From: Clostridiaceae bacterium
GTDB taxonomy: Bacteria > Bacillota > Clostridia > DSM-8532
Reading direction: 5' to 3'
Assembly: GCA_012521705.1 (NCBI GenBank)
Contig: JAAYLX010000027.1
Span: 81,582 to 145,581 of the forward strand
Length of the DNA stretch: 64,000 bases
In this document: positions 1-64,000 of the stretch, one piece after another
Layout of the letters: each line of letters begins with the position of its first letter
Position numbering within the stretch: position 1 is the stretch's first letter
Notes under the pieces: generated by a model
The model's database searches: none
What the model was told of the DNA's origin: nothing
The model's input: only the letters and a program-made list of their open reading frames with translations
Position numbers and translations under genes: made by a program

Positions 1-1
1 C

Positions 2-1471
2 ACCTCCGACACAAAGACTTCAGCAACTATTACATCCCAGTCCGCCGATTTGATATCTTCCGCCTCTTTTTCTGAAAATGAAAATTCAGAAGAAAACTCC
101 TCTTCCCGTTTGAATGAAGACGTGGCCAAAGAGCTGGGGTTTGATGGTTTTGCCGATGTCCAGTTTAACATGATGGAAGGGCATACAGGCTTTGGTGAAT
201 ATAAGTATAATGGCGTTTCAAAAGTGTCGGGCTATGCACCGGTTGAGGATCGCGGCTGGTCCATTGCAGTTTCGGTCGACAAATCAGAAATGTTGTCAGG
301 GCTCTGGCAACTGAAGGTGACAGTTTTGATTATTTCATCTTTATTCCTGATTGCAGGGTTTGTCGTAGCCTATTTAATAGGTAAAGGCATTTCCAGGCCT
401 GTAACCTATTTGTCCGATGAATGCAAGGTTATGTCCAATGGCGATTTCTCAAGGGTAATGGACGAAAAATATACAAACAGGCCTGATGAAATTGGTGAAT
501 TGGCCCGTTCCTTCAATAGTATCAATGTGAACGCATCCAAAATAATAAAAAATGTAATGGAAGAAACCTCAAGTGTGGGCAAAGCTATTGACAATGTTGA
601 TGATAACATGTCCGAACTTACTTCCCAGGTAAATCTTATGTCCGATATCATAAACAAGCTTTCGTCCAAAATGACTGTAAACTCTGCCATAGCAGAAGAA
701 ATGAACGCAACTTCAGTTGAAATAGAAGGAGCTTTGGATTCCATCGCTCAGGAGACTCAGCACAGCGCTGAAACTGCCGGCGAGGTTAGCAACAGAGCAG
801 AGAAGCTCAAAGCCACAGCCATAGAATCCAACAAACGAGCTCAGGAAATACGCTCGAACGTTGCAGTAAAGCTCAGAGAGGCTATAGAGCGTTCGAAGGC
901 TGTTGAAAAGATTGAAATATTATCCGATGCTATTTTGGATATATCAGCCAAGACTAATCTTCTCGCCCTTAACGCCTCCATTGAAGCATCCAATGCCGGA
1001 GCCGCAGGAACAGGATTTGCGGTTGTCGCAAGAGAAATCAGGAATCTGGCTGAGAATTCAAAGAAGACCGTCAACGAGATTCAGGAAGTTACAAAACTTG
1101 TGTTAGAGTCTGTACAATCCCTTTCGGGCAGTGTCGAACAGGTATTGGACTTCCTGGAGAACTATGTGGTAAAAGATTATGAAATGCTGGTTGAAACCGG
1201 GGAACAGTACAATAATGATGCCCAGCTCTTAAACGAAATGGTTACCAACCTTAGCGCTACAACCGAACAACTATACGCCTCCATAAACAGCATGTCCAAG
1301 GCTATCAATGATGTTGCTTCCGCCTCTGAAGAGGGCGCATCCGAGACAACCGAATTAGCAAATGAGGCAGAAGAAATAGCCAGGAGAACCAGAGAAGTAC
1401 TGAAACAAATTCAGGATGTCAATAAGAGTGCAGAAAAGTTGCTTGAACTTGTATCAATATTTAAAGTATAA
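2..1471 (+). CDS. Methyl-accepting chemotaxis protein (5' truncated by window edge)
   Basis: Membrane chemoreceptor that senses a ligand outside the cell and controls CheA/CheW inside. The reading frame is open to the left edge, so the TTG at 50 in the ORF track is probably internal and the N-terminus is missing. What remains is the end of a Cache-type sensor domain ([17 protein letters not shown]), one membrane helix at about ORF-track residues 86-111, a HAMP linker, and a cytoplasmic coiled coil. The conserved hairpin tip ([17 protein letters not shown]) lies near residues 300-345. A serine- and glutamate-rich stretch ([14 protein letters not shown]) interrupts the Cache region. The tip has [13 protein letters not shown] where the other MCPs here have [12 protein letters not shown], so it is somewhat divergent. 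Ligand unknown. Confidence 0.9.
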
Positions 1472-1797
1472 AAAAGGTATCTTACTGTATGTAGCTCGGT
1501 TTTCCGACTTATTTCTCCATGCTTAAAAACGGCCAAAAATCATTCGGCAATCCTTCCAATTAAGTGTATTTGCTGCTATATTAAGTATGAAGAATCTGAA
1601 TCGTTTTCATTTGACCGAAATATCTTCAACCGAAAGTTCTTACTCAAATTCTTGACTCAGCAAAACTTTACTCTTTAAGTCTTCACCCGTAGAATACTGC
1701 TCCTAAGCTTACTCATCTACACTTTACATATAAATCTTCACCCGAATGAATCATCAGAAAAAGTACTCTCGGCAAAAAACACAGGAGTTGAAGGAAT
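1472..1797. other. Intergenic region, no gene seen
   Basis: This is A/T-rich sequence between the chemoreceptor and the hydrolase, both on the plus strand. I see no convincing terminator or RNA gene. The decamer TCTTCACCCG occurs twice, near 1680 and near 1735, each after an A/T-rich run, which hints at a degenerate short repeat. The ribosome-binding site of the next gene (AGGAG) lies at its end. Confidence 0.5.
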
Positions 1798-2727
1798 ATG
1801 GAAAACAAAATAAATAACACCGTTACCCTTCAGGCAAAAGACGGCCACAGGATTAATGTGTATTGTTGGGATGATGTTAAATCTCCAAAAGCCGTAGTGC
1901 AAATCTTTCATGGAATGGCCGAACATGCATTAAGATATGAAAGATTTGCCAAAGTTTTAAACTCCCACGGCATAGTTGCCTTTGCAGATGACCATCGTGG
2001 CCATGGGATAACCGGAACAACAAACGGAAAACTTGGCTCCATTGGAAAAGACGGATTCAATAAAATAGTCGAAGATGAAAATATGATTACCAATATGATA
2101 AAAGAAAAATACCCCGATATTCCGGTGTTTGTATTTGCCCACAGCTTCGGTTCCTTTATCGGTCAGGAATACATTACAAGATACTCGAAGAATATTGACG
2201 GGATAATTTTATGCGGATCTTCGGCTCAAAAAGGGATGAAGATTATTGCCGCCAAAGTATTGGCTTCAATATACCAGTTTATATTTGGTCCTGACCGGGA
2301 AGCCAAATTGCTTCAAAATTTGTCCTTTGGAAGCTATAACAGGAGAGTCCCTCCCGGTGACAATACCAACTGGCTCAGCCGCGACCCGGATGAAGTAATG
2401 AAATATAACGATGACCCTCATTGTGGCTTTATATGCTCTGCCGACTTCTATTACAGCCTTACCAACGGATTTATGGGGCTTTATAAACCTGAGAAATTGA
2501 ACAGTATATCAAAAGATTTGCCCATTTGTATTATCGCAGGAAGCGAAGACCCTGTCGGAGAATACGGCAAAAATGTAATCAAGCTGTATGATATTTACAA
2601 AAACTTAAATATTAATGATGTGGAAATAAAACTGTACGAAGGCGCACGACATGAATTATTAAATGAAACAAACCGGGACGAGGTTACACAGGATATTCTG
2701 GATTGGTTAAATGCCCGTATATGTTGA
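1798..2727 (+). CDS. Alpha/beta hydrolase, monoacylglycerol lipase-like
   Basis: Serine hydrolase of the Hydrolase_4 / monoacylglycerol lipase group, 309 aa, a normal length, with no signal peptide, so cytoplasmic. The nucleophile elbow is AHSFG with Ser116. The N-terminal HGMAEH motif near residues 38-43 forms the oxyanion-hole region seen in MGL-like enzymes, the acid is probably the Asp in GSEDPVG, and the base the His in GARHELLNE. An AGGAG site about 10 nt upstream supports the ATG. It stands alone between two chemoreceptors and has a stem-loop downstream. Substrate is probably a lipid or acyl ester; the lysophospholipase or esterase alternative cannot be excluded. Confidence 0.85.
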   Translation: MENKINNTVTLQAKDGHRINVYCWDDVKSPKAVVQIFHGMAEHALRYERFAKVLNSHGIVAFADDHRGHGITGTTNGKLGSIGKDGFNKIVEDENMITNMIKEKYPDIPVFVFAHSFGSFIGQEYITRYSKNIDGIILCGSSAQKGMKIIAAKVLASIYQFIFGPDREAKLLQNLSFGSYNRRVPPGDNTNWLSRDPDEVMKYNDDPHCGFICSADFYYSLTNGFMGLYKPEKLNSISKDLPICIIAGSEDPVGEYGKNVIKLYDIYKNLNINDVEIKLYEGARHELLNETNRDEVTQDILDWLNARIC

Positions 2728-2836
2728 GAAGAATCAGACAGAGCTGTTTAAGAACATCCAGCCGGTAAAGGAAAGTATTAATTATCATTCCACCGGTATA
2801 AGCTGGATAAAGTTCAAGAAGCAGCTCTTTAATATA

Positions 2837-2868
2837 CATGCCCTGAAGCTGAAAAACTTCAGGGCATG
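2837..2868. terminator. Stem-loop between convergent genes
   Basis: A perfect 12-bp inverted repeat (CATGCCCTGAAG / CTTCAGGGCATG) with an 8-nt loop lies between the hydrolase (+) and the chemoreceptor (-). The U-tract is weak on both strands, so this is probably a bidirectional or mRNA-end stem-loop, not a textbook intrinsic terminator. Confidence 0.6.
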
Positions 2869-2912
2869 ACTGTAAAACATTTATATGGTTCTTTTAATTC
2901 AACTCAATAAAG

Positions 2913-4964
2913 CTATATTTTGAAATTTGCTATTAATACTCTCAATTCTTCTGCAATTGTAGTCAAATGAGCCACAGATGCGGAAATTTCCTGAATTGCT
3001 GCAGCCTGCTCTTCCATGGAGGCTGAGGCTTGCTCAGTTCCGGCAGCATTCTCTTCAGAAATTGCTGACAAAGCCTGGATTAATTCAATGATTTTGTTCC
3101 TGTGGCCTGTCATAATTAATGAAGAATTATTAAGCTTATCAATTATTGTCTTTATTACATCAATGGCCTCTGCTATTCCTTTAAACTTGTCTTCCGTCTG
3201 TTTTACGCTTTCATTTTGTGCATCAACGATCTGCTTGACTTCATTCATTGTTTCCACAGCTGACCGTGATTTGGATCTCAGCTCATTAATTACTACATTA
3301 ATATCGCTGGTAAATCTGTTTGATTGTTCCGCCAACTTCCTTATTTCATCTGCAACAACTCCGAACCCTCTGCCTGCTTCTCCCGCGCTTGCAGCTTCAA
3401 TAGCAGCATTCAAAGCAAGAAGATTGGTCTGATCTGCAATACTTTGAATCATGGAACTGGCCCTTGCAATTTTTTCTGCGCTCTCATTATTGCTTAATAT
3501 CACCCCATAAATTTCAACTGCAGCTTCGTTGCTTCTTGCGGTCTTTTCAACAAGATTTTTAAGAATCCCAAAGCCATCTTCTTTTTGTTTTTCGATTTGT
3601 TCTGCCGCCTCATTGAGTTCCTGAACATACTCTGAGTCTTTTTCCATCAGATTTCCCAACTCTTCCATGTTCCGGGCTGCACTCTCAACGTCCGTTGCCT
3701 GCTCTATTGCGCCTTTGGCAATTTCTTCCACCGTCTTTGTCACTTCTTCTGTTGAGGAAGCTACAAGCTGAGATTTTGCGGATAATTCTTCAGACATACT
3801 CGCAATGTTTTCTGTATTCGCTGAAATAGTATTAACCATATGCTTCAGCGCTTCAAGAACATTATTGTAGTATTTTCCCATCTTCCCTATCTCATCATCA
3901 GCCTTTATTTCAATAGGCTGAGTAAAGTCTCCTTTGGCAACGAATCCCAGCTTGTCGACAAATTGTTTAATACGCTTAGAAAAAGTAGCGCTGTATAAGG
4001 TTATAAAAACAAACGCCAAAATAATAATTGCCAAAGAAATAATAATTACCTTTTTTACTATGTCGTAAACAGATGAAAACAACTCTGCTGTGGGTGCCAT
4101 TACAACCAGTTTCCATCCGGTACTTTCAAGTGAAAAATAATAGGCTTTAAAATTCTTTCCTTCAAATGTGACTTCTTCTGAACCACTGTCATTGTTAAGT
4201 ATTTTCTCAGCAATTACACTCAATTCCTGGTCATCGTTAATGGTTTGCTTCATAACTTTTTCCGAATCCTTGTGTACAATGAATTGTCCCTTTGAATCCA
4301 GCAGAAAGGCAAAGCCGCTGTCCTCCAGTTTTACTTCCGAGATAATTCTTTGTATAGTTGTCAGATCATAATCGGCTGATACTACTCCCACTGTACCTTT
4401 ATCTGTATTAATGGGAACAGCTGTAGTAATCATGGTAATTCCGGATGTTTCGTCATAATATGGGTCCGTCCAGCCTGCCCTGTTTTCTGCGTTCTTTCCA
4501 ATAATATACCAGTCTGTATTTGGATAATCATATTCTTCTGTTTCATAATCTTCTGTATATACAAGTGAATCCCCGTCCTTGTAAACATATGGGCCAAAGT
4601 ACTTTGTATCACTATCATAGGTATAATACTCAAGCCATATTCCGGAACCAAGAGTGTTGGGATTCAAAGTAACCATTTTTTCAAGAACCGCTCTATAATC
4701 AGCTTTTGATAGCTCATTTCCCTTGGCTTTATACACAGAAGCTACAGCTTCCGCAATTTGCCTGTGGGAAGTAAACTCATGTTCTATGGATTCATTAATT
4801 TCTTTAAGGGAAATTGATATTCTTTCTTCAATTTGTTTCTCAAGCCCTTCTTTGGTTTCAAAAACTGAAATGATTGAAATCAACGAAGTAGCCAGTAAAA
4901 TAATGGGAATAAATACGATTAACATTTTTGTTCTGATACTCATCGAGTTTGTGATTTTTTTCAT
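2913..4964 (-). CDS. Methyl-accepting chemotaxis protein with dCache sensor
   Basis: Full-length chemoreceptor, 683 aa. It has an N-terminal membrane helix (about 13-33), a large extracellular double-Cache domain (about 40-300, including [11 protein letters not shown] and GVVSADYDL, typical of dCache_1), a second membrane helix (about 305-330), HAMP, and a cytoplasmic signalling coiled coil with the tip [19 protein letters not shown] near residue 515. dCache domains often bind amino acids or other small metabolites. The start is supported by GGGAGGGG upstream of the ATG. It is transcribed alone, convergent with the hydrolase gene. I looked for a cyclic-di-GMP riboswitch upstream and saw none. 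Confidence 0.95.
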
Positions 4965-5564
4965 TTTCTTCCCCTCCCATAATTCCTTTAGAAAATATAT
5001 GTAATTTTTTTACATTTTCCGTTTAAAAAATAAGTTAACAGTGTGTGTTTATTCCAAATACTTCTTATTGAGATGCTCTGAGGCCTTTTTATAGATTTCT
5101 CAGAATATTGTTAGAATGACTGTGAATGTAGACTCTTTCCTACTGAAAAAAAGTATGAATTTATAACTTTAAAACACCCCCGGCATTTAATTGTCAAGGC
5201 TACAGCATTCTTATAATAATTTTGATGTCTTAATAATGTGGATCAAAGAGCTTACAGTATCAGATCAGAGATAGTGAAAAAACTGAAACTCTTCCGGTTA
5301 TAGGAGGTATTATTATAAGCTAATGATATTTGATATTGATATTTACCACAAAAACAAACCCTCAAATCCTGATGACATAATAATAATTTAAGTTCAGGTA
5401 ACGGTATGGTTTTTTTGTGGTTTTCATGTTAAAATTAGTTTAACTTGATATCACTTTAAATCAGTAAAGTAAAACTATAATATCATATATGCATGTTAAA
5501 TTCAATCATGCTGATTCCGTTTGTAAAACAGATGGTATAATACCTCAATAAAGGGGATGCTTTC
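4965..5564. other. 600-bp intergenic region, divergent promoters
   Basis: This separates the chemoreceptor (-) from hisH (+). It holds the hisH promoter at its right end. An inverted repeat ACCACAAAAA / TTTTTGTGGT (5345-5354 with 5412-5421) brackets about 60 nt, and a TAGGAGG site at 5301-5307 precedes a possible 22-codon ORF (5323-5391) whose spacing is too long to be convincing. No riboswitch or RNA family is recognisable. Confidence 0.5.
5537..5542 (+). promoter_or_regulatory. hisH -10 element
   Basis: A perfect TATAAT lies 22 nt before the hisH ATG; the -35 region (TTCCGT, 16 nt upstream) is poor. The implied leader is very short, and an AAGGGG ribosome site sits between the element and the start. 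Confidence 0.5.
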
Positions 5565-6170
5565 ATGATAGCTGTTGTTGATTATGGTGTTGGTAATTTG
5601 TTTTCACTGATGTCGAGCCTTCGGTTTTTAGGGCTGGACTCTGTTGTTACTAATAAAAAAGAAGATTTGCTGGCTGCAGATAAAATTATTCTTCCGGGAG
5701 TTGGCGCATTTGGCGACGCTATGGCTAAGCTTGAAGAAGTGGAGCTTAAAGATACAATAATTGAGCTTGCAAAGATTAAGCCGCTTCTGGGTATTTGTCT
5801 TGGCATGCAGCTTTTGTTTGATAAAAGTTTAGAATTTGGTGAACATGAAGGATTAAAGCTCATTCCGGGATTGGTCATGCCACTTTCGGAAGATATAGAC
5901 CCGAATCTCAAGATTCCCCACATGGGATGGAACAAGCTTGAAATTGTCAGGAACGATCCCATTTTCAAATATTTCAATGACGGCGAATGGGTTTATTATG
6001 TTCACAGTTTCTATGCCAAAAACTGCTCTGATAGTATCCTCGGCATTTCGGAATATGACGTCCGGGTTACGGGCATTGTACGCTCAGGGCAGGTATACGG
6101 AATGCAGTTCCACCCTGAAAAAAGCGGTGATGCCGGACTTCGCCTGCTTAAAGCTTTTTCAGAGCTATAG
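5565..6170 (+). CDS. hisH: Imidazole glycerol phosphate synthase, glutamine amidotransferase subunit
   Basis: HisH hydrolyses glutamine and channels ammonia to HisF for the fifth step of histidine synthesis. It is 201 aa, the usual length. The class I glutamine amidotransferase triad is visible: Cys78 in GICLGMQ, His183 and Glu185 in FHPEKS, with the GVGAFGDAM glycine loop near residues 45-53. hisF follows 122 bp downstream on the same strand and supplies the synthase partner. No other his genes are in the window, so the pair is separated from the rest of the pathway. Confidence 0.95.
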   Translation: MIAVVDYGVGNLFSLMSSLRFLGLDSVVTNKKEDLLAADKIILPGVGAFGDAMAKLEEVELKDTIIELAKIKPLLGICLGMQLLFDKSLEFGEHEGLKLIPGLVMPLSEDIDPNLKIPHMGWNKLEIVRNDPIFKYFNDGEWVYYVHSFYAKNCSDSILGISEYDVRVTGIVRSGQVYGMQFHPEKSGDAGLRLLKAFSEL

Positions 6171-6292
6171 CAAATCTGATTAAATAATTAAATTAATAAA
6201 CACAAGATTATTAATTATTTGGAATGTTTATCCTACAAACATATATAGTTGAAAATTCAATGTTGATATAAATTTTTTCGGAGGACCAATTA

Positions 6293-7048
6293 ATGATCAG
6301 TAAAAGAATAATACCCTGTCTTGATGTACGAAACGGCAGAGTGGTCAAGGGAGTAAACTTTGAAGGTATCAAGGATATGGCAGATCCCGTGGAAATGGCA
6401 CGCTACTACAATGAAACGGGCGCCGATGAGCTGGTCTTTTACGATATTACTGCAAGTTTCGAAGGCAGGAAGCTCTTTACCGATGTATTGCGCGCGGTGG
6501 CTTCCGAGATTTTTATACCCCTCACCGTTGGAGGCGGAATCAACACCCTTAATGATTTTGACATGGTCCTGAAATGCGGAGCCGACAAGGTAAGTGTCAA
6601 CAGCGGAGCCATAAAGGACCCTTCCCTAATAAGCAGCGCTGCAAAGCGCTACGGAAGCCAATGCGTTGTGCTCAGCATGGACGTTAAGCGTGTTGACGGA
6701 AAGTTCCGGGTCTTTGCCAATGGCGGCAGAATAGACACGGGCCTGGATGCCATTGAGTGGGCAAAACAGGGAGAAGCCCTTGGCGCAGGAGAAATAGTTC
6801 TAAATTCCATAGACACTGACGGCGTGCGTGGAGGTTTTGATCTTCCCATGCTTCGCGCAATAGGCGAAATTGTGTCAATACCTCTGATTGCCAGCGGAGG
6901 CGCAGGAAAAATGGAGGATTTCTCAGAGTTGTTCAAATATGAGAGAATAGATGCAGGGCTTGCAGCAGGTGTGTTCCATACAAAGAAAATAGATATAAGG
7001 GATCTTAAAAAATATCTCAGAGACTGTGGAGTAAACGTCAGATTGTGA
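6293..7048 (+). CDS. hisF: Imidazole glycerol phosphate synthase, cyclase subunit
   Basis: HisF uses ammonia from HisH to convert PRFAR to imidazole glycerol phosphate and AICAR. It is 251 aa, the typical size of this (beta/alpha)8 barrel. Both catalytic aspartates are at the canonical positions: Asp11 in IIPCLDVRNGRVVKG and Asp130 in LSMDVKRV. The phosphate-binding glycine motifs GGGI (80-83) and ASGGAGK are present. A GGAGG site precedes the ATG. The 122-bp gap after hisH is A/T-rich. Transcription ends at the strong stem-loop at 7062. Confidence 0.96.
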   Translation: MISKRIIPCLDVRNGRVVKGVNFEGIKDMADPVEMARYYNETGADELVFYDITASFEGRKLFTDVLRAVASEIFIPLTVGGGINTLNDFDMVLKCGADKVSVNSGAIKDPSLISSAAKRYGSQCVVLSMDVKRVDGKFRVFANGGRIDTGLDAIEWAKQGEALGAGEIVLNSIDTDGVRGGFDLPMLRAIGEIVSIPLIASGGAGKMEDFSELFKYERIDAGLAAGVFHTKKIDIRDLKKYLRDCGVNVRL

Positions 7049-7061
7049 GATGAAAATAATT

Positions 7062-7084
7062 CGGGGAGCCATTTTGGCTCCCCG
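7062..7084. terminator. Bidirectional terminator between hisF and gdhA
   Basis: A perfect 10-bp G/C-rich stem (CGGGGAGCCA / TGGCTCCCCG) with a 3-nt loop lies between convergent hisF and gdhA. On the minus strand it is followed by GAATTATTTT and on the plus strand by TAACTATTTC, so it can serve both genes. Confidence 0.8.
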
Positions 7085-7123
7085 TAACTATTTCTTGTGC
7101 AACTTAAATTAATGTACCCGGCA

Positions 7124-8567
<1,444 letters not shown>

Positions 8568-8624
8568 CAGGAGTTCCACGCTCTGAAAGGATTTATTCAT
8601 GAATTTTTGAATGGTTTTGGTAAC

Positions 8625-9194
8625 TTAATTTTCATATGTATTTAGTATCCGTTCGGCTACTTCCCTTTTTGTTATCCGCATGTCCATTGCCTGTTTTTCA
8701 AGATACCTGTGAGCCTCTTTTTCACTCATTCCAAGCAAGGATATCAATAAGCATTTTGCCCTGTCCACAATACGGATGTCTTCAATTTTTTGTTTCAGTT
8801 GTGTATTTTCGCTATGTACCTTTTTTATTCTGTTGTGAGCCGCCCTTGCAAGGGATAACGCAGACCAGAAAACATATTTGTTTATGGGTTTTGCAACAGT
8901 CAGAATTCCGTCCCTCTCGCATGCTGAGGCCATTTCTTCGTATAATTCTTTCTTTACAACAAGAATGACCTGAGTTATTCCATTTGAAGCCACATGGCGC
9001 GCAAAACTCTCACCTGTCTCATCCCTGAGTGGCGAATCGACAATCACAAGGTCAAAATCTCTGTCCATAAGTATTCTTCGCGCTTCACCGCAGGACTTTA
9101 CGGCGGTGATTTGACAGGCTGACATGGGGGTGAGTATATCTGAAAAGAATGTAGTTCCTTTTTCTGAACTTGAAACTATCATAATGTTTTCCAT
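8625..9194 (-). CDS. ANTAR-domain RNA-binding antiterminator (paralog 1)
   Basis: Probable transcription antitermination regulator. Residues 1-120 form a receiver-like domain (MENIMIVSSSEKG, then FDLVIVDSPLRDE) and residues 135-189 form an ANTAR domain (RAKCLLISLLGMSEKEAHRYLEKQAMD), the three-helix RNA-binding unit of AmiR and NasR. The start at 9194 is preferred over the ORF-track start because it aligns with paralog 2 and gives the same 189 aa. The receiver-like part keeps an Asp (VDSP) at the strand 3 position; whether it is phosphorylated is unclear. It lies directly after glnA, so it is probably co-expressed with glutamine synthetase, as described for NitR-type proteins of other clostridia (from memory). 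Confidence 0.9.
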   Translation of the reverse strand: MENIMIVSSSEKGTTFFSDILTPMSACQITAVKSCGEARRILMDRDFDLVIVDSPLRDETGESFARHVASNGITQVILVVKKELYEEMASACERDGILTVAKPINKYVFWSALSLARAAHNRIKKVHSENTQLKQKIEDIRIVDRAKCLLISLLGMSEKEAHRYLEKQAMDMRITKREVAERILNTYEN

Positions 9195-9238
9195 TCCCGT
9201 GCCGCCTTTCTGCCATGGGTTCAAGGAGTCGGTCATCT

Positions 9239-10558
9239 TCATACAAAGTTGAAATATCTCTTTTTATAGAACTCAGCTTTGTTGATCGCCTCTGAAAAAT
9301 CCTCGGCTTCTTTCTTTTTGAAGGAAAGGTATTTTCTAAGCAACTCTTCCCCTATCACACCTTTAACGAAACTGCTCTCTTCCGCAAGGCTGATTGCCTC
9401 ATTCATACTTGTCGGAAGCGGTGTAAGCGTTCTGGTCAGGTTTTCATCCGCAGTATATAAATCCACATTGGCGGCGGAAGGCAAAGCCAGGCCTTTTTCT
9501 ATACCCTCCAAACCTGCTGCGATAATAAGAGCATACGCAAGGTATGGATTTGTTGAAGGATCAGGGGAACGAAGTTCCATTCTTACCTTTTCCCCGAAAG
9601 CGGCGGGAATTCTTATAAGTTGTGAGCGGTTCTGGTGGGACCATGAAACGTATGCTGGAGCTTCAAACTTGCCAAGCCGCTCGTAAGAATTGGCAATCGG
9701 GTTTAAGAAGATGGTTATTTCGGGGGTTCTTGCAAGAATCCCTGCAATAAAGCTTTCAGCGACATTAGAATCGCCTTCCACTATATTTTTGAAAACGTTC
9801 AGACCGTTTTTAACAAGCGAAATATTAACGTGCATCCCGCTGCCGGGGCAGTCAAGCAAAGGTTTCGGCATAAATGAAGCAAACAGGCCATTACGTGCTG
9901 CAATTGTTTTTACAACTGTCTTGAATGACTGCAAATTATCGGCACTTGAGAGCGCATCGCTGAATTTGAAAATTATTTCATTCTGTCCCGGTCCCTGTTC
10001 ATGATGCGAGATTTCAGGTTTAATCCCCATTTCTTCAAGGGTCAGACATATCTCACGCCTAATATCACCGCCGCGGTCAAGAGGGTACATATCCAGATAT
10101 CCTCCCTTGTCAAGCGGGGTGTCTGTCGGATCTCCATCCTCGTTGGTTTTAAAGAGATAGAATTCACATTCAGCTCCGACTTTGCACACATATCCCATTT
10201 TATCGCATCTGGCTATGACCTGTCTCAGAATATTCCTGCTGTCGAGGGCATACAGGGTACCGTCAGGATTTTTTATGTCGCAGTAGAATCCGATGACTCT
10301 ACCCGGGCCCGGGCGCCATGGCATTACCATCAAAGTTGCAGGATCGGGGACCAATACCATATCGGACTGGACTATATCCCTGAATCCGCGTATGGCGTGA
10401 GCATCAAAAGTAACTCCGTTTTCAAGAGCAGATTCCAGTTCGTCAGCCATTATAGAAATTCTTTTCTGCGCTCCGAAAAGGTCACAGAAATTTAACCATA
10501 TGAACCTGACATCGTTTTCCTTTACAAAACTTAATACTTCGCTTGCAGTATAATTCAA
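9239..10558 (-). CDS. glnA: Type I glutamine synthetase
   Basis: ATP-dependent synthesis of glutamine from glutamate and ammonia. It is 439 aa, of the GSI-alpha size class. Recognisable motifs are GAECEFYLF (metal-binding Glu), HHEQGPGQNEI, GSGMHVNISL (ammonia and glutamate site), NSYERLGKFEAP and the C-terminal RSPDPSTNPYLA. The adenylylation-loop tyrosine motif of GSI-beta is not evident, so control by adenylylation is unlikely. The start codon is TTG, with AAGGGGG about 9 nt upstream. It has its own promoter at 10619-10647 and an ANTAR regulator follows. The window also encodes GSIII (glnN). Confidence 0.95.
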   Translation of the reverse strand: MNYTASEVLSFVKENDVRFIWLNFCDLFGAQKRISIMADELESALENGVTFDAHAIRGFRDIVQSDMVLVPDPATLMVMPWRPGPGRVIGFYCDIKNPDGTLYALDSRNILRQVIARCDKMGYVCKVGAECEFYLFKTNEDGDPTDTPLDKGGYLDMYPLDRGGDIRREICLTLEEMGIKPEISHHEQGPGQNEIIFKFSDALSSADNLQSFKTVVKTIAARNGLFASFMPKPLLDCPGSGMHVNISLVKNGLNVFKNIVEGDSNVAESFIAGILARTPEITIFLNPIANSYERLGKFEAPAYVSWSHQNRSQLIRIPAAFGEKVRMELRSPDPSTNPYLAYALIIAAGLEGIEKGLALPSAANVDLYTADENLTRTLTPLPTSMNEAISLAEESSFVKGVIGEELLRKYLSFKKKEAEDFSEAINKAEFYKKRYFNFV

Positions 10559-10618
10559 AACAGTATTCCCCCTTATTTTGCAGTAATGCCTGTTGGTGGT
10601 TTATTAACTGTTTAGCCC

Positions 10619-10647
10619 ATTATATCATACTTAAAAAACCCCTCCAA
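10619..10647 (-). promoter_or_regulatory. glnA promoter
   Basis: The -35 is TTGGAG (10642-10647), the spacer 17 nt, and the -10 a perfect TATAAT (10619-10624). The leader carries a possible weak hairpin CAGUUAAU / AUUACUG with a 15-nt loop. I found no A-x-x-G hexaloop hairpin and no terminator between promoter and start. Confidence 0.65.
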
Positions 10648-10658
10648 GATACGGAGAA

Positions 10659-11840
10659 TTAGATAATCATCATTTTTATTCTGTCCATAGCCTCTACAAC
10701 ATTTTTTCTGTTCCCGAAGGCAGTCAGGCGGAAATAGCCTTCGCCGTTATCACCAAAACCTGCTCCCGGGGTTCCCACTATACTGCAGTTGTTGAGAAGG
10801 AAATCAAAGAACTCCCATGAAGACATATTATTCGGGCATTTCAGCCAGATATACGGTGAATTGGTGCCCCCTGTAAACCAAATGCCAAGGTCGGTCAAAG
10901 TATCAGCTATAATGCTTGCATTTCCAAGGTAGTAATTTATCTGCTCTTTTATCTGATTCATTCCCGCTTCTGTAAATACTGCCTCTGCCCCTCTTTGCAC
11001 TATGTAGGGCACTCCGTTGAATTTGGTTGTCTGTCGTCTCAGCCACAGCTTATTCAGGGGGACTTTATCTCTTACAAGTTCATGGGGTATAACGGTATAA
11101 CCGCATCGGGTTCCGGTAAATCCGGCAGTTTTTGAGAGGGAGCAGAACTCAATGGCGCAGTTCCTGGCGCCGGGTATCTGAAAAATGCTTGTGGGGAGGC
11201 TTTCATCCTTAATAAACACTTCATAGGCGCTATCAAAGAGAATGACTGCATCCCTCTCCAGGGCCCAATCCACCCAGATTTTTAATTGTTCTTTTATATA
11301 AACAGCTCCGGTAGGATTGTTGGGTGAACAGATATAAACTATGTCCCCTTCAGTTTTCCCGTCGGGCAAAGGCAAAAAGTTATTCTCTTTATTACCGTTA
11401 ATAAATTTGATTTTCCGGCCGGCCATTATATTCGTATCCACATACACAGGATAGACCGGGTCAGGAATGATTACCGTATTGGCGGAATCAAATATGTCCA
11501 GGATGTTGCCGATATCGCTTTTTGCTCCGTCACTTATGAACACTTCACTTGTGTCAAGCTTGACGCCTTTTTTGGCATAGTAATCGCATACGGCCTGTCT
11601 TAAGAAACCGTATCCCTGCTCTTCCCCGTAGCCTTTGAAGGTATCGGCACTTCCCATCTCCGAAACAGCTTTGTGCATTGCCTCCACCACCGCCGGGACA
11701 AGAGGAAGGGTGACATCCCCTATTCCAAGCCTGATAACGTCTTTTTCAGGGTTTTGCTGTTTGTATTCATTAACTTTTTTTGCAATCAGTGAAAAAAGAT
11801 AGCTGTCTTTTAATACTAAAAAATTATAATTTATTTTCAT
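10659..11840 (-). CDS. dapL: LL-diaminopimelate aminotransferase
   Basis: Transfers an amino group from glutamate to tetrahydrodipicolinate, making LL-diaminopimelate for lysine and peptidoglycan in one step. It is a class I/II PLP aminotransferase of 393 aa. Motifs include RLGIGDVTLPL near residue 42, the PDPVYPVYVDTN loop, CSPNNPTGA and the PLP-lysine segment SLSKTAGFTGTRCGY. With dapF nearby (13.6 kb) it supports the DapL route to meso-DAP. It is the last gene of the long minus-strand run from 21.15 kb, 29 bp after pyrG. Its glutamate requirement fits the surrounding nitrogen cluster. Confidence 0.93.
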   Translation of the reverse strand: MKINYNFLVLKDSYLFSLIAKKVNEYKQQNPEKDVIRLGIGDVTLPLVPAVVEAMHKAVSEMGSADTFKGYGEEQGYGFLRQAVCDYYAKKGVKLDTSEVFISDGAKSDIGNILDIFDSANTVIIPDPVYPVYVDTNIMAGRKIKFINGNKENNFLPLPDGKTEGDIVYICSPNNPTGAVYIKEQLKIWVDWALERDAVILFDSAYEVFIKDESLPTSIFQIPGARNCAIEFCSLSKTAGFTGTRCGYTVIPHELVRDKVPLNKLWLRRQTTKFNGVPYIVQRGAEAVFTEAGMNQIKEQINYYLGNASIIADTLTDLGIWFTGGTNSPYIWLKCPNNMSSWEFFDFLLNNCSIVGTPGAGFGDNGEGYFRLTAFGNRKNVVEAMDRIKMMII

Positions 11841-11869
11841 AATAAAACCCTCTTTTTAATCCCAGATTG

Positions 11870-13480
11870 TCAAACTGATTGTGAATCAGCATCCAGTGCT
11901 GCTTCTAAAAGCCCCATAAACAATGGGTGGGGCTTGTTTGGCCTGCTCTTGAATTCCGGATGATACTGGACTCCTATAAAATACTTTTTATCGGGAAGCT
12001 CAACTGCCTCAACCAGCTTGTTGTCGGGTGATGTTCCGCAAAACACCATTCCGTGTTTACTGAAAAGCTCCCTGTATGAATTGTTGAATTCATATCTGTG
12101 GCGGTGCCTCTCGCTTATCAACAACTTGCCATACAATTGCTGAAATTTTGTCCCTTCCTGTGTTTTACAGGGATAAGCCCCCAATCTCATGGTTCCGCCT
12201 TTATTGATAATTCCAAGCTGATCTTCCATCAGGTGAATAACCGGATGAGGGCCGTCCTCCTTAAACTCGGATGAATTGGCATCCTGAAGGCCACAAACAT
12301 TGCGGGCAAACTCTATTACGGCTATCTGCATACCAAGGCAGATTCCAAGATAGGGTATATTGTTTTCCCTTGCATACTTGCAGGCGGTAATTTTCCCTTC
12401 AATACCCCTGTCACCAAATCCGCCGGGTACAATAACTCCATTTATTCCACCCAGTTTCTCAGCGACATTCTCTTCTGTCACACATTCGCTGTCCACCCAT
12501 TTAATTTTTACTTTGGCGCCTGTATGATATCCTGCGTGATTTAAACTTTCAATAATTGAAAGGTATGCGTCAGGAAGCTTGACATACTTGCCCACAATGG
12601 CAATAACAACTTCTTTCTGGCGATTTTTAATTTTCATCACCATATCTTCCCATTCGGTCAGATCCGGCGCTTTGGTTTTTAAATTAAGCTCCCGGCAAAC
12701 CACCTCGTCAAGGCCGTTTTTATGAAGCATAAGGGGCGCTTCATAAAGGCAAGGCAGGGTAAGGTTCTCAATCACACAGTCGGGCTTGACATTGCAGAAC
12801 AGGGATATTTTTGCCTTGATATCATCGTCCATGGGCTCATCGGCACGGGCAATGATAATATCCGGTGAAATACCCATAGCCCTTAATTCTTTGACCGAAT
12901 GCTGGGTAGGCTTTGATTTATGTTCGTTGGAACCCTTCAGAAAAGGAACCAGTGTAACATGAATAAAAAGGCAATTTTCATTACCTTTTGCAAGAGAAAT
13001 CTGTCTTATGGCCTCCAAGAATGGCTGGCTTTCTATGTCTCCCGTGGTTCCGCCGATTTCTGTTATCAAAACGTCGCAACCGCTTTTTTCTGCGCCATTG
13101 TATATAAAATCTATTATTTCACCCGTTATATGAGGGATGACCTGAACTGTCTGCCCCAGATATCCTCCGGTTCTTTCCCGGTTAAGTACATTCCAGTAAA
13201 CCTTTCCCGAAGTCAGATTGGAGAATCTGGTTAAATCCTCATCTATAAACCTCTCATAATGTCCCAGGTCAAGATCGGTTTCAGCTCCGTCATCGGTTAC
13301 GAACACTTCACCATGCTGGAAGGGGCTCATCGTCCCGGGATCCACATTCATGTACGGATCCAGCTTCTGAGCTGCAACCTTCAACCCTCTTTGTTTCAAT
13401 AATCTCCCCAGACTTGCGGCGGTAATACCTTTTCCAAGTCCGGACACAACTCCACCCGTAATAAAAATAAATTTTGTCAT
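11870..13480 (-). CDS. pyrG: CTP synthase
   Basis: Converts UTP to CTP using ATP and glutamine-derived ammonia. It is 536 aa, the standard length. The N-terminal synthetase domain begins [17 protein letters not shown] and includes the [16 protein letters not shown] motif. The C-terminal glutamine amidotransferase has LGICLGMQ (nucleophile Cys) and QYHPEFKS (His, Glu). It sits between dapF and dapL in the nitrogen operon and, with carA, adds a glutamine-dependent nucleotide branch to it. Confidence 0.97.
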
Positions 13481-13558
13481 ATCATTTCATTCCTTTTCTC
13501 TTGCTAAAAAGTATATCTCTTTTGTTCATGCATAAATGAACTTTATAATTCAAAAACT

Positions 13559-14395
13559 TCATATTTCGATTACGCCCTCAAATACCTTGACGCAGCCTCC
13601 GGTCATGAGAACCCTGTCATCGGTGTAGTTTATAATAAGCTCGCCTCCGGCAAGAAGCACCCGGATGTCCTCACCCTTGTTGCAGTATCCGTTTAACACC
13701 GATGCAACTGCCGCTGCGCAGGCTCCCGTCCCACAAGCAAGTGTTTCCCCGCTTCCGCGTTCCCATACGCGCATTTTCAACGTATTTCTGTCAATCACCC
13801 TGACGAACTCAGTATTGACCCTTTCAGGGAATACTTCATGATTCTCGAAGCATGGCCCCAATTCGGTCAGATTAAGGCTGTCCACATCATCAAGGAAAAC
13901 CACGGCATGGGGATTGCCCATGGAAACGCAGGTGATTCCATAGGTTTGGTTTCTGACTTTTAATGGGGCGTTTATAACCCTGTCTCCCGGTAACAAAACC
14001 GGAATTTTTGAAGGATCGAGCTCCGCTCTTCCCATGTCCACTTTAACCGATGTTACAAAACCGTTTTCCGTGTTTACATCAAGAGTTTTAATTCCGCTTA
14101 AGGTTTCTATCTTTATCCGGTCCTTTATGCAAAGGCCGTTGTCATAGAGGTATTTGGCAACACAGCGGATTGCATTTCCGCACATTTTGCCCTCACTTCC
14201 GTCAAGGTTGAACATTCTCATTTTTGCATCAGCAATACTGCTTCTGCATATCAAAACAATTCCGTCACCACCTATTCCAAAATGACGGTCAGATAAAGTG
14301 ACGGCAAGTTTTTCAGGACTTTCTATTTCCCTTTCAAAACAATTAATGTATATATAATCATTCCCGCATCCGTGCATTTTCGTAAACTCAAGCAC
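13559..14395 (-). CDS. dapF: Diaminopimelate epimerase
   Basis: Epimerises LL- to meso-diaminopimelate. Both catalytic cysteines are visible, in GKMCGNAIRC and in LACGTGACAA, along with the N-terminal FTKMHGCGNDY motif. I place the start at the GTG at 14395 (MLEFTKMHG), because GGAGG lies 9 nt before it; the ORF-track GTG two codons earlier is only 3 nt from GGAGG. The length is then 278 aa. If the upstream carA frame is restored, carA would run into the first codons of dapF, giving normal overlap and translational coupling. Confidence 0.93.
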   Translation of the reverse strand: MLEFTKMHGCGNDYIYINCFEREIESPEKLAVTLSDRHFGIGGDGIVLICRSSIADAKMRMFNLDGSEGKMCGNAIRCVAKYLYDNGLCIKDRIKIETLSGIKTLDVNTENGFVTSVKVDMGRAELDPSKIPVLLPGDRVINAPLKVRNQTYGITCVSMGNPHAVVFLDDVDSLNLTELGPCFENHEVFPERVNTEFVRVIDRNTLKMRVWERGSGETLACGTGACAAAVASVLNGYCNKGEDIRVLLAGGELIINYTDDRVLMTGGCVKVFEGVIEI

Positions 14396-14410
14396 GTCCA
14401 CCTACCTCCT

Positions 14411-15460
14411 TTATAAAAGCATCAAACAAATAGTCCGTATCTTTGGCCCCCCGCAACCTTCGGGATGGAACTGCACTGAGAAGGTGGGTGAATTAAGATA
14501 TTTAATTCCTTCGCAGGTATTGTCGTTCATATTTATGAATGAAAGCTGCGCAATTGACTGGTCAATGCTTTCATTGGTAACACAATATCCGTGATTCTGG
14601 CTTGTTATATAAACCCGGTCGGCTTTCAGATCCTTGACAGGCTGGTTGGAGCCCCTGTGTCCGTATTTGAGTTTTCTTGTTTCAAAACCGTGGGCAAGTG
14701 CCAATAGCTGGTGCCCGAGGCATATGCCGAAAATGGGAACCTTCTTGTTTATAAGCTGCTTTAAATTGTTAATAATCCCCGGATTATCGGCGGGATCTCC
14801 CGGTCCGTTGGACAGCATTATGCCGTCCGGATTCTCTGCAAGTATTTTTTCGGTTGTTGAATCATAGGGAAGCACGATCACCCTGCAATCTCTTTTTGCC
14901 AGCTCTCTTACGATGTTTTCTTTATACCCGAAATCTAGAAGAACAATGGTATATTTACCATTGTCGTTAGCAGTTATTTTTTCTTTTACAGAAACACTTT
15001 CCACAGCCTGTTTTACCTTATAGGCCCTTATTTCATCCAAATCCGCTTTTTCAGGGTTTCTGGTAATAAGACCGTTCATTGTACCATGTTCGCGCAATGT
15101 CTTGGTCAGTTCCCTGGTATCGATTCCGCATAACCCTGGTATATTGCGCTCTTTCAAAAAGGTATCAAGATCACCTTTGCTCCTGAAATTGGAGGGGTTT
15201 TTGCACACATCCCTGGCAATGCAGCCATATGCTGCAACAGATTTACTTTCAAAATCCTCCGGTATAACACCGTAATTTCCTATAAGCGGATAAGTATGCA
15301 TTATTATCTGCCCATAATAGCTTTTATCGGTGAGGGTCTCAAGATACCCTGTCATACCGGTTGTAAAGACGATTTCCCCCAGCACTTCGCCTTCCGCTCC
15401 GAAAGAATAACCTTCGAATATTTTTCCTGTTTCAAGTACCAAGAACGCTTTATTCTGCAT
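14411..15460 (-). CDS. carA: Carbamoyl phosphate synthase small subunit, C-terminal frameshift
   Basis: Glutaminase subunit that feeds ammonia to CarB. The amidotransferase triad is intact: Cys247 in FGICLGHQ, His332 and Glu334 in FHPEG. Just after this the frame is lost in a run of six G (14447-14452 on the plus strand as C). The encoded tail PKIRTICLMLL is not CarA-like, whereas the +1 frame reads KDTDYLFDAFIKEV, which matches the family end. One extra G restores a protein that ends inside the dapF start. This could be a sequencing error, a slippery or phase-variable tract, or early decay. A second carA lies in the pyr operon at 42.3 kb and has a different defect. Confidence 0.9.
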   Translation of the reverse strand: MQNKAFLVLETGKIFEGYSFGAEGEVLGEIVFTTGMTGYLETLTDKSYYGQIIMHTYPLIGNYGVIPEDFESKSVAAYGCIARDVCKNPSNFRSKGDLDTFLKERNIPGLCGIDTRELTKTLREHGTMNGLITRNPEKADLDEIRAYKVKQAVESVSVKEKITANDNGKYTIVLLDFGYKENIVRELAKRDCRVIVLPYDSTTEKILAENPDGIMLSNGPGDPADNPGIINNLKQLINKKVPIFGICLGHQLLALAHGFETRKLKYGHRGSNQPVKDLKADRVYITSQNHGYCVTNESIDQSIAQLSFINMNDNTCEGIKYLNSPTFSVQFHPEGCGGPKIRTICLMLL

Positions 15461-15501
15461 TTTCCCCTCCAGCTATTAATTGAGAGCTAATTTACCCCCA
15501 A

Positions 15502-16071
15502 TTAATATTCATATATTTTCAGAATTTCCTCGGCCACCTTTCTCTTTGGCAACCTCATATCCATGGCTTGTTTTTCAATATATCTGTGGGCCTCGGCTTC
15601 AGTCATGGAAAGATTAGAAATCAAAATACACTTGGCTCTGTCCACAATTCGGATATCTTCAATTTTTTGCATCAGCTTCAGGTTTTCTTCCCTTATCGCC
15701 TTGATCTTTTTACTTGTCGCCGAAGCCAGTCTTAACGCATTCCAAAGCAAAGAATTGTTAATTGGTTTTGCTATTGTGATAACGCCGTATTCCTCAACCC
15801 GGTAGGATATCTCATCAAAGACTTCAGATTTAACCAGCAGAATTACCTGGCTCGTTTTTTTCACGGCAATGTCCCTGGCAAGATTTGCGCCGAATTCGTC
15901 CGGAAGAGGAGAATTTACGATGCACAAATCATAGTCTTTATCAATCAAAACCCGCCTCGCTTTTCCGGCGTCAGAGACAGAGTCGATATCTTTAACGGAC
16001 GCTTTCTGCAATATCTTTGTCAAATATTCAGTACTTTTATCTGAAAATGATACAATTAGCGCACTGTCCAT
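15502..16071 (-). CDS. ANTAR-domain RNA-binding antiterminator (paralog 2)
   Basis: Second ANTAR regulator, 189 aa, the same length as paralog 1 and closely similar throughout: MDSALIVSFSDKS at the N-terminus, YDLCIVNSPLPDE at the pseudo-receiver strand 3, and IEDIRIVDRAKCILISNLSM leading the ANTAR helices. The strand 3 position is Asn (VNSP) where paralog 1 has Asp (VDSP), so this copy may not be phosphorylated there. It is the sixth gene of the glutamate synthase operon, placed to autoregulate through the hairpin and terminator at the operon's 5' end. The ATG is preceded by a GGGA-type site. Confidence 0.9.
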   Translation of the reverse strand: MDSALIVSFSDKSTEYLTKILQKASVKDIDSVSDAGKARRVLIDKDYDLCIVNSPLPDEFGANLARDIAVKKTSQVILLVKSEVFDEISYRVEEYGVITIAKPINNSLLWNALRLASATSKKIKAIREENLKLMQKIEDIRIVDRAKCILISNLSMTEAEAHRYIEKQAMDMRLPKRKVAEEILKIYEY

Positions 16072-16145
16072 AGCATCCCATCTTTCTCATACCTCCCCTG
16101 TGGCTGTTTTTTGACTTCCCCCTGTAAAATCTTCCGGTGTTCAGG

Positions 16146-16862
16146 TCAGTTATATGTGTACATCTGCTTATACGGGTTTTTAGCATTTGGTGTAAGCTTG
16201 TAAAAAGGTCTTCCCAGGATTTCATCCATGTCAACACCGAACAATTCTGAAAATTCTGTCAGGTATTCCTTAATTGAATCAATATCAGATTCATCTGCGG
16301 TGTTCATGCAGACCTGTTTGGGAAGGTACTTAAGCTTTTTGGGGCTTCTTATAAAGATCTGGCCTCCGTGCATTCCCGTACCTGTAAAGTTACCCACAGG
16401 AACATCTTCAGAGTTCAGGCCCAATACAATGATGATTCCTCCGGCAAGGTATTCACCCAAAAAGCTTCCGGTGGTTCCTCCAACTACAATAACCGGCTTT
16501 TTGTCCTTATATTCCTTCATATGTATACCTGTGCGGTATCCGGAATCACCTTTCACATAAATCTTTCCGCCACGCATGGCGTATCCCAGAGCATCTCCGG
16601 CATTTCCGTTAATAATTATTTTTCCGTCATTCATTGTATCTCCGACGGCATCCTGGGCATTTCCGTTCACTACTATGGTGGCTCCGTCAAGATAAGCGCC
16701 CAGCGCATTTCCGGGCGTACCGTTTATAGTGATTGTCTTTCCTGAGGCGCCGCTTCCGATGAAACGTTCACCGTAACAACGGTCAATAACAACATCCTCA
16801 TCAGTGTTCCGGATTATTTCATTAAGAGATCTATATCCCAAATCATGCGCCAATAGATTCAT
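16146..16862 (-). CDS. Glutamate synthase GXGXG domain protein (GltB C-terminal module)
   Basis: Stand-alone version of the C-terminal beta-helix domain of the glutamate synthase large subunit, 238 aa. The repeated glycine pattern is plain (GSGASGKTITINGTPGNALG, later NAGDALGYAM, and GGTTGSFLGEYLAGG). In GltB this domain is structural and positions the amidotransferase and synthase domains around the ammonia tunnel. Here the enzyme is split into separate modules, an organisation known from archaea and some clostridia. It overlaps the preceding oxidoreductase gene by 20 nt, with GGGAGG 8 nt before the ATG. Confidence 0.92.
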   Translation of the reverse strand: MNLLAHDLGYRSLNEIIRNTDEDVVIDRCYGERFIGSGASGKTITINGTPGNALGAYLDGATIVVNGNAQDAVGDTMNDGKIIINGNAGDALGYAMRGGKIYVKGDSGYRTGIHMKEYKDKKPVIVVGGTTGSFLGEYLAGGIIIVLGLNSEDVPVGNFTGTGMHGGQIFIRSPKKLKYLPKQVCMNTADESDIDSIKEYLTEFSELFGVDMDEILGRPFYKLTPNAKNPYKQMYTYN

Positions 16863-18090
16863 TTTTTATACCTCCCAGTTTTTCTGCCCGCGTCTTCCTG
16901 CTGAAGGCCATAAGTCCCGGCATCTTGCAGATAAGTTCAAAATTCAGCGTGTCAAGCGGAGTCCTTTCCCTGATGAGCGAAGTATATATTCCCGCCTTCT
17001 CAATATTTCCAATAAGAATAAATCCATTTAACCTGTTATTTGAATAAAACAGCTTCTTATAGTTTTTTTGTTCGGAATCAGAATATACTTCTCCGGTATA
17101 GGTTCCCGCAGTCATTATGTGAAGACCGAACAAGCCGATTGAGTTCATGGGGAACGCCTTGTCAAATACAAAATCAACTCCCGACATATTCATTCCCGCG
17201 CACTCTCCCTGCATGTAAGCATTTGGAAGAAGTGCCATTACCTTAGCTTCCTCTGAGGAAATATCAATACTCTCGCTGCAGTCACCCGCCGCATAGATGT
17301 CCGGGATTGAAGTTCTGCATCTTTCATCTATGATAATGCCTCTGTTTGTTTTCCCTCCTATATCCTTTATCAGGGATATATTGGGTCTCACACCGACTGC
17401 CAGCACCAGTACGTCAAACTCAATTTCCGTATTGTCGCTCAGATATGCGATATTCCCCTCGAATTTCGCTATCTGCTGTTTCAAATAAAACTTTATATTA
17501 TGCTCTTCAAGGTGCCCTTTTACTATTGCAGAGCTTTCTTCATCAAGAATACTTGAAAGAACTTTAGGGGCAAGGTCCACACAGGTAATCTCAACATTCT
17601 TTTTACTGATTCCCTCGGCACATTTGAGGCCTATGAGGCCCGCTCCCACAATAAGTACCTTCATATTCTCCTTAAGTACGTTGTCCAGGGCCCTGGCATC
17701 ATCGAGGGTGTAAAAAGTGAATTTATTTTTGACCTCGTCCAGTCCCGGCATGGGCGGAACAAATGGCGAAGATCCGGTACAAACCAAAAGTTTGTCATAA
17801 CTTACAGATGTTCCGTCATCAAGGATGACCTGCTTTTTCTCAGGCTCAATCCTTACTGCGGTTTTATTAAGCATGAGTTCGCACTTATTGTCTCTGTAAA
17901 AATTGTCACCCCTGTATTTCATTCTGTGTTCGTCGGTTTTGCCCAATAAAAGGTATGAAATAAGCGGCCTTGAATAAACATGATGACTTTCATTGCTGAT
18001 TATTACAATGCTGCCCTCTTTATCATTTCTGCGGATCGCCTCAACCGCGCCCACCGCAGCAGTAGAATTACCGATAATTACATATTGCAT
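16843..18090 (-). CDS. FAD/NAD(P)-dependent oxidoreductase of the glutamate synthase operon
   Basis: Pyridine nucleotide-disulfide oxidoreductase-fold flavoprotein, 415 aa from the preferred start MQYVIIGNST at 18090, which has AGGAAAGGGG upstream and lies 2 nt after the 4Fe-4S gene stop. It has an N-terminal FAD dinucleotide motif (GNSTAAVGAVEA, a variant of GxGxxG), a second nucleotide motif (IVGAGLIGLKCAE) and the C-terminal FAD motif (DIYAAGDCSES). There is no CxxxxC redox disulfide, so it resembles NADH oxidase or rubredoxin reductase-like proteins. With the 4Fe-4S neighbour it probably supplies electrons from NAD(P)H to the synthase, replacing GltD; the electron path is inferred. Confidence 0.88.
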   Translation of the reverse strand: MQYVIIGNSTAAVGAVEAIRRNDKEGSIVIISNESHHVYSRPLISYLLLGKTDEHRMKYRGDNFYRDNKCELMLNKTAVRIEPEKKQVILDDGTSVSYDKLLVCTGSSPFVPPMPGLDEVKNKFTFYTLDDARALDNVLKENMKVLIVGAGLIGLKCAEGISKKNVEITCVDLAPKVLSSILDEESSAIVKGHLEEHNIKFYLKQQIAKFEGNIAYLSDNTEIEFDVLVLAVGVRPNISLIKDIGGKTNRGIIIDERCRTSIPDIYAAGDCSESIDISSEEAKVMALLPNAYMQGECAGMNMSGVDFVFDKAFPMNSIGLFGLHIMTAGTYTGEVYSDSEQKNYKKLFYSNNRLNGFILIGNIEKAGIYTSLIRERTPLDTLNFELICKMPGLMAFSRKTRAEKLGGIKNESIGA

Positions 18091-18092
18091 AC

Positions 18093-18527
18093 TTAAGCAC
18101 CCCTTTCCTCGAACACGATTGCTCCGTTGGGACAACCCAGAACACATTGGGGAACTCCCGCATGAGTCTTTATACAGAGCTCACATTTCTGAATTGCTCC
18201 GTCATCGGAGGGCTGAACTGCGCCATAGGGGCAGGATAATACACAGGTATAGCAGCCAATGCACTTTTCCTTGTCGATTGTTATGATGCCGTCGTTCTTT
18301 GAAAGTGCGCCTGTTATGCAACCCTTCACACAAAAGGGCTCATCGCAGTGGCGGCATGAGACCGCAAAACTTATACCGTCCATTTCCTCAATCCTGATTC
18401 TGGGACTGATTTCAATGTCTTTTAAGACTAAAGCCATGTCTTTTCCGCCCGTTGATGCAAATGCGCAATAATATTCACACAAGTGACAACCAAGGCACCA
18501 TTTTTCATTCACATAAACACGTTTCAT
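18093..18527 (-). CDS. 4Fe-4S ferredoxin-type electron-transfer protein
   Basis: Polyferredoxin of 144 aa (start MKRVYVNEKW at 18527, favoured over the longer ORF). The cysteine clusters CLGCHLCEYYC, CRHCDEPFCVKGC, CIGCYTCVLSC and CELCIKTHAGVPQCVLGC predict up to four 4Fe-4S centres, as in HycB/DmsB-like subunits. It lies between the synthase and FAD oxidoreductase genes with almost no spacing, so it probably carries electrons between those two proteins in the cytoplasm. Confidence 0.92.
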   Translation of the reverse strand: MKRVYVNEKWCLGCHLCEYYCAFASTGGKDMALVLKDIEISPRIRIEEMDGISFAVSCRHCDEPFCVKGCITGALSKNDGIITIDKEKCIGCYTCVLSCPYGAVQPSDDGAIQKCELCIKTHAGVPQCVLGCPNGAIVFEERGA

Positions 18528-18556
18528 TACTTTTACACCACCAGAATGCAATTATT

Positions 18557-20062
18557 CTATTCCCCCGCATGCTTGATTCCCAATATCTCAAGCTCTTTCT
18601 CATTAAGACCCACACCTCTTAGCATGAGCCGGTTGCCCTTAAGGGCTTCTATTGAGTTAATGCCCATACCGCCCATCATTTCTTTAATTTCGTGTTTCCA
18701 GGCGGTTATGAGATTGACAAGTCTCTTATATCCCAGATTGGGGTTAAGGCGCTTTACAAGTTCCTCTTTTTGGGTTGCAATACCCCAGTTGCATTTACCG
18801 GTATGGCAGCTACGGCACAAATGGCATCCAAGGGCAATCAGAGCCGCAGTTCCTATGTAGACTGCATCAGCACCAAGAGCAACTGCCTTTACGACATCGG
18901 CACTGGAACGGATACTGCCTGCAACCACCAGGGAGACATTATTGCGGATACCCTCATCACGGAGCCGTTTGTCCACACTGGCCAGCGCCAGTTCAATGGG
19001 AAGCCCCACATGGTCACGAATACGTGTGGGAGCAGCGCCCGTTCCTCCCCTGAATCCGTCAATGGCAATTATGTCAGCACCGCTTCGTGCAATTCCGCTC
19101 GCAATGGCGGAAACATTATGCACAGCGGCAATTTTTACTATGACAGGCTTCGTATAGCCGGTTGCTTCCTTCAGGGAAAATACCAGTTGCCGCAAATCCT
19201 CTATGGAATAAATGTCATGGTGTGGCGCAGGAGATATGGCGTCGGAACCCTCGGGTATCATACGGGTTTTTGAAATATCCCCGACTATTTTTGCTCCGGG
19301 GAGATGTCCTCCGATACCGGGTTTAGCGCCCTGGCCCATTTTTATCTCAATTGCGGCGGAACTGTTAAGATACGCCTTGTGAACTCCAAAACGTCCGGAT
19401 GCTACCTGTACAATTGTGTTTTTGCCGTATTTATAGAAGTCCTCGTGGAGGCCACCCTCACCGGTGTTATAAAGAATACCGAGTTCGGAAGCAGCCCTTG
19501 CAAGGCTTTCATGTGCGTTATAGCTTATTGAGCCATAACTCATGGCGGAGAACATAACAGGGACCGAAAGCTCTACATGGGGAGGCATAACTTTCTTTAT
19601 ACGGCCGTTCTCGTCCCTTTCAATATTCTGGGCTTTGGAACCAAGCAGGACCTTGGTTTCCATAGGCTCTCTCAAAGGGTCTATTGAAGGGTTTGTGACC
19701 TGGGAAGCATTGAGCAGTATCTTGTCAAAATACACGGGATACTTTTCAGGATTTCCCATGCTTGACAGCAAAACTCCTCCACCCTCGGCCTGCTTATAAA
19801 TCTCCTGAATACTTTTTCCGGACCAGTTAGCGTTCTCCTTGAAGGTATGATCGGTTTTTACAATTTTCAGGGCCCTTGTCGGGCACAGGGACACACACCG
19901 GTGACAGTTCACGCATTTGGAATCATCTGCCACCATCTTTTTGATATCCTTCAGATATTCATGAACTTCGTTTGCGCATTGCCTCTCGCACACGCGGCAG
20001 GCGATGCAGCGGTCATAATTTCTTACCACTTCATATTCTGGATATATGTAATTAACAGCCAT
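18557..20062 (-). CDS. Glutamate synthase, FMN synthase domain with N-terminal ferredoxin domain
   Basis: Core synthase module, 501 aa. Residues 15-70 hold two 4Fe-4S motifs (CIACRVCERQC and CVNCHRCVSLC). The rest is the FMN-binding glutamate synthase barrel that combines ammonia with 2-oxoglutarate, with motifs GEGGLHEDFYKYG, KMGQGAKPGIGGHLPG, DGFRGGTGAAPT and the 3Fe-4S ligands CHLCRSCHTGKCNWG. The fused ferredoxin domain is typical of archaeal-type and clostridial single-domain enzymes. Its ATG overlaps the stop of the amidotransferase gene (TAATG). Confidence 0.95.
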   Translation of the reverse strand: MAVNYIYPEYEVVRNYDRCIACRVCERQCANEVHEYLKDIKKMVADDSKCVNCHRCVSLCPTRALKIVKTDHTFKENANWSGKSIQEIYKQAEGGGVLLSSMGNPEKYPVYFDKILLNASQVTNPSIDPLREPMETKVLLGSKAQNIERDENGRIKKVMPPHVELSVPVMFSAMSYGSISYNAHESLARAASELGILYNTGEGGLHEDFYKYGKNTIVQVASGRFGVHKAYLNSSAAIEIKMGQGAKPGIGGHLPGAKIVGDISKTRMIPEGSDAISPAPHHDIYSIEDLRQLVFSLKEATGYTKPVIVKIAAVHNVSAIASGIARSGADIIAIDGFRGGTGAAPTRIRDHVGLPIELALASVDKRLRDEGIRNNVSLVVAGSIRSSADVVKAVALGADAVYIGTAALIALGCHLCRSCHTGKCNWGIATQKEELVKRLNPNLGYKRLVNLITAWKHEIKEMMGGMGINSIEALKGNRLMLRGVGLNEKELEILGIKHAGE

Positions 20063-21150
20063 TACGATTTTCCTTTCTCAAGTGTGATAATTACTCCTTC
20101 GCCGCCTTTTGGTGACCAGACTCTGTCCAAGTCATTCTGAATAACTCTTATTGCAGCTTCTTCACTGGCAACGTAAAACATGTCATCTTTTTCTCCCACC
20201 ACCATACTGCGAAGCTTGAGTCTGTCATTGAGGGCCATAAGCCCGCCCTCAAAGCCTACAATTATGGAGAAGGGCCCGGTAATTAACAATGAATCGAAAG
20301 TACTTCTTAAAAATTCAAGCTCTTCCCTTTCTTCCTGCGGTTTCCTCTCTATTGTTGACCAGAAGGGAGCTGCGATAACCGAGCAGACCTCCTTTAAAGT
20401 AAGTCCTTTCTTTCTGTTAAGATAATCGATAATATAGGTAATTACTTCGGTATCTGTCTGTAAAGTGCATTTGTATCCATACATTTCAATTGAACGGCGG
20501 TTGGCATCATAGGAAGATATTTCACCGTTATGCACCACTGAATAATCAAGCAGTGCAAAGGGATGGGCGCCTCCCCACCATCCAGGAGTATTTGTAGGGT
20601 ATCTTCCATGGGCTGTAAAGCAATATCCCTCATATTCCTCCAGACGGTAGAAACGTCCCACGTCTTCGGGATATCCCATTGCCTTGAATACACCCATGTT
20701 CTTTCCGCTCGAAAAGACATACGCACCCTTTATGGACGTGTTAATCCTGAAAACACATTTAACTACAAATTCTCTCTCATCCAGCTGACTGCTGGCAAGT
20801 TTGGTCGGCAGCGGTGTGACAAAGTATCTCCATATCAAAGGTTCATCCTTAATCTGCGGTACCTTACGGGTAGGTATTTTCGAAAGGTTTATTATGTCAA
20901 AATGCCTTTCTAAAAACTCTTCACATTCCTTTTTGGCAGCAAAGTTGTCATAAAACATGTGAAAAGCGTAGAAATCCTTGTATTCCGGATAAATACCATA
21001 GCCTGCGAACCCTCCGCCAAGTCCGTTGGAACGTTCGTGCATAACAGATATGGAATCTATGATAAGCTCGCCGGAAAAGCGTTTTCCCGATTTCGAAAAG
21101 ATACCCGATACTGCACACCCTGATAAATTTCTGAACATTCCTTCTCTCAC
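20062..21150 (-). CDS. Class II glutamine amidotransferase module of glutamate synthase
   Basis: Releases ammonia from glutamine for the synthase module. I start at the GTG at 21150 (VREGMFRNLSG), because GGAGG lies 8 nt before it; the ORF-track start would reach into the leader RNA. Length is 362 aa. The N-terminal nucleophile cysteine lies at residue 12 (SGCAVSGIFSKSG), so an 11-residue propeptide must be removed, as in GltB. Other amidotransferase motifs are GRYPTNTPGWWGGAHPF and VHNGEISSYDANR. It is the first gene of the operon, behind a promoter and a hairpin/terminator leader. Confidence 0.93.
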   Translation of the reverse strand: MREGMFRNLSGCAVSGIFSKSGKRFSGELIIDSISVMHERSNGLGGGFAGYGIYPEYKDFYAFHMFYDNFAAKKECEEFLERHFDIINLSKIPTRKVPQIKDEPLIWRYFVTPLPTKLASSQLDEREFVVKCVFRINTSIKGAYVFSSGKNMGVFKAMGYPEDVGRFYRLEEYEGYCFTAHGRYPTNTPGWWGGAHPFALLDYSVVHNGEISSYDANRRSIEMYGYKCTLQTDTEVITYIIDYLNRKKGLTLKEVCSVIAAPFWSTIERKPQEEREELEFLRSTFDSLLITGPFSIIVGFEGGLMALNDRLKLRSMVVGEKDDMFYVASEEAAIRVIQNDLDRVWSPKGGEGVIITLEKGKS

Positions 21151-21166
21151 GTTTATTTCCTCCAGC

Positions 21167-21296
21167 AAAAAAATAAGGCATTCATCACATAGTACAAATA
21201 AGGGCACACAGCCAAATAGGCTTGTTTGCCTGTAACTATCTGATGAACGCCTTTGTTCATATGGCTTATAATACTATAATCCAATATTTGTGTCAA
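21167..21296 (-). promoter_or_regulatory. Glutamate synthase operon promoter and ANTAR-type hairpin/terminator leader
   Basis: The promoter is TTGACA (21291-21296), 17 nt, TATTAT (21268-21273). The predicted transcript starts almost exactly at a hairpin AUGAAC-[AAAGGC]-GUUCAU (21243-21260), whose hexaloop has A1 and G4 as in ANTAR targets. The loop and 3' arm (AAGGCGUUCAUCA) can instead pair over 13 bp (one G-U) with UGAUGAAUGCCUU (21175-21187), followed by AUUUUUUU, an intrinsic terminator enclosing smaller internal stems. Hairpin and terminator are mutually exclusive. The terminator ends shortly before the GGAGG of the first gene. The match to ANTAR antitermination is inferred; the pairings are seen. 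Confidence 0.75.
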
Positions 21297-21431
21297 CGGG
21301 TTTTGAATAATTATATATAAAATATTGCAAAGTTTATAATGAAATAAAATCCAATCCCATAAATTTTAGTGATTTTTGCAAGTTTGAAAAATGAAAATTG
21401 CACGATTCTCAAAAAAATTTTTAAAAAAGTA

Positions 21432-21519
21432 TTGACATTGTTTTAACGCCATGCTAATCTTTTTTCATACAGCAAAGGTGCTGTGGATTTAATTTGTCCG
21501 CGGCACCTTTGCTTTTTTT
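21432..21519 (+). promoter_or_regulatory. asnA-glnN promoter and ANTAR-type hairpin/terminator leader
   Basis: The promoter is TTGACA (21432-21437), 17 nt, TAATCT (21455-21460). The transcript should begin at about 21467, immediately before the hairpin ACAGC-[AAAGGU]-GCUGU (21469-21484), again a hexaloop with A1 and G4. The same bases form the 5' arm of a 17-bp terminator: AGCAAAGGTGC plus TGTGGA pair with TCCGCG plus GCACCTTTGCT (21497-21513), followed by seven T. Downstream, before the AAAGGAG site, another stem forms around GCAATC-TCA-GATTGC with flanking CCTGCC/GGGTAGG. A T-box was considered and rejected, as no specifier stem or TGGNACCGCG is present. Confidence 0.78.
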
Positions 21520-21613
21520 GTTTCCGAAGTTACAAGATTCCCGGTTCCCTGCCTGCAATCTCAGATTGCCTGGGTAGGCGGGATTCAAAATAATTCTTGA
21601 AAGGAGCGAAAGT

Positions 21614-22621
21614 ATGAGTCAATTGACAATACCAAAAGGGTACAAATCACTGTTAAGCCTGTATGATACCCAAAGTGCAATAGGAAGGATAAAGAGGATT
21701 TTTGAGGATAATCTTGGCAAAGCCCTTAATCTGAAAAGGGTCTCAGCACCATTATTCGTTCTTGCCAACACAGGAATTAATGATGACCTTAACGGTGTTG
21801 AACGTCCTGTTGAATTTGATATTAAAGAAACCAAAGGCTATGCCCAGGTTGTACATTCATTGGCAAAATGGAAACGCCTGGCACTGCATAAATACGGATT
21901 TCCTGTAGGTGAAGGTCTATATACCGACATGAACGCCATTCGCCGCGACGAAGATATGAGCAATCTCCATTCAATATACGTAGATCAATGGGATTGGGAA
22001 AAAGTTATAGACCGCGAAACAAGAAATGTTGAAACCCTGAAGGACACGGTGAGAAAAATAGTAGGTGTTATATGTGACACTCTTGAAGAACTCAAAAAGC
22101 TTTATCCGGTCATTACACTGGATCTTTCAAGGGAAGTATCATTTATAACCACACAGGAACTGGAAGATATGTACCCGGCCCTTTCACCCAAAGAACGTGA
22201 AAACGAATATTTAAGGGATCATAAAACTGCTTTTATTATGCAGATCGGAGATACATTGAAATCAGGCATCAAACATGACGGAAGGGCACCTGACTATGAC
22301 GACTGGAAACTCAATGGCGATATCCTTTTCTGGAACGACATTTTAGGATGTGCTTACGAAGTATCCTCCATGGGTATTCGTGTAGACAGGGATTCATTGG
22401 ATGAACAGCTCTCCAAGGCGGGATGCGACGACAGACGCAGTCTGGAGTTCCATAAGATGCTTCTTAATGATGAACTGCCTTTAACCATGGGCGGTGGAAT
22501 AGGACAATCAAGAGTATGCATGCTTCTGTTGCAGAAAGCCCATATAGGTGAAGTTCAGGTATCGGTTTGGGATCAGGATACCATTAAGGGCTGTAAAGAA
22601 GCAGGAATTGAATTGCTTTAA
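21614..22621 (+). CDS. asnA: Aspartate--ammonia ligase (asparagine synthetase A)
   Basis: Makes asparagine from aspartate, ammonia and ATP without glutamine. It is 335 aa, matching AsnA (about 330), with an aminoacyl-tRNA synthetase class II-like fold. Typical segments are VERPVEFDIK, HSLAKWKRLAL, DMNAIRRDEDMSNLHSIYVDQWDWE and the C-terminal GGGIGQSRVCMLLL motif. AAAGGAG lies 8 nt before the ATG. It is the first gene of an operon with glnN, 18 bp downstream, so two ammonia-fixing ligases share the same hairpin/terminator leader. Confidence 0.96.
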   Translation: MSQLTIPKGYKSLLSLYDTQSAIGRIKRIFEDNLGKALNLKRVSAPLFVLANTGINDDLNGVERPVEFDIKETKGYAQVVHSLAKWKRLALHKYGFPVGEGLYTDMNAIRRDEDMSNLHSIYVDQWDWEKVIDRETRNVETLKDTVRKIVGVICDTLEELKKLYPVITLDLSREVSFITTQELEDMYPALSPKERENEYLRDHKTAFIMQIGDTLKSGIKHDGRAPDYDDWKLNGDILFWNDILGCAYEVSSMGIRVDRDSLDEQLSKAGCDDRRSLEFHKMLLNDELPLTMGGGIGQSRVCMLLLQKAHIGEVQVSVWDQDTIKGCKEAGIELL

Positions 22622-22639
22622 TTTAGGGAGGGAATTCAA

Positions 22640-24751
22640 GTGTCAAATAATAATAATAGTCATAATATAACCGAAATATTTGGCAGTATGGTATTTGGGG
22701 ATGCCGTTATGAAAGAACGGCTGCCAAAAGATATCTATAAAGCTCTCAAGAAAACCATTGCCAACGGAACACATCTGGAACTTGACGTAGCCAATGTGGT
22801 TGCCACTGTTATGAAAGATTGGGCTATCGAAAAAGGAGCTACCCATTTCACCCACTGGTTCCAGCCCATGACAGGTGTTACCGCAGAAAAACATGACAGT
22901 TTCATTGTTCCCGACGGCAGCGGTAAAGCCATAATGGAGTTTTCAGGAAAAGCCCTCGTAAAAGGTGAGCCTGACGCATCAAGCTTCCCTTCCGGAGGCT
23001 TGAGAAGTACCTTTGAAGCCAGGGGTTATACAGCATGGGATCCTACCTCTTATGCTTTTGTAAAGGGCAATACTCTGTATATTCCCACAGCTTTCTGCTC
23101 ATACAGCGGAGAAGCCCTGGACAAGAAAACTCCCTTGCTCCGTTCCATGCAGGCTCTCAACAAGCAGGCGCTTCGTGTCCTTCAGTTATTTGGCGTTACT
23201 GATGCAAAACGCGTGGTGTCATCTGTAGGACCTGAACAGGAATACTTCCTGATAGACAGGGATGTATATTTGAAAAGGCCAGATCTTATGTACTGCGGAA
23301 GAACTCTGTTCGGCGCACGCCCGCCAAAAGGACAGGAAATGGAAGACCACTACTTTGGTACCATTAAACAGCGGGTTTCAGATTATATGCGCGAACTTAA
23401 CGAGGAACTCTGGAAATTGGGAGTATATGCAAAGACTGAGCATAATGAAGTTGCTCCTGCACAGCATGAGCTTGCGCCCATTTACTCAGAATCCAATATT
23501 GCAACAGATCACAACCAGTTGGTAATGGAAATGATGAAGAGTGTTGCGGCAAAACACAACCTTGCTTGTCTGTTGCATGAGAAACCTTTTGCAGGAGTAA
23601 ACGGCAGCGGAAAACACGTTAACTGGTCTGTCGCCACTGACACAGGAATAAACTTGCTTGAACCTGGTGATACGCCGTTTGAAAATGCTCAATTCCTCCT
23701 TTTCCTTGTAGCAGTAATCAAAGCTGTGGACGATTATCAGGATCTTATGCGTGTTTCTGTTGCAAGCGCTGGCAACGATCACCGCCTTGGTGCCAATGAA
23801 GCGCCTCCTGCAATAGTTTCTATCTTCCTTGGAGACGAACTTACTGAAATACTGAACGCTTTGGAAAACGACACATTATATACAGGCAAAGGCCAGACTT
23901 TAATGGAAATCGGAGCAACAGTGCTTCCTCATTTCCCGAAGGATACAACCGACCGAAACCGTACATCACCCTTTGCCTTTACAGGAAATAAATTTGAATT
24001 CCGTATGCTTGGTTCAGCCTTTTCAATAGCAGGACCCATTATCGTGCTCAACACAATAGTTGCCGAAGTGTTGTCACAATTTGCAGACGAACTTGAAAAG
24101 AGCACTGATTTCAAGGCGGATCTGAGCAAGTTAATCAAAAGGACCATTAAAAACCATAAGCGTATCATTTTCAATGGAAATGGTTATGACGCCGCCTGGG
24201 TGAAAGAAGCCGAACAGAGAGGGTTATCCAATCTGAAAACAACACCCGAAGCACTGCCGGCCCTCATTCATCCGAAAAATGTGGAAATGTTTGTCCGTCA
24301 TGGAGTATTTTCAGAGCACGAACTTCATTCACGGTATGACATTCTGCTTGAAAACTACTCAAAAACCATTAATATTGAAGCTCTTACAATGATAGACATG
24401 GTAAACAAGCATGTAATTCCAGCCGTGATTGACTACCAGAACGAACTTGCCGAACTGGTGCTTCGTAAAAAGGCAGTAAGTCCTGACATTGCAACAACTC
24501 TTGAGGAAAACCTCCTGAGTAAAATATCCAGACTGTCTGTAAGCCTTGAAAAGAGACTGAATCATCTGTCAGAACAAACCATCGCAGTCAGGGATATTAA
24601 AGACAATCTGGAACTTGCCAAAGCATACCGTGAAAAGGTTTATATGGCGATGAGCGAGCTGCGTCTTGTAGTTGATGAGCTTGAAATGTTAATCGGAAGC
24701 AAGCATTGGAAATTGCCTACATACGCTGAAATTCTGAACAGCGTAAACTAA
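22640..24751 (+). CDS. glnN: Type III glutamine synthetase
   Basis: Large GSIII-class glutamine synthetase, 703 aa, the normal length for the family and much longer than GSI. Visible motifs are [31 protein letters not shown] (metal-binding Glu), [18 protein letters not shown] and [15 protein letters not shown]. The start is GTG with GGGAGGG 11 nt upstream. It is co-transcribed with asnA, so ANTAR-type antitermination at the leader would raise asparagine and glutamine synthesis together. Its end is followed by a strong hairpin and a terminator. Why this genome carries both GSI and GSIII is not shown by the sequence. Confidence 0.96.
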
Positions 24752-24845
24752 AACAGCTTTACTCAATGCCGGAAAATATTGGGTATTGATGAAGGGCATA
24801 GAGAACAGAAATAGAAAAAGGACATAGTAAAGGGCATAGGAAGTT

Positions 24846-24889
24846 GCCCACAATAAGAGGCTTACAAGAACACGGTAAGCCTCGTGGGC
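24846..24889 (+). other. Long stable hairpin in the glnN 3' region
   Basis: GCCCAC and GTGGGC close a second 9-bp stem, GAGGCTTAC / GTAAGCCTC, with a 9-nt loop. No U-tract follows. Its 3' strand (GTGGG, 24884-24888) can alternatively pair with CCCAC of the following terminator (24899-24903), giving a 1-2-3-4 arrangement like an attenuator. Confidence 0.6.
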
Positions 24890-24897
24890 AAAATTTA

Positions 24898-24945
24898 ACC
24901 CACAACCGATCCTTCAACAGGCTCCCGGCTGTGGGTCTTTTTTTA
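24898..24945 (+). terminator. glnN operon terminator
   Basis: ACCCACA (24898-24904) pairs with TGTGGGT (24930-24936), extended by CCG/CGG, followed directly by CTTTTTTTATTTTT. It faces the 3' end of nadE on the opposite strand. The remaining bases to 25085 are A/T-rich with degenerate repeats resembling CTCTGATAATTATTTCTTC. Confidence 0.85.
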
Positions 24946-25085
24946 TTTTTGCCAAAGATTTTATCTTCCGGAGATTATTTCTAAGCTCTGAAGATTTCAC
25001 CGATTTTAGGTTTCACTACACTCTGATAATTATTTCTTCACTCCGTAGTTATATTAACTCTCAGTAATTTTCTTCAATTCTGAGA

Positions 25086-25820
25086 TTATTTCTTCTCACC
25101 ATAGATTACCGGCATTTTGCGCTTATGGTGGCTTGCATTGTGATACCTTTCAATAATTGCCTTATCTTCTTCGCTGACTTTGCCGGTAAGCAAAAACTCG
25201 TCAATCTTCTTATATGTTATTCCCATTTCACTCTCATCGGTCTGTCCGTCAAAAAGTCCTGCGGAAGGCGCTTTGGTGATAATGGATTCAGGAGCGTTGA
25301 GGTAGCGCAGGAATTCGTAAATCTCGGTTACCGTCAAATCTGCAATGGGGTTAAAGTCATAGGCACTGTCGCCCCATTTTGTAAAGTAGCCCATGTAGCC
25401 CTCACTTCGGTTTCCCGTACCCGCTACGAGCCTGTTTTCGCTGGCAGCCACAGTATAAAGAGTTGTCATGCGCAGGCGTGGAGCAATATTTACAAGTGCC
25501 GTATCATTTACAGTGGTCGCGCCAACAACTGCGTCAAGGAATGTCGAGCGCACTTGGGTCAGATCCACAACTCGCTGTTCAATTCCAAACTGTTTTGCAA
25601 CAGCTTCGGCGTCTTTTTTGTCCTCTTCATAGTTTCTCCTTGAACCGCAGGGCATAATAATTCCAACCGTATTGTCACATGCCTTCTTGCAAAGAATACC
25701 CACCAGTGCGCTGTCTTTTCCGCCACTGTTGCCGTAAACTATGCCGCTTGCATTGGAAGAAGCAAGCACCTCCCGGATAAACTCAACCCGTTTTATTGTT
25801 TCAAGTGCATAATCTCTCAT
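25086..25820 (-). CDS. nadE: Ammonia-dependent NAD+ synthetase
   Basis: Final step of NAD synthesis: amidation of deamido-NAD. It is 244 aa from the preferred start MRDYALETIK (25820), where AGGAG lies 8 nt upstream. The PP-loop motif YGNSGGKDSALVG is near residues 31-43, with the later GTGNRSEGYMGYFTKWGD segment typical of NadE. There is no N-terminal nitrilase (glutaminase) domain, so it should use free ammonia, as expected of the short form. It has a long structured leader of the same hairpin/terminator type as the glutamate synthase operon, placing NAD synthesis in the same regulatory group. Confidence 0.95.
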   Translation of the reverse strand: MRDYALETIKRVEFIREVLASSNASGIVYGNSGGKDSALVGILCKKACDNTVGIIMPCGSRRNYEEDKKDAEAVAKQFGIEQRVVDLTQVRSTFLDAVVGATTVNDTALVNIAPRLRMTTLYTVAASENRLVAGTGNRSEGYMGYFTKWGDSAYDFNPIADLTVTEIYEFLRYLNAPESIITKAPSAGLFDGQTDESEMGITYKKIDEFLLTGKVSEEDKAIIERYHNASHHKRKMPVIYGEKK

Positions 25821-25904
25821 CTTCAGCTCTCCTTTCAATATATCCGGTATTACGGCAGAGCGCCGAAGCCGGATTTATGTTTTCGTACTTCAGGCCAGAA
25901 TCAA

Positions 25905-25998
25905 ACAAAAAGGTGCTCATCACATAACGCATTCAGCTAACCGCAATAACAGATCCGGTGTTATGGCTGATACATTATAGGATGAACACCTTTGTTCA
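25905..25998 (-). promoter_or_regulatory. nadE leader with ANTAR-type hairpin and terminator
   Basis: The hairpin UGAAC-[AAAGGU]-GUUCA (25983-25998) lies just after A/T-rich -10 candidates (TAATAT, TATAAT). Its loop and 3' arm AAGGUGUUCAUC (25981-25992) pair over 12 bp (one wobble) with GAUGAGCACCUU (25910-25921), followed by UUUUUGUUU, a terminator. Between the arms a further hairpin forms (AUAACA / UGUUAU inside CAGC / GCUG). The layout and the sequence GAACAAAGGYGUUCAUC are nearly identical to the glutamate synthase leader. The promoter is less clear than for the other two leaders. Confidence 0.72.
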
Positions 25999-26084
25999 AT
26001 TATAAATATTACAAACTAAATTTTATCAGATAACAAAGCATATATCAACAGTGCATTAACTACAATACATCCATATTTCATGAC

Positions 26085-26312
26085 TTATAATGTTGAAGCA
26101 AAATGCTCCATCGCCTGTTTTAATTCGTCTTCTGCTTCAGGCTTTATGACAGCAAAAAACTCAGGCATTTTTCTCTCAAGATAAGCCTTGTCAAAAGTTC
26201 CTTCCGCCTGACGGGCAAAACTTTCCTCCAATAATTTTCTGGCCTCTTCTTTTTTATCGTCCTTTACCCGTTCCATAAAAAAGTCATAAAACATCTTTTG
26301 ACCTGGATTCAT
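26085..26312 (-). CDS. Small conserved-looking hypothetical protein
   Basis: A 75-aa acidic and basic, probably all-helical protein, starting MNPGQKMFYDFFMERV with AAAGGA upstream. It has no signal peptide, membrane segment or cysteine. I do not recognise the family. It lies alone between the nadE leader and a gamma-glutamylcyclotransferase-like gene on the same strand. The good ribosome site and balanced composition argue that it is real. Confidence 0.65.
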   Translation of the reverse strand: MNPGQKMFYDFFMERVKDDKKEEARKLLEESFARQAEGTFDKAYLERKMPEFFAVIKPEAEDELKQAMEHFASTL

Positions 26313-26445
26313 AAATCAGTATTCCTTTCATTTCTTAATTATTAATATAATAACCATATTTTCATTCTCAGAAACATACAGATCAAAAAAAGGCAGCAAA
26401 TCCGGTATGGTTTTTCAAAACATCATCACTCGAAGATTCTTTGAA

Positions 26446-26892
26446 TCATTTTTTCCTTCTATCCATGAACTTTCGCCAGTTTCCGTCCGGAACCGGAATT
26501 CCTCTTTCGCGGGCATACTTCTCATCGGTGTAGATATACGTCCAACAGTTTAACTCTTTCCCGTCATCTGTGAATACTGTCTTAGGAACTCTTTTGTAAA
26601 GATTGTCGCTGCTCCTTTCATCATAATCCTCCAACCAGTCAAGAGCTTTCAGAAGCTTTTCATCAACAGGCTCCACTACTTCACCTTCAACTATTTCGTT
26701 CCCTTCCAGCATTGCAGGATACCCTTCAGGAAGATGATACAGTAATCCATAAGTTTTTGCAGGAGTTATGCGGCTGATATGGCCTTCAAGGTATCTCTTG
26801 TAGTTCCGGAACCCTTTCATCAAAGTTCCGTATACGAAAACTTTGTCAATATGTTTCTCAGAAATCTTAAGTTCATTTTTATTGGTTTCCAT
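26446..26892 (-). CDS. Gamma-glutamylcyclotransferase-like (GGCT/AIG2) protein
   Basis: A 148-aa protein with the family's N-terminal signature DKVFVYGTLMKGFRNYKRYL and a central LEDYDE segment that carries the likely catalytic Glu. GGCT-fold proteins cleave gamma-glutamyl amines or amides to release 5-oxoproline; the substrate here is not deducible. The ATG is preceded by GAAGGTG. It lies 18 bp downstream of a short-chain dehydrogenase gene, possibly as the last member of that operon. Confidence 0.85.
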   Translation of the reverse strand: METNKNELKISEKHIDKVFVYGTLMKGFRNYKRYLEGHISRITPAKTYGLLYHLPEGYPAMLEGNEIVEGEVVEPVDEKLLKALDWLEDYDERSSDNLYKRVPKTVFTDDGKELNCWTYIYTDEKYARERGIPVPDGNWRKFMDRRKK

Positions 26893-26910
26893 ATTAACAC
26901 CTTCACATTT

Positions 26911-27693
26911 CTACCTTTCCGAAACTGCTTTCCAACGCCAGTAAATTGCTGCTGCCACCCATGAGCGAGGTACTATTTTACCGAGCAGGGAAAGAATCCT
27001 GTTTAGTTTACCAGGAACATACAGGCTTTTTCCTGCAAGTGCACGGTCAATTGTATTTCGTGCAACAGCATCCAGAGAATTTGTGGTTGCATCTCCCCAG
27101 AAGCCTTGGGCTAATATGCTGGACATGGTCTCCTGTGTTGTCACCATTCCACCAGGGCAAAGGGTCAGCACGTTAATATGCTCTTTTTTAAGTTCCTGAC
27201 GAAGTGAAATTGCAAAATCAAGCAGGAAACGTTTTGATGCAGCGTATGTCGCTTTTATGGGCATTGGAAACATCGATGCCAGACTGGACACAAATACAAT
27301 GGTAAAGGGCTTTCCAATTCTGCGTCGCTTTATGATGGCGTGAGTGATTCTCAGTGTTGCTGCATTGTTCAGTAAAACTATTTTTACAATCTTCTCCCTG
27401 TCACGGCCCATAAATTCACCCTCATAATCAAGGCCAGCCACGTTTATGAGCATATCAAAACGAATTCCATGTTTATCTATAACATCAAGCATCTTATCCA
27501 CGCTTTCAGGGTTTGTAAGATCGCAGGCTATTGTTGCAACAGTAACATCAAATTGTCTTTCAAGGCCGCGCTTTAAACACAGCAAGCCATCCTCATTTAT
27601 ATCAGTCAAAAGAAGATTATATCCGCGGCTTGCACATTCGTTGGCAAATGCACGGCCAAGGCCTCCGGCTGCTCCGGTAATCATTACGTTCAT
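26911..27693 (-). CDS. Short-chain dehydrogenase/reductase
   Basis: NAD(P)-dependent SDR of 260 aa from the preferred start MNVMITGAAGG (27693), which overlaps the upstream SDR stop as ATGA and has GGTGG 7 nt before it. The cofactor motif is TGAAGGLG (residues 6-13), the catalytic Ser lies in VFVSSLAS and the Tyr/Lys in YAASK. The C-terminal segment (SLLGKIVPRSWVAAAIYW) is hydrophobic and may associate with the membrane. The family resembles DltE or ketoreductase-like SDRs; substrate unknown. Confidence 0.9.
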   Translation of the reverse strand: MNVMITGAAGGLGRAFANECASRGYNLLLTDINEDGLLCLKRGLERQFDVTVATIACDLTNPESVDKMLDVIDKHGIRFDMLINVAGLDYEGEFMGRDREKIVKIVLLNNAATLRITHAIIKRRRIGKPFTIVFVSSLASMFPMPIKATYAASKRFLLDFAISLRQELKKEHINVLTLCPGGMVTTQETMSSILAQGFWGDATTNSLDAVARNTIDRALAGKSLYVPGKLNRILSLLGKIVPRSWVAAAIYWRWKAVSER

Positions 27694-28550
27694 AACGATT
27701 CCACCTTTCCATAATGGATACCGCAAAGGCGCTCGCTAAGTTCGAAGAGGCGGTCTGCGTTTTCGCTTGTTACCTCTCTGCTGTACTTCTTCTCCTTGCA
27801 AAGATAATAGTATAGTCCTTCAGGTGTATTTTCCCTGTCACACAAAAATGCATAGGTTTTCGCGGGAACATCGGGTGTTACGCCATATCTCTTTCTGAGC
27901 GACCAAATAAAATTGACGATGCCGCCTGTTTCCTTGTTTCCTATTTCTGTGTTTACCAGTCCCGGATCAACTACGTATGCGCGGATTCCTGAGGCATTAT
28001 ATCGGTCATTCAGCCCTTTGGCAAAGAGAATATTGCAAAGTTTTGACTGTTTGTATGCTGTGAGCGGATTATACCTTCGATACAACATTATATTGTCCCA
28101 GCGGACTTTAATACCCTTATGTGATTCGCTTCCTGTCATTATTACGCGGCCCGGAGCTTTTATCAGAGCCGGAAGAAGCTTATAGGTCAGCAAAAATCCT
28201 GCCAGGTGGTTAAGTGCAAATTGCTGTTCGTAACCTTCTTCAGTAGTCATATACCAGCTTCGGACACATCCTGCGTTGTTTATAAGAGCATATAGCTTGC
28301 CATCGCATTTATCATTTAGATAGGATGTTATTTCTTCAGAAATCCTAATAACTTCGCGTTGCTGCATCAAGTCAGCCACAAAGTATTCAATTTGGGCATC
28401 CGGGTTTTCGGACAGTATCTTCTCTTTGGCTCTTATGCAATTGGCCTCATTACGGCCAACAACAAGGAGAGTAAACCCTTGAAGTGCTAATATACGTGCA
28501 GTCTCCAGTCCAATACCTGAAGAAGCGCCGGTAATAACTATGGTATCCAT
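27690..28550 (-). CDS. Short-chain dehydrogenase/reductase (retinol dehydrogenase-like)
   Basis: SDR of 286 aa with TGASSGIG (residues 6-13), the NNAG motif (INNAGCVRS), catalytic Ser in VIMTGSES and YKQSK. The long C-terminus resembles WW-oxidoreductase or retinol dehydrogenase-like SDRs. It is translationally coupled to the next SDR by a 4-nt overlap and follows the DUF1700 gene by 15 bp, so it is likely controlled by the PadR regulator at the head of the operon. Substrate unknown. Confidence 0.9.
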   Translation of the reverse strand: MDTIVITGASSGIGLETARILALQGFTLLVVGRNEANCIRAKEKILSENPDAQIEYFVADLMQQREVIRISEEITSYLNDKCDGKLYALINNAGCVRSWYMTTEEGYEQQFALNHLAGFLLTYKLLPALIKAPGRVIMTGSESHKGIKVRWDNIMLYRRYNPLTAYKQSKLCNILFAKGLNDRYNASGIRAYVVDPGLVNTEIGNKETGGIVNFIWSLRKRYGVTPDVPAKTYAFLCDRENTPEGLYYYLCKEKKYSREVTSENADRLFELSERLCGIHYGKVESL

Positions 28551-28565
28551 TTTTTACCTCCCGCA

Positions 28566-29297
28566 TCACTTGACCGCATTGTATCCAAACCAGCCCCATT
28601 CATGCCAGAACTCCAGAGAGCCGGATAGAATCATGGACAGTATCATGCCAAGGACAAAGCAAGTAGTAAAAAGAATCAATGAAATCATTGCAACCGTGCG
28701 AATACGTCTGTTGGTTTTGGCAGGCAACCGCGGATAAATGCCAAGGGAAGGGAGCACCGCATTTCCGGAAGCTGCAGCTATTGTGTTTTTATGGAACCGG
28801 CCGTATGACCGCATGAGCTGCCTGATGAATGCTGCGAAATAAATACAGCCTACGGTGGTCAGTACAAAAAGTGCCGTGAGGGATAGAGCGAACACTATCG
28901 CGGGTACGTATGGCATGGGCGGAATCAGCGACCAGGGACTTGAGCCAATGGATAAGCATACCGCAGCTACCGCGTTGCAAACAGCAAAGGCTGCCATAAT
29001 TATCTCCCAGGCAAAAAGTAAAACAAAGAAAGCGCCTGCAAATATGTCAATAAAAACGAGTCCCAATACTGTAGTTACTTTCTTTCCCCCGCTTTTTATA
29101 TTTTCAACATGACTTTCAAACTGGGACGCCAGTTCCACAGGGTTGCCAAGCCTTGCGGCAATCTCCTCTTCAGAAAAGCCATCTGCCATTTTGAAGGCAA
29201 AGTGCTGTTCGTATTCACTTATTATTTCATCAGCATCGGTGATGTTGTTCTTTTTAAGTTCGTCAGCAAGTTTTGTAAGAAATTCATTTCTGGTCAT
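28566..29297 (-). CDS. DUF1700 (HAAS-domain) membrane protein
   Basis: A 243-aa protein starting MTRNEFLTKLADELKK at 29297, where GGAGGG lies 8 nt upstream inside the end of the PadR gene. The N-terminal 60 residues are the HAAS helical domain (ISEYEQHFAFKMADGFSEEEIAARLGNP), followed by four to five predicted membrane helices in two groups (about 75-150 and 195-225). Such proteins are commonly encoded beside PadR-type regulators, and a sensing or partner role has been proposed. It overlaps the PadR gene by 14 nt. Confidence 0.88.
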   Translation of the reverse strand: MTRNEFLTKLADELKKNNITDADEIISEYEQHFAFKMADGFSEEEIAARLGNPVELASQFESHVENIKSGGKKVTTVLGLVFIDIFAGAFFVLLFAWEIIMAAFAVCNAVAAVCLSIGSSPWSLIPPMPYVPAIVFALSLTALFVLTTVGCIYFAAFIRQLMRSYGRFHKNTIAAASGNAVLPSLGIYPRLPAKTNRRIRTVAMISLILFTTCFVLGMILSMILSGSLEFWHEWGWFGYNAVK

Positions 29298-29610
29298 TAT
29301 TATCACCCTCCAATATTTCTGCCACCCTTTGCGCAAAATTCAGATATTCAGCACGTTCTTTTTCGTATGTTTCCCGTCCAAGGTTGGTAATTGAATAGTA
29401 CTTTCGTGGAGGCCCTCCGCTTTCTTCCTGCATGTATGTTGTTACAAGTCCTTCACTTTTTAACTTTCGTAAAAGCGGGTAAACAGTGCCATCAGCTATG
29501 TCGATATGCCTTGACAAGTATTCGGATATCTCATATCCATACCAATCCTGTTTTTTAAGAAGCGACAGCACTAAAAGTTCCAGCACGCCTTTTTTGTATT
29601 GTATATTCAC
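29284..29610 (-). CDS. PadR-family transcriptional regulator
   Basis: A 108-aa winged-helix repressor. The sequence LELLVLSLLKKQDWYGYEIS, then DGTVYPLLRKLKSEGLVTTY and PPRKYYSITNLGRE, is diagnostic of PadR. It is the first gene of an operon with DUF1700 and two SDRs. An inverted repeat overlaps the -10 of its promoter, suggesting autorepression. The inducer is unknown. Confidence 0.93.
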   Translation of the reverse strand: MNIQYKKGVLELLVLSLLKKQDWYGYEISEYLSRHIDIADGTVYPLLRKLKSEGLVTTYMQEESGGPPRKYYSITNLGRETYEKERAEYLNFAQRVAEILEGDNNDQK

Positions 29611-29651
29611 AGACTCCCTCCCTTGTCGTTAATAAGTAGAATATGTTATCT

Positions 29652-29688
29652 ACTATTGAATTATATTCAGTAGTGTATAATATGTCAA
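29652..29688 (-). promoter_or_regulatory. padR promoter with overlapping operator
   Basis: TTGACA (29683-29688), a 17-nt spacer and TATAAT (29660-29665) form a consensus promoter. A near-perfect inverted repeat ACTATTGAAT-TAT-ATTCAGTAGT (29652-29674, one mismatch) covers the -10, as expected for an autoregulatory PadR site. Confidence 0.8.
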
Positions 29689-29773
29689 CCCAATTAATCA
29701 TTTTCTAATAAACAGGGAATTACACCTCCATAAACGGAAGTTTTCCTGGCGTCCTGTAAACCAATTAAGTAAA

Positions 29774-29805
29774 TAAAAAACGGATGCATCTTTTTAACAC
29801 ATCCG
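29774..29805 (-). terminator. Terminator of the PNPOx-like gene
   Basis: CGGATG / CATCCG (29781-29786 with 29800-29805) with a 13-nt loop is followed on the minus strand by TTTTTT. The stem lies 96 nt past the stop codon at 29901. Confidence 0.75.
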
Positions 29806-29900
29806 CTTAAAACATACATTACTCATTACTTATAATAATTACTTATTATTTTATCATTGTTGTTCTTCGTTGTTCTTCAATTAATATACTTCTTAAGTCA

Positions 29901-30293
29901 TTAAAACTTTATTACCTTCGGCTCCTCGGTAAATGAATAGAAGGTTGCAGTTGCATCTTCGAAGTAAAGAACTTCTGTATTGTCATCATCAGCAGAATAC
30001 ATAGATTGAAGTTCAGGATAATTATCAAGCATATGCTTTTTTGCCTCCACCCTGTCATCCCTAATAAGCTTACCTGATACTCTGAGCCACTTTCCATCTT
30101 CATAGGCACAAATCTCTGCTTTGGGATTTGCCTGAAGCTGCTTTGAAACTTCCTTTACCTTGCCTGTCTGGATATAAAGTTTACCTTCGAAAATATCCAC
30201 GGTACCGAATGGTCTTACTCTTGGCTGATCCCCCTCTACTGTTGCCAAATAATATGTTCCGCATTTCTTTAAAAATTCATATACTTCCTTCAT
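29901..30293 (-). CDS. Pyridoxamine 5'-phosphate oxidase-fold FMN-binding protein
   Basis: A 130-aa split-barrel protein: KKCGTYYLATVEGDQPRVRPFG at the N-terminus and KAEICAYEDGKWLRVSGKL in the middle are typical of the general-stress/nitroimidazole-resistance branch of the PNPOx-like family. It probably binds FMN or F420-like cofactors as a dimer in the cytoplasm. The true substrate is not deducible. It follows a truncated hydrolase gene. Confidence 0.85.
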   Translation of the reverse strand: MKEVYEFLKKCGTYYLATVEGDQPRVRPFGTVDIFEGKLYIQTGKVKEVSKQLQANPKAEICAYEDGKWLRVSGKLIRDDRVEAKKHMLDNYPELQSMYSADDDNTEVLYFEDATATFYSFTEEPKVIKF

Positions 30294-30386
30294 ATTTATC
30301 CTCCCGTTTATCCCTTGTGCGGTGAAAAAATATCCTTCTATCCAACAGACATGATAATCAAATGCAATAATAATTTCAATCCATTC

Positions 30387-30947
30387 TTACAATTGCCAGT
30401 CGATATATGCCTGACGATTGTCATAAGGGGGGGAACCCAAACTTGCCAGCACTGAATAGTCGGGCTGGCCTACGGAATTATTTCCTGTTGTCGACATTAT
30501 TGAGGTCAGTGACCGTACTTTATGAGGATATTCTATGGCTATTGTTTGTGCAATCATTCCGCCCATTGATGCACCAACAAGGTGCACACTGTCATACCCA
30601 AGAGCTTCCATGAGGCTAACAGTGTCAGCTGCCATGTCAGACAGAGTATAAGTTACTGTGGAAAAATCACCGGATTGTATAGCCTGAAAATCCGGGACAG
30701 GTGCATCTGAAATATGAGTTGAAAGTCCGGCATCCCTGTTGTCGAATCGTATTAAATGCAAACCCCGGCTTGCCAGTTCCATGCAGAACCCTTCAGGCCA
30801 GTTAATCATTTGCGCACCAGCGCCCATAATCAGAAATACAGGCGGAAATTTCGGATCGCCGATACGCTGATAGGAAATTTTTATCCTGGAAGGGCCAACA
30901 TTTTGGACACTTTCTTCAGCATGAATTTTTACATTGTTTGTTACCAT
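30387..30947 (-). pseudogene. Alpha/beta hydrolase, C-terminally truncated
   Basis: A 186-aa remnant of an alpha/beta hydrolase (RdmC/methylesterase-like, usually about 290-300 aa). It retains the start (AGGAGG before ATG), the FDNRDAGLSTH segment and the nucleophile elbow GASMGG, but stops after AYIDWQL, before the regions that carry the catalytic Asp and His. The 93 bp to the next gene hold no recognisable remainder, so the 3' part appears deleted. The start signals are intact, so a short protein may still be made, but it should be inactive. Confidence 0.8.
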
Positions 30948-31072
30948 AAAATATCCTCCTGGTATAGTATTTTTGAAATCAGAGACCTGAAGTATATTTT
31001 ATAGATATTCTCAAAAATAAAAAGTCTATTAAATAATTATTCCCCATGATATGATTATAGTGGCAGGGGATA

Positions 31073-33061
31073 CTACACTTCGCGTATCATTTCAATAATA
31101 CTGTTCCTTTCAAGTTTTGACATTGAATGTCTCATTATAACCCAGGTTATGGCTGTCACGCCCAGCGCACATTGCAATTCAGGCATCCATGGAATCGCAT
31201 ATTCCAGTTTTACCGGTAAATCAAATGCACGATATAACAAATATGACCCGAGAATCCCAAGAGGAACCCCAATACAAAGGGATTTTATTGAGCATAACAC
31301 ACTTTCAAGATTCAGCATTCTTTTTAGTCCTTCCGGTGTTATACCCACGCTTTGCAAAACTGCAAATTCGCGGACACGGGAGCGAGTATTGGTGGATATG
31401 GTACTGATTACATTTGTAAGCCCAATAAGAGTCAACATTGTGATGAAGCCATATATAAACACCATGATAAGTCGGCTTATATCTCGGACTTCAAAAGGAA
31501 TGTCCTCCATATTTTTTACTTCTATATATTCAGAGTTGCCTTCAAAATTAATAAAATTGTGTAATATCTCATTTGCATACTCTGAAAATCCCTCCGCATC
31601 CCTTGTTTCCACAAACCATATATAGCGTGTAGCATTAAGCTCAGGAACTATTACTGTTACATTGCCCACATAAGTTGCCGCAATCTCGTTGGGCACATTA
31701 CGGATATCAAGTTCCCCGGCCATAGGCAATTCAATTATTGAATTATCGCCCGAATTGGATAAGCTCAAAGTTTCCGGTATGGCCAAAAATGGTTCAAATA
31801 TGGATTTCCCTTCACCTTTACCACCAGGTATTCGTGCGTAATTTACAAGAATATTGGAGCCGGGTGTAACTCCTGCTAACTTACATAGCTTTCCATAATT
31901 CTCTTTATCAGTTGTTAATAAGGTGACCGGTAGATAATAGCCTTTTTTATCCGGAAAATATTCGTTGGAGTTGAAAAATTCAAGCATTTCATTAGTCATT
32001 ACTTCTTCTGGTATAACTGTTTTGTATGAGTTGAAACCACCTTTTAGCACATCATCGCCCACTCCAAACACAGTCGTTCCTGGATACTCACGGAATTTCA
32101 GAGTAATTTCATCCGCAATATCGCTGCTGAGCTTAGAATACTTTTGCACATTATTCTCACTGCTTTCCCTGTCATTCTCTGATTTGTCCGGAGGTAAAAA
32201 TGTGCACACAACATTTGCGTTTTCTACTCCGGGGTAATACAATCGTGTAACTTCTTTATATTGATCGCCGAAATAGCCTGCGACAATAAACAGCGTAATG
32301 CTTGCTGCAAGTGACACAGCTGTTGCGCGGAAGTTCCGGCTGTTTCTTTTTAGTGATTTATAGGCAAGCGTACCTTCAAAGCCAAACAGTTTTCCAATCA
32401 GCCGTCCTCCCCGGATATTCTTGGCCTTTATTTTAACCTCACCTGTTCCCCGTATTGCCTCAATTGCAGACATGCCTGAAGCCTTTAGGGCAGGAATCCA
32501 TGCCGACAACCAAACTGTGAAAAACGATAAAACTATCGAAATTAATATCGCCTGCCAGGCAACAATAAAATCAAAGTTTATCTGAAAGGTATTCCTTCTG
32601 TTTGCTGCCGCCAGAAGATTATCAATAATCTGTATGCCAACATAATTAACAAATATTCCAATCACGATACCTGCGGGTATTGCAAGCATTGCAAGCAACA
32701 ATCCTTCAAATAAGATTATCTGTGCAATTTGCCTTTTTTCAGCACCAACGCTTTTCAGAATGCCGAATTGCCTGATACGCTCTCCGGCGCTGACTCGGAA
32801 TGAGTTGGAGACGACTATGATGCAAGCTGCAATGATTATGGAACCTATGACAGCACCCAGGCCAAAAAGAATCTCGTTATACATAGAGCTATAATAACGG
32901 CTCCCGCCTACCAATCCCTTGAACATGACATCAGCGCTTGTAACAAAACCCGAAACAGCAGTTATCATTGCCGTTGACAGAACTATCCCGGCAATAGTCC
33001 AGAAGGTACGGCTCCGGTTTATTCTTAATTGGCTGTACGCCAAACTTAGAGTTAACTTCAT
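31073..33061 (-). CDS. ABC transporter permease, FtsX type
   Basis: A 662-aa membrane protein with an N-terminal helix, a three-helix FtsX domain (about 60-190), a cytoplasmic segment with IPALKASGMSAIEAIRGTGEV, another helix, a large extracytoplasmic domain (about 260-520), and a second FtsX domain at the C-terminus (VFIYGFITMLTLIGLTNVIST onward). This is the organisation of MacB/LolC-like mechanotransmission permeases fused in tandem. It overlaps its ATPase gene by 4 nt (ATGA). Such systems act in peptide resistance, lipoprotein handling or cell-wall control; no sensor gene is adjacent. Confidence 0.92.
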   Translation of the reverse strand: MKLTLSLAYSQLRINRSRTFWTIAGIVLSTAMITAVSGFVTSADVMFKGLVGGSRYYSSMYNEILFGLGAVIGSIIIAACIIVVSNSFRVSAGERIRQFGILKSVGAEKRQIAQIILFEGLLLAMLAIPAGIVIGIFVNYVGIQIIDNLLAAANRRNTFQINFDFIVAWQAILISIVLSFFTVWLSAWIPALKASGMSAIEAIRGTGEVKIKAKNIRGGRLIGKLFGFEGTLAYKSLKRNSRNFRATAVSLAASITLFIVAGYFGDQYKEVTRLYYPGVENANVVCTFLPPDKSENDRESSENNVQKYSKLSSDIADEITLKFREYPGTTVFGVGDDVLKGGFNSYKTVIPEEVMTNEMLEFFNSNEYFPDKKGYYLPVTLLTTDKENYGKLCKLAGVTPGSNILVNYARIPGGKGEGKSIFEPFLAIPETLSLSNSGDNSIIELPMAGELDIRNVPNEIAATYVGNVTVIVPELNATRYIWFVETRDAEGFSEYANEILHNFINFEGNSEYIEVKNMEDIPFEVRDISRLIMVFIYGFITMLTLIGLTNVISTISTNTRSRVREFAVLQSVGITPEGLKRMLNLESVLCSIKSLCIGVPLGILGSYLLYRAFDLPVKLEYAIPWMPELQCALGVTAITWVIMRHSMSKLERNSIIEMIREV

Positions 33062-33741
33062 TTTAAAACCACCTCATCCCTGGCGATTCGTCCATCGCTG
33101 ATTGTTATAACCCGGTCGGCCTGTTTTGCTATGTTTTCATCATGGGTGATAACAATCAATGTCTGCTTGAATGCCTTATTTGACAGTTTCAAAAGGTTTA
33201 TTATTTCTCTGCTTGCTTTACTGTCAAGGTTTCCTGTTGGTTCGTCCGCAAGAATGAGCGCGGGATTATTTATCAATGCCCTTCCTAAAGCCACACGCTG
33301 CTGCTGTCCCCCTGACAGCTCATTGGGCAAGTGATTCGCCCTGTCAGTAAGTCCGATCGTCTCAAGTATTATCTTAAGTCTTTTTATGTCCGGTTTGCGA
33401 TTATCCAAAAGACACGGTAACAGAATGTTCTCTTCCGCAGTAAGTGTCGGGATCAGGTTGTAAAACTGATAAACAATCCCTATGTGGCGGCGCCGAAAAA
33501 CCGCAAGTTCGCTTTCGTTTAGCTTAAAAATCTCGTTTCCTTCTATTTCAACGCCGCCCGACGTGGGGCGGTCAACACCGCCCATTAAGTGCATAAGCGT
33601 TGATTTCCCTGAACCCGATGCACCTATAATTGCAATAAATTCACCTCTATCCACGCTGAAACTCACACCGTCCAAAGCTGTGACGGTAGTGTTACCTTTG
33701 CCATATATCCTGGTCAAATTCCGGACTTTCAGAATTGACAT
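33058..33741 (-). CDS. ABC transporter ATPase (LolD/MacB type)
   Basis: A 227-aa ATPase partner of the FtsX permease. Walker A GASGSGKST (40-48), the Q-loop in IVYQFYNLIPTLTAEEN, signature LSGGQQQR (142-149) and Walker B LILADEPTGNLD (162-173) are all intact. GAGGTGGGG upstream supports the start. Together with the permease it forms a complete two-gene exporter-type unit. Confidence 0.95.
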   Translation of the reverse strand: MSILKVRNLTRIYGKGNTTVTALDGVSFSVDRGEFIAIIGASGSGKSTLMHLMGGVDRPTSGGVEIEGNEIFKLNESELAVFRRRHIGIVYQFYNLIPTLTAEENILLPCLLDNRKPDIKRLKIILETIGLTDRANHLPNELSGGQQQRVALGRALINNPALILADEPTGNLDSKASREIINLLKLSNKAFKQTLIVITHDENIAKQADRVITISDGRIARDEVVLK

Positions 33742-33822
33742 ACTTTCCCCACCTCTTTTTCTTTAAATGAGTAACACTTTATTTCCTTGATGAAAAATAA
33801 CAGCAAGGCCATCTAAAAAAAA

Positions 33823-33872
33823 TAAAAAGCCCGCCAGACAAGACAATTTCATCTTATCGAAATCAGGCAGGC
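33823..33872 (-). terminator. Terminator after the D,D-carboxypeptidase gene
   Basis: On the minus strand GCCTGCC pairs with GGCGGGC (7 bp), with an inner ATTTC/GAAAT stem, followed by TTTTTATTTTTTTT. It lies about 55 nt past the stop at 33926. Confidence 0.8.
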
Positions 33873-33925
33873 AATGTTTGAAATTAAACTTATCAATTTC
33901 TTAAAAAATTCTTATGATGGACTTA

Positions 33926-34894
33926 TCATTTTCTTATGCTGTTGTATACGGTTATTGCATCTGTAATATTATACTGTTCCGAATAGTGATCTCCTTTTGC
34001 GCCGGCAGTTATAAGAATGTATTCCTGCCCATCCACTTTGGCAAGACTTGCAAGGCACAGGCCGGCTTCATCGGTATATCCGGTTTTCCCTCCCAGGATT
34101 TCACCTGCAATAATATTTCTGTCACCAAGACCTTCATACATGGTACTATAGAAAGTTATCCCGATAGGGTGCTGAATGGTTGGGGGTACAAAATACCGGA
34201 ATGTAGTGAAAATTTCACGGAAAATATCATTTTTTAAAGCGTTTGTCAAAAGAACAGCCAGATCTTTGACTGTAGTGTAATGATTTTCATTATGAAGGCC
34301 TGTGCAATTTTCGAAATGAGTATCTTTCATTCCAAGGTCTTCAGCCTTTTGATTCATTAACTTTACAAAATTTCGCTCTGAACCAGCGATATAATCTGCA
34401 AGCCCAATACAGCTCTCCGCTCCACTTGGAAGCATTACACCGTATAGAAGGTCGATAGCCCTTACCTCTTCCCCCGGAAGAAAACCTGCCATTGATGCAT
34501 CTTCTTCATACAACCCCTCAAAAATCGAGCTGGTAAGTTTAATTTTTTCATCAAGATCATGTAAATTCTCTATGGCAACCAAAGTGGTCATAATTTTTGT
34601 CAACGAAGCAGGATAAATTCTATCTTCGCTGTTTTTTTCCATCAAAACAGTATTATTTTTTAACCTTATTAAAACAGCATTGGAGCTGTACAGCTTACCT
34701 GAAGATAAAGCACCTGCGATATCAAGTTCTGTTTCAGGTGGAACAGTCACTATTGAATCGTTATTTTTTTTCTCAAAAATTTTTAGTTTTAATGTAATGA
34801 GGGATTTATAAATTAAAGAAGCAATGGCAATCGTAATAAGAATTTTACCTAATATACATATTACAGACTTTTTCCTTCTTATTTTCTGCACCAT
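33926..34894 (-). CDS. D-alanyl-D-alanine carboxypeptidase (DacA/PBP5-like)
   Basis: Removes the terminal D-Ala from peptidoglycan pentapeptides. It is 322 aa from the start MVQKIRRKKS (34894), which has AAGGAG 9 nt upstream. Residues 10-36 form an N-terminal membrane anchor or uncleaved signal. The penicillin-binding motifs are SLTK (Ser97, Lys100), SGA in place of the common SGN (LPSGAESCIG), and KTG in GGKTGYTDEAG. It lies next to a VanRS-like sensor pair, which suggests control by glycopeptide or cell-wall stress. There is a tandem repeat in its upstream region. A resistance role like VanY is possible but unproven. Confidence 0.9.
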   Translation of the reverse strand: MVQKIRRKKSVICILGKILITIAIASLIYKSLITLKLKIFEKKNNDSIVTVPPETELDIAGALSSGKLYSSNAVLIRLKNNTVLMEKNSEDRIYPASLTKIMTTLVAIENLHDLDEKIKLTSSIFEGLYEEDASMAGFLPGEEVRAIDLLYGVMLPSGAESCIGLADYIAGSERNFVKLMNQKAEDLGMKDTHFENCTGLHNENHYTTVKDLAVLLTNALKNDIFREIFTTFRYFVPPTIQHPIGITFYSTMYEGLGDRNIIAGEILGGKTGYTDEAGLCLASLAKVDGQEYILITAGAKGDHYSEQYNITDAITVYNSIRK

Positions 34895-35136
34895 AAAAAA
34901 CAGCTCCTTATTTCGTGATGATTTATATTCAATCACAAAACAAGGAACCATATTTAAATTCCATCTTATAAACTTCTTAAGATTTTCTTATTTCAATAAA
35001 TCACTGCATGATTTATATATTGGGGCATTTCGATCATTTAATTACCAATAATAGTAAACAAACAAAAAACAGGGCATGATACCCTGATGTGAATTATCAG
35101 TCGCATTTAACGGTAGCGAAACACCTCGTATTATTT

Positions 35137-35204
35137 CTTTTTTAGCTCCCACTCACGGTAGGGTACACCGCTTTTTTAGCTCCCACTTACGGTAGGGTAC
35201 ACCG
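35137..35204. repeat. Two tandem 34-bp repeats upstream of the carboxypeptidase gene
   Basis: The 34-bp unit beginning CTTTTTTAGCTCCCAC and ending GGTAGGGTACACCG occurs twice head to tail with one difference, and a third partial unit (CTTTTT) follows at 35205. Read on the minus strand each unit can form a small stem CCUAC/GUGGG. The repeats lie between vanS and the D,D-carboxypeptidase start in a 395-bp non-coding region that also has TCGC-N11-GCGA at about 35100. They may be regulator-binding sites. Confidence 0.85.
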
Positions 35205-35289
35205 CTTTTTGAATTTATATTAATTATAACTCAGATAAAACTGCAATTGCAAGCTCAAATCAGGCGTGGCGATTTTGTAATTTTCGCGT

Positions 35290-36414
35290 TCATGCGGGAA
35301 GCTTGACAGTAAATGTTGTTTTTTCTGAGGTGCTTTCAACAAAAATCGTTCCACCATGAGCCTTGACAATTTCTTTGGCTATCGCCAAACCCAGTCCTGC
35401 TCCTCCGGTGTTTGAGGAACGGGCAGAATCCAGACGATAGAATTTTTCAAAAATGGTATCGAGCTTTTCATGCGGAATTGGATTTCCCTGATTGGTAAAG
35501 GTTATTACTATAAATTTTTCCTGCTGTTCTGCAGAAATATCTATAACGCTGTTCTCAAAGCTGTAGGCTATTGCATTTTTCAAAATGTTATTAAACACCC
35601 GGGCAAGCTTATCAGCATCTCCCCATAAAATAAGCCCCTCCGGAACATTGACCAAAACCTGTTTTTGATGTGGAGCAAGTATCGGATAAAATTCATCGGC
35701 CATCTGCTGGAGCATGAAAAGTAAATTAATCTTTTCTTTGTTCAAAAGAATAGTTTGAAGATTGAATCTTGTTATCTCAAAAAACTCATTTATTAACTGC
35801 TCCAACCGATATGCTTTTTCCAGGGTAATGCCGACATACTTTGCCCTCTGCTCGGGAGGCATATCTGGAGCCTCATCCAGAAGGCTTAAGTAGCCTATAA
35901 CCGAAGTCAGTGGGGTCTTTAAATCATGAGCCAAATAAACCACCAGATCATTTTTGCGCTGTTCGGCGTGGAGTGCAGCTTTTTTCTTCTTTTCCAAATT
36001 GTTTTTAATCTGATTTAGCTTCTTTTCCATAAAATCCAGCTCGGGTGATAATGTAATTCCATCACCGGATTCTTCTACAAGTTTATCCACTCCTGCAATG
36101 ACTTCATCAAAATATTTTGTGAACCAGGAAAGTGAAAATTTAAGCATTATTGCAAGGAACACAAAAATCACGACAAGCGTTATAGCTTCAAGATTGTTAT
36201 AAATCAAAAAGCGGGTAATGGTAATAGCAGTAATGTCAGGTATCTGGAATTTCTTCATTAAAAAATGAACAATAGCGTCTCCAAAGCTAAAGCTTTTCTG
36301 AATGATAAACCGCAGAATAATCACAGTTGTGACAGTTGCAAAAACAATAAGAAGCATTTTGATGAAGATTTTCCTTTTCAGCTTCGAATAATCGTTTTCT
36401 CTGTTACTTTTCAA
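35290..36414 (-). CDS. VanS-like sensor histidine kinase
   Basis: A membrane histidine kinase, 374 aa, closely resembling VanS. It has two helices (about 18-40 and 75-98), the linker WFTKYFDEVIAGVDKL, the H-box YLAHDLKTPLTSVIGYLSLL with His163, the N-box FNNILKNAIAYS, and the G-boxes RSSNTGGAGLGLAIAKEIV. It overlaps the response regulator gene by 11 nt, so they form an operon. VanS proteins respond to glycopeptides or wall precursors. The window lacks vanH, vanA/B and vanX, so resistance is not implied. Confidence 0.92.
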   Translation of the reverse strand: MKSNRENDYSKLKRKIFIKMLLIVFATVTTVIILRFIIQKSFSFGDAIVHFLMKKFQIPDITAITITRFLIYNNLEAITLVVIFVFLAIMLKFSLSWFTKYFDEVIAGVDKLVEESGDGITLSPELDFMEKKLNQIKNNLEKKKKAALHAEQRKNDLVVYLAHDLKTPLTSVIGYLSLLDEAPDMPPEQRAKYVGITLEKAYRLEQLINEFFEITRFNLQTILLNKEKINLLFMLQQMADEFYPILAPHQKQVLVNVPEGLILWGDADKLARVFNNILKNAIAYSFENSVIDISAEQQEKFIVITFTNQGNPIPHEKLDTIFEKFYRLDSARSSNTGGAGLGLAIAKEIVKAHGGTIFVESTSEKTTFTVKLPA

Positions 36415-37111
36415 TCTTGTAGCCGACCCCCCACACAGTTTTAATGTATTTTGGATGTTCTGAGCTGTCGTGCATCTTTTCTCTTAAATGCCGTATATGA
36501 ACCATTACAGTATTATTGCTGTTGGTGAAATACTTATCTCCCCATACAACACGGAACAATTCTTCAGAACTTACCACGCGTCCACGGTTGGAAGCAAGCA
36601 CCCATAGTATGGAAAACTCTGTGGGAGTAAGTGACAGAGACTTTTCATTCAATGTGCATTCGTGGGTATCCTTGTTTAAAACCAAACCCTTAAAGGCAAT
36701 AACCTTTTCCTCACGTAATGGTTCAGAAGAATTGTATCTTGTATATCTGCGAAGCTGCGCTTTGACACGGGCTACAAGCTCCAAAGGCTGAAAAGGTTTT
36801 GTCACGTAATCATCCGCGCCAATGGTAAGTCCGGTAATCTTATCAATCTCTTCTTCTTTTGCGGTCAGCATAATGACAGGGAAGGTATGCTTTTCCCGGA
36901 TTTTCTGGCAAATTGAAAAGCCATCCACATCAGGAAGCATTACATCAAGAATGGCAAGATCTATCTTCTCATTTTTTATACAATTAAGTGCATCATTGCC
37001 GTTATAAAACTTAAAGATATTATAGTTCTCATTTCTAAGGTAAACTTCAACCAAATCGGCGATAGCCTGCTCATCATCAACAATTAAGATATTCTCAGCC
37101 AAAAGCATCAT
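36404..37111 (-). CDS. VanR-like OmpR-family response regulator
   Basis: A 235-aa regulator with a receiver domain (phospho-acceptor Asp56 in LAILDVMLPD, Lys in TKPFQPLELVARVKAQLRRY) and a C-terminal winged helix (LTPTEFSILWVLASNRGRVVSSEEL). The receiver is strikingly VanR-like (VDLVEVYLRNENY-type helix and TGLTIGADDYVTKPF). It probably controls the neighbouring D,D-carboxypeptidase gene. The ribosome site is weak (AAAGAAAGAAG). The start could be either of two adjacent Met codons. Confidence 0.93.
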   Translation of the reverse strand: MMLLAENILIVDDEQAIADLVEVYLRNENYNIFKFYNGNDALNCIKNEKIDLAILDVMLPDVDGFSICQKIREKHTFPVIMLTAKEEEIDKITGLTIGADDYVTKPFQPLELVARVKAQLRRYTRYNSSEPLREEKVIAFKGLVLNKDTHECTLNEKSLSLTPTEFSILWVLASNRGRVVSSEELFRVVWGDKYFTNSNNTVMVHIRHLREKMHDSSEHPKYIKTVWGVGYKIEK

Positions 37112-37210
37112 CTTCTTTCTTTTGTATATATCCCCATAATCATCATAACTGATAGCACTAATTTATTGATAATATTTTTATTATGAAAAGCTTAAGACTT
37201 TCTTAATTCA

Positions 37211-37567
37211 GTATTTTCTGCTTTTGAATACCAAAAAGAAAATCTGGAATATTTGAGAACTCCGGAAATTGAGTATTCAGGTTAAGATATTGATGCACTG
37301 TTGAATATTCATTCTACGTCACACACAAAGCAGAACTCCTTAAGAAAAGGCATACAGCCTGCAACTCTTGAAAGGATTATTTCTTACCTGAAAAACTCGG
37401 AAGAAACCAGCCATACCTGTGAATCTCTCTCCGCTGAACTTTCCCTCTCCCGGGTTTCAATAAGGCGTTATCTGAATTATCTTGTTGAGATCAACTTTCT
37501 TTCCAACTCGATTGATTACAGTACCGGAGGAAGACCTTCGATTATTTATCATATGAAAAAACAATAA
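37211..37567 (+). pseudogene. Remnant of a CitT/DcuR-type response regulator
   Basis: The 88-aa ORF (TTG at 37301) is only the C-terminal helix-turn-helix of a CitB/CitT/DcuR-family regulator: KGIQPATLERIISYLKNSEE, then LSLSRVSIRRYLNYLVEI and YSTGGRPSIIYHM. Reading upstream in the same frame gives FEYQKENLEYLRTPEIEYSG, then TAA, then DIDALLN; the family linker suggests the stop replaces a Gln codon (CAA to TAA). The receiver domain is missing altogether. No partner kinase lies nearby. It is probably a decayed gene, though the short HTH ORF could still be translated. Confidence 0.75.
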
Positions 37568-37591
37568 AAAGCTCTTAATAAAGAGCTTTTT
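37566..37591. terminator. Bidirectional intrinsic terminator
   Basis: AAAAAGCTCTT-AATA-AAGAGCTTTTT is a perfect hairpin with U-tracts on both strands, placed between the regulator remnant (+) and tRNA-Leu (-). Confidence 0.85.
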
Positions 37592-37618
37592 ATCATGCAG
37601 TTCAATTCTGTATTAAAT

Positions 37619-37701
37619 TGGTGCGGACAAAGGGACTTGAACCCCCACGGTTTCCCGCCAGATCCTAAATCTGGTGCGTCTGCCAATTCCGCCATGTCCG
37701 C
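37619..37701 (-). tRNA. tRNA-Leu (UAG anticodon)
   Basis: The acceptor stem GCGGACA / TGTCCGC closes the molecule, with discriminator A and an encoded CCA. The D-arm is GGCGGAATTGGCAGACGC, the anticodon stem-loop CCAGA-TTTAGGA-TCTGG (anticodon UAG, reading CUN Leu codons), a long class II variable arm follows (GGCGGGAAACCG), and the T-arm is GGGGGTTCAAGTCCC. All features match a leucine tRNA. Confidence 0.97.
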
Positions 37702-37792
37702 ACGCCTAAAGAATGCATTTACTATATTAAAACCTTAATCTGCTTTTGTCAACCAGTTAATAATTCCGGTTTATGGCTCTCCGTGCTGTTTA

Positions 37793-38926
37793 TCAAACAT
37801 TCATCCTGTTAAGGAACCTTACCAGGTTGTTCATGGTAAGAGCAAGGTCGCTCTTGCTGCGGGTCCTGGCTACCTTAAAGTCAACGGCCACTCTGTTGAT
37901 GCTGAATATTGCTGAAACTCCCTCATTATAAGCTGGTTCAACATTATCGCCTATATCGCCTACTATTGCTACCACGGGCACATTCAGTGCTTTAGCCCTG
38001 CGTGCCACCCCGATAACTACCTTTCCTCTTATGCTCTGGCTGTCTATTTTTCCTTCTCCGGTAAAAATCATATCCGCATCATGCGCTATGGTGTCAAAAT
38101 TTACGGTATCAAGTACGGTTTCAATGCCCATCTGAAGTCGTGAGCCGAAAAACGCGACCATTCCTCCTCCCATTCCTCCGGCGGCGCCGGACCCTGGAAT
38201 TGCGGATACGTCAATACCAAGCTGAGCTTTTATTACTTCTGCCAAATGCTTAAGGCCATTGTCCAGAGAGACAACCATATCAGGGTCTGCTCCTTTCTGC
38301 GGACCGAAAACATACGCTGCGCCATTGTGGCCATAAAAAGGATTGTCTATATCACACATGGTTATAATCTCAATATCTTTGAGCTCCCTGCAGAACCCTG
38401 ATACATCAATTCTTTTAACATCTTTCAATGTACCGCCGGTCGGAACAAACTCATTATCATCCGCATTATAGAACCTGATTCCGCAGGCTGCAGCCGCACC
38501 GGCGCCCGCATCGTTGGTGCAGCTTCCTCCAAGGCCGACAATAATTCTCCTGCATCCGCTCTTTGCCGCATGCAGAATTAATTGGCCTACTCCGTATGTA
38601 CTCGTTTTTTCAGGGTTTTTATTATCCTCAACCAGTGGCAAACCTGCGCAGGCTGCCATTTCAATTACAGCAGTCCCGTTTTCCAATATGCCGTAAAATC
38701 CCTGCATGTCTTCCATAAAGGGGCCCTTAACGGTAACTTCCACCCTTTTCCCGCCGACAGCGGAAAGAAACGCGTCCACGCTTCCTTCTCCTCCATCTGC
38801 AACAGGTATGGAAACAATCTTCGCATCAGGGTAACCTGAACGCAATTCCCTTGCCATTATTTCGCATATTTCAGAAGAACTCATTGTCCCTTTGAATGAG
38901 TCAGGAATCAAAACGAATTTTCTCAT
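37793..38926 (-). CDS. Glycerate kinase (GlxK/GarK family)
   Basis: Phosphorylates D-glycerate, giving 2- or 3-phosphoglycerate according to subfamily. It is 377 aa from the start MRKFVLIPDSFKG (38926), with AAAGGA 8 nt upstream. Typical segments are PVADGGEGSVDAFL, GLGGSCTNDAGAGAAAACG, PGSGAAGGMGGGMVAF and FTGEGKIDSQSIRGK. It lies after carB on the same strand but with an 80-bp gap and no obvious link to pyrimidine synthesis. Clostridial homologs of this family normally make 2-phosphoglycerate. Confidence 0.93.
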   Translation of the reverse strand: MRKFVLIPDSFKGTMSSSEICEIMARELRSGYPDAKIVSIPVADGGEGSVDAFLSAVGGKRVEVTVKGPFMEDMQGFYGILENGTAVIEMAACAGLPLVEDNKNPEKTSTYGVGQLILHAAKSGCRRIIVGLGGSCTNDAGAGAAAACGIRFYNADDNEFVPTGGTLKDVKRIDVSGFCRELKDIEIITMCDIDNPFYGHNGAAYVFGPQKGADPDMVVSLDNGLKHLAEVIKAQLGIDVSAIPGSGAAGGMGGGMVAFFGSRLQMGIETVLDTVNFDTIAHDADMIFTGEGKIDSQSIRGKVVIGVARRAKALNVPVVAIVGDIGDNVEPAYNEGVSAIFSINRVAVDFKVARTRSKSDLALTMNNLVRFLNRMNV

Positions 38927-39016
38927 TTGTTTCATCCTTTATCACTTAATCGGCTGAATTCCGTCAAAAATATCCAGCAAAGCTATTTTACAATAATTCT
39001 CAGCAAGATTCCATAA

Positions 39017-42000
39017 TCAATCTTCTTTATCGTGTTTAAATACGTCCAGGCTTACAATATCAAGCTCTTCGGGATTCTTTTTCAACAACATGCATCTGAG
39101 AACCGCATAGGCTGTATCCATACTTGTCAGGCACAAAATTGAACGCTCAACAGCCCTTCTTCTGATCTTGAAGCCGTCACGCTGTGAATCCCTTCCCCTC
39201 GTGGCGGTATTAACAATCATGTCTATTTCGCCCTGCTCCATAAGATCAAGAATGTTGGGTGATCCTTCATTAATTTTTCTGACCACATTGGTCGCGATTG
39301 CGTGCTGGTTCAGGTAAAGGGCAGTCTTACCTGTGGCATACAATTTGAATCCCAGGCGTTCAAAGCCATCGGCCAGGTCTATAAGATCCGGTTTGTCGGT
39401 ATCGCGTACGGTGAACAGGATTGAACCTTTCTCTCTGGGGAATTTAAATCCCGCTGCAATAAGCCCTTTCAGGGTCGCTTCGTGGAGGTTCTTTGCAATT
39501 CCCAGTACTTCACCGGTGGATTTCATTTCAGGGCCCAGGCTTGTATCAACATTATGCAGTTTTTCGAAGGAGAATACCGGAACCTTGACCGCCACATATT
39601 CGCCTTCCCTGTATAATCCTGTTCCATAAGGGAAATCTGACAGTTTTTTGCCCAGCATGATGCGAGTTGCAATTTTGACCATGGGTATACCGGTTACCTT
39701 GCTGATATACGGGACGGTACGGCTGGATCTCGGGTTCACTTCTATAACATAGACCTGATCGTTGAACACGACATACTGGATGTTAACTATACCTATTACG
39801 TGAAGTGCTTTGGCAAGCCTTTCGGTATAGTCTATGATGGTTTCCTTTATCTTGAAAGACAGGCTCTGGGGCGGATACATGGAAATACTGTCGCCGGAAT
39901 GCACCCCCGCTCTTTCAAGATGCTCCATTATACCGGGTATAAGTATGTTTTCCCCGTCACAGATGGCATCTACCTCGAGCTCTTTACCCATCATGTACTT
40001 GTCAATGAGTATGGGATGCTCCTGCTCCTCCATATTAATAATTTCCATGAACTCTTCGATGTCTTTGTCGTTATAGGCAATTTCCATTCCCTTTCCGCCA
40101 AGCACATAGGACGGTCTTACCAGAACCGGATAACCTATGCTGTTTGCTGCCTTAAGAGCTTCTTCAAGGGTAAATACCGTGGTACCCACAGGCCTTGGAA
40201 TATTCAGTTCTTCCAGGATCTTGTCAAATTTCTCCCTGTCTTCCGCTGCATCCACGTATTTTGCATCCGTTCCGAATATTCTTACGCCTATATCTGCCAG
40301 AGGTTTTGTAAGCTTTATGGCTGTCTGGCCGCCAAACTGGGCTATTACGCCATCGGGATTTTCCAGTTCTATTATCTCTTCAACATCCTCGGCGGTAAGC
40401 GGGTCAAAATACAGCCTGTCAGATATGTCAAAGTCTGTGGATACTGTTTCAGGGTTGTTATTAATTATAATTGCTTCATAACCCTCTTCTTTAAGCCCCC
40501 ATACCGAATGTACCGAGCAGTAATCGAACTCAATTCCCTGGCCGATACGAATAGGACCGGAACCTAAAACTATTATTTTCTTGTTTTTTGACGGAATTGA
40601 TTCGTTGTATTCATCGTAGGTTGAGTAGTAATATGGGGTCTGAGCCTCAAATTCGGCAGCACAGGTATCAACCATTTTATAAGACGGCCTGATACCATAT
40701 TCCTTGCGTTTTGCTCTGACATCCTGAGCCTTTGCTCCAACATATTTTCCTATCACCTCATCAAGGAATCCCATTTTCTTTGCCTTAAGCAGAGTCTCTT
40801 TATCAAGCCCCTCCAAGGTAAGTGTTTTTAAATGTTCTTCCATGTTGACGATGTTCTTGAATTTATATAGGAACCACTTGTCTATTTTTGTTATATCGTA
40901 TATCTCATCTATGGACACGCCTCTTCTGATAGCTTCAGCTATTACAAGAAGTCTGTTGTCATCTATATTGTGCAGTCTCTCAATAAGTGCGGGAAGATCC
41001 AGATCCTTGCACAGCGGAGTCTCCAGGGTTTTGATATTAAGCTCCAGAGAACGCAGGGCTTTCATGAGTGCGGCTTCAAAGGAATTGCTGATAGCCATTA
41101 CTTCACCCGTTGCCTTCATCTGGGTCCCCAGGGTGCGGTGGGCATTAACAAACTTGTCAAAGGGCCATTTGGGGATTTTTATTACGCAATAATCCACAGT
41201 GGGTTCAAAGCATGCATAGGTTTTTCCGGTAACGGCATTGACTATTTCATCCAGACCGTAACCTATGGAAATCTTGGTGGTTACTTTGGCTATAGGGTAT
41301 CCTGTGGCCTTTGATGCCAGCGCCGATGAACGGCTGACACGTGGGTTTACTTCAATGACCGCATATTCAAAGCTCTCGGGATGCAGCGCAAACTGAACAT
41401 TGCAGCCACCTTCGATACCCAACGCGGAGATAATATTTAACGCGGCCCTTCTAAGCATCTGGTATTCCTTGTCTGAAAGGGTCTGGGCAGGTGCGACCAC
41501 TATACTGTCCCCGGTGTGAATACCCACCGGGTCAACATTTTCCATGCTGCACACTGTTATTACATTGCCTTTGCTGTCCCTTATTACCTCAAACTCTATT
41601 TCCTTCCATCCGGAAACGCATTTCTCGATAAGAGTCTGATGCACACGGCTAAGCCTTAATCCATTGGCTCCGATTTCTCTCAATTCTTCCTCGTTATATG
41701 CTATTCCTCCTCCGGTGCCACCAAGTGTATATGCCGGACGGACAACAACCGGATAGCCTATTGAAGCTGCGAAACTCAACGCATCTTCAAGTGTGTTTAC
41801 AACTTTACTTGGAATACATGGCTCACCAATTTTCTCCATGGTGTCTTTAAAGGCCTGCCTGTCCTCAGCCATTCTGATTGTTTCAACGGCGGTACCCAGA
41901 AGTTTTATTCCCTGTTCTTCAAGAAATCCTGATTCCGCAAGTTCCATGGCCAGATTAAGGCCGGTCTGGCCTCCAAGGGTGGGCAGAATACTGTCCGGCT

Positions 42001-42244
42001 TCTCCTTAAGGATTATTTTCTTTAATACATCCGGGATAAGCGGCTCTATATACACTTTATCCGCCATGTTGGTGTCAGTCATGATAGTAGCAGGGTTGCT
42101 GTTTACCAATATGGTTTCTATACCTTCCTCTTTAAGAGCCTGGCATGCCTGGGTTCCTGCATAGTCGAACTCTGCGGCCTGGCCTATAATAATAGGTCCC
42201 GACCCTATAACCATTACACGTTTTATTTCCTGTTTCTTCGGCAT
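39017..42244 (-). CDS. carB: Carbamoyl phosphate synthase large subunit
   Basis: Makes carbamoyl phosphate from ammonia, bicarbonate and two ATP. It is 1075 aa, the full length. Two homologous ATP-grasp halves are visible: [20 protein letters not shown] at the start and its duplicate [20 protein letters not shown] near residue 560; [19 protein letters not shown] and [19 protein letters not shown] mark the two ATP sites. The C-terminal methylglyoxal synthase-like domain (from about 935) is the allosteric region. It is the last pyr operon gene; its immediate partner carA lacks the catalytic cysteine. Confidence 0.97.
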
Positions 42245-42314
42245 ATTAAACCTCCACTGTTATTACTGCGTTTGAATCTTCCTCTTAAATACATTCTTTC
42301 GGGCAGAGCCCTTT

Positions 42315-43379
42315 TTATTTATCCATCATGGAAATGAACTCGTCATAAAGATAACCAGTGTCCCCGTATCCCGAAGAGACTTCCGGATGGAACTGAACTC
42401 CGAAAGCGGGGATTTTTATGTACTTTATTCCTTCAACAGTGTTGTCGTTCATATTTATATGGGTGACAACCGCAGATTCAGTATCAAATTTGTCGGCTGA
42501 AACTACATATCCATGGTTCTGGGCTGTAATATATGTCCTGTCCTTGCCAAGATCCTTTACCGGGTGATTTCCGCCCCTGTGCCCATATTTCAGTTTTGTT
42601 GTTTCCCCGCCCATGGCCAATGCCAGTATCTGATGCCCCAGACCTATACCGAATACGGGAAGTTTGCCCAGAAGTTTTTTCACAACATCCACCTGGGATT
42701 TGCAATCCTGAGGGTTTCCAGGCCCGTTTGAAAGAAGGATTCCATCGGGTCCGACAGTCAGAATTTCTTCTGCTTCCGCATTTGCGGGGAATACATAGAC
42801 ATCGCAATTTCTTTTTGTAAGGGAATTTAATAAACTACCTTTGACGCCGTAATCCAAAACTGCCACCTTATGGCCTGTTCCCGGGATATGATACATCTTT
42901 TCGGTTGTCACATTCCCGACGAGATTTCCGGGCTTGAAGTTGCGAATCTTATTCAGGCATTCTTCATGTTCCAGTCCGGCGTCCGTGGTGATAATTCCGT
43001 TCATAGTGCCTTTTTCCCTTAAAATCCTGGTAAGTTCACGGGTATCTATTCCTTTTAATCCGATTACCCCGTTCTTCTTTAAGTAATTGTCAAGAAAGTC
43101 CACTGAACGCCAGTTGCTTGGCTCGTCGCAAAACTCTCTTGCAATTAACCCCTTTACGCAGATTTTGTCCGAAGTTACATCTTCCTCATTTACGCCGTAA
43201 TTTCCAATGAGGGGATAAGTCATTGTGACAATCTGCCCGGCGTTTGTCGGATCAGTCAGTAGTTCCTGATAACCGGTCATTGATGTATTGAAAACCACTT
43301 CTCCAATATATGTGCCTTCGGCCCCAAAGGCCTCGCCGGTGAACCGGCTTCCGTCTTCCAAGATCAGAAATGCTTTCAT
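42315..43379 (-). CDS. carA: Carbamoyl phosphate synthase small subunit lacking the catalytic Cys
   Basis: CarA paralog of the pyr operon, 354 aa, with a complete C-terminus (YGDTGYLYDEFISMMDK). The class I amidotransferase elbow reads VFGIGLGHQ: Gly246 replaces the nucleophilic Cys expected in GICLGHQ. The codon is GGT (plus 42642-42644), one base from TGT. The partner His and Glu (FHPEVS) remain. Without the Cys it should not hydrolyse glutamine, so CarB would depend on free ammonia or on the other CarA at 14.4 kb. It follows pyrF by a 4-nt overlap. Confidence 0.93.
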   Translation of the reverse strand: MKAFLILEDGSRFTGEAFGAEGTYIGEVVFNTSMTGYQELLTDPTNAGQIVTMTYPLIGNYGVNEEDVTSDKICVKGLIAREFCDEPSNWRSVDFLDNYLKKNGVIGLKGIDTRELTRILREKGTMNGIITTDAGLEHEECLNKIRNFKPGNLVGNVTTEKMYHIPGTGHKVAVLDYGVKGSLLNSLTKRNCDVYVFPANAEAEEILTVGPDGILLSNGPGNPQDCKSQVDVVKKLLGKLPVFGIGLGHQILALAMGGETTKLKYGHRGGNHPVKDLGKDRTYITAQNHGYVVSADKFDTESAVVTHINMNDNTVEGIKYIKIPAFGVQFHPEVSSGYGDTGYLYDEFISMMDK

Positions 43380-44332
43380 CCCTTATTTTCCTTTCTATCA
43401 AAAATAAATTGTCCGATCTCCTCTTTCATTCTTACAGCCTCAGCCCTTGCCGCCTTATCAAACTCCTCAGCCGAGTACTCATTCTTCCATCTCTCACTCT
43501 TATATGCGCACATGAGGCTTCTGGATGCGTTAATTACCGCTCCCAGTCCATCCTTGTCAAAAGCGTGGGCTACATCCGATGCTTTTCCGCCCTGAGCTCC
43601 GTACCCCGGTACTAAAATCCAGCTTTCAGGCATCCTCTTTCTTAAAAGTTTGAGCTGCTCCGGATATGTAGCACCCACAACCGCACCTACTGAGGAATAT
43701 CCGCATTGGCCTTTTGTAGTCCTGCCCCATTCATTTACCATGTCCGCCATGGCTTCATAGACCTTGCGCCCGTCATCCAGTGTCAGGTCCTGAAGTTCCC
43801 CTGATGAGAGGTTTGAGGTTTTTACCAGGACAAATATACCTTTTCCGTATTTTTCACAGGCTTCAACAAAAGGTTTTATTCCGTCACTTCCCAGGTATCC
43901 GTTGACTGTAAGGGCATCGGCGTCGAATATCTCTTTATTTTCGCCATTTATATCTGTTTTGCCGAGGTATGCAGATGCATAAGCCTCACTGGTTGACCCG
44001 ATGTCATTCCTTTTACCGTCGGCAATCACAATTAAATCCTTGCTCTTTGCATATTTCACAGTTTCATTGAAAACCCAAATTCCGTGGATTCCATACATTT
44101 CGTAATATGCAAGCTGCGGCTTGACTGCCGGGATAATATCACAGACTGCGTCTATAAGTCTTTTGTTGAACTCTGCGATACTGTGGGCGGCAGCCTGCTC
44201 AAAACATGAATATTCATCAAATGCCTTTCTTTTGATTGAGTCCGGTATATATTCAAGCTTAGGGTCCAGACCCAATACCGATGGATTTTGTTTTTCAATT
44301 ATTTTCCGGGCAAGTTTGTCGGAGAAATTCAT
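43376..44332 (-). CDS. pyrF: Orotidine 5'-phosphate decarboxylase (type 2)
   Basis: Decarboxylates OMP to UMP. It is 318 aa from the start MNFSDKLARK (44332), with AGGAG 9 nt upstream, not the longer ORF-track start. Type 2 PyrF is longer than the E. coli type (about 240 aa). The catalytic DxKxxD motif appears as IADGKRNDIGS, and the phosphate-binding end is VPGYGAQGGK. It lies between pyrC and carA in the pyr operon. Confidence 0.95.
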   Translation of the reverse strand: MNFSDKLARKIIEKQNPSVLGLDPKLEYIPDSIKRKAFDEYSCFEQAAAHSIAEFNKRLIDAVCDIIPAVKPQLAYYEMYGIHGIWVFNETVKYAKSKDLIVIADGKRNDIGSTSEAYASAYLGKTDINGENKEIFDADALTVNGYLGSDGIKPFVEACEKYGKGIFVLVKTSNLSSGELQDLTLDDGRKVYEAMADMVNEWGRTTKGQCGYSSVGAVVGATYPEQLKLLRKRMPESWILVPGYGAQGGKASDVAHAFDKDGLGAVINASRSLMCAYKSERWKNEYSAEEFDKAARAEAVRMKEEIGQFIFDRKENKG

Positions 44333-44452
44333 ATTATTACACTCCTGTTCGCGATCGTACTTATTTATAATCAGCGCTGCTGAAGACCGTTTTCGCCATA
44401 TTTTGTTCTGAATAATTATACGCATAATATTCTATTTATGAATAATTATACA

Positions 44453-45733
44453 TCATTTTGGCGAGGCTTCAAATACTATTTTTCCATTAACGATAGTCAT
44501 AATTATTTTTCCTTTAACCTTCCACCCGTCAAAGGGAGAGTTTTTACTTTTTGAGGCAAACTCCGAAACATTTATTGTAAACTCAGTATCCAGATCAACC
44601 ATAGTTAAGTCCGCATCCTTGCCGCAGGCAATTATCCCTTTATCAAGGTTAAGAATACTGGCAGGTTTTGTGGAAAGCTTTTCTGCAAGCTGGGTCAGTG
44701 AAAGGATGCCCGGCTCAACCAGGTATGTGTATGCAAGAGGGAACGCGGTCTCAAAACCTACAATTCCATTTGGCGCGCAGTCAAACTCCACATTCTTTTC
44801 ATCAAAATGGTGGGGTGCGTGGTCAGTCGCAATAATATCGATGGTTCCGTCCCTTAATCCCTCTTTGATTGCCAGAACATCATCCTCTGTCTGGAGAGGG
44901 GGATTCATCTTGGCATTGGTATTATAGTTCTCACATGCTTTATCAGTAAGGGTAAAGTAATGTGGGCAGGTTTCACAGGTCACTTTTACGCCCCGCTTTT
45001 TGGCCTGGCGGATAAGTTCCACCGAATATCTGTTGGAAACATGGGCTATGTGCATGGGCACATTATTGTACTCAGCAAGCAGAATATCCCTTGACACCAT
45101 TACCGATTCTGCAATGCTCGGAATTCCCCGTAAGCCAAGTTTGGTAGACATGGCTCCCTCGTTCATACTCCCCTCCTCAGCCAGGTCCAGGTCTTCACAG
45201 TGGGAGATGACCGGAAGATTAAACTGTTGGGCATATACCATCGCTTTTTTCATGACTGATGAATTCATGACAGGTCTTCCATCGTCCGAAACAGCAACTA
45301 TTCCCGCTTCCTTCATGCTTCCCATCTCAGAAAGCTCTTCACCCTTGAGCCCCTTGGTAATGGCTCCTATGGGATATACATTTACAACAGCTTCGCTTTT
45401 CGCTTTTTCCGTTATATAACTTACGACGGCTGAATTATCAACCACGGGATTGGTATTGGGCATGCACGCGACAGATGTAAAACCGCCTCTTGCCGCGCTT
45501 TTAGAACCGCTTATTATATCTTCCTTGTATTCATATCCGGGATCTCTTAAATGGCAGTGGGCATCCACAAGCCCCGGGAAGACCCAGAGATTTTCCGCAT
45601 TAATTTTTCTGCCAGCTTCAATTGTAAGATGCTCCCCTATTGCTGCTATTTTGCCGTTTTCTATGAGAATATCGCTTCCCATTTTTATTCCGTCATGATT
45701 TACAATATTGGCTTTGGATATCAGAATTTTCAT
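44453..45733 (-). CDS. pyrC: Dihydroorotase
   Basis: Cyclises carbamoyl aspartate to dihydroorotate. It is 426 aa, of the class I (Bacillus-like) size. The metal motif DAHCHLRDPG (DxHxH) is near residue 58; metal-binding His appear in VISHCEDLDL and MHIAHVS, and the catalytic Asp in IIATDHAPHH. Its start overlaps the pyrB stop by 4 nt. It is the second gene of the pyr operon. Confidence 0.96.
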   Translation of the reverse strand: MKILISKANIVNHDGIKMGSDILIENGKIAAIGEHLTIEAGRKINAENLWVFPGLVDAHCHLRDPGYEYKEDIISGSKSAARGGFTSVACMPNTNPVVDNSAVVSYITEKAKSEAVVNVYPIGAITKGLKGEELSEMGSMKEAGIVAVSDDGRPVMNSSVMKKAMVYAQQFNLPVISHCEDLDLAEEGSMNEGAMSTKLGLRGIPSIAESVMVSRDILLAEYNNVPMHIAHVSNRYSVELIRQAKKRGVKVTCETCPHYFTLTDKACENYNTNAKMNPPLQTEDDVLAIKEGLRDGTIDIIATDHAPHHFDEKNVEFDCAPNGIVGFETAFPLAYTYLVEPGILSLTQLAEKLSTKPASILNLDKGIIACGKDADLTMVDLDTEFTINVSEFASKSKNSPFDGWKVKGKIIMTIVNGKIVFEASPK

Positions 45734-46659
45734 ATATCTTCCCTCCCGGTCAATAAATATAGCAGGGCCATACGCACGGCAACTCCGTTCGTCACCTGCA
45801 GGTTAATGACTGACTGGTCGCTGTCTATGATATTTGAGGTCATTTCAAGCCCCCTGTTCACAGGTCCCGGATGCATGAAGAGTACATCGCTTCCCAGGTC
45901 TTTGACATTTTCATTATTCAGCCCAAAGAAGCGGGAGTATTCATAAGCAGAGGGAAACAACGCCTTTTTCTGCCTTTCAAGCTGGATTCTAAGTCCCATT
46001 ACCACATCACAGCCTTCCAAAGCCTCCTCCATGGTATTGCAAACTTTGACGGAACCAAGCTCCTCCATTCCCACGGGAAGCAAAGTGGAAGGGGCAAAAA
46101 CCTTGACATGGGCTCCCATTGTAGTAAGACCTATAATATTGCTTCTTGCAACACGGCTATGATAAATATCTCCCACAATTGCCACTTTCAGTCCTTCCAG
46201 CTTTCCAAAGTGTTCTCTCATGGTGAACATATCCAGAAGTGCCTGGGTCGGGTGCTCATGCATTCCATCCCCCGCGTTAATAACTGAGGCGTTTATGTTC
46301 TTTGCAAGCAGATGCGGGGCTCCCGCCCTGTTATGGCGTATTACAACAATATCCGCACCCATCGCGTCCAGAGTCCTTCCGGTATCAATCAGTGTCTCGC
46401 CCTTCTGGACACTGCTGCTTCCTACAGATACATTTACCGCATGGGCTCCCATGTATTTTGCCGCCAGTTCAAAGGACACCCTGGTACGGGTACTGTTTTC
46501 ATAAAACAGGGTTACAACCGTTCTTCCCTGAAGGTAATTAACCCTTTTCTTGTTGCTGTCCAAAATTGTTTTCATTTCTTTGGCCGTGTCAAGAATAAGC
46601 TCTATTTCTCCGGAGCTTACGCCCTCAAGACCCAAAACATCCTTTTGCCGCAGTTTCAT
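45730..46659 (-). CDS. pyrB: Aspartate carbamoyltransferase catalytic subunit
   Basis: Condenses carbamoyl phosphate and aspartate. It is 309 aa, a normal length. The carbamoyl-phosphate motif is STRTR (56-60), with VSVGSSSVQKGETL (the flexible loop Ser/Lys) and HPTQALLDMFT. There is no pyrI, as in other Firmicutes. It is the first gene of the pyr operon, with GGAGGG before the ATG and a 230-nt leader containing an attenuator. Confidence 0.97.
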   Translation of the reverse strand: MKLRQKDVLGLEGVSSGEIELILDTAKEMKTILDSNKKRVNYLQGRTVVTLFYENSTRTRVSFELAAKYMGAHAVNVSVGSSSVQKGETLIDTGRTLDAMGADIVVIRHNRAGAPHLLAKNINASVINAGDGMHEHPTQALLDMFTMREHFGKLEGLKVAIVGDIYHSRVARSNIIGLTTMGAHVKVFAPSTLLPVGMEELGSVKVCNTMEEALEGCDVVMGLRIQLERQKKALFPSAYEYSRFFGLNNENVKDLGSDVLFMHPGPVNRGLEMTSNIIDSDQSVINLQVTNGVAVRMALLYLLTGREDI

Positions 46660-46733
46660 CCTGACCCTCCCTAAACGGACTAATATAATTCCTTTGTTTC
46701 ACACTTAGCTTGGCCTTATGGCTAAAAAATTAC

Positions 46734-46920
46734 AAAAAAAATAGTAAGACAATTGTCTTACTATCCTATCAATATTAATAAAGGGAAAAGGGAAGTAAAC
46801 CCTTTTTTCCGTCTTTGCCCGTTCAATTTGCACTTGTCCTGTACAATGAAACCAGACATAAAAAACCCCTTTGGTTTAAATTATTTTGATTATAATATCA
46901 TATCAGTTTTTGCTTGTCCA
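46734..46920 (-). promoter_or_regulatory. pyr operon promoter and attenuator
   Basis: The promoter is TGGACA (46915-46920), 17 nt, TATTAT (46892-46897). The leader holds a terminator AUAGUAAGAC-AAUU-GUCUUACUAU followed by eight U (46734-46764). Upstream is a hairpin AAAGGG / CCCUUU (46787-46805) whose loop contains UUUACU, complementary to AGUAAG of the terminator 5' arm, so an antiterminator is possible. I do not see the PyrR-binding consensus (UCCAGAGAGGCU-like) and no pyrR gene is in the window, so the effector is uncertain. Confidence 0.7.
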
Positions 46921-47020
46921 GTGTAAATTATGACTATAATAATGAAAAATTTCACGTCATGATTTGTAAAACTGAATGATATTTAAACCTGGCCCAGCTT
47001 TTCATAAAATACACAGAAAT

Positions 47021-47644
47021 TTATTTGTTGCGAACCCTGTATCTTAAAACTGTTTTTAATTTGGACGGTTCGGTTTTTCTGACATCCGAGATATAAATCT
47101 CCCTGTGAACAAGTGTGGTTATCTCAAGATTATTTTCTTCAATAAACTTTTTCATCATTTCAAAACTGCGCGGCTCATCGTCATAGGGGCCGACATGCAT
47201 CATCTGTACCGACAATCCGTCTTCCATGGTGTCAAATTCAACATTCTCAAGAAGAGGGTGTGGTTTTTTCTTTCTGACATGCTCAAAAGCTCGTTTAACT
47301 ACATCTTCTGTTACAAAATCGGGCTGTCTTATCATGATGGTATATACAAGTTCATCCTTGTTCAGGGTTTCAAGCTTTCTTCCTTTCTCTGTCAAATCCC
47401 ACAAACCTTCAAGGGGATAAACAGTATATTCAAAATAGCCTTCAGGAGTATAACCCTGTTTAGGCATCATTCTGACTGCATAAGCCAAAGAATACAAAAC
47501 ACCCACTCTTTCAGCAAAATCTTCACCGTTGGGATTGCCCTGACCGCTTAACATAAAAAATTTCTGCTTGGGAACTGTTACAAGCACGGGTTTTTCTTCA
47601 GGCAAATACAGATCTTTCTCCTGCTTTTTCCATTCGTACTTCAT
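47021..47644 (-). CDS. GyrI-like small-molecule-binding domain protein
   Basis: A 207-aa stand-alone protein of the GyrI-like (SOUL/BmrR ligand-binding) superfamily: MKYEWKKQEKDLYLPEEKP, VPKQKFFMLSGQGNPNGEDF, then VQMMHVGPYDDEPRSFEMM, which is the family's signature. It has no DNA-binding domain. Such proteins bind or hydrolyse small hydrophobic compounds. GGAGAGGG lies before the ATG. It is next to a DUF1848 gene on the same strand; no functional link is evident. Confidence 0.9.
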   Translation of the reverse strand: MKYEWKKQEKDLYLPEEKPVLVTVPKQKFFMLSGQGNPNGEDFAERVGVLYSLAYAVRMMPKQGYTPEGYFEYTVYPLEGLWDLTEKGRKLETLNKDELVYTIMIRQPDFVTEDVVKRAFEHVRKKKPHPLLENVEFDTMEDGLSVQMMHVGPYDDEPRSFEMMKKFIEENNLEITTLVHREIYISDVRKTEPSKLKTVLRYRVRNK

Positions 47645-47698
47645 AATTCAGCCCTCTCCTTCTTCCATGGTATATATTAATTTTAACATAACTGTGAA

Positions 47699-48535
47699 TT
47701 ATCTTGCATAACAATACAGACACCCATGTCCGCAGAATTGTGCCCTGTACGCTCCAATATCCTTTGACTTTGTACAACCGCATTCCTTTCTTTGCCCCGG
47801 ATCTTTGGCGTGGGATGCTCTTTTCCCGAAGAGAGACTCAAGAAATGCGCCATCAATGCAGCGGCCCTTTTTTACGCCTGGGACGTTCTCTATAAGCGGG
47901 CTGGAGCAAGTATATATTTCAACTCCATATTTATTTGCAATTTCTACTAATTGACTTGTAAACTCAATCTGCTCCTTTTGTGAAGGAAGTGAATAATCAA
48001 TATCCGCATTTTTTAATCTTTGTTCCGCTTTTTTGTACGGAGAAAGAAAACTTATGGTACAGCGGCTGACCCCGAAGGAAGAAATATCCCTGCATAGTCT
48101 TTCAAAAACTTTGAGCCTTGCTTCTTTTAAATCACCGGTCAGGTTCTGAGTTTCCCCAATACTACTGAAAATGACAGGATCAAATCTCCAGTTGATCTGC
48201 TGAGTGGAATACTTATTGGCTAACTTCTCCATCTGCTTTACCGCTTCATGCGTATCAACCACATTGGGTTCAAGGGCTTTTGAGTATCCTGTAATTGTAA
48301 ACTGGAAAAACAGGTCATACAAAGAAAGGTATCCCGGATCTTTGATAACATTTTTGAAAGACTTTGACCAAAGGCATATTGAATGCACATTTTCAGGGTT
48401 TAAATCCACCATGTATGAACTGCCATTGTAAGGGTTTTTAACCATGACATATTTATTTTTAAGACAGTCCTGAAGCCAGTCATAATGAAAGGCCGGAATA
48501 TCGGTTCTTCTGCTACAGCTTATTACCTCTTTCAA
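47699..48535 (-). CDS. DUF1848 family protein
   Basis: About 278 aa. I prefer the TTG at 48535 (MKEVISCSRRTDIPAFHYDW); the ORF-track TTG is only 2 nt from AGGAGG. SCSRRTDIPAF is the N-terminal signature and the C-terminus holds clustered cysteines (CGCTKSKDIG and FCGHGCLYCYA) like a radical-SAM or Fe-S motif placed at the wrong end of the chain. The family is widespread in anaerobes and its function is unknown to me. The fold is probably a TIM barrel. Confidence 0.88.
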   Translation of the reverse strand: MKEVISCSRRTDIPAFHYDWLQDCLKNKYVMVKNPYNGSSYMVDLNPENVHSICLWSKSFKNVIKDPGYLSLYDLFFQFTITGYSKALEPNVVDTHEAVKQMEKLANKYSTQQINWRFDPVIFSSIGETQNLTGDLKEARLKVFERLCRDISSFGVSRCTISFLSPYKKAEQRLKNADIDYSLPSQKEQIEFTSQLVEIANKYGVEIYTCSSPLIENVPGVKKGRCIDGAFLESLFGKRASHAKDPGQRKECGCTKSKDIGAYRAQFCGHGCLYCYAR

Positions 48536-48750
48536 TTGGGACAAATCCTCCTGTAATACGAAACAATTCTATTTTAATTTCCTCTGTTTCTCTTTCCTCA
48601 ATTTTACGTACATCAGTACTCAATAAAAAGAAAAAGTTTGATGAATATTCATGTCATCAGCCGGCTGCCGCCTACAGTATTACAGAGTCCAACAAAAGTC
48701 TGGCAGATGAAATCTTCGTATTGTAAACGTTTACATTGGCAATAAAATTA

Positions 48751-49485
48751 TTATAAAACCAACCTGTGCCCGCTATTTTTCAGCCATCTTCGGTTATCCT
48801 TGAAGGACGGAAGCATTGACTCCACAAGTGCCCAAAAGGTTTTTGAATGGTTCATGACTTTAAGGTGGCACAGTTCGTGGATAACCACATAGTCAATTAT
48901 CTCAACGGGAGCCATGACAAGCCGCCAGTTAAAATTGACATTCCCTTTTACGCTGCAGCTTCCCCATCTGGTCTTCTGGTCTTTGATGAACACTTTGCGC
49001 GGAGTAACATTAAGCTTTACCGAATACTGCTCAGTTTTTTCATTTACGATTTCCGAAAAGCGCTTTCTGTACCATTTCTCCAGTATCTTTTTTATTGTTT
49101 GCTTTCTTTGTTCTCCCAACAATCCATGGGTTATGTAAACAATAATTTTATCATCCTGCATGCTGACTTCAGCTCTATTTGAGCTTCTTTCCACAACTTC
49201 AAGGGTGTATTCTTTTCCCAGGTACAACAGCTTTTCGCCGTTTACATATTCCCTTTGTACAATATTTGAGTTTTTCTTTTTTACTTCATCCACTTTCTTA
49301 ATAATCCAGCCGGCTTTTTCCCTTATTACGTCTTCAATATGTTTTCTTCCAAGCTTTATTGGGGCTGATACCCTTACTTCGCCGTTCTTTTCTATTCTGA
49401 TTCCTATTGTTTTTCGTCTGCTTTTTACAAGAGTATAAAAAATCTTGTTATCCTTATGTACAATAAAATATTTATCTGTTTCCAT
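48751..49485 (-). CDS. YgjP-like M48 metallopeptidase-domain protein
   Basis: A 244-aa zinc-peptidase-like protein (DUF45/YgjP family) starting at METDKYFIVH (49485), 4 nt after the rtcB remnant stop. It has the HExxH motif in VIHELCHLKVMNHS, followed by FWALVES, and the WGSCSVKGNVNFNWRLVMAP segment typical of the family. No signal peptide or membrane helix, so cytoplasmic. The role of the family is not settled; some members are encoded beside restriction systems, but none is here. Confidence 0.88.
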   Translation of the reverse strand: METDKYFIVHKDNKIFYTLVKSRRKTIGIRIEKNGEVRVSAPIKLGRKHIEDVIREKAGWIIKKVDEVKKKNSNIVQREYVNGEKLLYLGKEYTLEVVERSSNRAEVSMQDDKIIVYITHGLLGEQRKQTIKKILEKWYRKRFSEIVNEKTEQYSVKLNVTPRKVFIKDQKTRWGSCSVKGNVNFNWRLVMAPVEIIDYVVIHELCHLKVMNHSKTFWALVESMLPSFKDNRRWLKNSGHRLVL

Positions 49486-49489
49486 ATTC

Positions 49490-50141
49490 TCACTCGCTGG
49501 CTTTGAAGTTATAGAGGGGTTTGATAACATCAATTATATCAACGGTATCCTGTATGTTCCCGATGATTTCATCCATGGGTTTGTAAGCCAGGGCGCACTC
49601 GTCCAGTGTTGCCCTGCTTACAGTTGTGGTATATATGCCTTCCATTGTTTTTTCAAACTCTTCAAGACTTATGGTCTTTCTGGCCATTGTCCTGCTCATG
49701 AGCCGTCCGGCCCCATGGGGAGCAGAAAAATTCCAGTTCTTATTCCCTTTCCCTATACAAATAAGACTTCCGTCCCTCATGTTAATGGGGATCAATACTC
49801 TTTCGCCTTTTCGGGCAGAAATGGCGCCTTTTCTTAAAATCATGCTCTCAAGATCAATATAGTTATGTATGGTGGTAAACTGGTCCAGGATTTCAAATCC
49901 CATTCTGTTTATTATCTCGTCAACAATAGCCTTGCGATTATAGACAGCATACTGCTGGACCAGTTTCATATCATGAAGGTATTCCCTGAAGCTTTCCCCA
50001 TGCAAATAGGCTAAAGCCTTGCTTATTTTGACAGGAGCAATTTTCCTGATTGCATAAGTCCAGAATCTGTGCCTTTGCTTCACTTTCCAAATTGTCGGTA
50101 AAAACAATAGCGGTATTGTATTTGCCCTTAACCTCAATCAT
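49490..50141 (-). pseudogene. rtcB RNA ligase gene with internal deletion
   Basis: The 3' portion encodes the C-terminal half of an RtcB-type RNA ligase (HNYIDLESMILRKGAISARK and APHGAGRLMSRTMAR). The genuine N-terminus lies just upstream in another frame: ATG at 50141 gives MIEVKGKYNTAIVFTDNLE up to CNQE, after which the sequence jumps to VKISKALAYLHGESFREYL. Roughly 150 residues, including the first metal-binding motifs, are missing and the frame changes at the junction. The encoded ORF should be inactive. RtcB seals 2',3'-cyclic phosphate RNA ends. Confidence 0.85.
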
Positions 50142-50298
50142 GCTCCAGCCGGAACTTCTCCCCTTAATTAAAAATAAAACTTACTATATTCATTCATAAT
50201 ACGTGTATACTTGAAATTATATGGTTGGAATAACTGCTTCTAATAAAAAACAGTTCTTTTAATTATTAATCAAAAACCATTATAAAATTAAGCTCAAA

Positions 50299-50922
50299 TT
50301 AATCGTAATACTCCCATTTCGAAAGGGTTATTTCCTCAACTTTTGAGTCGGGTTTAACATCGGCGTTTACTGATGAATCATCAGATTTGTCAAAATCCAA
50401 TATCACCACTGTTCCGTTCTCTGTAAGGAACCAGCCTGCAAGGGTTTCATTATTCTGGCGGCTTTTAGCCTCCTCAAATTTGTCCCTGTAAGTTTTCAAG
50501 GCTGTTTCGGCATCATCTCCGACCTTTACTCCAAGATCGGTTTTATAATCGGGACTTGTTGCTACAACCCTCAGCACTTTTCCGGAAGTCTTTCCTATAC
50601 TTACGCTTATACCATCATTGTAATTCCAGACTGTGATATCCTCACCGAAAGCACCCAAGGCATCAGATTCCTCAGTTTCGGAATATTTGTCGCCCAGAGC
50701 TGACTTTACTTTCTCAGAGGTATCACCCAGGGATATTCCACCCAGAGTCGGGTTTGATTCAACATTCTGCCCGGGTTTATCTTTCTGTCCGGGAGTCTCG
50801 GTAGCTTCAATTATATCTTTGCCGTCTTTATCATTTATTTTCCCTTTGTTATTGGCACCTGTACAGCCAGATGTCATTAAAAGCATTACAGCAAGAAAAA
50901 TAATTACTGTCTTTTTTATCAT
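50299..50922 (-). CDS. Predicted lipoprotein with paired SmpA/BamE-like repeats
   Basis: A 207-aa secreted lipoprotein. The signal peptide ends in the lipobox LLMTSGC (Cys20). A Lys/Asp-rich linker (about 25-55) follows, then two similar units, LGGISLGDTSEKVKSALG and LGVKVGDDAETALKTY, each beginning with a G-x-(S/K)-(L/V)-G-D motif like that in SmpA/OmlA-type or DUF4309-like domains. It should be anchored to the outer face of the membrane. Function unknown; it stands alone between the rtcB remnant and an EamA gene. Confidence 0.8.
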   Translation of the reverse strand: MIKKTVIIFLAVMLLMTSGCTGANNKGKINDKDGKDIIEATETPGQKDKPGQNVESNPTLGGISLGDTSEKVKSALGDKYSETEESDALGAFGEDITVWNYNDGISVSIGKTSGKVLRVVATSPDYKTDLGVKVGDDAETALKTYRDKFEEAKSRQNNETLAGWFLTENGTVVILDFDKSDDSSVNADVKPDSKVEEITLSKWEYYD

Positions 50923-51063
50923 GGTTATGCATCCTTTCTGTAATCATGTTGTCAATAACCGGTTGTCAAAAGTTTAATACGCTAATTTTTACCTGTAAAG
51001 CTTCCGGTATTCAATAAGACGATGCAGACCAGGTCAGGGTTCACGGATGTAAAGCTGTATTTA

Positions 51064-51477
51064 TCAAAGGATCAAAATAAAGGTGCCGATTGTAATAAAA
51101 AGCCCGCCCAAAATTGTCTTGGTTGTGGGTACTTCATGGAGCACTATAAAAGCGAGAACCATTGTTATTACAACACTGAATTTATCCACCGGAACCACCT
51201 TGGAAGCTTCCCCTATTTGCAATGCTTTATAATAACAAATCCAGGACAGGCCGGTTGCAAGTCCTGACAGGACTAAAAATATCCAGCTTTTCCTTCCAAT
51301 ATCCGCAATCTGGTTCTGAGTGCCTGTGAGAAAAACAATACCCCAGGCCATAACCAATACCACCGCGGTACGTATTGCCGTTGCAAGATTTGAGTTAATG
51401 CCTTCTATTCCTATCTTGGCAAGAATGGATGTGAGCGCCGCAAATACAGCAGACAACAAAGCGAAAATAAACCACAT
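51064..51477 (-). CDS. Single-domain EamA/DMT family transporter
   Basis: A 137-aa membrane protein with four to five hydrophobic helices and one EamA domain (MWFIFALLSAVFAALTSILAK and KFSVVITMVLAFIVLHE). It is half the size of usual 10-TM DMT proteins, so it would act as a dimer, like small multidrug or nucleotide-sugar-type members. Substrate unknown. It is preceded by a strong stem-loop shared with the upstream chemoreceptor gene. Confidence 0.88.
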   Translation of the reverse strand: MWFIFALLSAVFAALTSILAKIGIEGINSNLATAIRTAVVLVMAWGIVFLTGTQNQIADIGRKSWIFLVLSGLATGLSWICYYKALQIGEASKVVPVDKFSVVITMVLAFIVLHEVPTTKTILGGLFITIGTFILIL

Positions 51478-51570
51478 TTGTATCTTCCCCTTTAATATTT
51501 TCTTTGGGCATACATATCATAATTCACTTTTCCAATTTATTCAACAATGGCAGAAAAAAACGAAAATAAA

Positions 51571-51603
51571 ATGCCATCTTAGTTTTAAGATGGCATCTTT
51601 TTT
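51571..51603. terminator. Terminator of the chemoreceptor gene
   Basis: ATGCCATCTT / AAGATGGCAT is a perfect 10-bp stem with a 6-nt loop. On the minus strand it is followed by TTTTATTTTCGTTTTTTT and serves the receptor ending at 51623; on the plus strand CTTTTTTT follows. Confidence 0.85.
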
Positions 51604-51622
51604 TATAATATATAAATCCCCT

Positions 51623-53611
51623 TTATACTTTAAATTTCATAATTATATTCTGCAGATTCTCTGCTAACCGGGACAATCCCTCACAGGCCCTCGCAATTTC
51701 CTCAATCGATACAGTCTGCTCCTGCATGGCCGCTGCCATTTCTTCAGTTGCGGAAGAATATGCTTCCGCTATTGCTGAAAGACTCTGCAAGGAAGATATT
51801 ATTTCTTCCTTATAATTCTCCATTTCATGACCCGAAGAATTCAGAAGCTCAACCACTTTTAGAGTATCGTTCATTGCCTGTTCTATCAAAAGATATTTTT
51901 CCCTGCTTTTTGTTACGCTGTCAGCATGTTCTCTGGCAATAGCCGATACCCTGTCCATCGCCTTAACTGCATGCCCGGCATTGTTTTGCAATTCATTAAC
52001 CACGGCATCAATTTCTTTGATGGATTGGGAGGATTGCTCAGCCAGTTTTTTAATTTCTTCAGCGACTACCGCAAAGCCTCTTCCGGATTCTCCTGCTCTC
52101 GCCGCTTCGATTGCAGCATTTAAGGATAACAGATTGGTTTGTTCGGCGATTGATGCGATAACATGGCTTGCCTGTCCGATTTTTTCCGAATTATCGTGGT
52201 TTTTGACTATGACTTCATAAATTTCTTGTATCGCATCATTGCTTTCTTTGGTAATCCTTAAAAGATTATCGATTTCACTTAAACCATGTTCAACAACCTC
52301 CTTTACTTTCATTGAAGCAGTATTTAAACTGTTCAAATGTTCCTGGTCTTTTTCAATGCTCATGCCCAATAATAAAGCCTTGGAAGAACCATTCTGGATA
52401 TTCTGTGCCTGCTCAGAAGCCCCACTGGCTATTTCCTCAACAGCCTTTGATACATCTTCTGCAGTATTGGCTGATTGCTTCGTAGATGCAGTCAGATCTT
52501 TTGAAGCTTTAGCAACCTGTTCCGAAGAAAGATTAATCTGGCCAATAATCTGTTTAAGACTGTCGGTAATAGTTTGCATTGCTGCTGACAGTTTCCCGGT
52601 TTCATCCTTTTTCTTCAGATATTTCTCCGGAACATCCTCTGTAATATCCAGAGCAGCAATTTTCTCAGAATGCCTTACTACCTCAATAATTGGCTTTGTT
52701 ATTGAAACACTGAGCGGATATACAACGGCGATGCTCACCAAAAGTATCAGAGCCACGAACAATATCAAAGTATTTTGAAGCTTGGGAATGGAAGATAAAA
52801 CTTCACTTTTATTTGCTGTAACCACTACTGTCCATTCGGTTCCGTCAATAGGTTCATAAGCGGCATATAAATCATTTCCATCAAAGGAATAACTGTTTAC
52901 TCCTGTTTTCTCCCGAAGAATCTTTTCAAAGTGCTGAGCCACAGATTTATAGGACTCATCGTTTTTTGCTTCTTCAATGGGATTCCATTGATTTAACACT
53001 TTTTCCCTATCCGGATGGGCAACAACAGTACCTTTGCTGTTAATCATGTAGGCATAGCCGCTTTTACCAAATCCGGAATCTTGTATTATATTATTTAATG
53101 CTTCAGAGTCTCTGCGGCCTATTAACGCTCCTGCCACTTTACCGTTCCTGACTATCGGAACCGCATACATAAACACAAGCTCGTTTGTCACCCGGCAAGT
53201 AAGCAGATCAGATATAACAACTTCACCATTCAAAGCCTTTTGGACATATTCCCTGTCCTCCAATTGGGTGATTGTCCCGTCTGAATAATATGCTTTACCG
53301 TCCGGCAGTACAATTCCGATGTCTGAAAAGTTAGTTTTTCCTATTTGGCTTTTCAGTTCCGGCTGTTGAACAGACCAGTCCATACTTTTGATTTCATCGC
53401 TTGCAGCTATTATTTCCAGTGTCTTTACCTGCGTTTCTATTCTGCTCTCTGTCAGCTTTGCCGCATCCAAAGCCAGTGAATATATTGCCTTTTCAGCCTC
53501 CTCGGTAAGGGCTCCGCCTGCCATACTAATGGTAACAACACCCAGAGTTACAGAGGATAATATTATTAAAATTGAAAAATAAATTACAAGCTTTGTTTTG
53601 ATACTTTTCAT
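51623..53611 (-). CDS. Methyl-accepting chemotaxis protein with dCache sensor
   Basis: Chemoreceptor of 662 aa: membrane helix 8-30, extracellular double-Cache domain (about 35-285, with [16 protein letters not shown] and [17 protein letters not shown]), second helix (about 285-308), HAMP, and the coiled coil with tip [19 protein letters not shown] near residue 500. AAAGGGAG precedes the ATG. It is one of four MCPs in the window and differs from the one at 2.9 kb in its sensor domain, so the ligand is likely different. There are no che genes nearby. Confidence 0.95.
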
Positions 53612-53929
53612 AAATTTCTCTCCCTTTATGCCTTCACTTGCGCTGCTTGTCCGTGCTCTGGGTTTCAGGAATATGAAGAACTTTCCATGCCGCCGGTAAA
53701 ACAGGTTGCAAGTGAAATATTGCCGGCCTCCTTCTCCACGACAGTCAAATTTTAAGCAAACGGAATATGGGAATATAACTGACTAATAAGATTCCGCACT
53801 TCAAAATCCGATTAATTAATTAACATTGTCAAAGGCAATAATGGTAAAGTCAGATTTACTGGTTCAAAAACTTTACCGTTTAAATAAATCTGATGGTTAA
53901 CAGATTGCTGTTTTTTAATGAAAATAGCT
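53612..53929. other. Intergenic region with interleaved inverted repeats
   Basis: A 318-bp region between the chemoreceptor and tetR. Two perfect 8-bp complementary pairs are interleaved: GGTAAAGT (53843) with ACTTTACC (53870), and CAGATTTA (53851) with TAAATCTG (53885). The A-B-A'-B' order would allow an H-type pseudoknot in RNA from either strand. The rest is A/T-rich sequence without a recognised gene. Confidence 0.5.
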
Positions 53930-54526
53930 TTACTGTTTCAATAAATTGCTGTTCCAGAAACTGAACCAAAGACTGTATATTTCATTGCTGCTTATTTTAA
54001 TGTTGGAGATTATCATTTCTGTTATATGGAAATTGATAAATTTGATATAGTCCTTTATGTAGTCAGTAGTACTTCTTGAGCACCTCAATACCTTTTTATC
54101 GACGCATTCCTGTATAATATCTGAAACAATGCCGCTTTCCTTATCCGTCCAGAATTTGTATTTTTCACGAAGTATTTTGATTATCTCCTGGGGTGGAAAC
54201 AGATGGTACCGGAGTAAGAATTTCTGCTTTGCTAAATCATTGGAGCAGTATTCGACAGTCTTCTTGAACAAAGTGATTAATTTAATATCCGGAGAGATGT
54301 CTTGTCTTAGTTCTTCAATGCTTTCCAGGAACCTTATCTTGTCGTTCCAAACCTCATCATAAATGCTGAAAAACAACTCCTGCTTGGACTGGTAGTAAAA
54401 ATACAGAGAGGATGCTTTAATTCCTACTTCCTTGCATATATCCCTGACATTGGTTGCTTCATATCCCTTTTCAAGGAATAATTTGAATGCAACATATCTG
54501 ATTTTGTCGTTGGTTCCGCTTATCAC
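53930..54526 (-). CDS. TetR-family transcriptional regulator
   Basis: A 198-aa repressor. The N-terminal helix-turn-helix is typical: DKIRYVAFKLFLEKGYEATNVRDICKEVGIKASSLYFYYQSKQEL. The C-terminal ligand domain is not diagnostic. A perfect palindrome directly after its -10 element indicates autorepression. No transporter or enzyme gene lies divergent to it, so the regulated target is not evident. Confidence 0.93.
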   Translation of the reverse strand: MISGTNDKIRYVAFKLFLEKGYEATNVRDICKEVGIKASSLYFYYQSKQELFFSIYDEVWNDKIRFLESIEELRQDISPDIKLITLFKKTVEYCSNDLAKQKFLLRYHLFPPQEIIKILREKYKFWTDKESGIVSDIIQECVDKKVLRCSRSTTDYIKDYIKFINFHITEMIISNIKISSNEIYSLWFSFWNSNLLKQ

Positions 54527-54612
54527 TGCTTAAACACCCCAATCGACGCAAAACTGTAAGATAAAAATTGAGCCGAATAATGTAAAACTATTTGCCTTGT
54601 TTGTTATTAACC

Positions 54613-54662
54613 TACCTAACATTCGTTAGGTAAATTATATCACTTTGAAAAAAAATTAACAA
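54613..54662 (-). promoter_or_regulatory. tetR promoter and palindromic operator
   Basis: TTGTTA (54657-54662), 17 nt, TATAAT (54634-54639) form the promoter. Immediately downstream is a perfect 8-bp inverted repeat TACCTAAC-ATTC-GTTAGGTA (54613-54632), a classic TetR-type operator placed to block initiation. Confidence 0.85.
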
Positions 54663-54725
54663 TACTAACAAAGGAAAAAATTTCCGTAAAAATGCAGAAA
54701 AATGCAATGTGATGTTGTTTTTTAG

Positions 54726-56744
54726 TTATTTGCCCAAATAGGAATCCAGAATTGCATAAAGTTGATCTATATCAAAGGGTTTTGCGATATAGTCGTCCAT
54801 TCCAGCCTGAATACATTTATCCCTGTCCTCATGCATCGCATATGCCGTCATGGCAATTACGGGTACATTTTTATACCGGTTATCCATGTCCCGTATGATC
54901 CTGGTCAATTCATATCCGTTCATTCCGGGCATTTGAATATCCATGAGAATAAGATCTACTTTTTTCTCTCTTAGTTTTTCCAGAGCTTCATTGCCGTCAT
55001 AGGCAGCAAGATAGTTATATCCGCCTTTTAAAATTATGCTTTCCATAATCTCCTGGTTAAGAAGATTATCTTCTACGCATAAAATTGTCTTTCTCTTTTC
55101 CAATTGATTATTAGCATCTATTTGCTCAGAAATGCTTTTTTCAGAACCAGTAAGATTTCGTTCTTTCTTAAGAGGGCATGTAAAGTAAAAAGTGCTTCCC
55201 TTCCCTACTTCGCTTTCAAAAAGTATATCACCGTTCATAAGCTCTGCAAGCTGTTTTGCAATTGCAAGGCCTAAGCCGGCACCCATATATTTCTTCTTTC
55301 TTGACAAATCACCCTGGCTGAATATCTGGAATATCTTCGGTTTATAATCTTCATCTATTCCAATTCCGGTATCCTTGACGCTGAATTCTATCTTCTGCTC
55401 TTCATGGTTAGACTCTATAAGCCTTGCCCTTAAAGAAATATAGCCGTTATCGGTAAACTTGACCGCGTTGCTGAGGAGGTTTGTCAAGATCTGCCTTATT
55501 CTTAATTCATCTCCGATAACCTCATGATCAATGTCGGGGTCTATGTAACAGCCTGCTTCCAGGCCCTTGGTATTTGCAGATATAAGGAAATTCTCAAAAA
55601 TGCTGTTAATGGTCTCCCTAAGATTGAAAGGTTCATTATGAAGCTCAATTTTCCCGGATTCCAGCCTTGAGATGTCCAGGATACTGTCTATAATAGCAAC
55701 AAGATTCTCTGATGAATTTTTTAATATATCCACATATCTTTTCTGCTCATCAGAAAGAGCGCCCAGACTGAGTAATTGTATCGCAGAAATCACAGCATTC
55801 ATCGGAGTTCTTATCTCATGGCTCATATTGGCCAGAAACAGTGATTTGGCATTGTTGGCACTATCCGCTTCCTGCTTTAAGAGTTCCAGTTGCTCATAGC
55901 GCTCTTTTAATTCCTGCTGAATCAACCTTTCCTTTGTTATGTCTTCATTTGTCCCGATCATCCTTATGGGTTCACCATTGGGTCCAAATTCACTGACCCT
56001 CCCTTTGGACCTTATCCATTTATACGCATTGTTCTTGCACCTTATCCGGTACTCCGCAACATATTCTTCTTTACTTTCCAAATGATTGTTGAACTTTCTG
56101 GCCACTTCCGGAAGATCGTCAGGATGGATCAAGGAAACCCATGATTCAAGCCTGTCGTCCATATCTTCATAACCAAGAGTATTTTCAAAGTTGTTAAAAT
56201 GGAAAATCTTTTTATTTAAAATATCAAGATCCCATATCCCGAATTGGCCTCCCTCAAGGGCATCCCTGCATTTTTTTTCGTATTCACGGAGCTTGTTGGA
56301 AAGCTCTTTCTTTTCGGAAACGTCTTCATATATTGCAATTGCTCCGTTAAATGTCCTATTCGGACAATAAAGGGGAGCTATGGATATGGACACATCAATC
56401 GGCTTTCCGCTTTTATGTAATCTTACTGTTTCATAACCTTCAAGAACACCGCCGGCGCTTACTTTTTCTATTTCGCATTTCAGCTCGCTTAATCTGTCTT
56501 CAGGGAACAATATTTCAGCGCTTTTATCAATTATTTCACTCTTTGTATAGCCAAATTTATTCTCCGCGCCTTTACTCCAGAAAGCAATCCTGAAATCTTC
56601 CGTCAATCCGATAATTGCATCATGGGATAACTCCATGACCCTTGAAATTATCTCCGCCAAATTTACGGTTTTATTGGCAGCCTTTTTATTGGTGGCTGTT
56701 TTGTCTGCATTTGTTTTTTTATTTCTGCTTATGGAATCAGGCAT
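54726..56744 (-). CDS. PAS-domain hybrid sensor histidine kinase
   Basis: A 672-aa soluble hybrid kinase. The start at MPDSISRNKK (56744) is supported by GGGAGG 7 nt upstream. A Lys/Asn/Ala-rich N-terminus is followed by two PAS/PAC domains (about 30-160 and 165-290; LSHDAIIGLTEDFRIAFWSK, then FGIWDLDILNKKIFHF), a coiled coil, HisKA with LANMSHEIRTPMNAV, the HATPase domain (NLLSNAVKFTDNGYI, GAGLGLAIAKQL) and a C-terminal receiver with acceptor Asp in LILMDIQMPGMNG. There is no membrane segment and no separate response regulator, so an intramolecular relay is likely. Ligand unknown. Confidence 0.93.
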   Translation of the reverse strand: MPDSISRNKKTNADKTATNKKAANKTVNLAEIISRVMELSHDAIIGLTEDFRIAFWSKGAENKFGYTKSEIIDKSAEILFPEDRLSELKCEIEKVSAGGVLEGYETVRLHKSGKPIDVSISIAPLYCPNRTFNGAIAIYEDVSEKKELSNKLREYEKKCRDALEGGQFGIWDLDILNKKIFHFNNFENTLGYEDMDDRLESWVSLIHPDDLPEVARKFNNHLESKEEYVAEYRIRCKNNAYKWIRSKGRVSEFGPNGEPIRMIGTNEDITKERLIQQELKERYEQLELLKQEADSANNAKSLFLANMSHEIRTPMNAVISAIQLLSLGALSDEQKRYVDILKNSSENLVAIIDSILDISRLESGKIELHNEPFNLRETINSIFENFLISANTKGLEAGCYIDPDIDHEVIGDELRIRQILTNLLSNAVKFTDNGYISLRARLIESNHEEQKIEFSVKDTGIGIDEDYKPKIFQIFSQGDLSRKKKYMGAGLGLAIAKQLAELMNGDILFESEVGKGSTFYFTCPLKKERNLTGSEKSISEQIDANNQLEKRKTILCVEDNLLNQEIMESIILKGGYNYLAAYDGNEALEKLREKKVDLILMDIQMPGMNGYELTRIIRDMDNRYKNVPVIAMTAYAMHEDRDKCIQAGMDDYIAKPFDIDQLYAILDSYLGK

Positions 56745-56830
56745 TGGATTTCCTCCCATTAACAAAAAGCTGGAGTACCGAAGATTGTTTACTTTCGACA
56801 CTCCAACATTTATTACAGAAATATATTCTA

Positions 56831-57847
56831 TTACTTGTCCAGTTTACGGGACACATTTCTGGTAGTTTTTCTTATCTTCAGCTTCGGCTCAAGTATCATC
56901 CGTATTACCTCACTGTCCTCTTCCGCCTTCAGAACTCTTACCAAAAGCTCTATGGCACGCTTGCCCATCTGGTACTTGGGCTGTTCTATGGTAGTGAGCT
57001 GAATCTGCGGCAGGCTTGCATAAGGTATATCGTCAAAACCTATTATCCCGAAATCCTCCGGAATCCTTAAGCCATGTTCCTGTGCGCAATGGAGCACGCC
57101 CAACGCAATAACGTCGTTTCCTCCGAATACAGCATCAGGTGTGTTACCTGAGTCAATCAGCTTTTTAAGACTTTCATATCCGCTTTCACTCTTGAATTTT
57201 CCGTTAATTATCAGGCTTTCATCAATGGGTATGTTATATTTCTTAAGTGCAAGCTTGTATCCTTCTTTTCTCTCCGCATTTGAAGGAGAGCTTTCAGTTC
57301 CGCCTATGAACGCAATTTTCTTGTAACCTGCTTCAATAAGATGCTTGGTCGCAATGAAGCCTCCTCTTACGTTGTCTATTTCAATACTGCTGTACTCAGC
57401 AATACCTGGAATTTTGTTCAGGAGAATCATTGGTATCTGGAAATCATATAAATGGGTTTCTCCATCATTATGTGCCGGGTGAAGGATAATGCCGTCCACT
57501 CTTTTTTCCTGAAGAGTCTTTAAGTACAGCTTTTCCTTATCGGTATCCCAGTTGGTATTGCAGAGAAATATACTGTAGCCCAAAAGGCTGGCAGCATCTT
57601 CAGCACCTCTCGCGATTTCAGGAAAGAATGGGTTTGTAATATCCGGAATGACAAGTGCCAGTGTGTGGGTATGCTTAAGTACCAGTCCCCTGGCGATTGC
57701 ATTCGGTTGATATCCCATTTTTTTTGCAACTTCCAGTATTAGTTCTTTGGTTTCTTCCTTGACACCGCTTCTTCCGTTCAGGGCCCTTGACACAGTTGCG
57801 TAAGAAACTCCGGCCTTTTTTGCTATGTCTTTGATTGTTACTTGCAT
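56831..57847 (-). CDS. LacI-family transcriptional regulator
   Basis: A 338-aa repressor starting MQVTIKDIAKKAGVSYATVSRALNG at 57847 with GGAGAGG upstream. The N-terminal LacI HTH and hinge (GYQPNAIARGL) are followed by a periplasmic-binding-like effector domain (FGIIGFDDIPYASLPQ). A palindromic operator lies just upstream. No sugar transporter or glycosidase gene is adjacent, so the regulon is not visible. The effector is probably a sugar. Confidence 0.93.
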   Translation of the reverse strand: MQVTIKDIAKKAGVSYATVSRALNGRSGVKEETKELILEVAKKMGYQPNAIARGLVLKHTHTLALVIPDITNPFFPEIARGAEDAASLLGYSIFLCNTNWDTDKEKLYLKTLQEKRVDGIILHPAHNDGETHLYDFQIPMILLNKIPGIAEYSSIEIDNVRGGFIATKHLIEAGYKKIAFIGGTESSPSNAERKEGYKLALKKYNIPIDESLIINGKFKSESGYESLKKLIDSGNTPDAVFGGNDVIALGVLHCAQEHGLRIPEDFGIIGFDDIPYASLPQIQLTTIEQPKYQMGKRAIELLVRVLKAEEDSEVIRMILEPKLKIRKTTRNVSRKLDK

Positions 57848-57880
57848 AATCCTCTCCGAATCCAAGCTATTCTCATTGTT

Positions 57881-57894
57881 TGAAAACGATTACA
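57881..57894. promoter_or_regulatory. LacI/cre-type operator
   Basis: TGAAAACGATTACA fits the catabolite-responsive consensus TGWAANCGNTNWCA and the general LacI-family operator with a central CG. It lies 34 bp before the start of the lacI-type gene, as expected for autoregulation. Confidence 0.75.
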
Positions 57895-57967
57895 ATATAT
57901 ATAATATCCTTGTATATCATATCAGACAACTGTTTTTTTGCAAAACAAATACGTTATTTAATATTTT

Positions 57968-59668
57968 TTACAGCTTAAAGTCGGAGAGCAGTCCGTCAAG
58001 GTTTTCAGCAAGATCCGACAGTTCATGGGCTGAGGCTGTAACTTCCTCAGCGCTTGCGGTCTGTTCCTCTATTACAGCGGATATGTTCTGGCTTGCATTT
58101 GCATTATTGTTTGCTATTGAAGCAATTTCCGCCATGCTTCTGTTGATTTCCTCAATCTTGGAAATAAGCTCTGACAAATCCTTTGAAATCTGTTCGATGT
58201 CCTTGTTAACAACAACATTCTTGTCTTTTATGCTGTTGAAGAATTCCATTGCCTTATGTGCGTTGGTATTCCCCTGAACTATCAGCTTCTTACTGTCATC
58301 AAAGCGCTCAGTTACTATGCCTGATTGCTTCTGAACCTCGACAATCAACTCACCGATTTCCAATGCAGATGCGGTTGTCTCGTCCGCCAGGCTCTTAATT
58401 TCACTTGCCACCACAGCGAATCCTCTTCCGGCTTCTCCGGCTCTTGCAGCCTCAATTGAAGCATTCAGGGCAAGAAGATTTGTTTGGGCAGATATTGCTT
58501 TTACAGCATTCAGTATTTCATTCATCTTGCCGGTATTTTCGTTCAACTGCTGCATCGAAGCAGCTGCTTCTTCTATTTGAGCTATAGTCAGCTCCAACTG
58601 TTTCAGGAAGCTGCTTATGTATTCGCTGCCCTCACCGGCAAGCTTCACTGAATCATTGGCTTTCTGAAGAATCTGCATTGAACTGTGCCGTATTCCTTCA
58701 GAAGTGTGATACATGGCATCAACTTCTGTGACGATTTTTGTGGTTTCATTATACTGTGTTGAAATATCCGAAGCCATTTCCACCATTGTTGCAGAAATTT
58801 CCTGATTGGCACTGCTGTTCTGCACCGTTATTTCAGACAGTTGGGATGAAGCTCTGCGCATTTTCCTGCTGGCCTCGGCAACCTGAGCGATGACCTTTTT
58901 AAGGTTATTGGTCATGGCGTTAAACATTCTTGCCATTTCACCAATTTCGTCATTGGTGGCAATCGCCAGTGCTTCCCCGTCCAGCCTGCCCTGAGCTATT
59001 TCAACTGCCCGATCTCTGATACTGTTTATAGGCCCGGCAATATTTTTAATAACTTTTCTGAGGTACAGTAAGCAGAAGACCAGTATGCCGGCAAAAGCTC
59101 CCAAACTGATTGTTATAGCCAGCCTGAATCCAACTTCAATTTTTTCCTTGAGAGCCTCACTCTGCTTTACCTCAAAAAGTATGAATTCCTGTGTGCTTTC
59201 CTTGAGGAATTCCTCAATTTTTCTAACCTGATTAACGCTGTCAGCGGATTCGGACAGCTTGTTTACAGCAAAGCCCGCCTCCGCCTCTTCAGCGTTCTTA
59301 AGCAGTGACTCAGCCTGCTTTTGAATAACCTCAAACAGCGACCTGCTTTCCTCAGTCTGCAGTCTACCGGAAATATATTCAATTGTTTCCGCTATCCTGC
59401 TTTGAGCTTCCTTATGAGTGGACTCCTCAGGCTTCAGCTTCCCGACCAGAATGTCCCTGAGCTGGATCCCGATGTTTCCGGCATGCTCATTGATATTGTT
59501 CGCGGCAATAATAGTGTTCAGAATGTCGTTGTACTGATTGTTATAGTCAACAGACACTTTAATCATGTAAAAGTTTAAGCCGCTAAAAAGCAAGAGCATG
59601 ATAATAAAAGGAAGCAATATTTTAGTTTTAAATGAAGATCGTTGATTATTGCCTTTACGTTTCGACAT
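57968..59668 (-). CDS. Methyl-accepting chemotaxis protein with 4HB-type sensor
   Basis: Chemoreceptor of 566 aa starting [16 protein letters not shown] at 59668, with GGAGGAGAGG upstream. The first membrane helix (about 20-38) is followed by an all-helical extracellular domain (four-helix-bundle type, about 40-185) instead of Cache, then a second helix (about 190-212), HAMP, and the coiled coil with tip [19 protein letters not shown] near residue 400. It lies 45 bp downstream of the transketolase operon on the same strand and may be partly co-transcribed. Confidence 0.93.
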
Positions 59669-59713
59669 AAACCTCTCCTCCAAATTGCTGGTTTGGAGTA
59701 TCTTCAGGTCGCA

Positions 59714-60688
59714 TCATGATGTCTTCTTTCTATGCAGCGCCTTTTGCACTTTCTCTACGATATTGTCTGCAGTCAGTCCGAACCTTTCCCTCAGGTAATT
59801 CTCAGGTCCAACTTCTCCGAATAAATCTTGCACGCCGACTCTTTCAAGGGGTGCAGGACAGTTCTCAGAAAGCACTTCCGCCACAGCTGAACCCAAACCA
59901 TTGATAATATTGTGATTCTCAGCGGTAACAATTGCACCGGTTTCTTTTGCTGCAGCTATTATTGCTTCCTTGTCTATTGGCTTAAGTGTAAACATATTAA
60001 GAACTCTGACTGAAATACCCTGATCCTGAAGTTTTTTGGCAGCCTTCAGAGCCTCCTCAACCATAATTCCAGTAGCTATAATTGTTGCATCATTTCCGTC
60101 TCTGAGCTTAACAGCTTTTCCAATTTCAAAGCTGGAGCCCTCTTCATATATTTTAACGGCATTTTTCCTTAACAACCTTATATAGAATATACCATACATA
60201 CCTGCGGTCTGTCTGACCAAATCCTTGAGCATTACAGTATCTACAGGTTCAAGTATTGTAATCTCAGGTATGTTTCTCATAATACCCATATCCTCAAAAG
60301 GCATGTGGGTACCGCCGTTATAGGCTGCTGTAACTCCAGGGTCACTTCCAATAATTCTTACATTCAGCTTTGCGTAAGCGCAGGACATGAATACCTGGTC
60401 AAAGCATCTCCTGGTTGCGAAAGGACCAAAGGAATGAGCAAAAGGAATCTTTCCAGTTGCGGAAAGTCCGGCAGCTATACCCATCATATTGGCTTCCTGT
60501 ATACCTACGTTGAAAGTACGTTCAGGATATGCCTTCCAGAAGGGTACCATGCCCATGGAACTCATAAGGTCTGCATCAAGCGCAACGATATTGCTGTTTT
60601 TCTCAGCCAGTTCCATTAAGGTCTGACAGTATGCATCCCTCATGGCTGTTGTTTCTTTTACATTTTCAGTTGCCAATATTACCTTCAT
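59714..60688 (-). CDS. Transketolase, C-terminal (pyrimidine-binding) subunit
   Basis: Second subunit of a split transketolase, 324 aa, carrying the TPP pyrimidine-binding domain (ATENVKETTAMRDAYCQTL, VGIQEANMMGIAAGLSATG with the catalytic Glu) and the C-terminal transketolase domain (VLNMFTLKPIDKEAI). It moves two-carbon units between sugar phosphates. Its gene overlaps the N-subunit gene by 4 nt (ATGA). Split transketolases are common in clostridia and archaea. An alternative is a DXS-like or sugar-modifying relative, but the pairing with GAPDH and PGK genes favours central metabolism. Confidence 0.9.
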   Translation of the reverse strand: MKVILATENVKETTAMRDAYCQTLMELAEKNSNIVALDADLMSSMGMVPFWKAYPERTFNVGIQEANMMGIAAGLSATGKIPFAHSFGPFATRRCFDQVFMSCAYAKLNVRIIGSDPGVTAAYNGGTHMPFEDMGIMRNIPEITILEPVDTVMLKDLVRQTAGMYGIFYIRLLRKNAVKIYEEGSSFEIGKAVKLRDGNDATIIATGIMVEEALKAAKKLQDQGISVRVLNMFTLKPIDKEAIIAAAKETGAIVTAENHNIINGLGSAVAEVLSENCPAPLERVGVQDLFGEVGPENYLRERFGLTADNIVEKVQKALHRKKTS

Positions 60689-61521
60689 AGTTCCATCACC
60701 TTCCGCTCTAACTCTTTAATCACCATGTCAGCCTTTTCAGGATCAACAACCATATGGTGATTTGACGCTGCATTCTCTGCGAAGCTGCAGCCTTTACCCT
60801 TAACAGTATCCAGTACTATCATGGAAGGCTTTCCTTTTACCTCTTTTGCAGCCATAATTGCATTGTAAACCTGCTCTACGTCTGCTCCGTCGACTCTTAC
60901 CGCGTGCCAGCCGAAGCTCTTGAATTTTTCAACCAGATCGCCAAGGTCATTGACATCCCTGGTATATCCGTCCAGCTGCTTCTTGTTGTCATCTACAAAA
61001 GCGATAAGATTATCCAGCTTCTGATGGGCGGCATACAAAGCGCCTTCCCATACCTGGCCTTCATCACATTCTCCGTCGCCGATTATAAGGTAAACATAGT
61101 TGTTTCTCTTGTCCAAACGGTTTCCGAGAGCAACACCTATGGCAGTGGACACACCCTGTCCCAGTGAACCGGTTGTCATATCTATACCAGGTGTCTTGTT
61201 TCTGTCACAGTGGCTTGGAAGGTTTGTTCCGGGCTTGTTAAGCGTTAAAAGCTGCTCCTTTGGGAAGAAGCCTTTCAGGGCAAGGGTCGCATAAACTGCA
61301 GGACCTGCGTGACCCTTGGACACTACAAGCCAGTCCCTGTCCTCCCAGCGAGGGTTGCTCGGATCAACGTTCATTACGGCGCCATACAGAACAGCAAGGG
61401 TGTCAGCTATTGACATAGCACCGCCCACATGTCCGAAGCCCAATTCCTTGAACTCCTTCATGGTTTCAAGCCTTATCTCGGCCGCAAACCTTTCCAGATC
61501 TTTTCTCATTTTTTCGTTCAT
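60685..61521 (-). CDS. Transketolase, N-terminal (diphosphate-binding) subunit
   Basis: First subunit of the split enzyme, 278 aa. It binds the TPP diphosphate and metal: GHVGGAMSIADTLAVLYG, DWLVVSKGHAGPAVYA, and the GDGECDEGQVWEGALYAAHQ segment followed by DNNK-like DDNKKQLDG. The ATG at 61521 is directly upstream of the C-terminal subunit with overlapping codons, and 20 bp after the PGK gene. The two subunits should form a heterotetramer equivalent to full-length transketolase. Confidence 0.92.
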   Translation of the reverse strand: MNEKMRKDLERFAAEIRLETMKEFKELGFGHVGGAMSIADTLAVLYGAVMNVDPSNPRWEDRDWLVVSKGHAGPAVYATLALKGFFPKEQLLTLNKPGTNLPSHCDRNKTPGIDMTTGSLGQGVSTAIGVALGNRLDKRNNYVYLIIGDGECDEGQVWEGALYAAHQKLDNLIAFVDDNKKQLDGYTRDVNDLGDLVEKFKSFGWHAVRVDGADVEQVYNAIMAAKEVKGKPSMIVLDTVKGKGCSFAENAASNHHMVVDPEKADMVIKELERKVMEL

Positions 61522-61541
61522 AATATCACTTCACTCTACTT

Positions 61542-62810
61542 CTACTTTGTAATGTTTTTGGTATAAGCTTTCTCCATGGCCTCTATCAACGGCAGTTTCT
61601 TTCCTGAGAGGAATCTTACCATTGCACCACCGGCTGTACATACATAGCTGATTTTGCTGAGGTCTATGAAACGGGATGCAGCGCTGACTGTATCTCCGCC
61701 ACCGATTACAGAATATCCGGGAGCTTCTGCGATTGCATTCCAGATTTCTTTGGTTCCCTTTTCAAACAGCTTGTTTTCATATACACCGGCGGGGCCGTTT
61801 ACAAAAATGGTTCCTGCATTTAAGAGTATCTCTCTGTATTTGGCAATAGTCTTTTCACCAATATCCATATACATTTCTTCTGCGGGGAGCTGATCCGCTG
61901 AAATCTCCACTCTTTCCCCGACCTTCTCATAGGCCAGATCCAGAGGCACTTCAATCTTATCGGGATAGTCCCTCAGATATTCCTTTGCAGGCTCAACAAA
62001 CAGATGGAGCTCCCTGTCTGTCAGGAACTTTTCCTTTTTGCTTCCCAACTTCTTGCCCATAGCCCACAGCATAATCTCTCCGGTTATACCGCATGCCAGA
62101 ATCTTGTCGGCAGTGCCGTTTTCCAGTACCTGCTTCATCATTCCGAATGCATCGGATATTTTTGCGCCTCCAAGAACAAATACTGACGGTTTCACAGGCG
62201 CCTTCATAACCTTTGTCAATGCGCTGTATTCCTCCATGAGCTGTCTTCCGCCGGCAGTGGGCAGAAGTTCCTGGAAGGCTACCATTGATGGGGCATTCCT
62301 GTGGGCAGCCGCAAAGGCATCATTTACATAGTAGTCAAATAGTGGCGCAAGACTTCTTATTAGGTAGGTATTTAACATTTCTTCGGCTTTCAGCTTAACG
62401 GCATTTTCAAATGTCGATATCTCCTCACAAAGATATCGTAAATTTCCTAAGAGGATTGCTTCTCCGGGCCGGAGGGCTTTGACAGCCTCCTGAGCAGCCG
62501 GCCCGCAAACATCGTCAATATACTTAACTTCCCTGCCCAGATATTGAGACAGCTTTTCAGCATGCTCATTCATGGGAATGAGGTTTTGATAATCAAGGGT
62601 ATCTCCTTGGTGGGCAATAATTGCGAGTCTTGCGCCTTTATCAAGAATATCCCTTATAGTAGGGATAGTTGCTTTTATTCTGTTATCATTGACGATTTTC
62701 TTTGTCACCGGATCAATGGGTGAGTTAATATCCGGTCTTAACAGCACCCATTTTCCGGAAAAATCAAATTCGTCAATTGAGCGTATTTTTACAGCATTGT
62801 TTACTTCCAT
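61542..62810 (-). CDS. pgk: Archaeal-like phosphoglycerate kinase
   Basis: A 422-aa PGK that aligns with archaeal enzymes (VLLRPDINSPID, VNDAFAAAHRNAPSM, LGGAKISDAF, MDIGEKTIAKYREIL) and not with the typical bacterial form. Relative to the archaeal pattern, the His of the substrate loop is kept but the basic residue is replaced by acidic (HQGDT for HQGKP/HQSRP), LEN is LGN, and the GGGH nucleotide loop is GGGDT. Catalysis may therefore be altered. It overlaps the upstream GAPDH gene by 10 nt, and archaeal-type GAPDH and PGK are functional partners. Confidence 0.9.
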   Translation of the reverse strand: MEVNNAVKIRSIDEFDFSGKWVLLRPDINSPIDPVTKKIVNDNRIKATIPTIRDILDKGARLAIIAHQGDTLDYQNLIPMNEHAEKLSQYLGREVKYIDDVCGPAAQEAVKALRPGEAILLGNLRYLCEEISTFENAVKLKAEEMLNTYLIRSLAPLFDYYVNDAFAAAHRNAPSMVAFQELLPTAGGRQLMEEYSALTKVMKAPVKPSVFVLGGAKISDAFGMMKQVLENGTADKILACGITGEIMLWAMGKKLGSKKEKFLTDRELHLFVEPAKEYLRDYPDKIEVPLDLAYEKVGERVEISADQLPAEEMYMDIGEKTIAKYREILLNAGTIFVNGPAGVYENKLFEKGTKEIWNAIAEAPGYSVIGGGDTVSAASRFIDLSKISYVCTAGGAMVRFLSGKKLPLIEAMEKAYTKNITK

Positions 62811-63823
62811 TTTCCCAACCCCAAGTATTTATTGGTTTCTGCAACAGCCTTGAGTCTGTCAGTTTCCATTTCCATACATGCTCTTACAGCGTCCATTGTT
62901 TCAGGAATGGTTACTGCTTCCTGGGGTATATTAATTGCGTACATGATGTCGTCGCCGGACTCAACTATTGATTCTTCCCAAACAGCGATTTCATACATGT
63001 CTCCTCTCGGATTTCCGAGATCTCTTGCATATCTGAACAGTGAAGCATTGCCAAGGAATCCGTCTGCCAGTCTAACAACTCTGATTCTGTCATGGGATTT
63101 GAATGCTTCAAGAGCCATTTCCTTTGTAATCTTCTTCTTACCTTTAGCTACAACGGTGATAATGTGGCCATGTGTAACAGGTGTGTGAATTAATATTCCG
63201 GTAGCTTCTATATGAGGCATAATTGTCATAAGGTCAACTGCCTGATGACTGGGAGCCTTGTCAACCTGGAGAGCGTTTGTAAGACCTCTGTGATAATCGC
63301 CAGGGTCAGCAACACGTCTTACGATTGTTATAGCAACCTTTTCGATTCCATACAGTCTGTCAAGGCAGTCAACTGATCTGATAAGACCTGTTGTGTTACA
63401 TGATGTAAGTTTTAAGAACTGCTTGCCAAGACCTTTTTCATAGTTTGCATATCCATGGAAGAATACGTCAGCAACGCTGTTCTTTTCTCCGCCCTGGAAT
63501 ATAGCCTTCTTGTTGTATTTTGCGTAAAGCTCTTTGTTTTTAGCACCTACGCCGGCACTGGTAGCATCCAGAATAACATCGCACTTCTGGATCATGTCTT
63601 CAAGAGTACCTGATACGGGAATGTTGAGTTCTTCAAAAGCCTTCGCATTATCAGGATTTGCAAGGTACAAATTGTAGGGCATCCCTTTTTCTTTGAGAGC
63701 TCTTATAGCTAAAGTGGGAGCTACGTCAGCAACACCTACAAGCTCCATATCCTTCTGTTTTGCAACACCATCAGCAAGACGCTGACCTATTACGCCGTAA
63801 CCGGCAACACCAACTTTAATCAT
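62801..63823 (-). CDS. Type II (archaeal-type) glyceraldehyde-3-phosphate dehydrogenase
   Basis: A 340-aa phosphorylating GAPDH of the archaeal class, which is nearly unrelated in sequence to bacterial GapA. The N-terminal dinucleotide motif is GYGVIGQRLADGV (9-21) with GVADVAPT, and the catalytic cysteine is Cys142 in SCNTTGL. GGAGGAGG lies 9 nt before the ATG. It is the first glycolytic gene in an operon with the archaeal-like PGK and the split transketolase. Coenzyme preference is not clear from sequence. Lateral transfer from archaea or an ancient clostridial lineage is likely; presumably the usual gapA exists elsewhere. Confidence 0.93.
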   Translation of the reverse strand: MIKVGVAGYGVIGQRLADGVAKQKDMELVGVADVAPTLAIRALKEKGMPYNLYLANPDNAKAFEELNIPVSGTLEDMIQKCDVILDATSAGVGAKNKELYAKYNKKAIFQGGEKNSVADVFFHGYANYEKGLGKQFLKLTSCNTTGLIRSVDCLDRLYGIEKVAITIVRRVADPGDYHRGLTNALQVDKAPSHQAVDLMTIMPHIEATGILIHTPVTHGHIITVVAKGKKKITKEMALEAFKSHDRIRVVRLADGFLGNASLFRYARDLGNPRGDMYEIAVWEESIVESGDDIMYAINIPQEAVTIPETMDAVRACMEMETDRLKAVAETNKYLGLGKWK

Positions 63824-63845
63824 TTTTCATTCCTCCTCCGAATTG

Positions 63846-64000
63846 TTATTCTTCCAAACAAGGCAAAGTTGAACCCCCGTAGGGCATCACAATAATTTTT
63901 GCATTGTTTCCGGCTGCTTTTATTGCTTCATCAATTGCTTGTTTAATATCTTTGTAAGGTTCCAGGAAAATACTCCTTACAAAGTCATCATCAAGGTCGG
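63846..64000 (-). CDS. C-terminal fragment of a probable LarA/DUF2088-family protein
   Basis: The minus-strand frame is open to the right edge and ends at TAA at 63846. It reads DLDDDFVRSIFLEPYKDIKQ, then AAGNNAKIIVMPYGGSTLPC and LEE. The ALEEAxxxAGxxAKVxVxPYGxxTLP pattern is like the C-terminus of nickel-pincer lactate racemase homologs. Only 51 residues are visible, so the call is tentative. It lies 22 bp before the GAPDH gene and appears to be part of the same operon. Confidence 0.5.
   Translation of the reverse strand, partial: DLDDDFVRSIFLEPYKDIKQAIDEAIKAAGNNAKIIVMPYGGSTLPCLEE

Follow-up and report, generated by a model that had tools for sequence, protein, structure and literature searches.

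The leader of the glutamate synthase (GOGAT; gltS) operon and its relatives described here are very probably ANTAR-controlled transcription attenuators that make do with a single hexaloop at the transcript 5' end where canonical targets have two, and that would together govern an autoregulated nitrogen-assimilation regulon. The initial annotation of this DNA had proposed an autoregulated antitermination switch at the gltS leader, an interpretation that sequence comparisons now support, with binding of an ANTAR protein as its predicted step. Three such leaders lie in the window, that is, the whole stretch of 64 kb analysed, and others occur elsewhere in the same genome and in many relatives.

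The promoter of the glutamate synthase operon is of the sigma-A type and lies on the minus strand (21268–21296), with TTGACA (21296–21291) and TATTAT (21273–21268) boxes that match the consensus at 11 of 12 positions and are separated by 17 nt; its spacing to the hairpin is the same in homologues. Within about 8 nt follows the hairpin P1, AUGAAC[AAAGGC]GUUCAU (21243–21260, minus strand), an A1/G4 hexaloop conserved and covarying in homologues, which would serve as the antiterminator; we infer the transcription start from the promoter only. The loop and 3' arm of P1 are reused by an intrinsic terminator (21167–21253, minus strand), as the initial annotation had noticed, the terminator 5' arm AAGGCGTTCATCA (21253–21241) overlapping the hairpin at 21260–21243 and pairing with the 3' arm TGATGAATGCCTT (21187–21175), after which ATTTTTTT extends to 21167 with a U tract at 21173–21167. 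Re-reading of the minus strand reproduced the sequence and coordinates originally given for this leader, together with the 13-bp terminator, one pair of which is G–U and whose stem is lengthened internally by RNAfold. The hairpin and the terminator are mutually exclusive, and this structure, with a stem of at least 3 bp, is conserved. Since the terminator form folds at −40.9 kcal/mol (z −7.1, matched by 0 of 200 shuffled sequences) and P1 folded alone at −4.3, the RNA by itself should terminate. An open frame for a leaderless peptide, AUGAACAAAGGC..., is present in the window, and was rejected as a functional feature because relatives (L010 and L014) lack its AUG or have GUG instead.

Downstream of this leader, on the minus strand, the operon runs from the class II glutamine amidotransferase subunit of glutamate synthase (20062–21150, with a GTG start at 21150 placed by homologues, which begin VREGMFRN) through the FMN/ferredoxin-dependent GltB-type subunit (18557–20062), a 4Fe-4S ferredoxin-type protein (18093–18551), an FAD-dependent NAD(P)H oxidoreductase (16843–18147) and a GXGXG protein of the glutamate synthase C-terminal type (16146–16862) to ANTAR protein 1 (15502–16071), which is indeed the sixth gene, as previously stated. 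The next gene of the cluster encodes a CarA-type small chain of carbamoyl phosphate synthase (14411–15460). It is one of two carA-type genes on the minus strand of the window, the other (42315–43379) lying beside carB in a pyrimidine cluster. A second ANTAR protein (ANTAR 2; 8625–9242, minus strand) is predicted to contact RNA through the same residues as ANTAR 1, and its start is overlapped by a gene for type I glutamine synthetase (9239–10558, minus strand). Downstream of ANTAR 2, gdhA has its own promoter-like sequence, TTGACA...TTATTT (8505–8640, minus strand), without a hexaloop, unlike the gdhA genes of four other loci (L073, L075, L132 and L134), which do carry the element.

A scan of both strands of the 64-kb window for A1/G4 hexaloops that have a stem of 5 bp or more and overlap a terminator returned exactly three elements, where first-order Markov resampling yields 0.05 per strand. 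These are the gltS leader, to which the initial annotation had been confined, and the leaders of asnA (plus strand, from 21468) and nadE (minus strand, from 25998). The asnA-glnN operon is divergent from gltS, so that both operons of the pair begin with the same switch, as read from their sequences. Its promoter, TTGACA-17-TAATCT (21432–21460, plus strand), is conserved in relatives and precedes the P1 hairpin UACAGC[AAAGGU]GCUGUG (21468–21485), the loop and 3' arm of which are shared with a terminator (21471–21520; 18-bp stem at 21471–21513 and U7; minimum free energy −32.0, z −8.9). This leader, which matches the covariance model at E 1.3e-11, is followed by genes for ammonia-dependent asparagine synthetase (asnA; 21614–22621, PF03590) and type III glutamine synthetase (glnN; 22640–24751, PF12437). 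The nadE leader has the hairpin UGAAC[AAAGGU]GUUCA (25983–25998, minus strand), again sharing its loop and 3' arm with a terminator (25905–25993; minimum free energy −42.3, z −7.0), upstream of the NAD synthetase gene (25086–25838, PF02540); its promoter is uncertain. The loop is thus AAAGGC in gltS and AAAGGU in asnA and nadE. The regions ahead of gdhA, glnA, dapF and pyrG of the window contained no such combination of hexaloop and terminator. When the same genome was searched with a covariance model built on asnA/glnN leaders, the best additional match was upstream of an amtB-type ammonium transporter gene on a different contig, where two single-hexaloop elements stand in tandem, UAGC[AAAGGC]GCUG and CGCAC[AAAGGC]GUGUG (contig C54 of genome G000, at about 38127 and 37952 on the minus strand; positions 528 and 353 of L219).

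Among same-family relatives, gltS homologues with both divergent leaders are near-universal. A wider set of 80 loci was gathered by alignment of the first GOGAT subunit; at the 78 with enough upstream sequence, a candidate element precedes gltS in 53 and was undetected in 25. These 80 loci yielded 126 elements and, with the family set included, 152 elements at 81 loci, hosted mostly by Clostridia and in part by Spirochaetes; named carriers include Defluviitalea phaphyphila (L071), Marasmitruncus massiliensis (L109), Clostridium methylpentosum (L116) and Sphaerochaeta halotolerans (L126). The downstream genes encode GOGAT in 60 cases and type III glutamine synthetase (GSIII) in 31, followed by asnA (22), amtB (17), gdhA (5), asnB (2) and one each of glnA, dapF, purC and nadE, with 11 elements lacking an assigned gene; gene names were backed by Pfam for the representatives checked. 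Further elements in relatives stand before glnA, asnB, glmS, guaA and an ABC transporter gene. As those before glmS, guaA and asnB (L214, L215, L216 and L217) precede genes whose products are all glutamine-dependent amidotransferases, the regulon appears to extend past ammonium assimilation. The ABC transporter ATPase gene at L212 (contig C5 of genome G088) is preceded by three tandem single-hexaloop attenuators at 297, 382 and 464, and tandem pairs also occur upstream of L015 asnA and L132 gdhA. Homologue loops are mostly AAAGGC or AAAGGU, with G or A at position 5 and C, U or A at position 6; A1, A2 and G4 were selection criteria of the survey. Against Rfam, no family reached its gathering score, the matches being at chance level (E 0.3 or worse).

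Because the first homologue scan demanded P1, pairing of P1 in that set proves nothing. We therefore give more weight to an unbiased test, in which terminators starting in an AANGRN motif were collected with no condition on the sequence 5' of the motif. Among 308 such candidates, 46% could form P1 of at least 4 bp, compared with 9% when the 5' arms were exchanged among candidates, and the hairpin was present in 102 of the 108 that had promoter-like sequence just upstream. Covariation in the hexaloop stem, on which the initial annotation had made its reading depend, was found in the homologous leaders and extends to the terminator arm: stem positions 2–4 change in three strands together, namely the P1 5' arm, the shared arm and the terminator 3' arm, with the triplets AUA (51) and GCG (51) at position 2 and GCG (57), CGC (45) and AUA (13) at position 4. 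The covariation scores, computed on alignments of pre-selected sequences, were 0.348 for P1 (0.193 in shuffled alignments) and 0.415 for the terminator (0.241), neither being reached by any of 500 shuffles. Taken alone, the asnA/glnN class shows little variation in P1.

The leader also accompanies ANTAR proteins across genomes. Two ANTAR genes of the present genome, both located in the window, exceed the curated PF03861 cut-off of 27.3 bits, with scores of 63.3 and 58.4; a third, weak match falls below it. In the covariance-model search that the initial annotation had suggested, 73 of 391 genomes of the class matched the leader with an E-value of 1e-6 or lower, and ANTAR, present in 196 of the 391, occurs in 70 of these 73; the p-value of 1e-20 ignores shared ancestry, which inflates it, yet the contrast is large. 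Among GSIII-bearing genomes, the leader is found in 67 of 160 with ANTAR and in 3 of 92 without. The three genomes with a strong leader match in which ANTAR was undetected (G010, G069 and G290) are all draft assemblies. An exact hairpin pattern run over the class was likewise commoner with ANTAR (88 of 196 genomes versus 43 of 195), but chance matches were mixed in and the covariance model was used instead; a loose pattern, AAAGGYG...CRCCTTT, run over the family was dropped as too noisy, the controls often being equal. In genomic position, an ANTAR gene of the same subfamily is found in 49 of the 80 loci, usually some 6.3 kb beyond the start of gltS on the same strand, and at 4.7–7.3 kb on that strand in 41 of the 61 loci whose sequence extends far enough. 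Independent expression work on C. thermocellum reports that the ANTAR gene Clo1313_2030 tracks the GOGAT cluster Clo1313_2030–2036 (PMC4676874).

The remark in the initial annotation that only one hexaloop is present holds across the homologues, and bears on the reading of these leaders as canonical dual-hexaloop targets whose second hairpin is cryptic, having a weaker loop or stem or being supplied by a second RNA. EutV requires both hexaloops for antitermination, which an altered linker abolishes (PMC3369931, PMC8934654), so that a lone hexaloop might not suffice; moreover, the window gltS leader contains a hexaloop-sized hairpin, AGGC[AAACAA]GCCU, 11 nt past P1. Its AAACAA loop, however, lacks G4 and is not conserved in relatives, and in 149 leaders second A1/G4 hexaloops on stems of at least 4 bp are at chance level, with one upstream (1.4 expected) and one downstream (1.0 expected). 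With 3-bp stems, there are 7 upstream against 5.7 expected and 8 downstream against 3.1, the slight downstream excess comprising unlike and apparently unrelated sequences. The asnA terminator loops are too small to hold a second hairpin, and upstream of P1 the promoter leaves no space: a promoter could be assigned to 120 of the 152 elements, and in most of these 7–13 nt separate the −10 box from the 4-bp core of the stem, so that the hairpin would start at about +1 to +5 of a transcript whose start is deduced from the promoter. We regard a cryptic second hairpin as quite unlikely. With respect to the 2012 definition of ANTAR targets, the leaders have the A1/G4 loop, the stem, the overlap with a terminator and an ANTAR protein in the genome, and lack the second A1/G4 hexaloop; the element is best called a variant of the ANTAR target that would work like one.

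Other readings retain the architecture and differ as to what acts on it. A genuine switch that responds to a small ligand or to an RNA-binding protein other than ANTAR would accommodate the few leader-bearing genomes without a detected ANTAR, ANTAR binding itself being a prediction; we regard this as quite unlikely, since the A1/G4 hexaloop agrees with the known recognition pattern of ANTAR proteins, which occur in nearly all leader genomes and at most loci in the same operon, and since no Rfam family fits and elements of about 45 nt are too short for a ligand-binding domain. That ANTAR binding would instead reduce expression, for example by stabilizing a paused or terminating complex, has a precedent in the mycobacterial ANTAR proteins that repress translation (PMC8164766), but is very unlikely here, because P1 and the terminator exclude each other, so that holding P1 opposes termination, and both NitR and EutV are activators. 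The least probable explanation, to which we assign hardly any weight, sees in the palindrome an operator that acts as DNA at +1, with a terminator that is constitutive or incidental. At the DNA level, ATGAAC-N6-GTTCAT is perfectly palindromic and lies at the predicted start site, but the arms are wholly different in the gltS (AUGAAC), asnA (ACAGC) and amtB (ACAC/GCAC) leaders, even in one genome, whereas the loop is fixed, which is the reverse of what a DNA operator would show, and changes in the arms are mirrored by the terminator 3' arm 30–80 nt away.

Returning to the ANTAR-controlled attenuator, the predicted readers appear to form a pseudoreceiver subfamily, judging from sequence. The residue equivalent to the phospho-acceptor Asp54 of EutV is Asn in 44 of 51 homologues, ANTAR 1 included, and the acidic pocket is mostly Ser, Ala or Gly; ANTAR 2 has kept the Asp, but with SSS in place of the acidic pocket. 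Both receivers of the window thus look degenerate and non-phosphorylatable, and this general loss makes phosphorylation by a kinase unlikely as the main input. AmiR and NasT are likewise ANTAR proteins with pseudoreceivers, and are released by a partner protein. The present proteins resemble them in having a receiver that is not phosphorylatable in the usual way and, as in AmiR, a His at the position of EutV Tyr164, whereas no AmiC/NasS-like sensor gene was seen in the operon and a glutamine synthetase gene adjoins ANTAR 2; that glutamine synthetase is the sensor partner is a guess. Compared with the residues that contact G4 or fill the loop in the EutV structures (6WSH and 6WW6; Walshe 2022, PMC8934654), K149, E160 and M172 are invariant in the 51 homologues and R175 is kept in 46, while Tyr164, which stacks on G4, is replaced by His and Arg168 by Glu in all 51. 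It is conceivable from these substitutions that the proteins grip a single loop in a different way. The ANTAR domain and several loop-contact residues are common to them and EutV, which differs in being phosphorylated at Asp54 and in depending on two hexaloops for antitermination.

In the predicted mechanism, the terminator would win when no active ANTAR protein is present, and RNA polymerase would stop within the leader. Under nitrogen scarcity, binding of an ANTAR protein to the A1/G4 loop of the emerging hairpin would keep P1 closed, so that transcription may run on into the GOGAT, asnA-glnN, nadE and amtB genes, and the ANTAR gene within the GOGAT operon would close a positive autoregulatory loop. 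Because the receivers mostly lack the phospho-Asp, the signal probably arrives via a partner protein, for which glutamine synthetase and PII are candidates. The polarity and the nitrogen signal are backed by NitR, an ANTAR protein of C. saccharobutylicum that, according to the outline of the 2007 work in a review (PMC6316151), induces GS/GOGAT genes by antitermination on nitrogen limitation.

The relation of these leaders to known systems is worth specifying. ANTAR targets were defined as A1/G4 hexaloops overlapping terminators, in a dual-hairpin model with nitrogen genes predominant, glutamate synthase in Desulfotomaculum among them (2012; PMC3369931). The leaders share with the dual-hexaloop RNAs of eutP in Enterococcus faecalis, nasF and amiE (Ramesh 2012, PMC3369931) the A1/G4 hexaloop, the short stem, the overlap of loop and 3' arm with an intrinsic terminator and the nitrogen genes, including glutamate synthase, but have a single hexaloop, which lies right at the 5' terminus of the transcript, with neither linker nor upstream P1. 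The glnA-nitR/GOGAT system of C. saccharobutylicum (Stutz 2007, as related in PMC6316151) is alike in proteins and target genes, being a clostridial ANTAR system for GS/GOGAT, and here too an ANTAR gene follows a GS gene; beyond the targets given in that account, the present regulon adds asnA-GSIII, nadE and amtB and, in relatives, gdhA, asnB, glmS, guaA, purC and dapF. ANTAR control of nitrogen genes and NitR antitermination of Clostridium GS/GOGAT have already been reported, and the single-hexaloop form appears to be new. No paper describing single-hexaloop attenuators was found in the literature searched, which left most subscription journals out of reach; published searches for ANTAR targets demanded two hexaloops, and such a class would have escaped them. 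The EutV structure paper established a single hexaloop as the minimal binding motif and asked whether such sites exist, leaving their role open (PMC8934654).

On a broader scale, we consider it likely, though with less assurance than for the leaders themselves, that these elements represent a widespread and separate class of ANTAR attenuators in Clostridia and Spirochaetes, having one hexaloop at the first nucleotides of the transcript, pseudoreceiver ANTAR readers with a His/Glu signature for the Tyr/Arg of EutV, and a global nitrogen and amide-transfer regulon. If this is true, the need for two hexaloops would be a trait of Eut/Nas/Ami-type systems and not of ANTAR antitermination in general, and leaders of about 45 nt make the role of a single hexaloop directly testable. 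The leaders further predict control of ammonium assimilation and of asparagine, glutamine and NAD synthesis in a broad group of anaerobes from gut and environment, with many uncultured lineages among them.

Follow-up and report, generated by a model that had tools for sequence, protein, structure and literature searches.

Why should nadE, a gene of NAD synthesis, carry the same leader motif as glutamate synthase? A preliminary description of the 64,000-nucleotide stretch of a Clostridiaceae genome analysed here (the window) had raised this question and had proposed that the shared motif links NAD synthesis to nitrogen status. The comparisons described below lead us to favor a reading, to which we assign a probability of about 0.77, in which the nadE leader is an ANTAR-type transcription attenuator that belongs to a nitrogen-incorporation regulon driven by ANTAR antitermination.

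A leader element in three transcription units of the window

The motif GAACAAAGGYGTTCATC is indeed common to the two leaders, with exact matches on the minus strand at 25997-25981 upstream of nadE (GAACAAAGGTGTTCATC, with its partner GATGAGCACCTTTTT at 25921-25907) and at 21258-21242 upstream of gltB (GAACAAAGGCGTTCATC, with its partner GATGAATGCCTT at 21186-21175); with 3 mismatches allowed, chance alone would give 0.41 matches in the window. The interval of 25905-25998 previously proposed for the nadE hairpin is also correct. When both arms are required, the 2.25 Mb genome contains GAACAAAGGYGUUCAUC with its partner at nadE and gltB and nowhere else, and the other near matches (up to 3 mismatches), all of which lack the partner arm, were dismissed as chance. 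A third copy in the window, overlooked in the preliminary description, starts at +21470 in the asnA-glnA(III) leader and has a covarying stem; its CAGC/GCUG pairing is kept in 9/9 genomes compared.

The first 14 bases of the nadE/gltB element form a mini-hairpin, GAAC[AAAGGY]GUUC, with a six-base loop. From the loop onward the same bases (AAAGGYGUUCAUC) also pair with a downstream GAUGARNRCCUUU that is followed by a U-tract. The mini-hairpin and the terminator share one arm and are thus mutually exclusive, and in all three copies in the window a mini-hairpin whose hexaloop has A at position 1 and G at position 4 overlaps the 5' arm of a long intrinsic terminator (Table 1). The predicted folds reach -43.7 kcal/mol for the nadE leader (z -6.9) and -40.9 kcal/mol for the gltB leader (z -6.3), values that no shuffle equals. 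When the nadE transcript is folded stepwise the mini-hairpin appears first, and the full leader favors the terminator by ~18 kcal/mol (-43.4 versus -25.5).

The terminator stem covaries across leaders, and a C-to-U difference in the 5' arm of nadE relative to gltB is compensated by G-to-A in the 3' arm. Around a constant loop the mini-hairpin stem occurs as GAAC/GUUC, AAAC/GUUU, UAAC/GUUA and CAGC/GCUG; in the 15 distinct variants compared, pairing is kept in 97% of cells and two-sided changes number 16, compared to 5.4 in shuffles. Loop positions A1, A2 and G4 are invariant across the leaders compared while the stem covaries, as is the C-G pair that closes the loop, and the adjacent pair is A-U or G-C. 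Even when left out of the search pattern, the 5' strand of the mini-hairpin (GAAC) is conserved, although the terminator often leaves it without a partner. The interior of the hairpin is unconserved, and the interiors of the nadE and gltB leaders (~50 nt) differ. Scans against Rfam, at the gathering threshold and at looser ones, found no family that matches the element.

In 51 of 70 leaders the -10 box ends 8-10 nt 5' of the mini-hairpin, which indicates that the mini-hairpin normally begins the transcript. The nadE leader of the window is exceptional, its best promoter lying 22 nt before the mini-hairpin rather than 8-10; since this promoter is upstream of the hairpin, the hairpin should be transcribed. 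The usual promoter position leaves no room for a second hexaloop 5' of the mini-hairpin. In a direct search, a second upstream hexaloop with a 4-bp stem at the required spacing was found in 1 of 127 leaders, compared to 2.0 in shuffles, and downstream there was no enrichment. A weak excess of hexaloops with 3-bp stems over a wider upstream region vanishes once the required spacing is imposed. Because a second hexaloop is thus wanting in the 127 leaders, we classify the element not as a canonical ANTAR target but as a single-hexaloop variant that most likely acts like one.

The NadE start is most likely the ATG at 25820 rather than an upstream TTG. A further inverted repeat, ATCCGG...CCGGAT around CGGC...GCCG, occupies ~25843-25876 on the minus strand, after the nadE terminator and before the start codon. 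Elsewhere in the window, at 35137-35204, a 34-bp repeat (CTTTTTTAGCTCCCACTCACGGTAGGGTACACCG) forms a tandem pair whose members are 97% alike.

Table 1. Features of the window bearing on the leader element and its candidate regulators.
Feature	Position	Strand	Remarks
nadE promoter, TTGATA-N17-TAAAAT	26020..26048	-	strong; probable start near 26013
nadE mini-hairpin, GAAC[AAAGGU]GUUC	25984..25997	-	hexaloop A1/G4; antiterminator, predicted ANTAR site
nadE terminator hairpin	25900..25997	-	5' arm AAAGGUGUUCAUC pairs with GAUGAGCACCUUU; U-tract 25911-25907; mutually exclusive with mini-hairpin
nadE	25086..25820	-	ammonia-type NAD synthetase, 244 aa
asnA promoter, TTGACA-N17-TAATCT	21432..21460	+	9 nt 5' of mini-hairpin
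asnA-glnA(III) leader	21470..21519	+	mini-hairpin CAGC[AAAGGU]GCUG 21470-21483, overlaps terminator and U-tract
asnA and type III glnA	21614..24751	+	behind third leader copy
gltB promoter, TTGACA-N17-TATTAT	21268..21296	-	9 nt 5' of mini-hairpin
gltB leader	21166..21258	-	mini-hairpin GAAC[AAAGGC]GUUC 21258-21245, overlaps terminator
gltB-led gene cluster	7124..21150	-	gltB glutaminase-like, gltB synthase, oxidoreductase, GXGXG, ANTAR1, carA, dapF, pyrG, dapL, glnA, ANTAR2, gdhA
ANTAR1	15502..16071	-	receiver-like and ANTAR RNA-binding domain; candidate regulator
ANTAR2	8625..9242	-	behind glnA; candidate regulator

Distribution of the element and the genes behind it

An exact-pattern scan of the genome_contigs collection returned 33 stretches, mostly from Clostridia with a few from Treponema, Brevinematales and Synergistaceae; one pattern match, at L030, was set aside as doubtful. 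A covariance model built from 39 leaders, with nadE leaders left out, scores 54.3 bits for the leader of nadE (E 2.9e-10). For the other copies of the window, at gltB and asnA, the scores are 65.2 and 39.4 bits, but both were in the model seed and the score is therefore independent for nadE only. By this model the element is present in 83 of 391 sampled Clostridia. The genes behind it are gltB, glnA, asnA, asnB, gdhA, guaA, glmS, purF/C/B/A, carA, pyrG, murT, dapF/L and amt, among which guaA, glmS, asnB and purC were named by reading or mutual similarity rather than by family scan, together with an ABC permease of the glutamine type and a few genes that are unrelated or uncertain. Most of the enzymes so led incorporate ammonia or use the nitrogen of glutamine, glutamate or aspartate. 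In the source genome the gltB leader precedes a cluster that includes several of these genes; the gene set is thus seen twice, behind separate leaders elsewhere and in a single gltB-led cluster here.

The order's 32 other genomes all lack the short NadE of the window, and the gene was therefore probably acquired. A long NAD synthase alone is found in 12 of 13 relatives of the genus and the source genome has both types; since the close relatives have no such short nadE, they are uninformative about its leader. The long enzyme of the source genome is a 640-aa glutamine-dependent NAD synthase of the PRK02628 type (L074 463-2385, G000:C18). Its presence bears on the rationale offered earlier for co-regulation, namely that NadE needs ammonia. 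The short NadE is indeed of the ammonia type, but a second, glutamine-dependent synthase in the same genome weakens the argument and leaves it incomplete.

In four other genomes nadE does lie under the element, directly in one and inside element-led operons in three. The directly led gene, in G038, has its own leader behind TTGACA-17-TATAAT, in which the stem is altered yet still paired (AAAC[AAAGAC]GUUU), and the genome has an ANTAR gene; a separate R1 match in G038 (L195) proved false. In G057 (the Acetivibrio sp. MSJd-27 locus) and G396 nadE is part of an element-led gltB run, between dapF and dapL, with an ANTAR gene in the run, and in G371 it is third behind an element-led pyrG. Among the ~24 closest homologues only one other nadE has its own leader, and the element is missing upstream of most of the other nadE genes checked.

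ANTAR proteins and competing explanations

Both ANTAR proteins of the window are encoded within the gltB cluster. Although ANTAR genes are common, occurring in half of Clostridia genomes, they are found in 78 of 83 element-bearing genomes as against 118 of 308 other Clostridia (odds ratio 25, p 1e-21, uncorrected for kinship). In 37 of the 48 element genomes with a listed ANTAR position, the ANTAR gene lies within 12 kb of the element and on the same strand. The association holds within the family alone, where ANTAR genes are present in 12/14 genomes with the element and 5/18 without (p 0.0016), and in the two exceptions of the family (G009 and G010) the contig stops before the expected ANTAR position. 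Three further genomes, G116, G259 and G290, have the element and no ANTAR match and stand as unexplained exceptions. The ANTAR link envisaged for the nadE and gltB leaders is thus well, though indirectly, supported by comparative evidence, through co-occurrence and the match of the loop, but these leaders do not have the second hexaloop of a classical ANTAR target.

ANTAR1 has Asn at the position of the usual phosphate-accepting Asp of receiver domains (DLCIVNSPLPDEFG), as do most glt-cluster ANTARs of relatives, while ANTAR2 keeps the Asp; the signal to which the ANTAR proteins respond may be other than phosphorylation. A second ANTAR subfamily, with IVGF.LSDM instead of IVN.PL.DE, was seen at L134, L136, L146, L147 and L148 (G013, G001, G008, G022 and G021). 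The genomes of this subfamily have few or no gltB-type elements, and it may serve other targets.

The same attenuator could instead be ruled by a metabolite, as in a riboswitch, or by another RNA-binding protein; the ANTAR genes would then simply have been inherited along with the nitrogen operons. ANTAR genes do reside in the operons of the targets, making co-inheritance possible, and both the missing second hexaloop and the five element-bearing genomes without an ANTAR match would fit this explanation. However, two of these five are the genomes with truncated contigs, and the loop and its closing pairs are those required by ANTAR proteins. The conserved part, a 6-nt loop on 5 bp with an unconserved interior, is moreover too small to form a ligand pocket, and the Rfam scans offer no candidate. 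We regard control by a metabolite or another protein as unlikely. Still less probable in our estimation is an ordinary constitutive terminator, for example that of a small ORF upstream of nadE (~26310-26085), with nadE itself unregulated. A short minus-strand ORF does end upstream of the hairpin, which is strong and has a U-tract, but a promoter lies between the two. Furthermore, a plain terminator fails to explain why GAAC, 4-5 bases located 5' of the stem, is conserved and covaries with the 5' arm of the terminator, or why dozens of genomes have the element downstream of promoters of one functional class.

The proximity of the nadE and gltB copies, which are 4.7 kb apart, and the restriction of this nadE to a single genome of its order raise the further idea that the leader of nadE was recently copied from that of gltB, or is a small mobile repeat, and serves no selected function at nadE. 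We consider this very improbable: the two leaders have their arms alone in common, a C-G to U-A change in those of nadE is compensated, the element does not recur elsewhere in the genome, and nadE is under the element in the four other genomes described above.

Proposed mechanism and relation to known regulators

Under the ANTAR reading that we favor, RNA polymerase would first produce the weak 5-bp mini-hairpin UGAAC[AAAGGU]GUUCA. If nothing holds this hairpin, the distant GAUGAGCACCUUUUU arm would capture its bases, the very stable terminator would form and nadE would go unread. ANTAR1 and/or ANTAR2 from the neighboring gltB cluster, activated by nitrogen status, would bind the hexaloop through A1, G4 and the AC/GU closing pairs, and the bound protein would keep the 5' arm from the terminator and allow read-through into nadE. 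Control by the same element would extend to gltB and asnA-glnA and, elsewhere among the Clostridia, to many enzymes that use ammonia or glutamine. We infer ANTAR binding, antitermination as the direction and the nitrogen signal, all three, from comparative evidence. The model suggests that NAD production is switched together with the remaining nitrogen economy of the cells.

Known ANTAR targets (EutV/eutP, NasR/nasF, AmiR/amiE) have two hexaloops a few bases apart, both of which are needed at eutP, and EutV requires A1 and G4 in the loop and AC/GU closing pairs (Ramesh et al. 2012, PMC3369931). The element described here is like these targets in its A1/G4 hexaloop, short stem, AC/GU closing pairs and overlap with a terminator, and in the linkage of an ANTAR gene to nitrogen genes. 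Unlike them, with their second hairpin 5-12 nt away, it has one hexaloop, which sits at the 5' end of the transcript and is itself the 5' arm of the terminator; that terminator is very long and variable in its interior. Control by ANTAR proteins was already known, as a prediction, for glutamate and glutamine synthases and ammonium transporters (PMC3369931), and the element extends beyond the dual-hexaloop target set to asnA/B, guaA, glmS, purF/C/B/A, carA, pyrG, murT, dapF/L and nadE. Consistent with the preliminary description, no report of nadE as a target was found in the open-access literature searched, most subscription journals being outside our coverage, and a literature search with the motif string returned unrelated papers only. 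The glutamate synthase gene cluster of C. thermocellum includes an ANTAR gene (Clo1313_2030-2036; PMC4676874).

Glutamine riboswitches and other cis-regulatory RNAs of Rfam are, like the element, leader RNAs of nitrogen genes, but the element has no Rfam match at a useful score and its conserved part is one small loop. In Clostridium acetobutylicum, NitR (cited in PMC4676874) is reportedly an antiterminator of ammonia assimilation, and the control we propose is similarly of the antiterminator type and acts on ammonia assimilation in Clostridia. It differs in that the candidate regulator is encoded within a large glt cluster and the range of predicted leaders is far broader; nadE is not known as a NitR target. 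We think it fairly probable that single-hexaloop ANTAR antitermination at the extreme 5' end of the transcript runs a Clostridia regulon covering many ammonia- and glutamine-nitrogen steps as well as nadE, and there is a reasonable likelihood that its products comprise glutamate, glutamine, asparagine, GMP, CTP, purines, carbamoyl phosphate, glucosamine, peptidoglycan amidation and NAD. If so, with a single small RNA element it would reach NAD synthesis and many amide-transfer enzymes and would be a global nitrogen regulator in Clostridia, and a target with one hexaloop would alter the prevailing view that an ANTAR dimer has to hold two loops. At L128 and L129 (G008 and G027) the element precedes a membrane protein of 507-513 aa that resembles a chemotaxis-type receptor and would be an unexpected member of a nitrogen regulon.

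Follow-up and report, generated by a model that had tools for sequence, protein, structure and literature searches.

Why would a clostridial genome carry a type II glyceraldehyde-3-phosphate dehydrogenase (GAPDH-II) and an archaeal-like phosphoglycerate kinase (PGK) beside a split transketolase? These genes lie at the right end of the window, the 64,000-nucleotide stretch of DNA analysed here (G000:C32:81582-145581, that is, contig C32 of genome G000). An initial annotation had read them as a module for triose-phosphate oxidation, or for the gluconeogenic direction, with a possible link to lactate. We consider it probable (roughly 0.78) that these genes make up the lower half of a myo-inositol operon, in which transketolase replaces the kinase IolC and the aldolase IolJ, and malate semialdehyde would be converted to D-malate with a gain of ATP.

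Gene content of the operon

The genes at the right end of the window are:

63846..64000, minus strand: 3' end of larA (last 50 codons and stop); best match NF052593, malate racemase LarAH6
62801..63823, minus strand: type II GAPDH-like protein, 340 aa; NF003251 and TIGR01546 over cut-off
61542..62810, minus strand: PGK-like protein; PF00162, 360.7 bits
60685..61521, minus strand: transketolase N-terminal half (TKN), ThDP-binding; PF00456, 3e-54
59714..60688, minus strand: transketolase C-terminal half (TKC), with the altered substrate motif SDPGVTAAYNGGTHMPFED; PF02779/PF02780
57968..59683, minus strand: methyl-accepting chemotaxis protein (MCP); PF00015 and PF00672; same place in L014
56831..57865, minus strand: LacI-family regulator; PF00356 and Peripla_BP_3; orthologue at the same place in L014

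Profile scores agreed with the identities first assigned (type II GAPDH, PGK, split transketolase, LarA-like), and the suspected LarA link was borne out by the 3' end of a LarA-family gene 22 nt from GAPDH. GAPDH and PGK overlap by 10 nt, PGK and TKN are separated by 20 nt, and TKN and TKC overlap by 4 nt; 30 nt then separate TKC from the MCP gene, and 102 nt separate the latter from the LacI gene. The tight, one-strand spacing from LarA to TKC fits co-transcription, and the operon organisation was further upheld by a relative in which the whole operon is unbroken (see below). The LacI-family protein is the probable operon repressor, and the MCP may be a chemoreceptor for inositol. Genes resembling MCPs are found close to GAPDH-II in L035, L036 and L095 too.

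Extension to the right of base 64000, as had been proposed, was not feasible within C32 because the contig (145,581 bp) ends at that base; the missing genes were supplied by another contig of G000 and by a relative of the same genus. Contig C1 (12,264 bp) has the order transporter-IolB-IolD-IolE-IolG-malic enzyme-LarA, with a transporter of the sugar ABC type, and ends after LarA codon 361 (L113:11180-12264). Measured against the intact 416-aa LarA of the relative, G013, only about 4 codons are unaccounted for across C1 and C32, and we infer that the two contigs are adjacent in the genome. In G013 (L014), whose GAPDH is 97% identical, the unbroken operon runs on one strand as LacI-MCP-TKC-TKN-PGK-GAPDH-II-LarA-malic enzyme-IolG-IolE-IolD-IolB-sugar ABC transporter. 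Its IolG, IolE and IolD score above the curated cut-offs TIGR04380, TIGR04379 and TIGR04377, and its IolB is a TIGR04378 homologue under cut-off (113/205). The iol genes on C1 are 90-95% identical to their G013 orthologues, and IolD is over cut-off in G000 as well.

A profile search of the G000 genome found no IolC over cut-off. An IolA-like (MMSDH) gene is present on contig C13 (L131:9817-11175), with the first ~60 model residues apparently missing; hence the prediction of the transketolase route that IolA should be absent fails genome-wide for G000. This gene is distant from any iol gene; its neighbours encode a LacI regulator and an alcohol dehydrogenase of the zinc type. The search for a standard gapA and pgk elsewhere was positive: an ordinary GAPDH-I and PGK lie in a gapA-pgk-tpi-gpmI cluster on contig C19. 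A third PGK-family gene, of the Ser (HQGSD) type, is on contig C30 (L007:8924-10192), where it stands by itself, preceded by sugar ABC transporter, two-component and MCP genes.

Proposed route from inositol to malate

2-Deoxy-5-keto-D-gluconate (DKG), the product of IolB, reads CH2OH-CO-CHOH-CHOH-CH2-COO- from its keto end and has the D-threo configuration of xylulose and fructose. With CH2-COO- in place of CH2-OPO3, it is a carboxylate analogue of xylulose 5-phosphate. We propose a route of six steps: (i) IolG, IolE, IolD and IolB would turn inositol into DKG; (ii) the split transketolase would hand the two-carbon ketol unit of DKG to an aldose phosphate, for example glyceraldehyde 3-phosphate (GAP) to give xylulose 5-phosphate, leaving (R)-malate semialdehyde, (R)-OHC-CHOH-CH2-COO-, the carboxylate analogue of D-GAP; (iii) GAPDH-II would oxidise and phosphorylate this aldehyde to malyl phosphate; (iv) the PGK homologue would convert malyl phosphate and ADP to D-malate and ATP; (v) the LarAH6 malate racemase would convert D-malate to L-malate; and (vi) malic enzyme would convert malate to pyruvate, CO2 and NAD(P)H. 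No ATP would be spent on DKG, and the PGK step would yield one ATP per inositol. Xylulose 5-phosphate formed from the C2 unit would re-enter the pentose phosphate pathway; this fate is assigned because no phosphoketolase was found in G000, and cleavage of xylulose 5-phosphate by that enzyme was rejected on the same ground. The activities in this scheme are read from sequence: the conversion of inositol to DKG follows the chemistry established for the classical pathway, whose genes are present; those leading from DKG through malyl phosphate to D-malate are predicted from the enzymes' relatives and context, and those of LarA and malic enzyme from family assignment.

Three probable variants of inositol catabolism among Clostridia

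We surveyed one sample of 293 Clostridia genomes, using profile cut-offs for IolD and IolC and counting strong matches for GAPDH-II. IolD was found in 23 genomes, IolC in 13 and GAPDH-II in 11, in keeping with the presumed rarity of the last in bacteria. IolD was present in 9 of the 11 GAPDH-II genomes versus 14 of the 282 others (Fisher p 1e-9, kinship ignored). Among the 23 genomes with IolD, 11 had IolC, 9 had GAPDH-II and none had both (Fisher p 3.4e-4, kinship ignored); true IolC and GAPDH-II occurred together in 0/293.

The other three genomes with IolD (G106, G067 and G092) lack IolC and GAPDH-II but have, within the iol operon, a gene of the transaldolase family (L115:5862-6941, L116:5910-6986 and L127, respectively). 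A CoA-acylating aldehyde dehydrogenase is encoded near these transaldolases, of the MMSDH/IolA type in G067 and of the SauS type in G106; the MMSDH/IolA-type gene of G092 is a 96% identical copy of the one in G067. From DKG, a transaldolase would release malonate semialdehyde, on which IolA acts, and these genomes likely contain a transaldolase variant of inositol catabolism that runs from DKG to malonate semialdehyde. The 23 genomes thus sort into three groups, with kinase and aldolase, with transketolase or with transaldolase, mirroring the three strategies by which sulfoquinovose is degraded (PMC9594981).

The transketolase, GAPDH and PGK homologues

All transketolase domains were found: thiamine (PF00456), pyrimidine (PF02779) and C-terminal (PF02780). 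Two ordinary split transketolases in G000 have the substrate motifs THAGITVGEDGASHQ and THAGIETGFDGATHQ. The same motif reads SDPGVTAAYNGGTHM in the window TKC, and nearly so in GAPDH-II-linked enzymes. The ordinary split-transketolase pattern, His...G-x-D-G-x-[TS]-H-Q, is absent from the window transketolase; nearly all GAPDH-II-linked transketolases have S/T-D-[PSA]-G...[YF]-N-G-G-T-H-M instead.

The window GAPDH scored 420.7 bits against NF003251 (cut-off 185) and 314 against TIGR01546 (cut-off 232.9). In our alignment, Cys142, Arg169, Arg170, His193 and His218 are conserved in 84/84 sequences, and about 39 columns are family-specific, including His to Gln194, Pro to Leu181 and Met to Thr217, beside conserved catalytic positions. 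The GAPDH-II tree groups every bacterial row in a single clade (100/100), which a long branch separates from the four archaeal structures; GAPDH-II is thus not simply archaeal. We rejected a plain archaeal import in favour of this separate bacterial clade; the archaeal rows sit on very long branches, and the tree is read for the separation rather than for an exact origin. For the PGK, the top match in the PDB is an archaeal enzyme, 2cun (290 bits; best bacterial relative, 198). Within the bacterial clade phyla are mixed, and the window protein groups with Leptolinea/Flexilinea of Chloroflexota. The tree, which gives neither date nor root of transfer, suggests that GAPDH-II moved between phyla; to that extent, it supports the lateral acquisition first suspected.

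Of the three Pseudoclostridium thermosuccinogenes GAPDHs that Koendjbiharie et al. (2019) expressed, the type II enzyme, CDQ83_07070, gave no GAPDH activity with either NAD+ or NADP+ in a cell-extract assay, which is weak evidence; bacterial type II GAPDHs had 'no functional evidence' on record (PMC6543838). The published primers for CDQ83_07070 specify an N terminus of VKVGVA and a C terminus of MGKWK followed by the stop (PMC6543838). Proteins of the window-type family begin and end as IKVGVAGYG...LGLGKWK, and archaeal enzymes have other termini; judged by these termini, CDQ83_07070 very probably belongs to the bacterial GAPDH-II family of the window. We propose that the window GAPDH-II is an (R)-malate semialdehyde dehydrogenase (phosphorylating).

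The PGK-like proteins have the nucleotide-binding and catalytic motifs GGAK, NGP, GGGD and TAGGA, and their 3-phosphoglycerate ligands are conserved (human numbering) at Asp23 and Asn25, which bind the C2 oxygen, and at His62, Arg38, Arg122 and Arg170. The equivalent of human Arg65, one of three arginines contacting the 3-phosphate in PGK (PMC7729029), is Asp in 54/54 proteins of the window type (PGKb) and Ser in 25/26 of a second type (PGKc). Hence the Arg65/122/170 triad for the 3-phosphate is incomplete, with Arg65 missing and the other two retained. We propose that the window PGK is a malyl-phosphate:ADP kinase yielding D-malate and ATP.

Could the pair instead consist of true triose-phosphate enzymes? 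Inositol would then feed GAP or xylulose 5-phosphate, the operon would bring its own glycolytic GAPDH and PGK to oxidise the triose (or to work in reverse), and an ordinary transketolase would serve the pentose shunt. Both proteins retain all catalytic residues and match the type II GAPDH and PGK profiles, and the pair is found outside iol operons in some genomes. We regard this reading as improbable, however, since an ordinary GAPDH-I accompanies GAPDH-II in 17/18 genomes tested, G000 has its own GAPDH-I and PGK, a 3-phosphate ligand of PGK is gone, and the P. thermosuccinogenes enzyme showed no GAPDH activity (PMC6543838). It also leaves the malate racemase, the malic enzyme and the exclusion of IolC unexplained. 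The triose-phosphate role first assigned to the module, like the gluconeogenic direction, is thus not supported, in view of the iol operon, the malate-type LarA, the malic enzyme, the lost PGK ligand and the lack of GAPDH activity in a probable family member (PMC6543838). A stand-in function for missing housekeeping GAPDH and PGK was rejected on the presence of both in G000 and of GAPDH-I in those 17 genomes.

Malate racemase and malic enzyme

The part of LarA encoded on C1 scored 549.9 bits against the NF052593 cut-off of 500, and the G013 orthologue scored 604.6. By family assignment, the operon LarA is a member of the malate racemase family LarAH6, an enzyme of which racemises malate with a Km of 0.38 mM (PMC7583248). 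Two distant LarAs from Spirochaetota still had LarAH6 as their best match, under cut-off. LarC, a gene for synthesis of the NPN cofactor, is over cut-off at G000:C17. A malic enzyme specific for L-malate could use D-malate only after racemisation, and the operon encodes precisely this pair, a racemase and a malic enzyme. The GAPDH-II-PGK-LarA-malic enzyme set is retained without iol genes in L033, L071, L085, L094, L095 and L098, which argues for malate as the product of the module. The tie to lactate metabolism was rejected on the malate type of LarA and the malic enzyme in the operon.

Spread of the module and its linkage to iol genes

A contig scan found at least 547 encoded GAPDH-II relatives, and the best 80 of these were taken further. 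The locus counts cover 82 GAPDH-II loci, many of them contig fragments, with neighbours scored within the DNA examined. PGK was present in 79/82 loci, TKN in 34, TKC in 33, LarA in 48 (34 close and 14 distant) and malic enzyme in 25. At least two of IolB, IolD, IolE and IolG were found in 42/82 loci, and IolB in 31 of these 42. IolC, IolJ, IolA and the iol-operon transaldolase, searched at >=50% identity, were found in 0/82. The hosts include Clostridia, Chloroflexota, Spirochaetota, Planctomycetota, Synergistota and others (Fonticella tunisiensis DSM 24455 and Clostridium magnum DSM 2767 are examples of carriers in culture), and the association of iol genes with GAPDH-II recurs across phyla and gene orders. 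Against the transketolase route, about half of the loci are without iol genes in the DNA examined, partly because contigs are short; modules at these loci may be fed from another source. LarA and malic enzyme are missing from some iol-linked loci, many of which are contig fragments.

These counts bear on a second alternative, in which DKG still undergoes phosphorylation and then cleavage by an aldolase whose gene lies elsewhere, while transketolase, GAPDH, PGK, LarA and malic enzyme serve an unlinked substrate (for example malate, tartrate or a sugar acid) and merely share the operon. PfkB-type kinases under the IolC cut-off occur in nearly all genomes (best E 7e-30 in G000), G000 has the IolA-like gene, and the GAPDH-II/PGK/LarA/malic enzyme set is found without iol genes. 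Yet IolC and GAPDH-II never co-occur in the 293 genomes, neither IolC nor IolJ flanks any of the 82 loci, the iol association repeats across phyla and gene orders, and the IolA-like gene is seemingly truncated and distant from the iol genes. We hold this alternative to be quite improbable.

Several loci have other company. Christensenella-type loci L023, L024, L025, L029 and L037 have only GAPDH-II and PGK, beside housekeeping genes, which also counts against the transketolase route; L045 and L051 are of the same kind, and ordinary GAPDH-I is present as well in 6/7 of this set. L015, L070, L089, L094, L095 and L119 have GAPDH-II, PGK and LarA, often malic enzyme, and a gene of the Asp/Glu/hydantoin-racemase family, but lack iol genes; in L070 and L095, a gene resembling aldehyde ferredoxin oxidoreductase lies near the module. 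In L033, L048, L092 and L098, the neighbour of GAPDH-II and PGK is an E1 complex resembling acetoin/pyruvate dehydrogenase; three of these loci also have LarA, and two have malic enzyme. This complex is perhaps a CoA-forming thiamine enzyme that frees malate semialdehyde from a 1-deoxy-ketose acid. At L018 (7792-8493) and L057, a creatininase-family gene adjoins GAPDH-II; its nearest relative is IolN (3-dehydro-scyllo-inosose hydrolase), under cut-off, and it would represent a further inositol link.

A third reading draws on two of these arrangements: the transketolase would act on a different intermediate of the iol pathway or on a ketose derived from an inositol isomer (for example 5-keto-gluconate, or the product of a diketo-inositol), the aldehyde another sugar-acid semialdehyde and LarA its epimerase. 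The IolN-like gene at L018 and L057 is in its favour, IolN being a diketo-inositol hydrolase, as is the acetoin-dehydrogenase-like complex that replaces transketolase in L033 and L098. We find it very improbable, given that DKG-making IolB is present in 31 of the 42 iol-linked loci, LarA is of the malate type over cut-off, and malic enzyme adjoins it.

Discussion

We favour DKG as the transketolase substrate and malate as the product. More broadly, it seems fairly likely that transketolase, GAPDH and PGK have been duplicated as a parallel series for carboxylate analogues, and that a kinase/aldolase, a transaldolase and a transketolase form of inositol catabolism can replace one another, with ATP made from malyl phosphate in the transketolase form; this would account for most 'archaeal-type' GAPDH annotations in bacteria and for many LarAH6 racemases. 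In the open-licence literature, with subscription journals and preprints outside the scope, we found nothing relevant on an inositol-transketolase or inositol-transaldolase route or on malate semialdehyde from inositol. As far as that literature shows, the transketolase-GAPDH-II-PGK branch of inositol breakdown is most likely previously undescribed.

If the proposal is true, inositol catabolism gains a transketolase route, plus a transaldolase route from its neighbours; bacterial type II GAPDHs gain a function; and GAPDH and PGK will have been re-tuned from phosphate to carboxylate substrates. It would give many LarAH6 racemases a physiological role and help explain the large malate racemase group. 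The inositol pathway is used to predict phytate and inositol metabolism in gut and soil, and iolC-less genomes would be wrongly called incomplete.

The operon shares the upper half of the canonical myo-inositol pathway (IolG-IolE-IolD-IolB-IolC-IolJ-IolA), with an ABC transporter and a regulator nearby. It differs in lacking IolC and IolJ and having transketolase, GAPDH-II, PGK, malate racemase and malic enzyme instead; its predicted products are malate or pyruvate and a C2 unit, in contrast to malonate semialdehyde and DHAP. The operon LarA is a member, over curated cut-off, of the LarAH6/Mar2 malate racemases (PMC7583248, PMC11770544), and the main texts of those papers mention neither inositol nor transketolase. 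GAPDH-II resembles the archaeal type II enzymes (PDB 2czc, 1cf2, 2yyy and 1b7g) in fold family by sequence, catalytic Cys/His/Arg and length, whereas the window family forms a separate clade with Gln for the second His of PSHH, Leu for Pro181 and some 35 further columns of its own. A parallel in logic is the sulfo-TK pathway of Clostridium sp. MSTE9 (SqwGH; PMC9594981), which also uses a split transketolase, acts on a 2-ketose with a non-phosphate anionic end, transfers C2 to GAP and likewise belongs to a pathway that comes in kinase/aldolase, transaldolase and transketolase versions. Genes for a sulfoquinovosidase, SqvD or SqwF were not noticed among the neighbours of the module. Its substrate is a sulfosugar, whereas that proposed for the operon is an inositol-derived carboxylate sugar acid; and where sulfo-TK isomerises the C4 aldehyde and cleaves again, the operon would oxidise it, with ATP gained through the GAPDH and PGK homologues.
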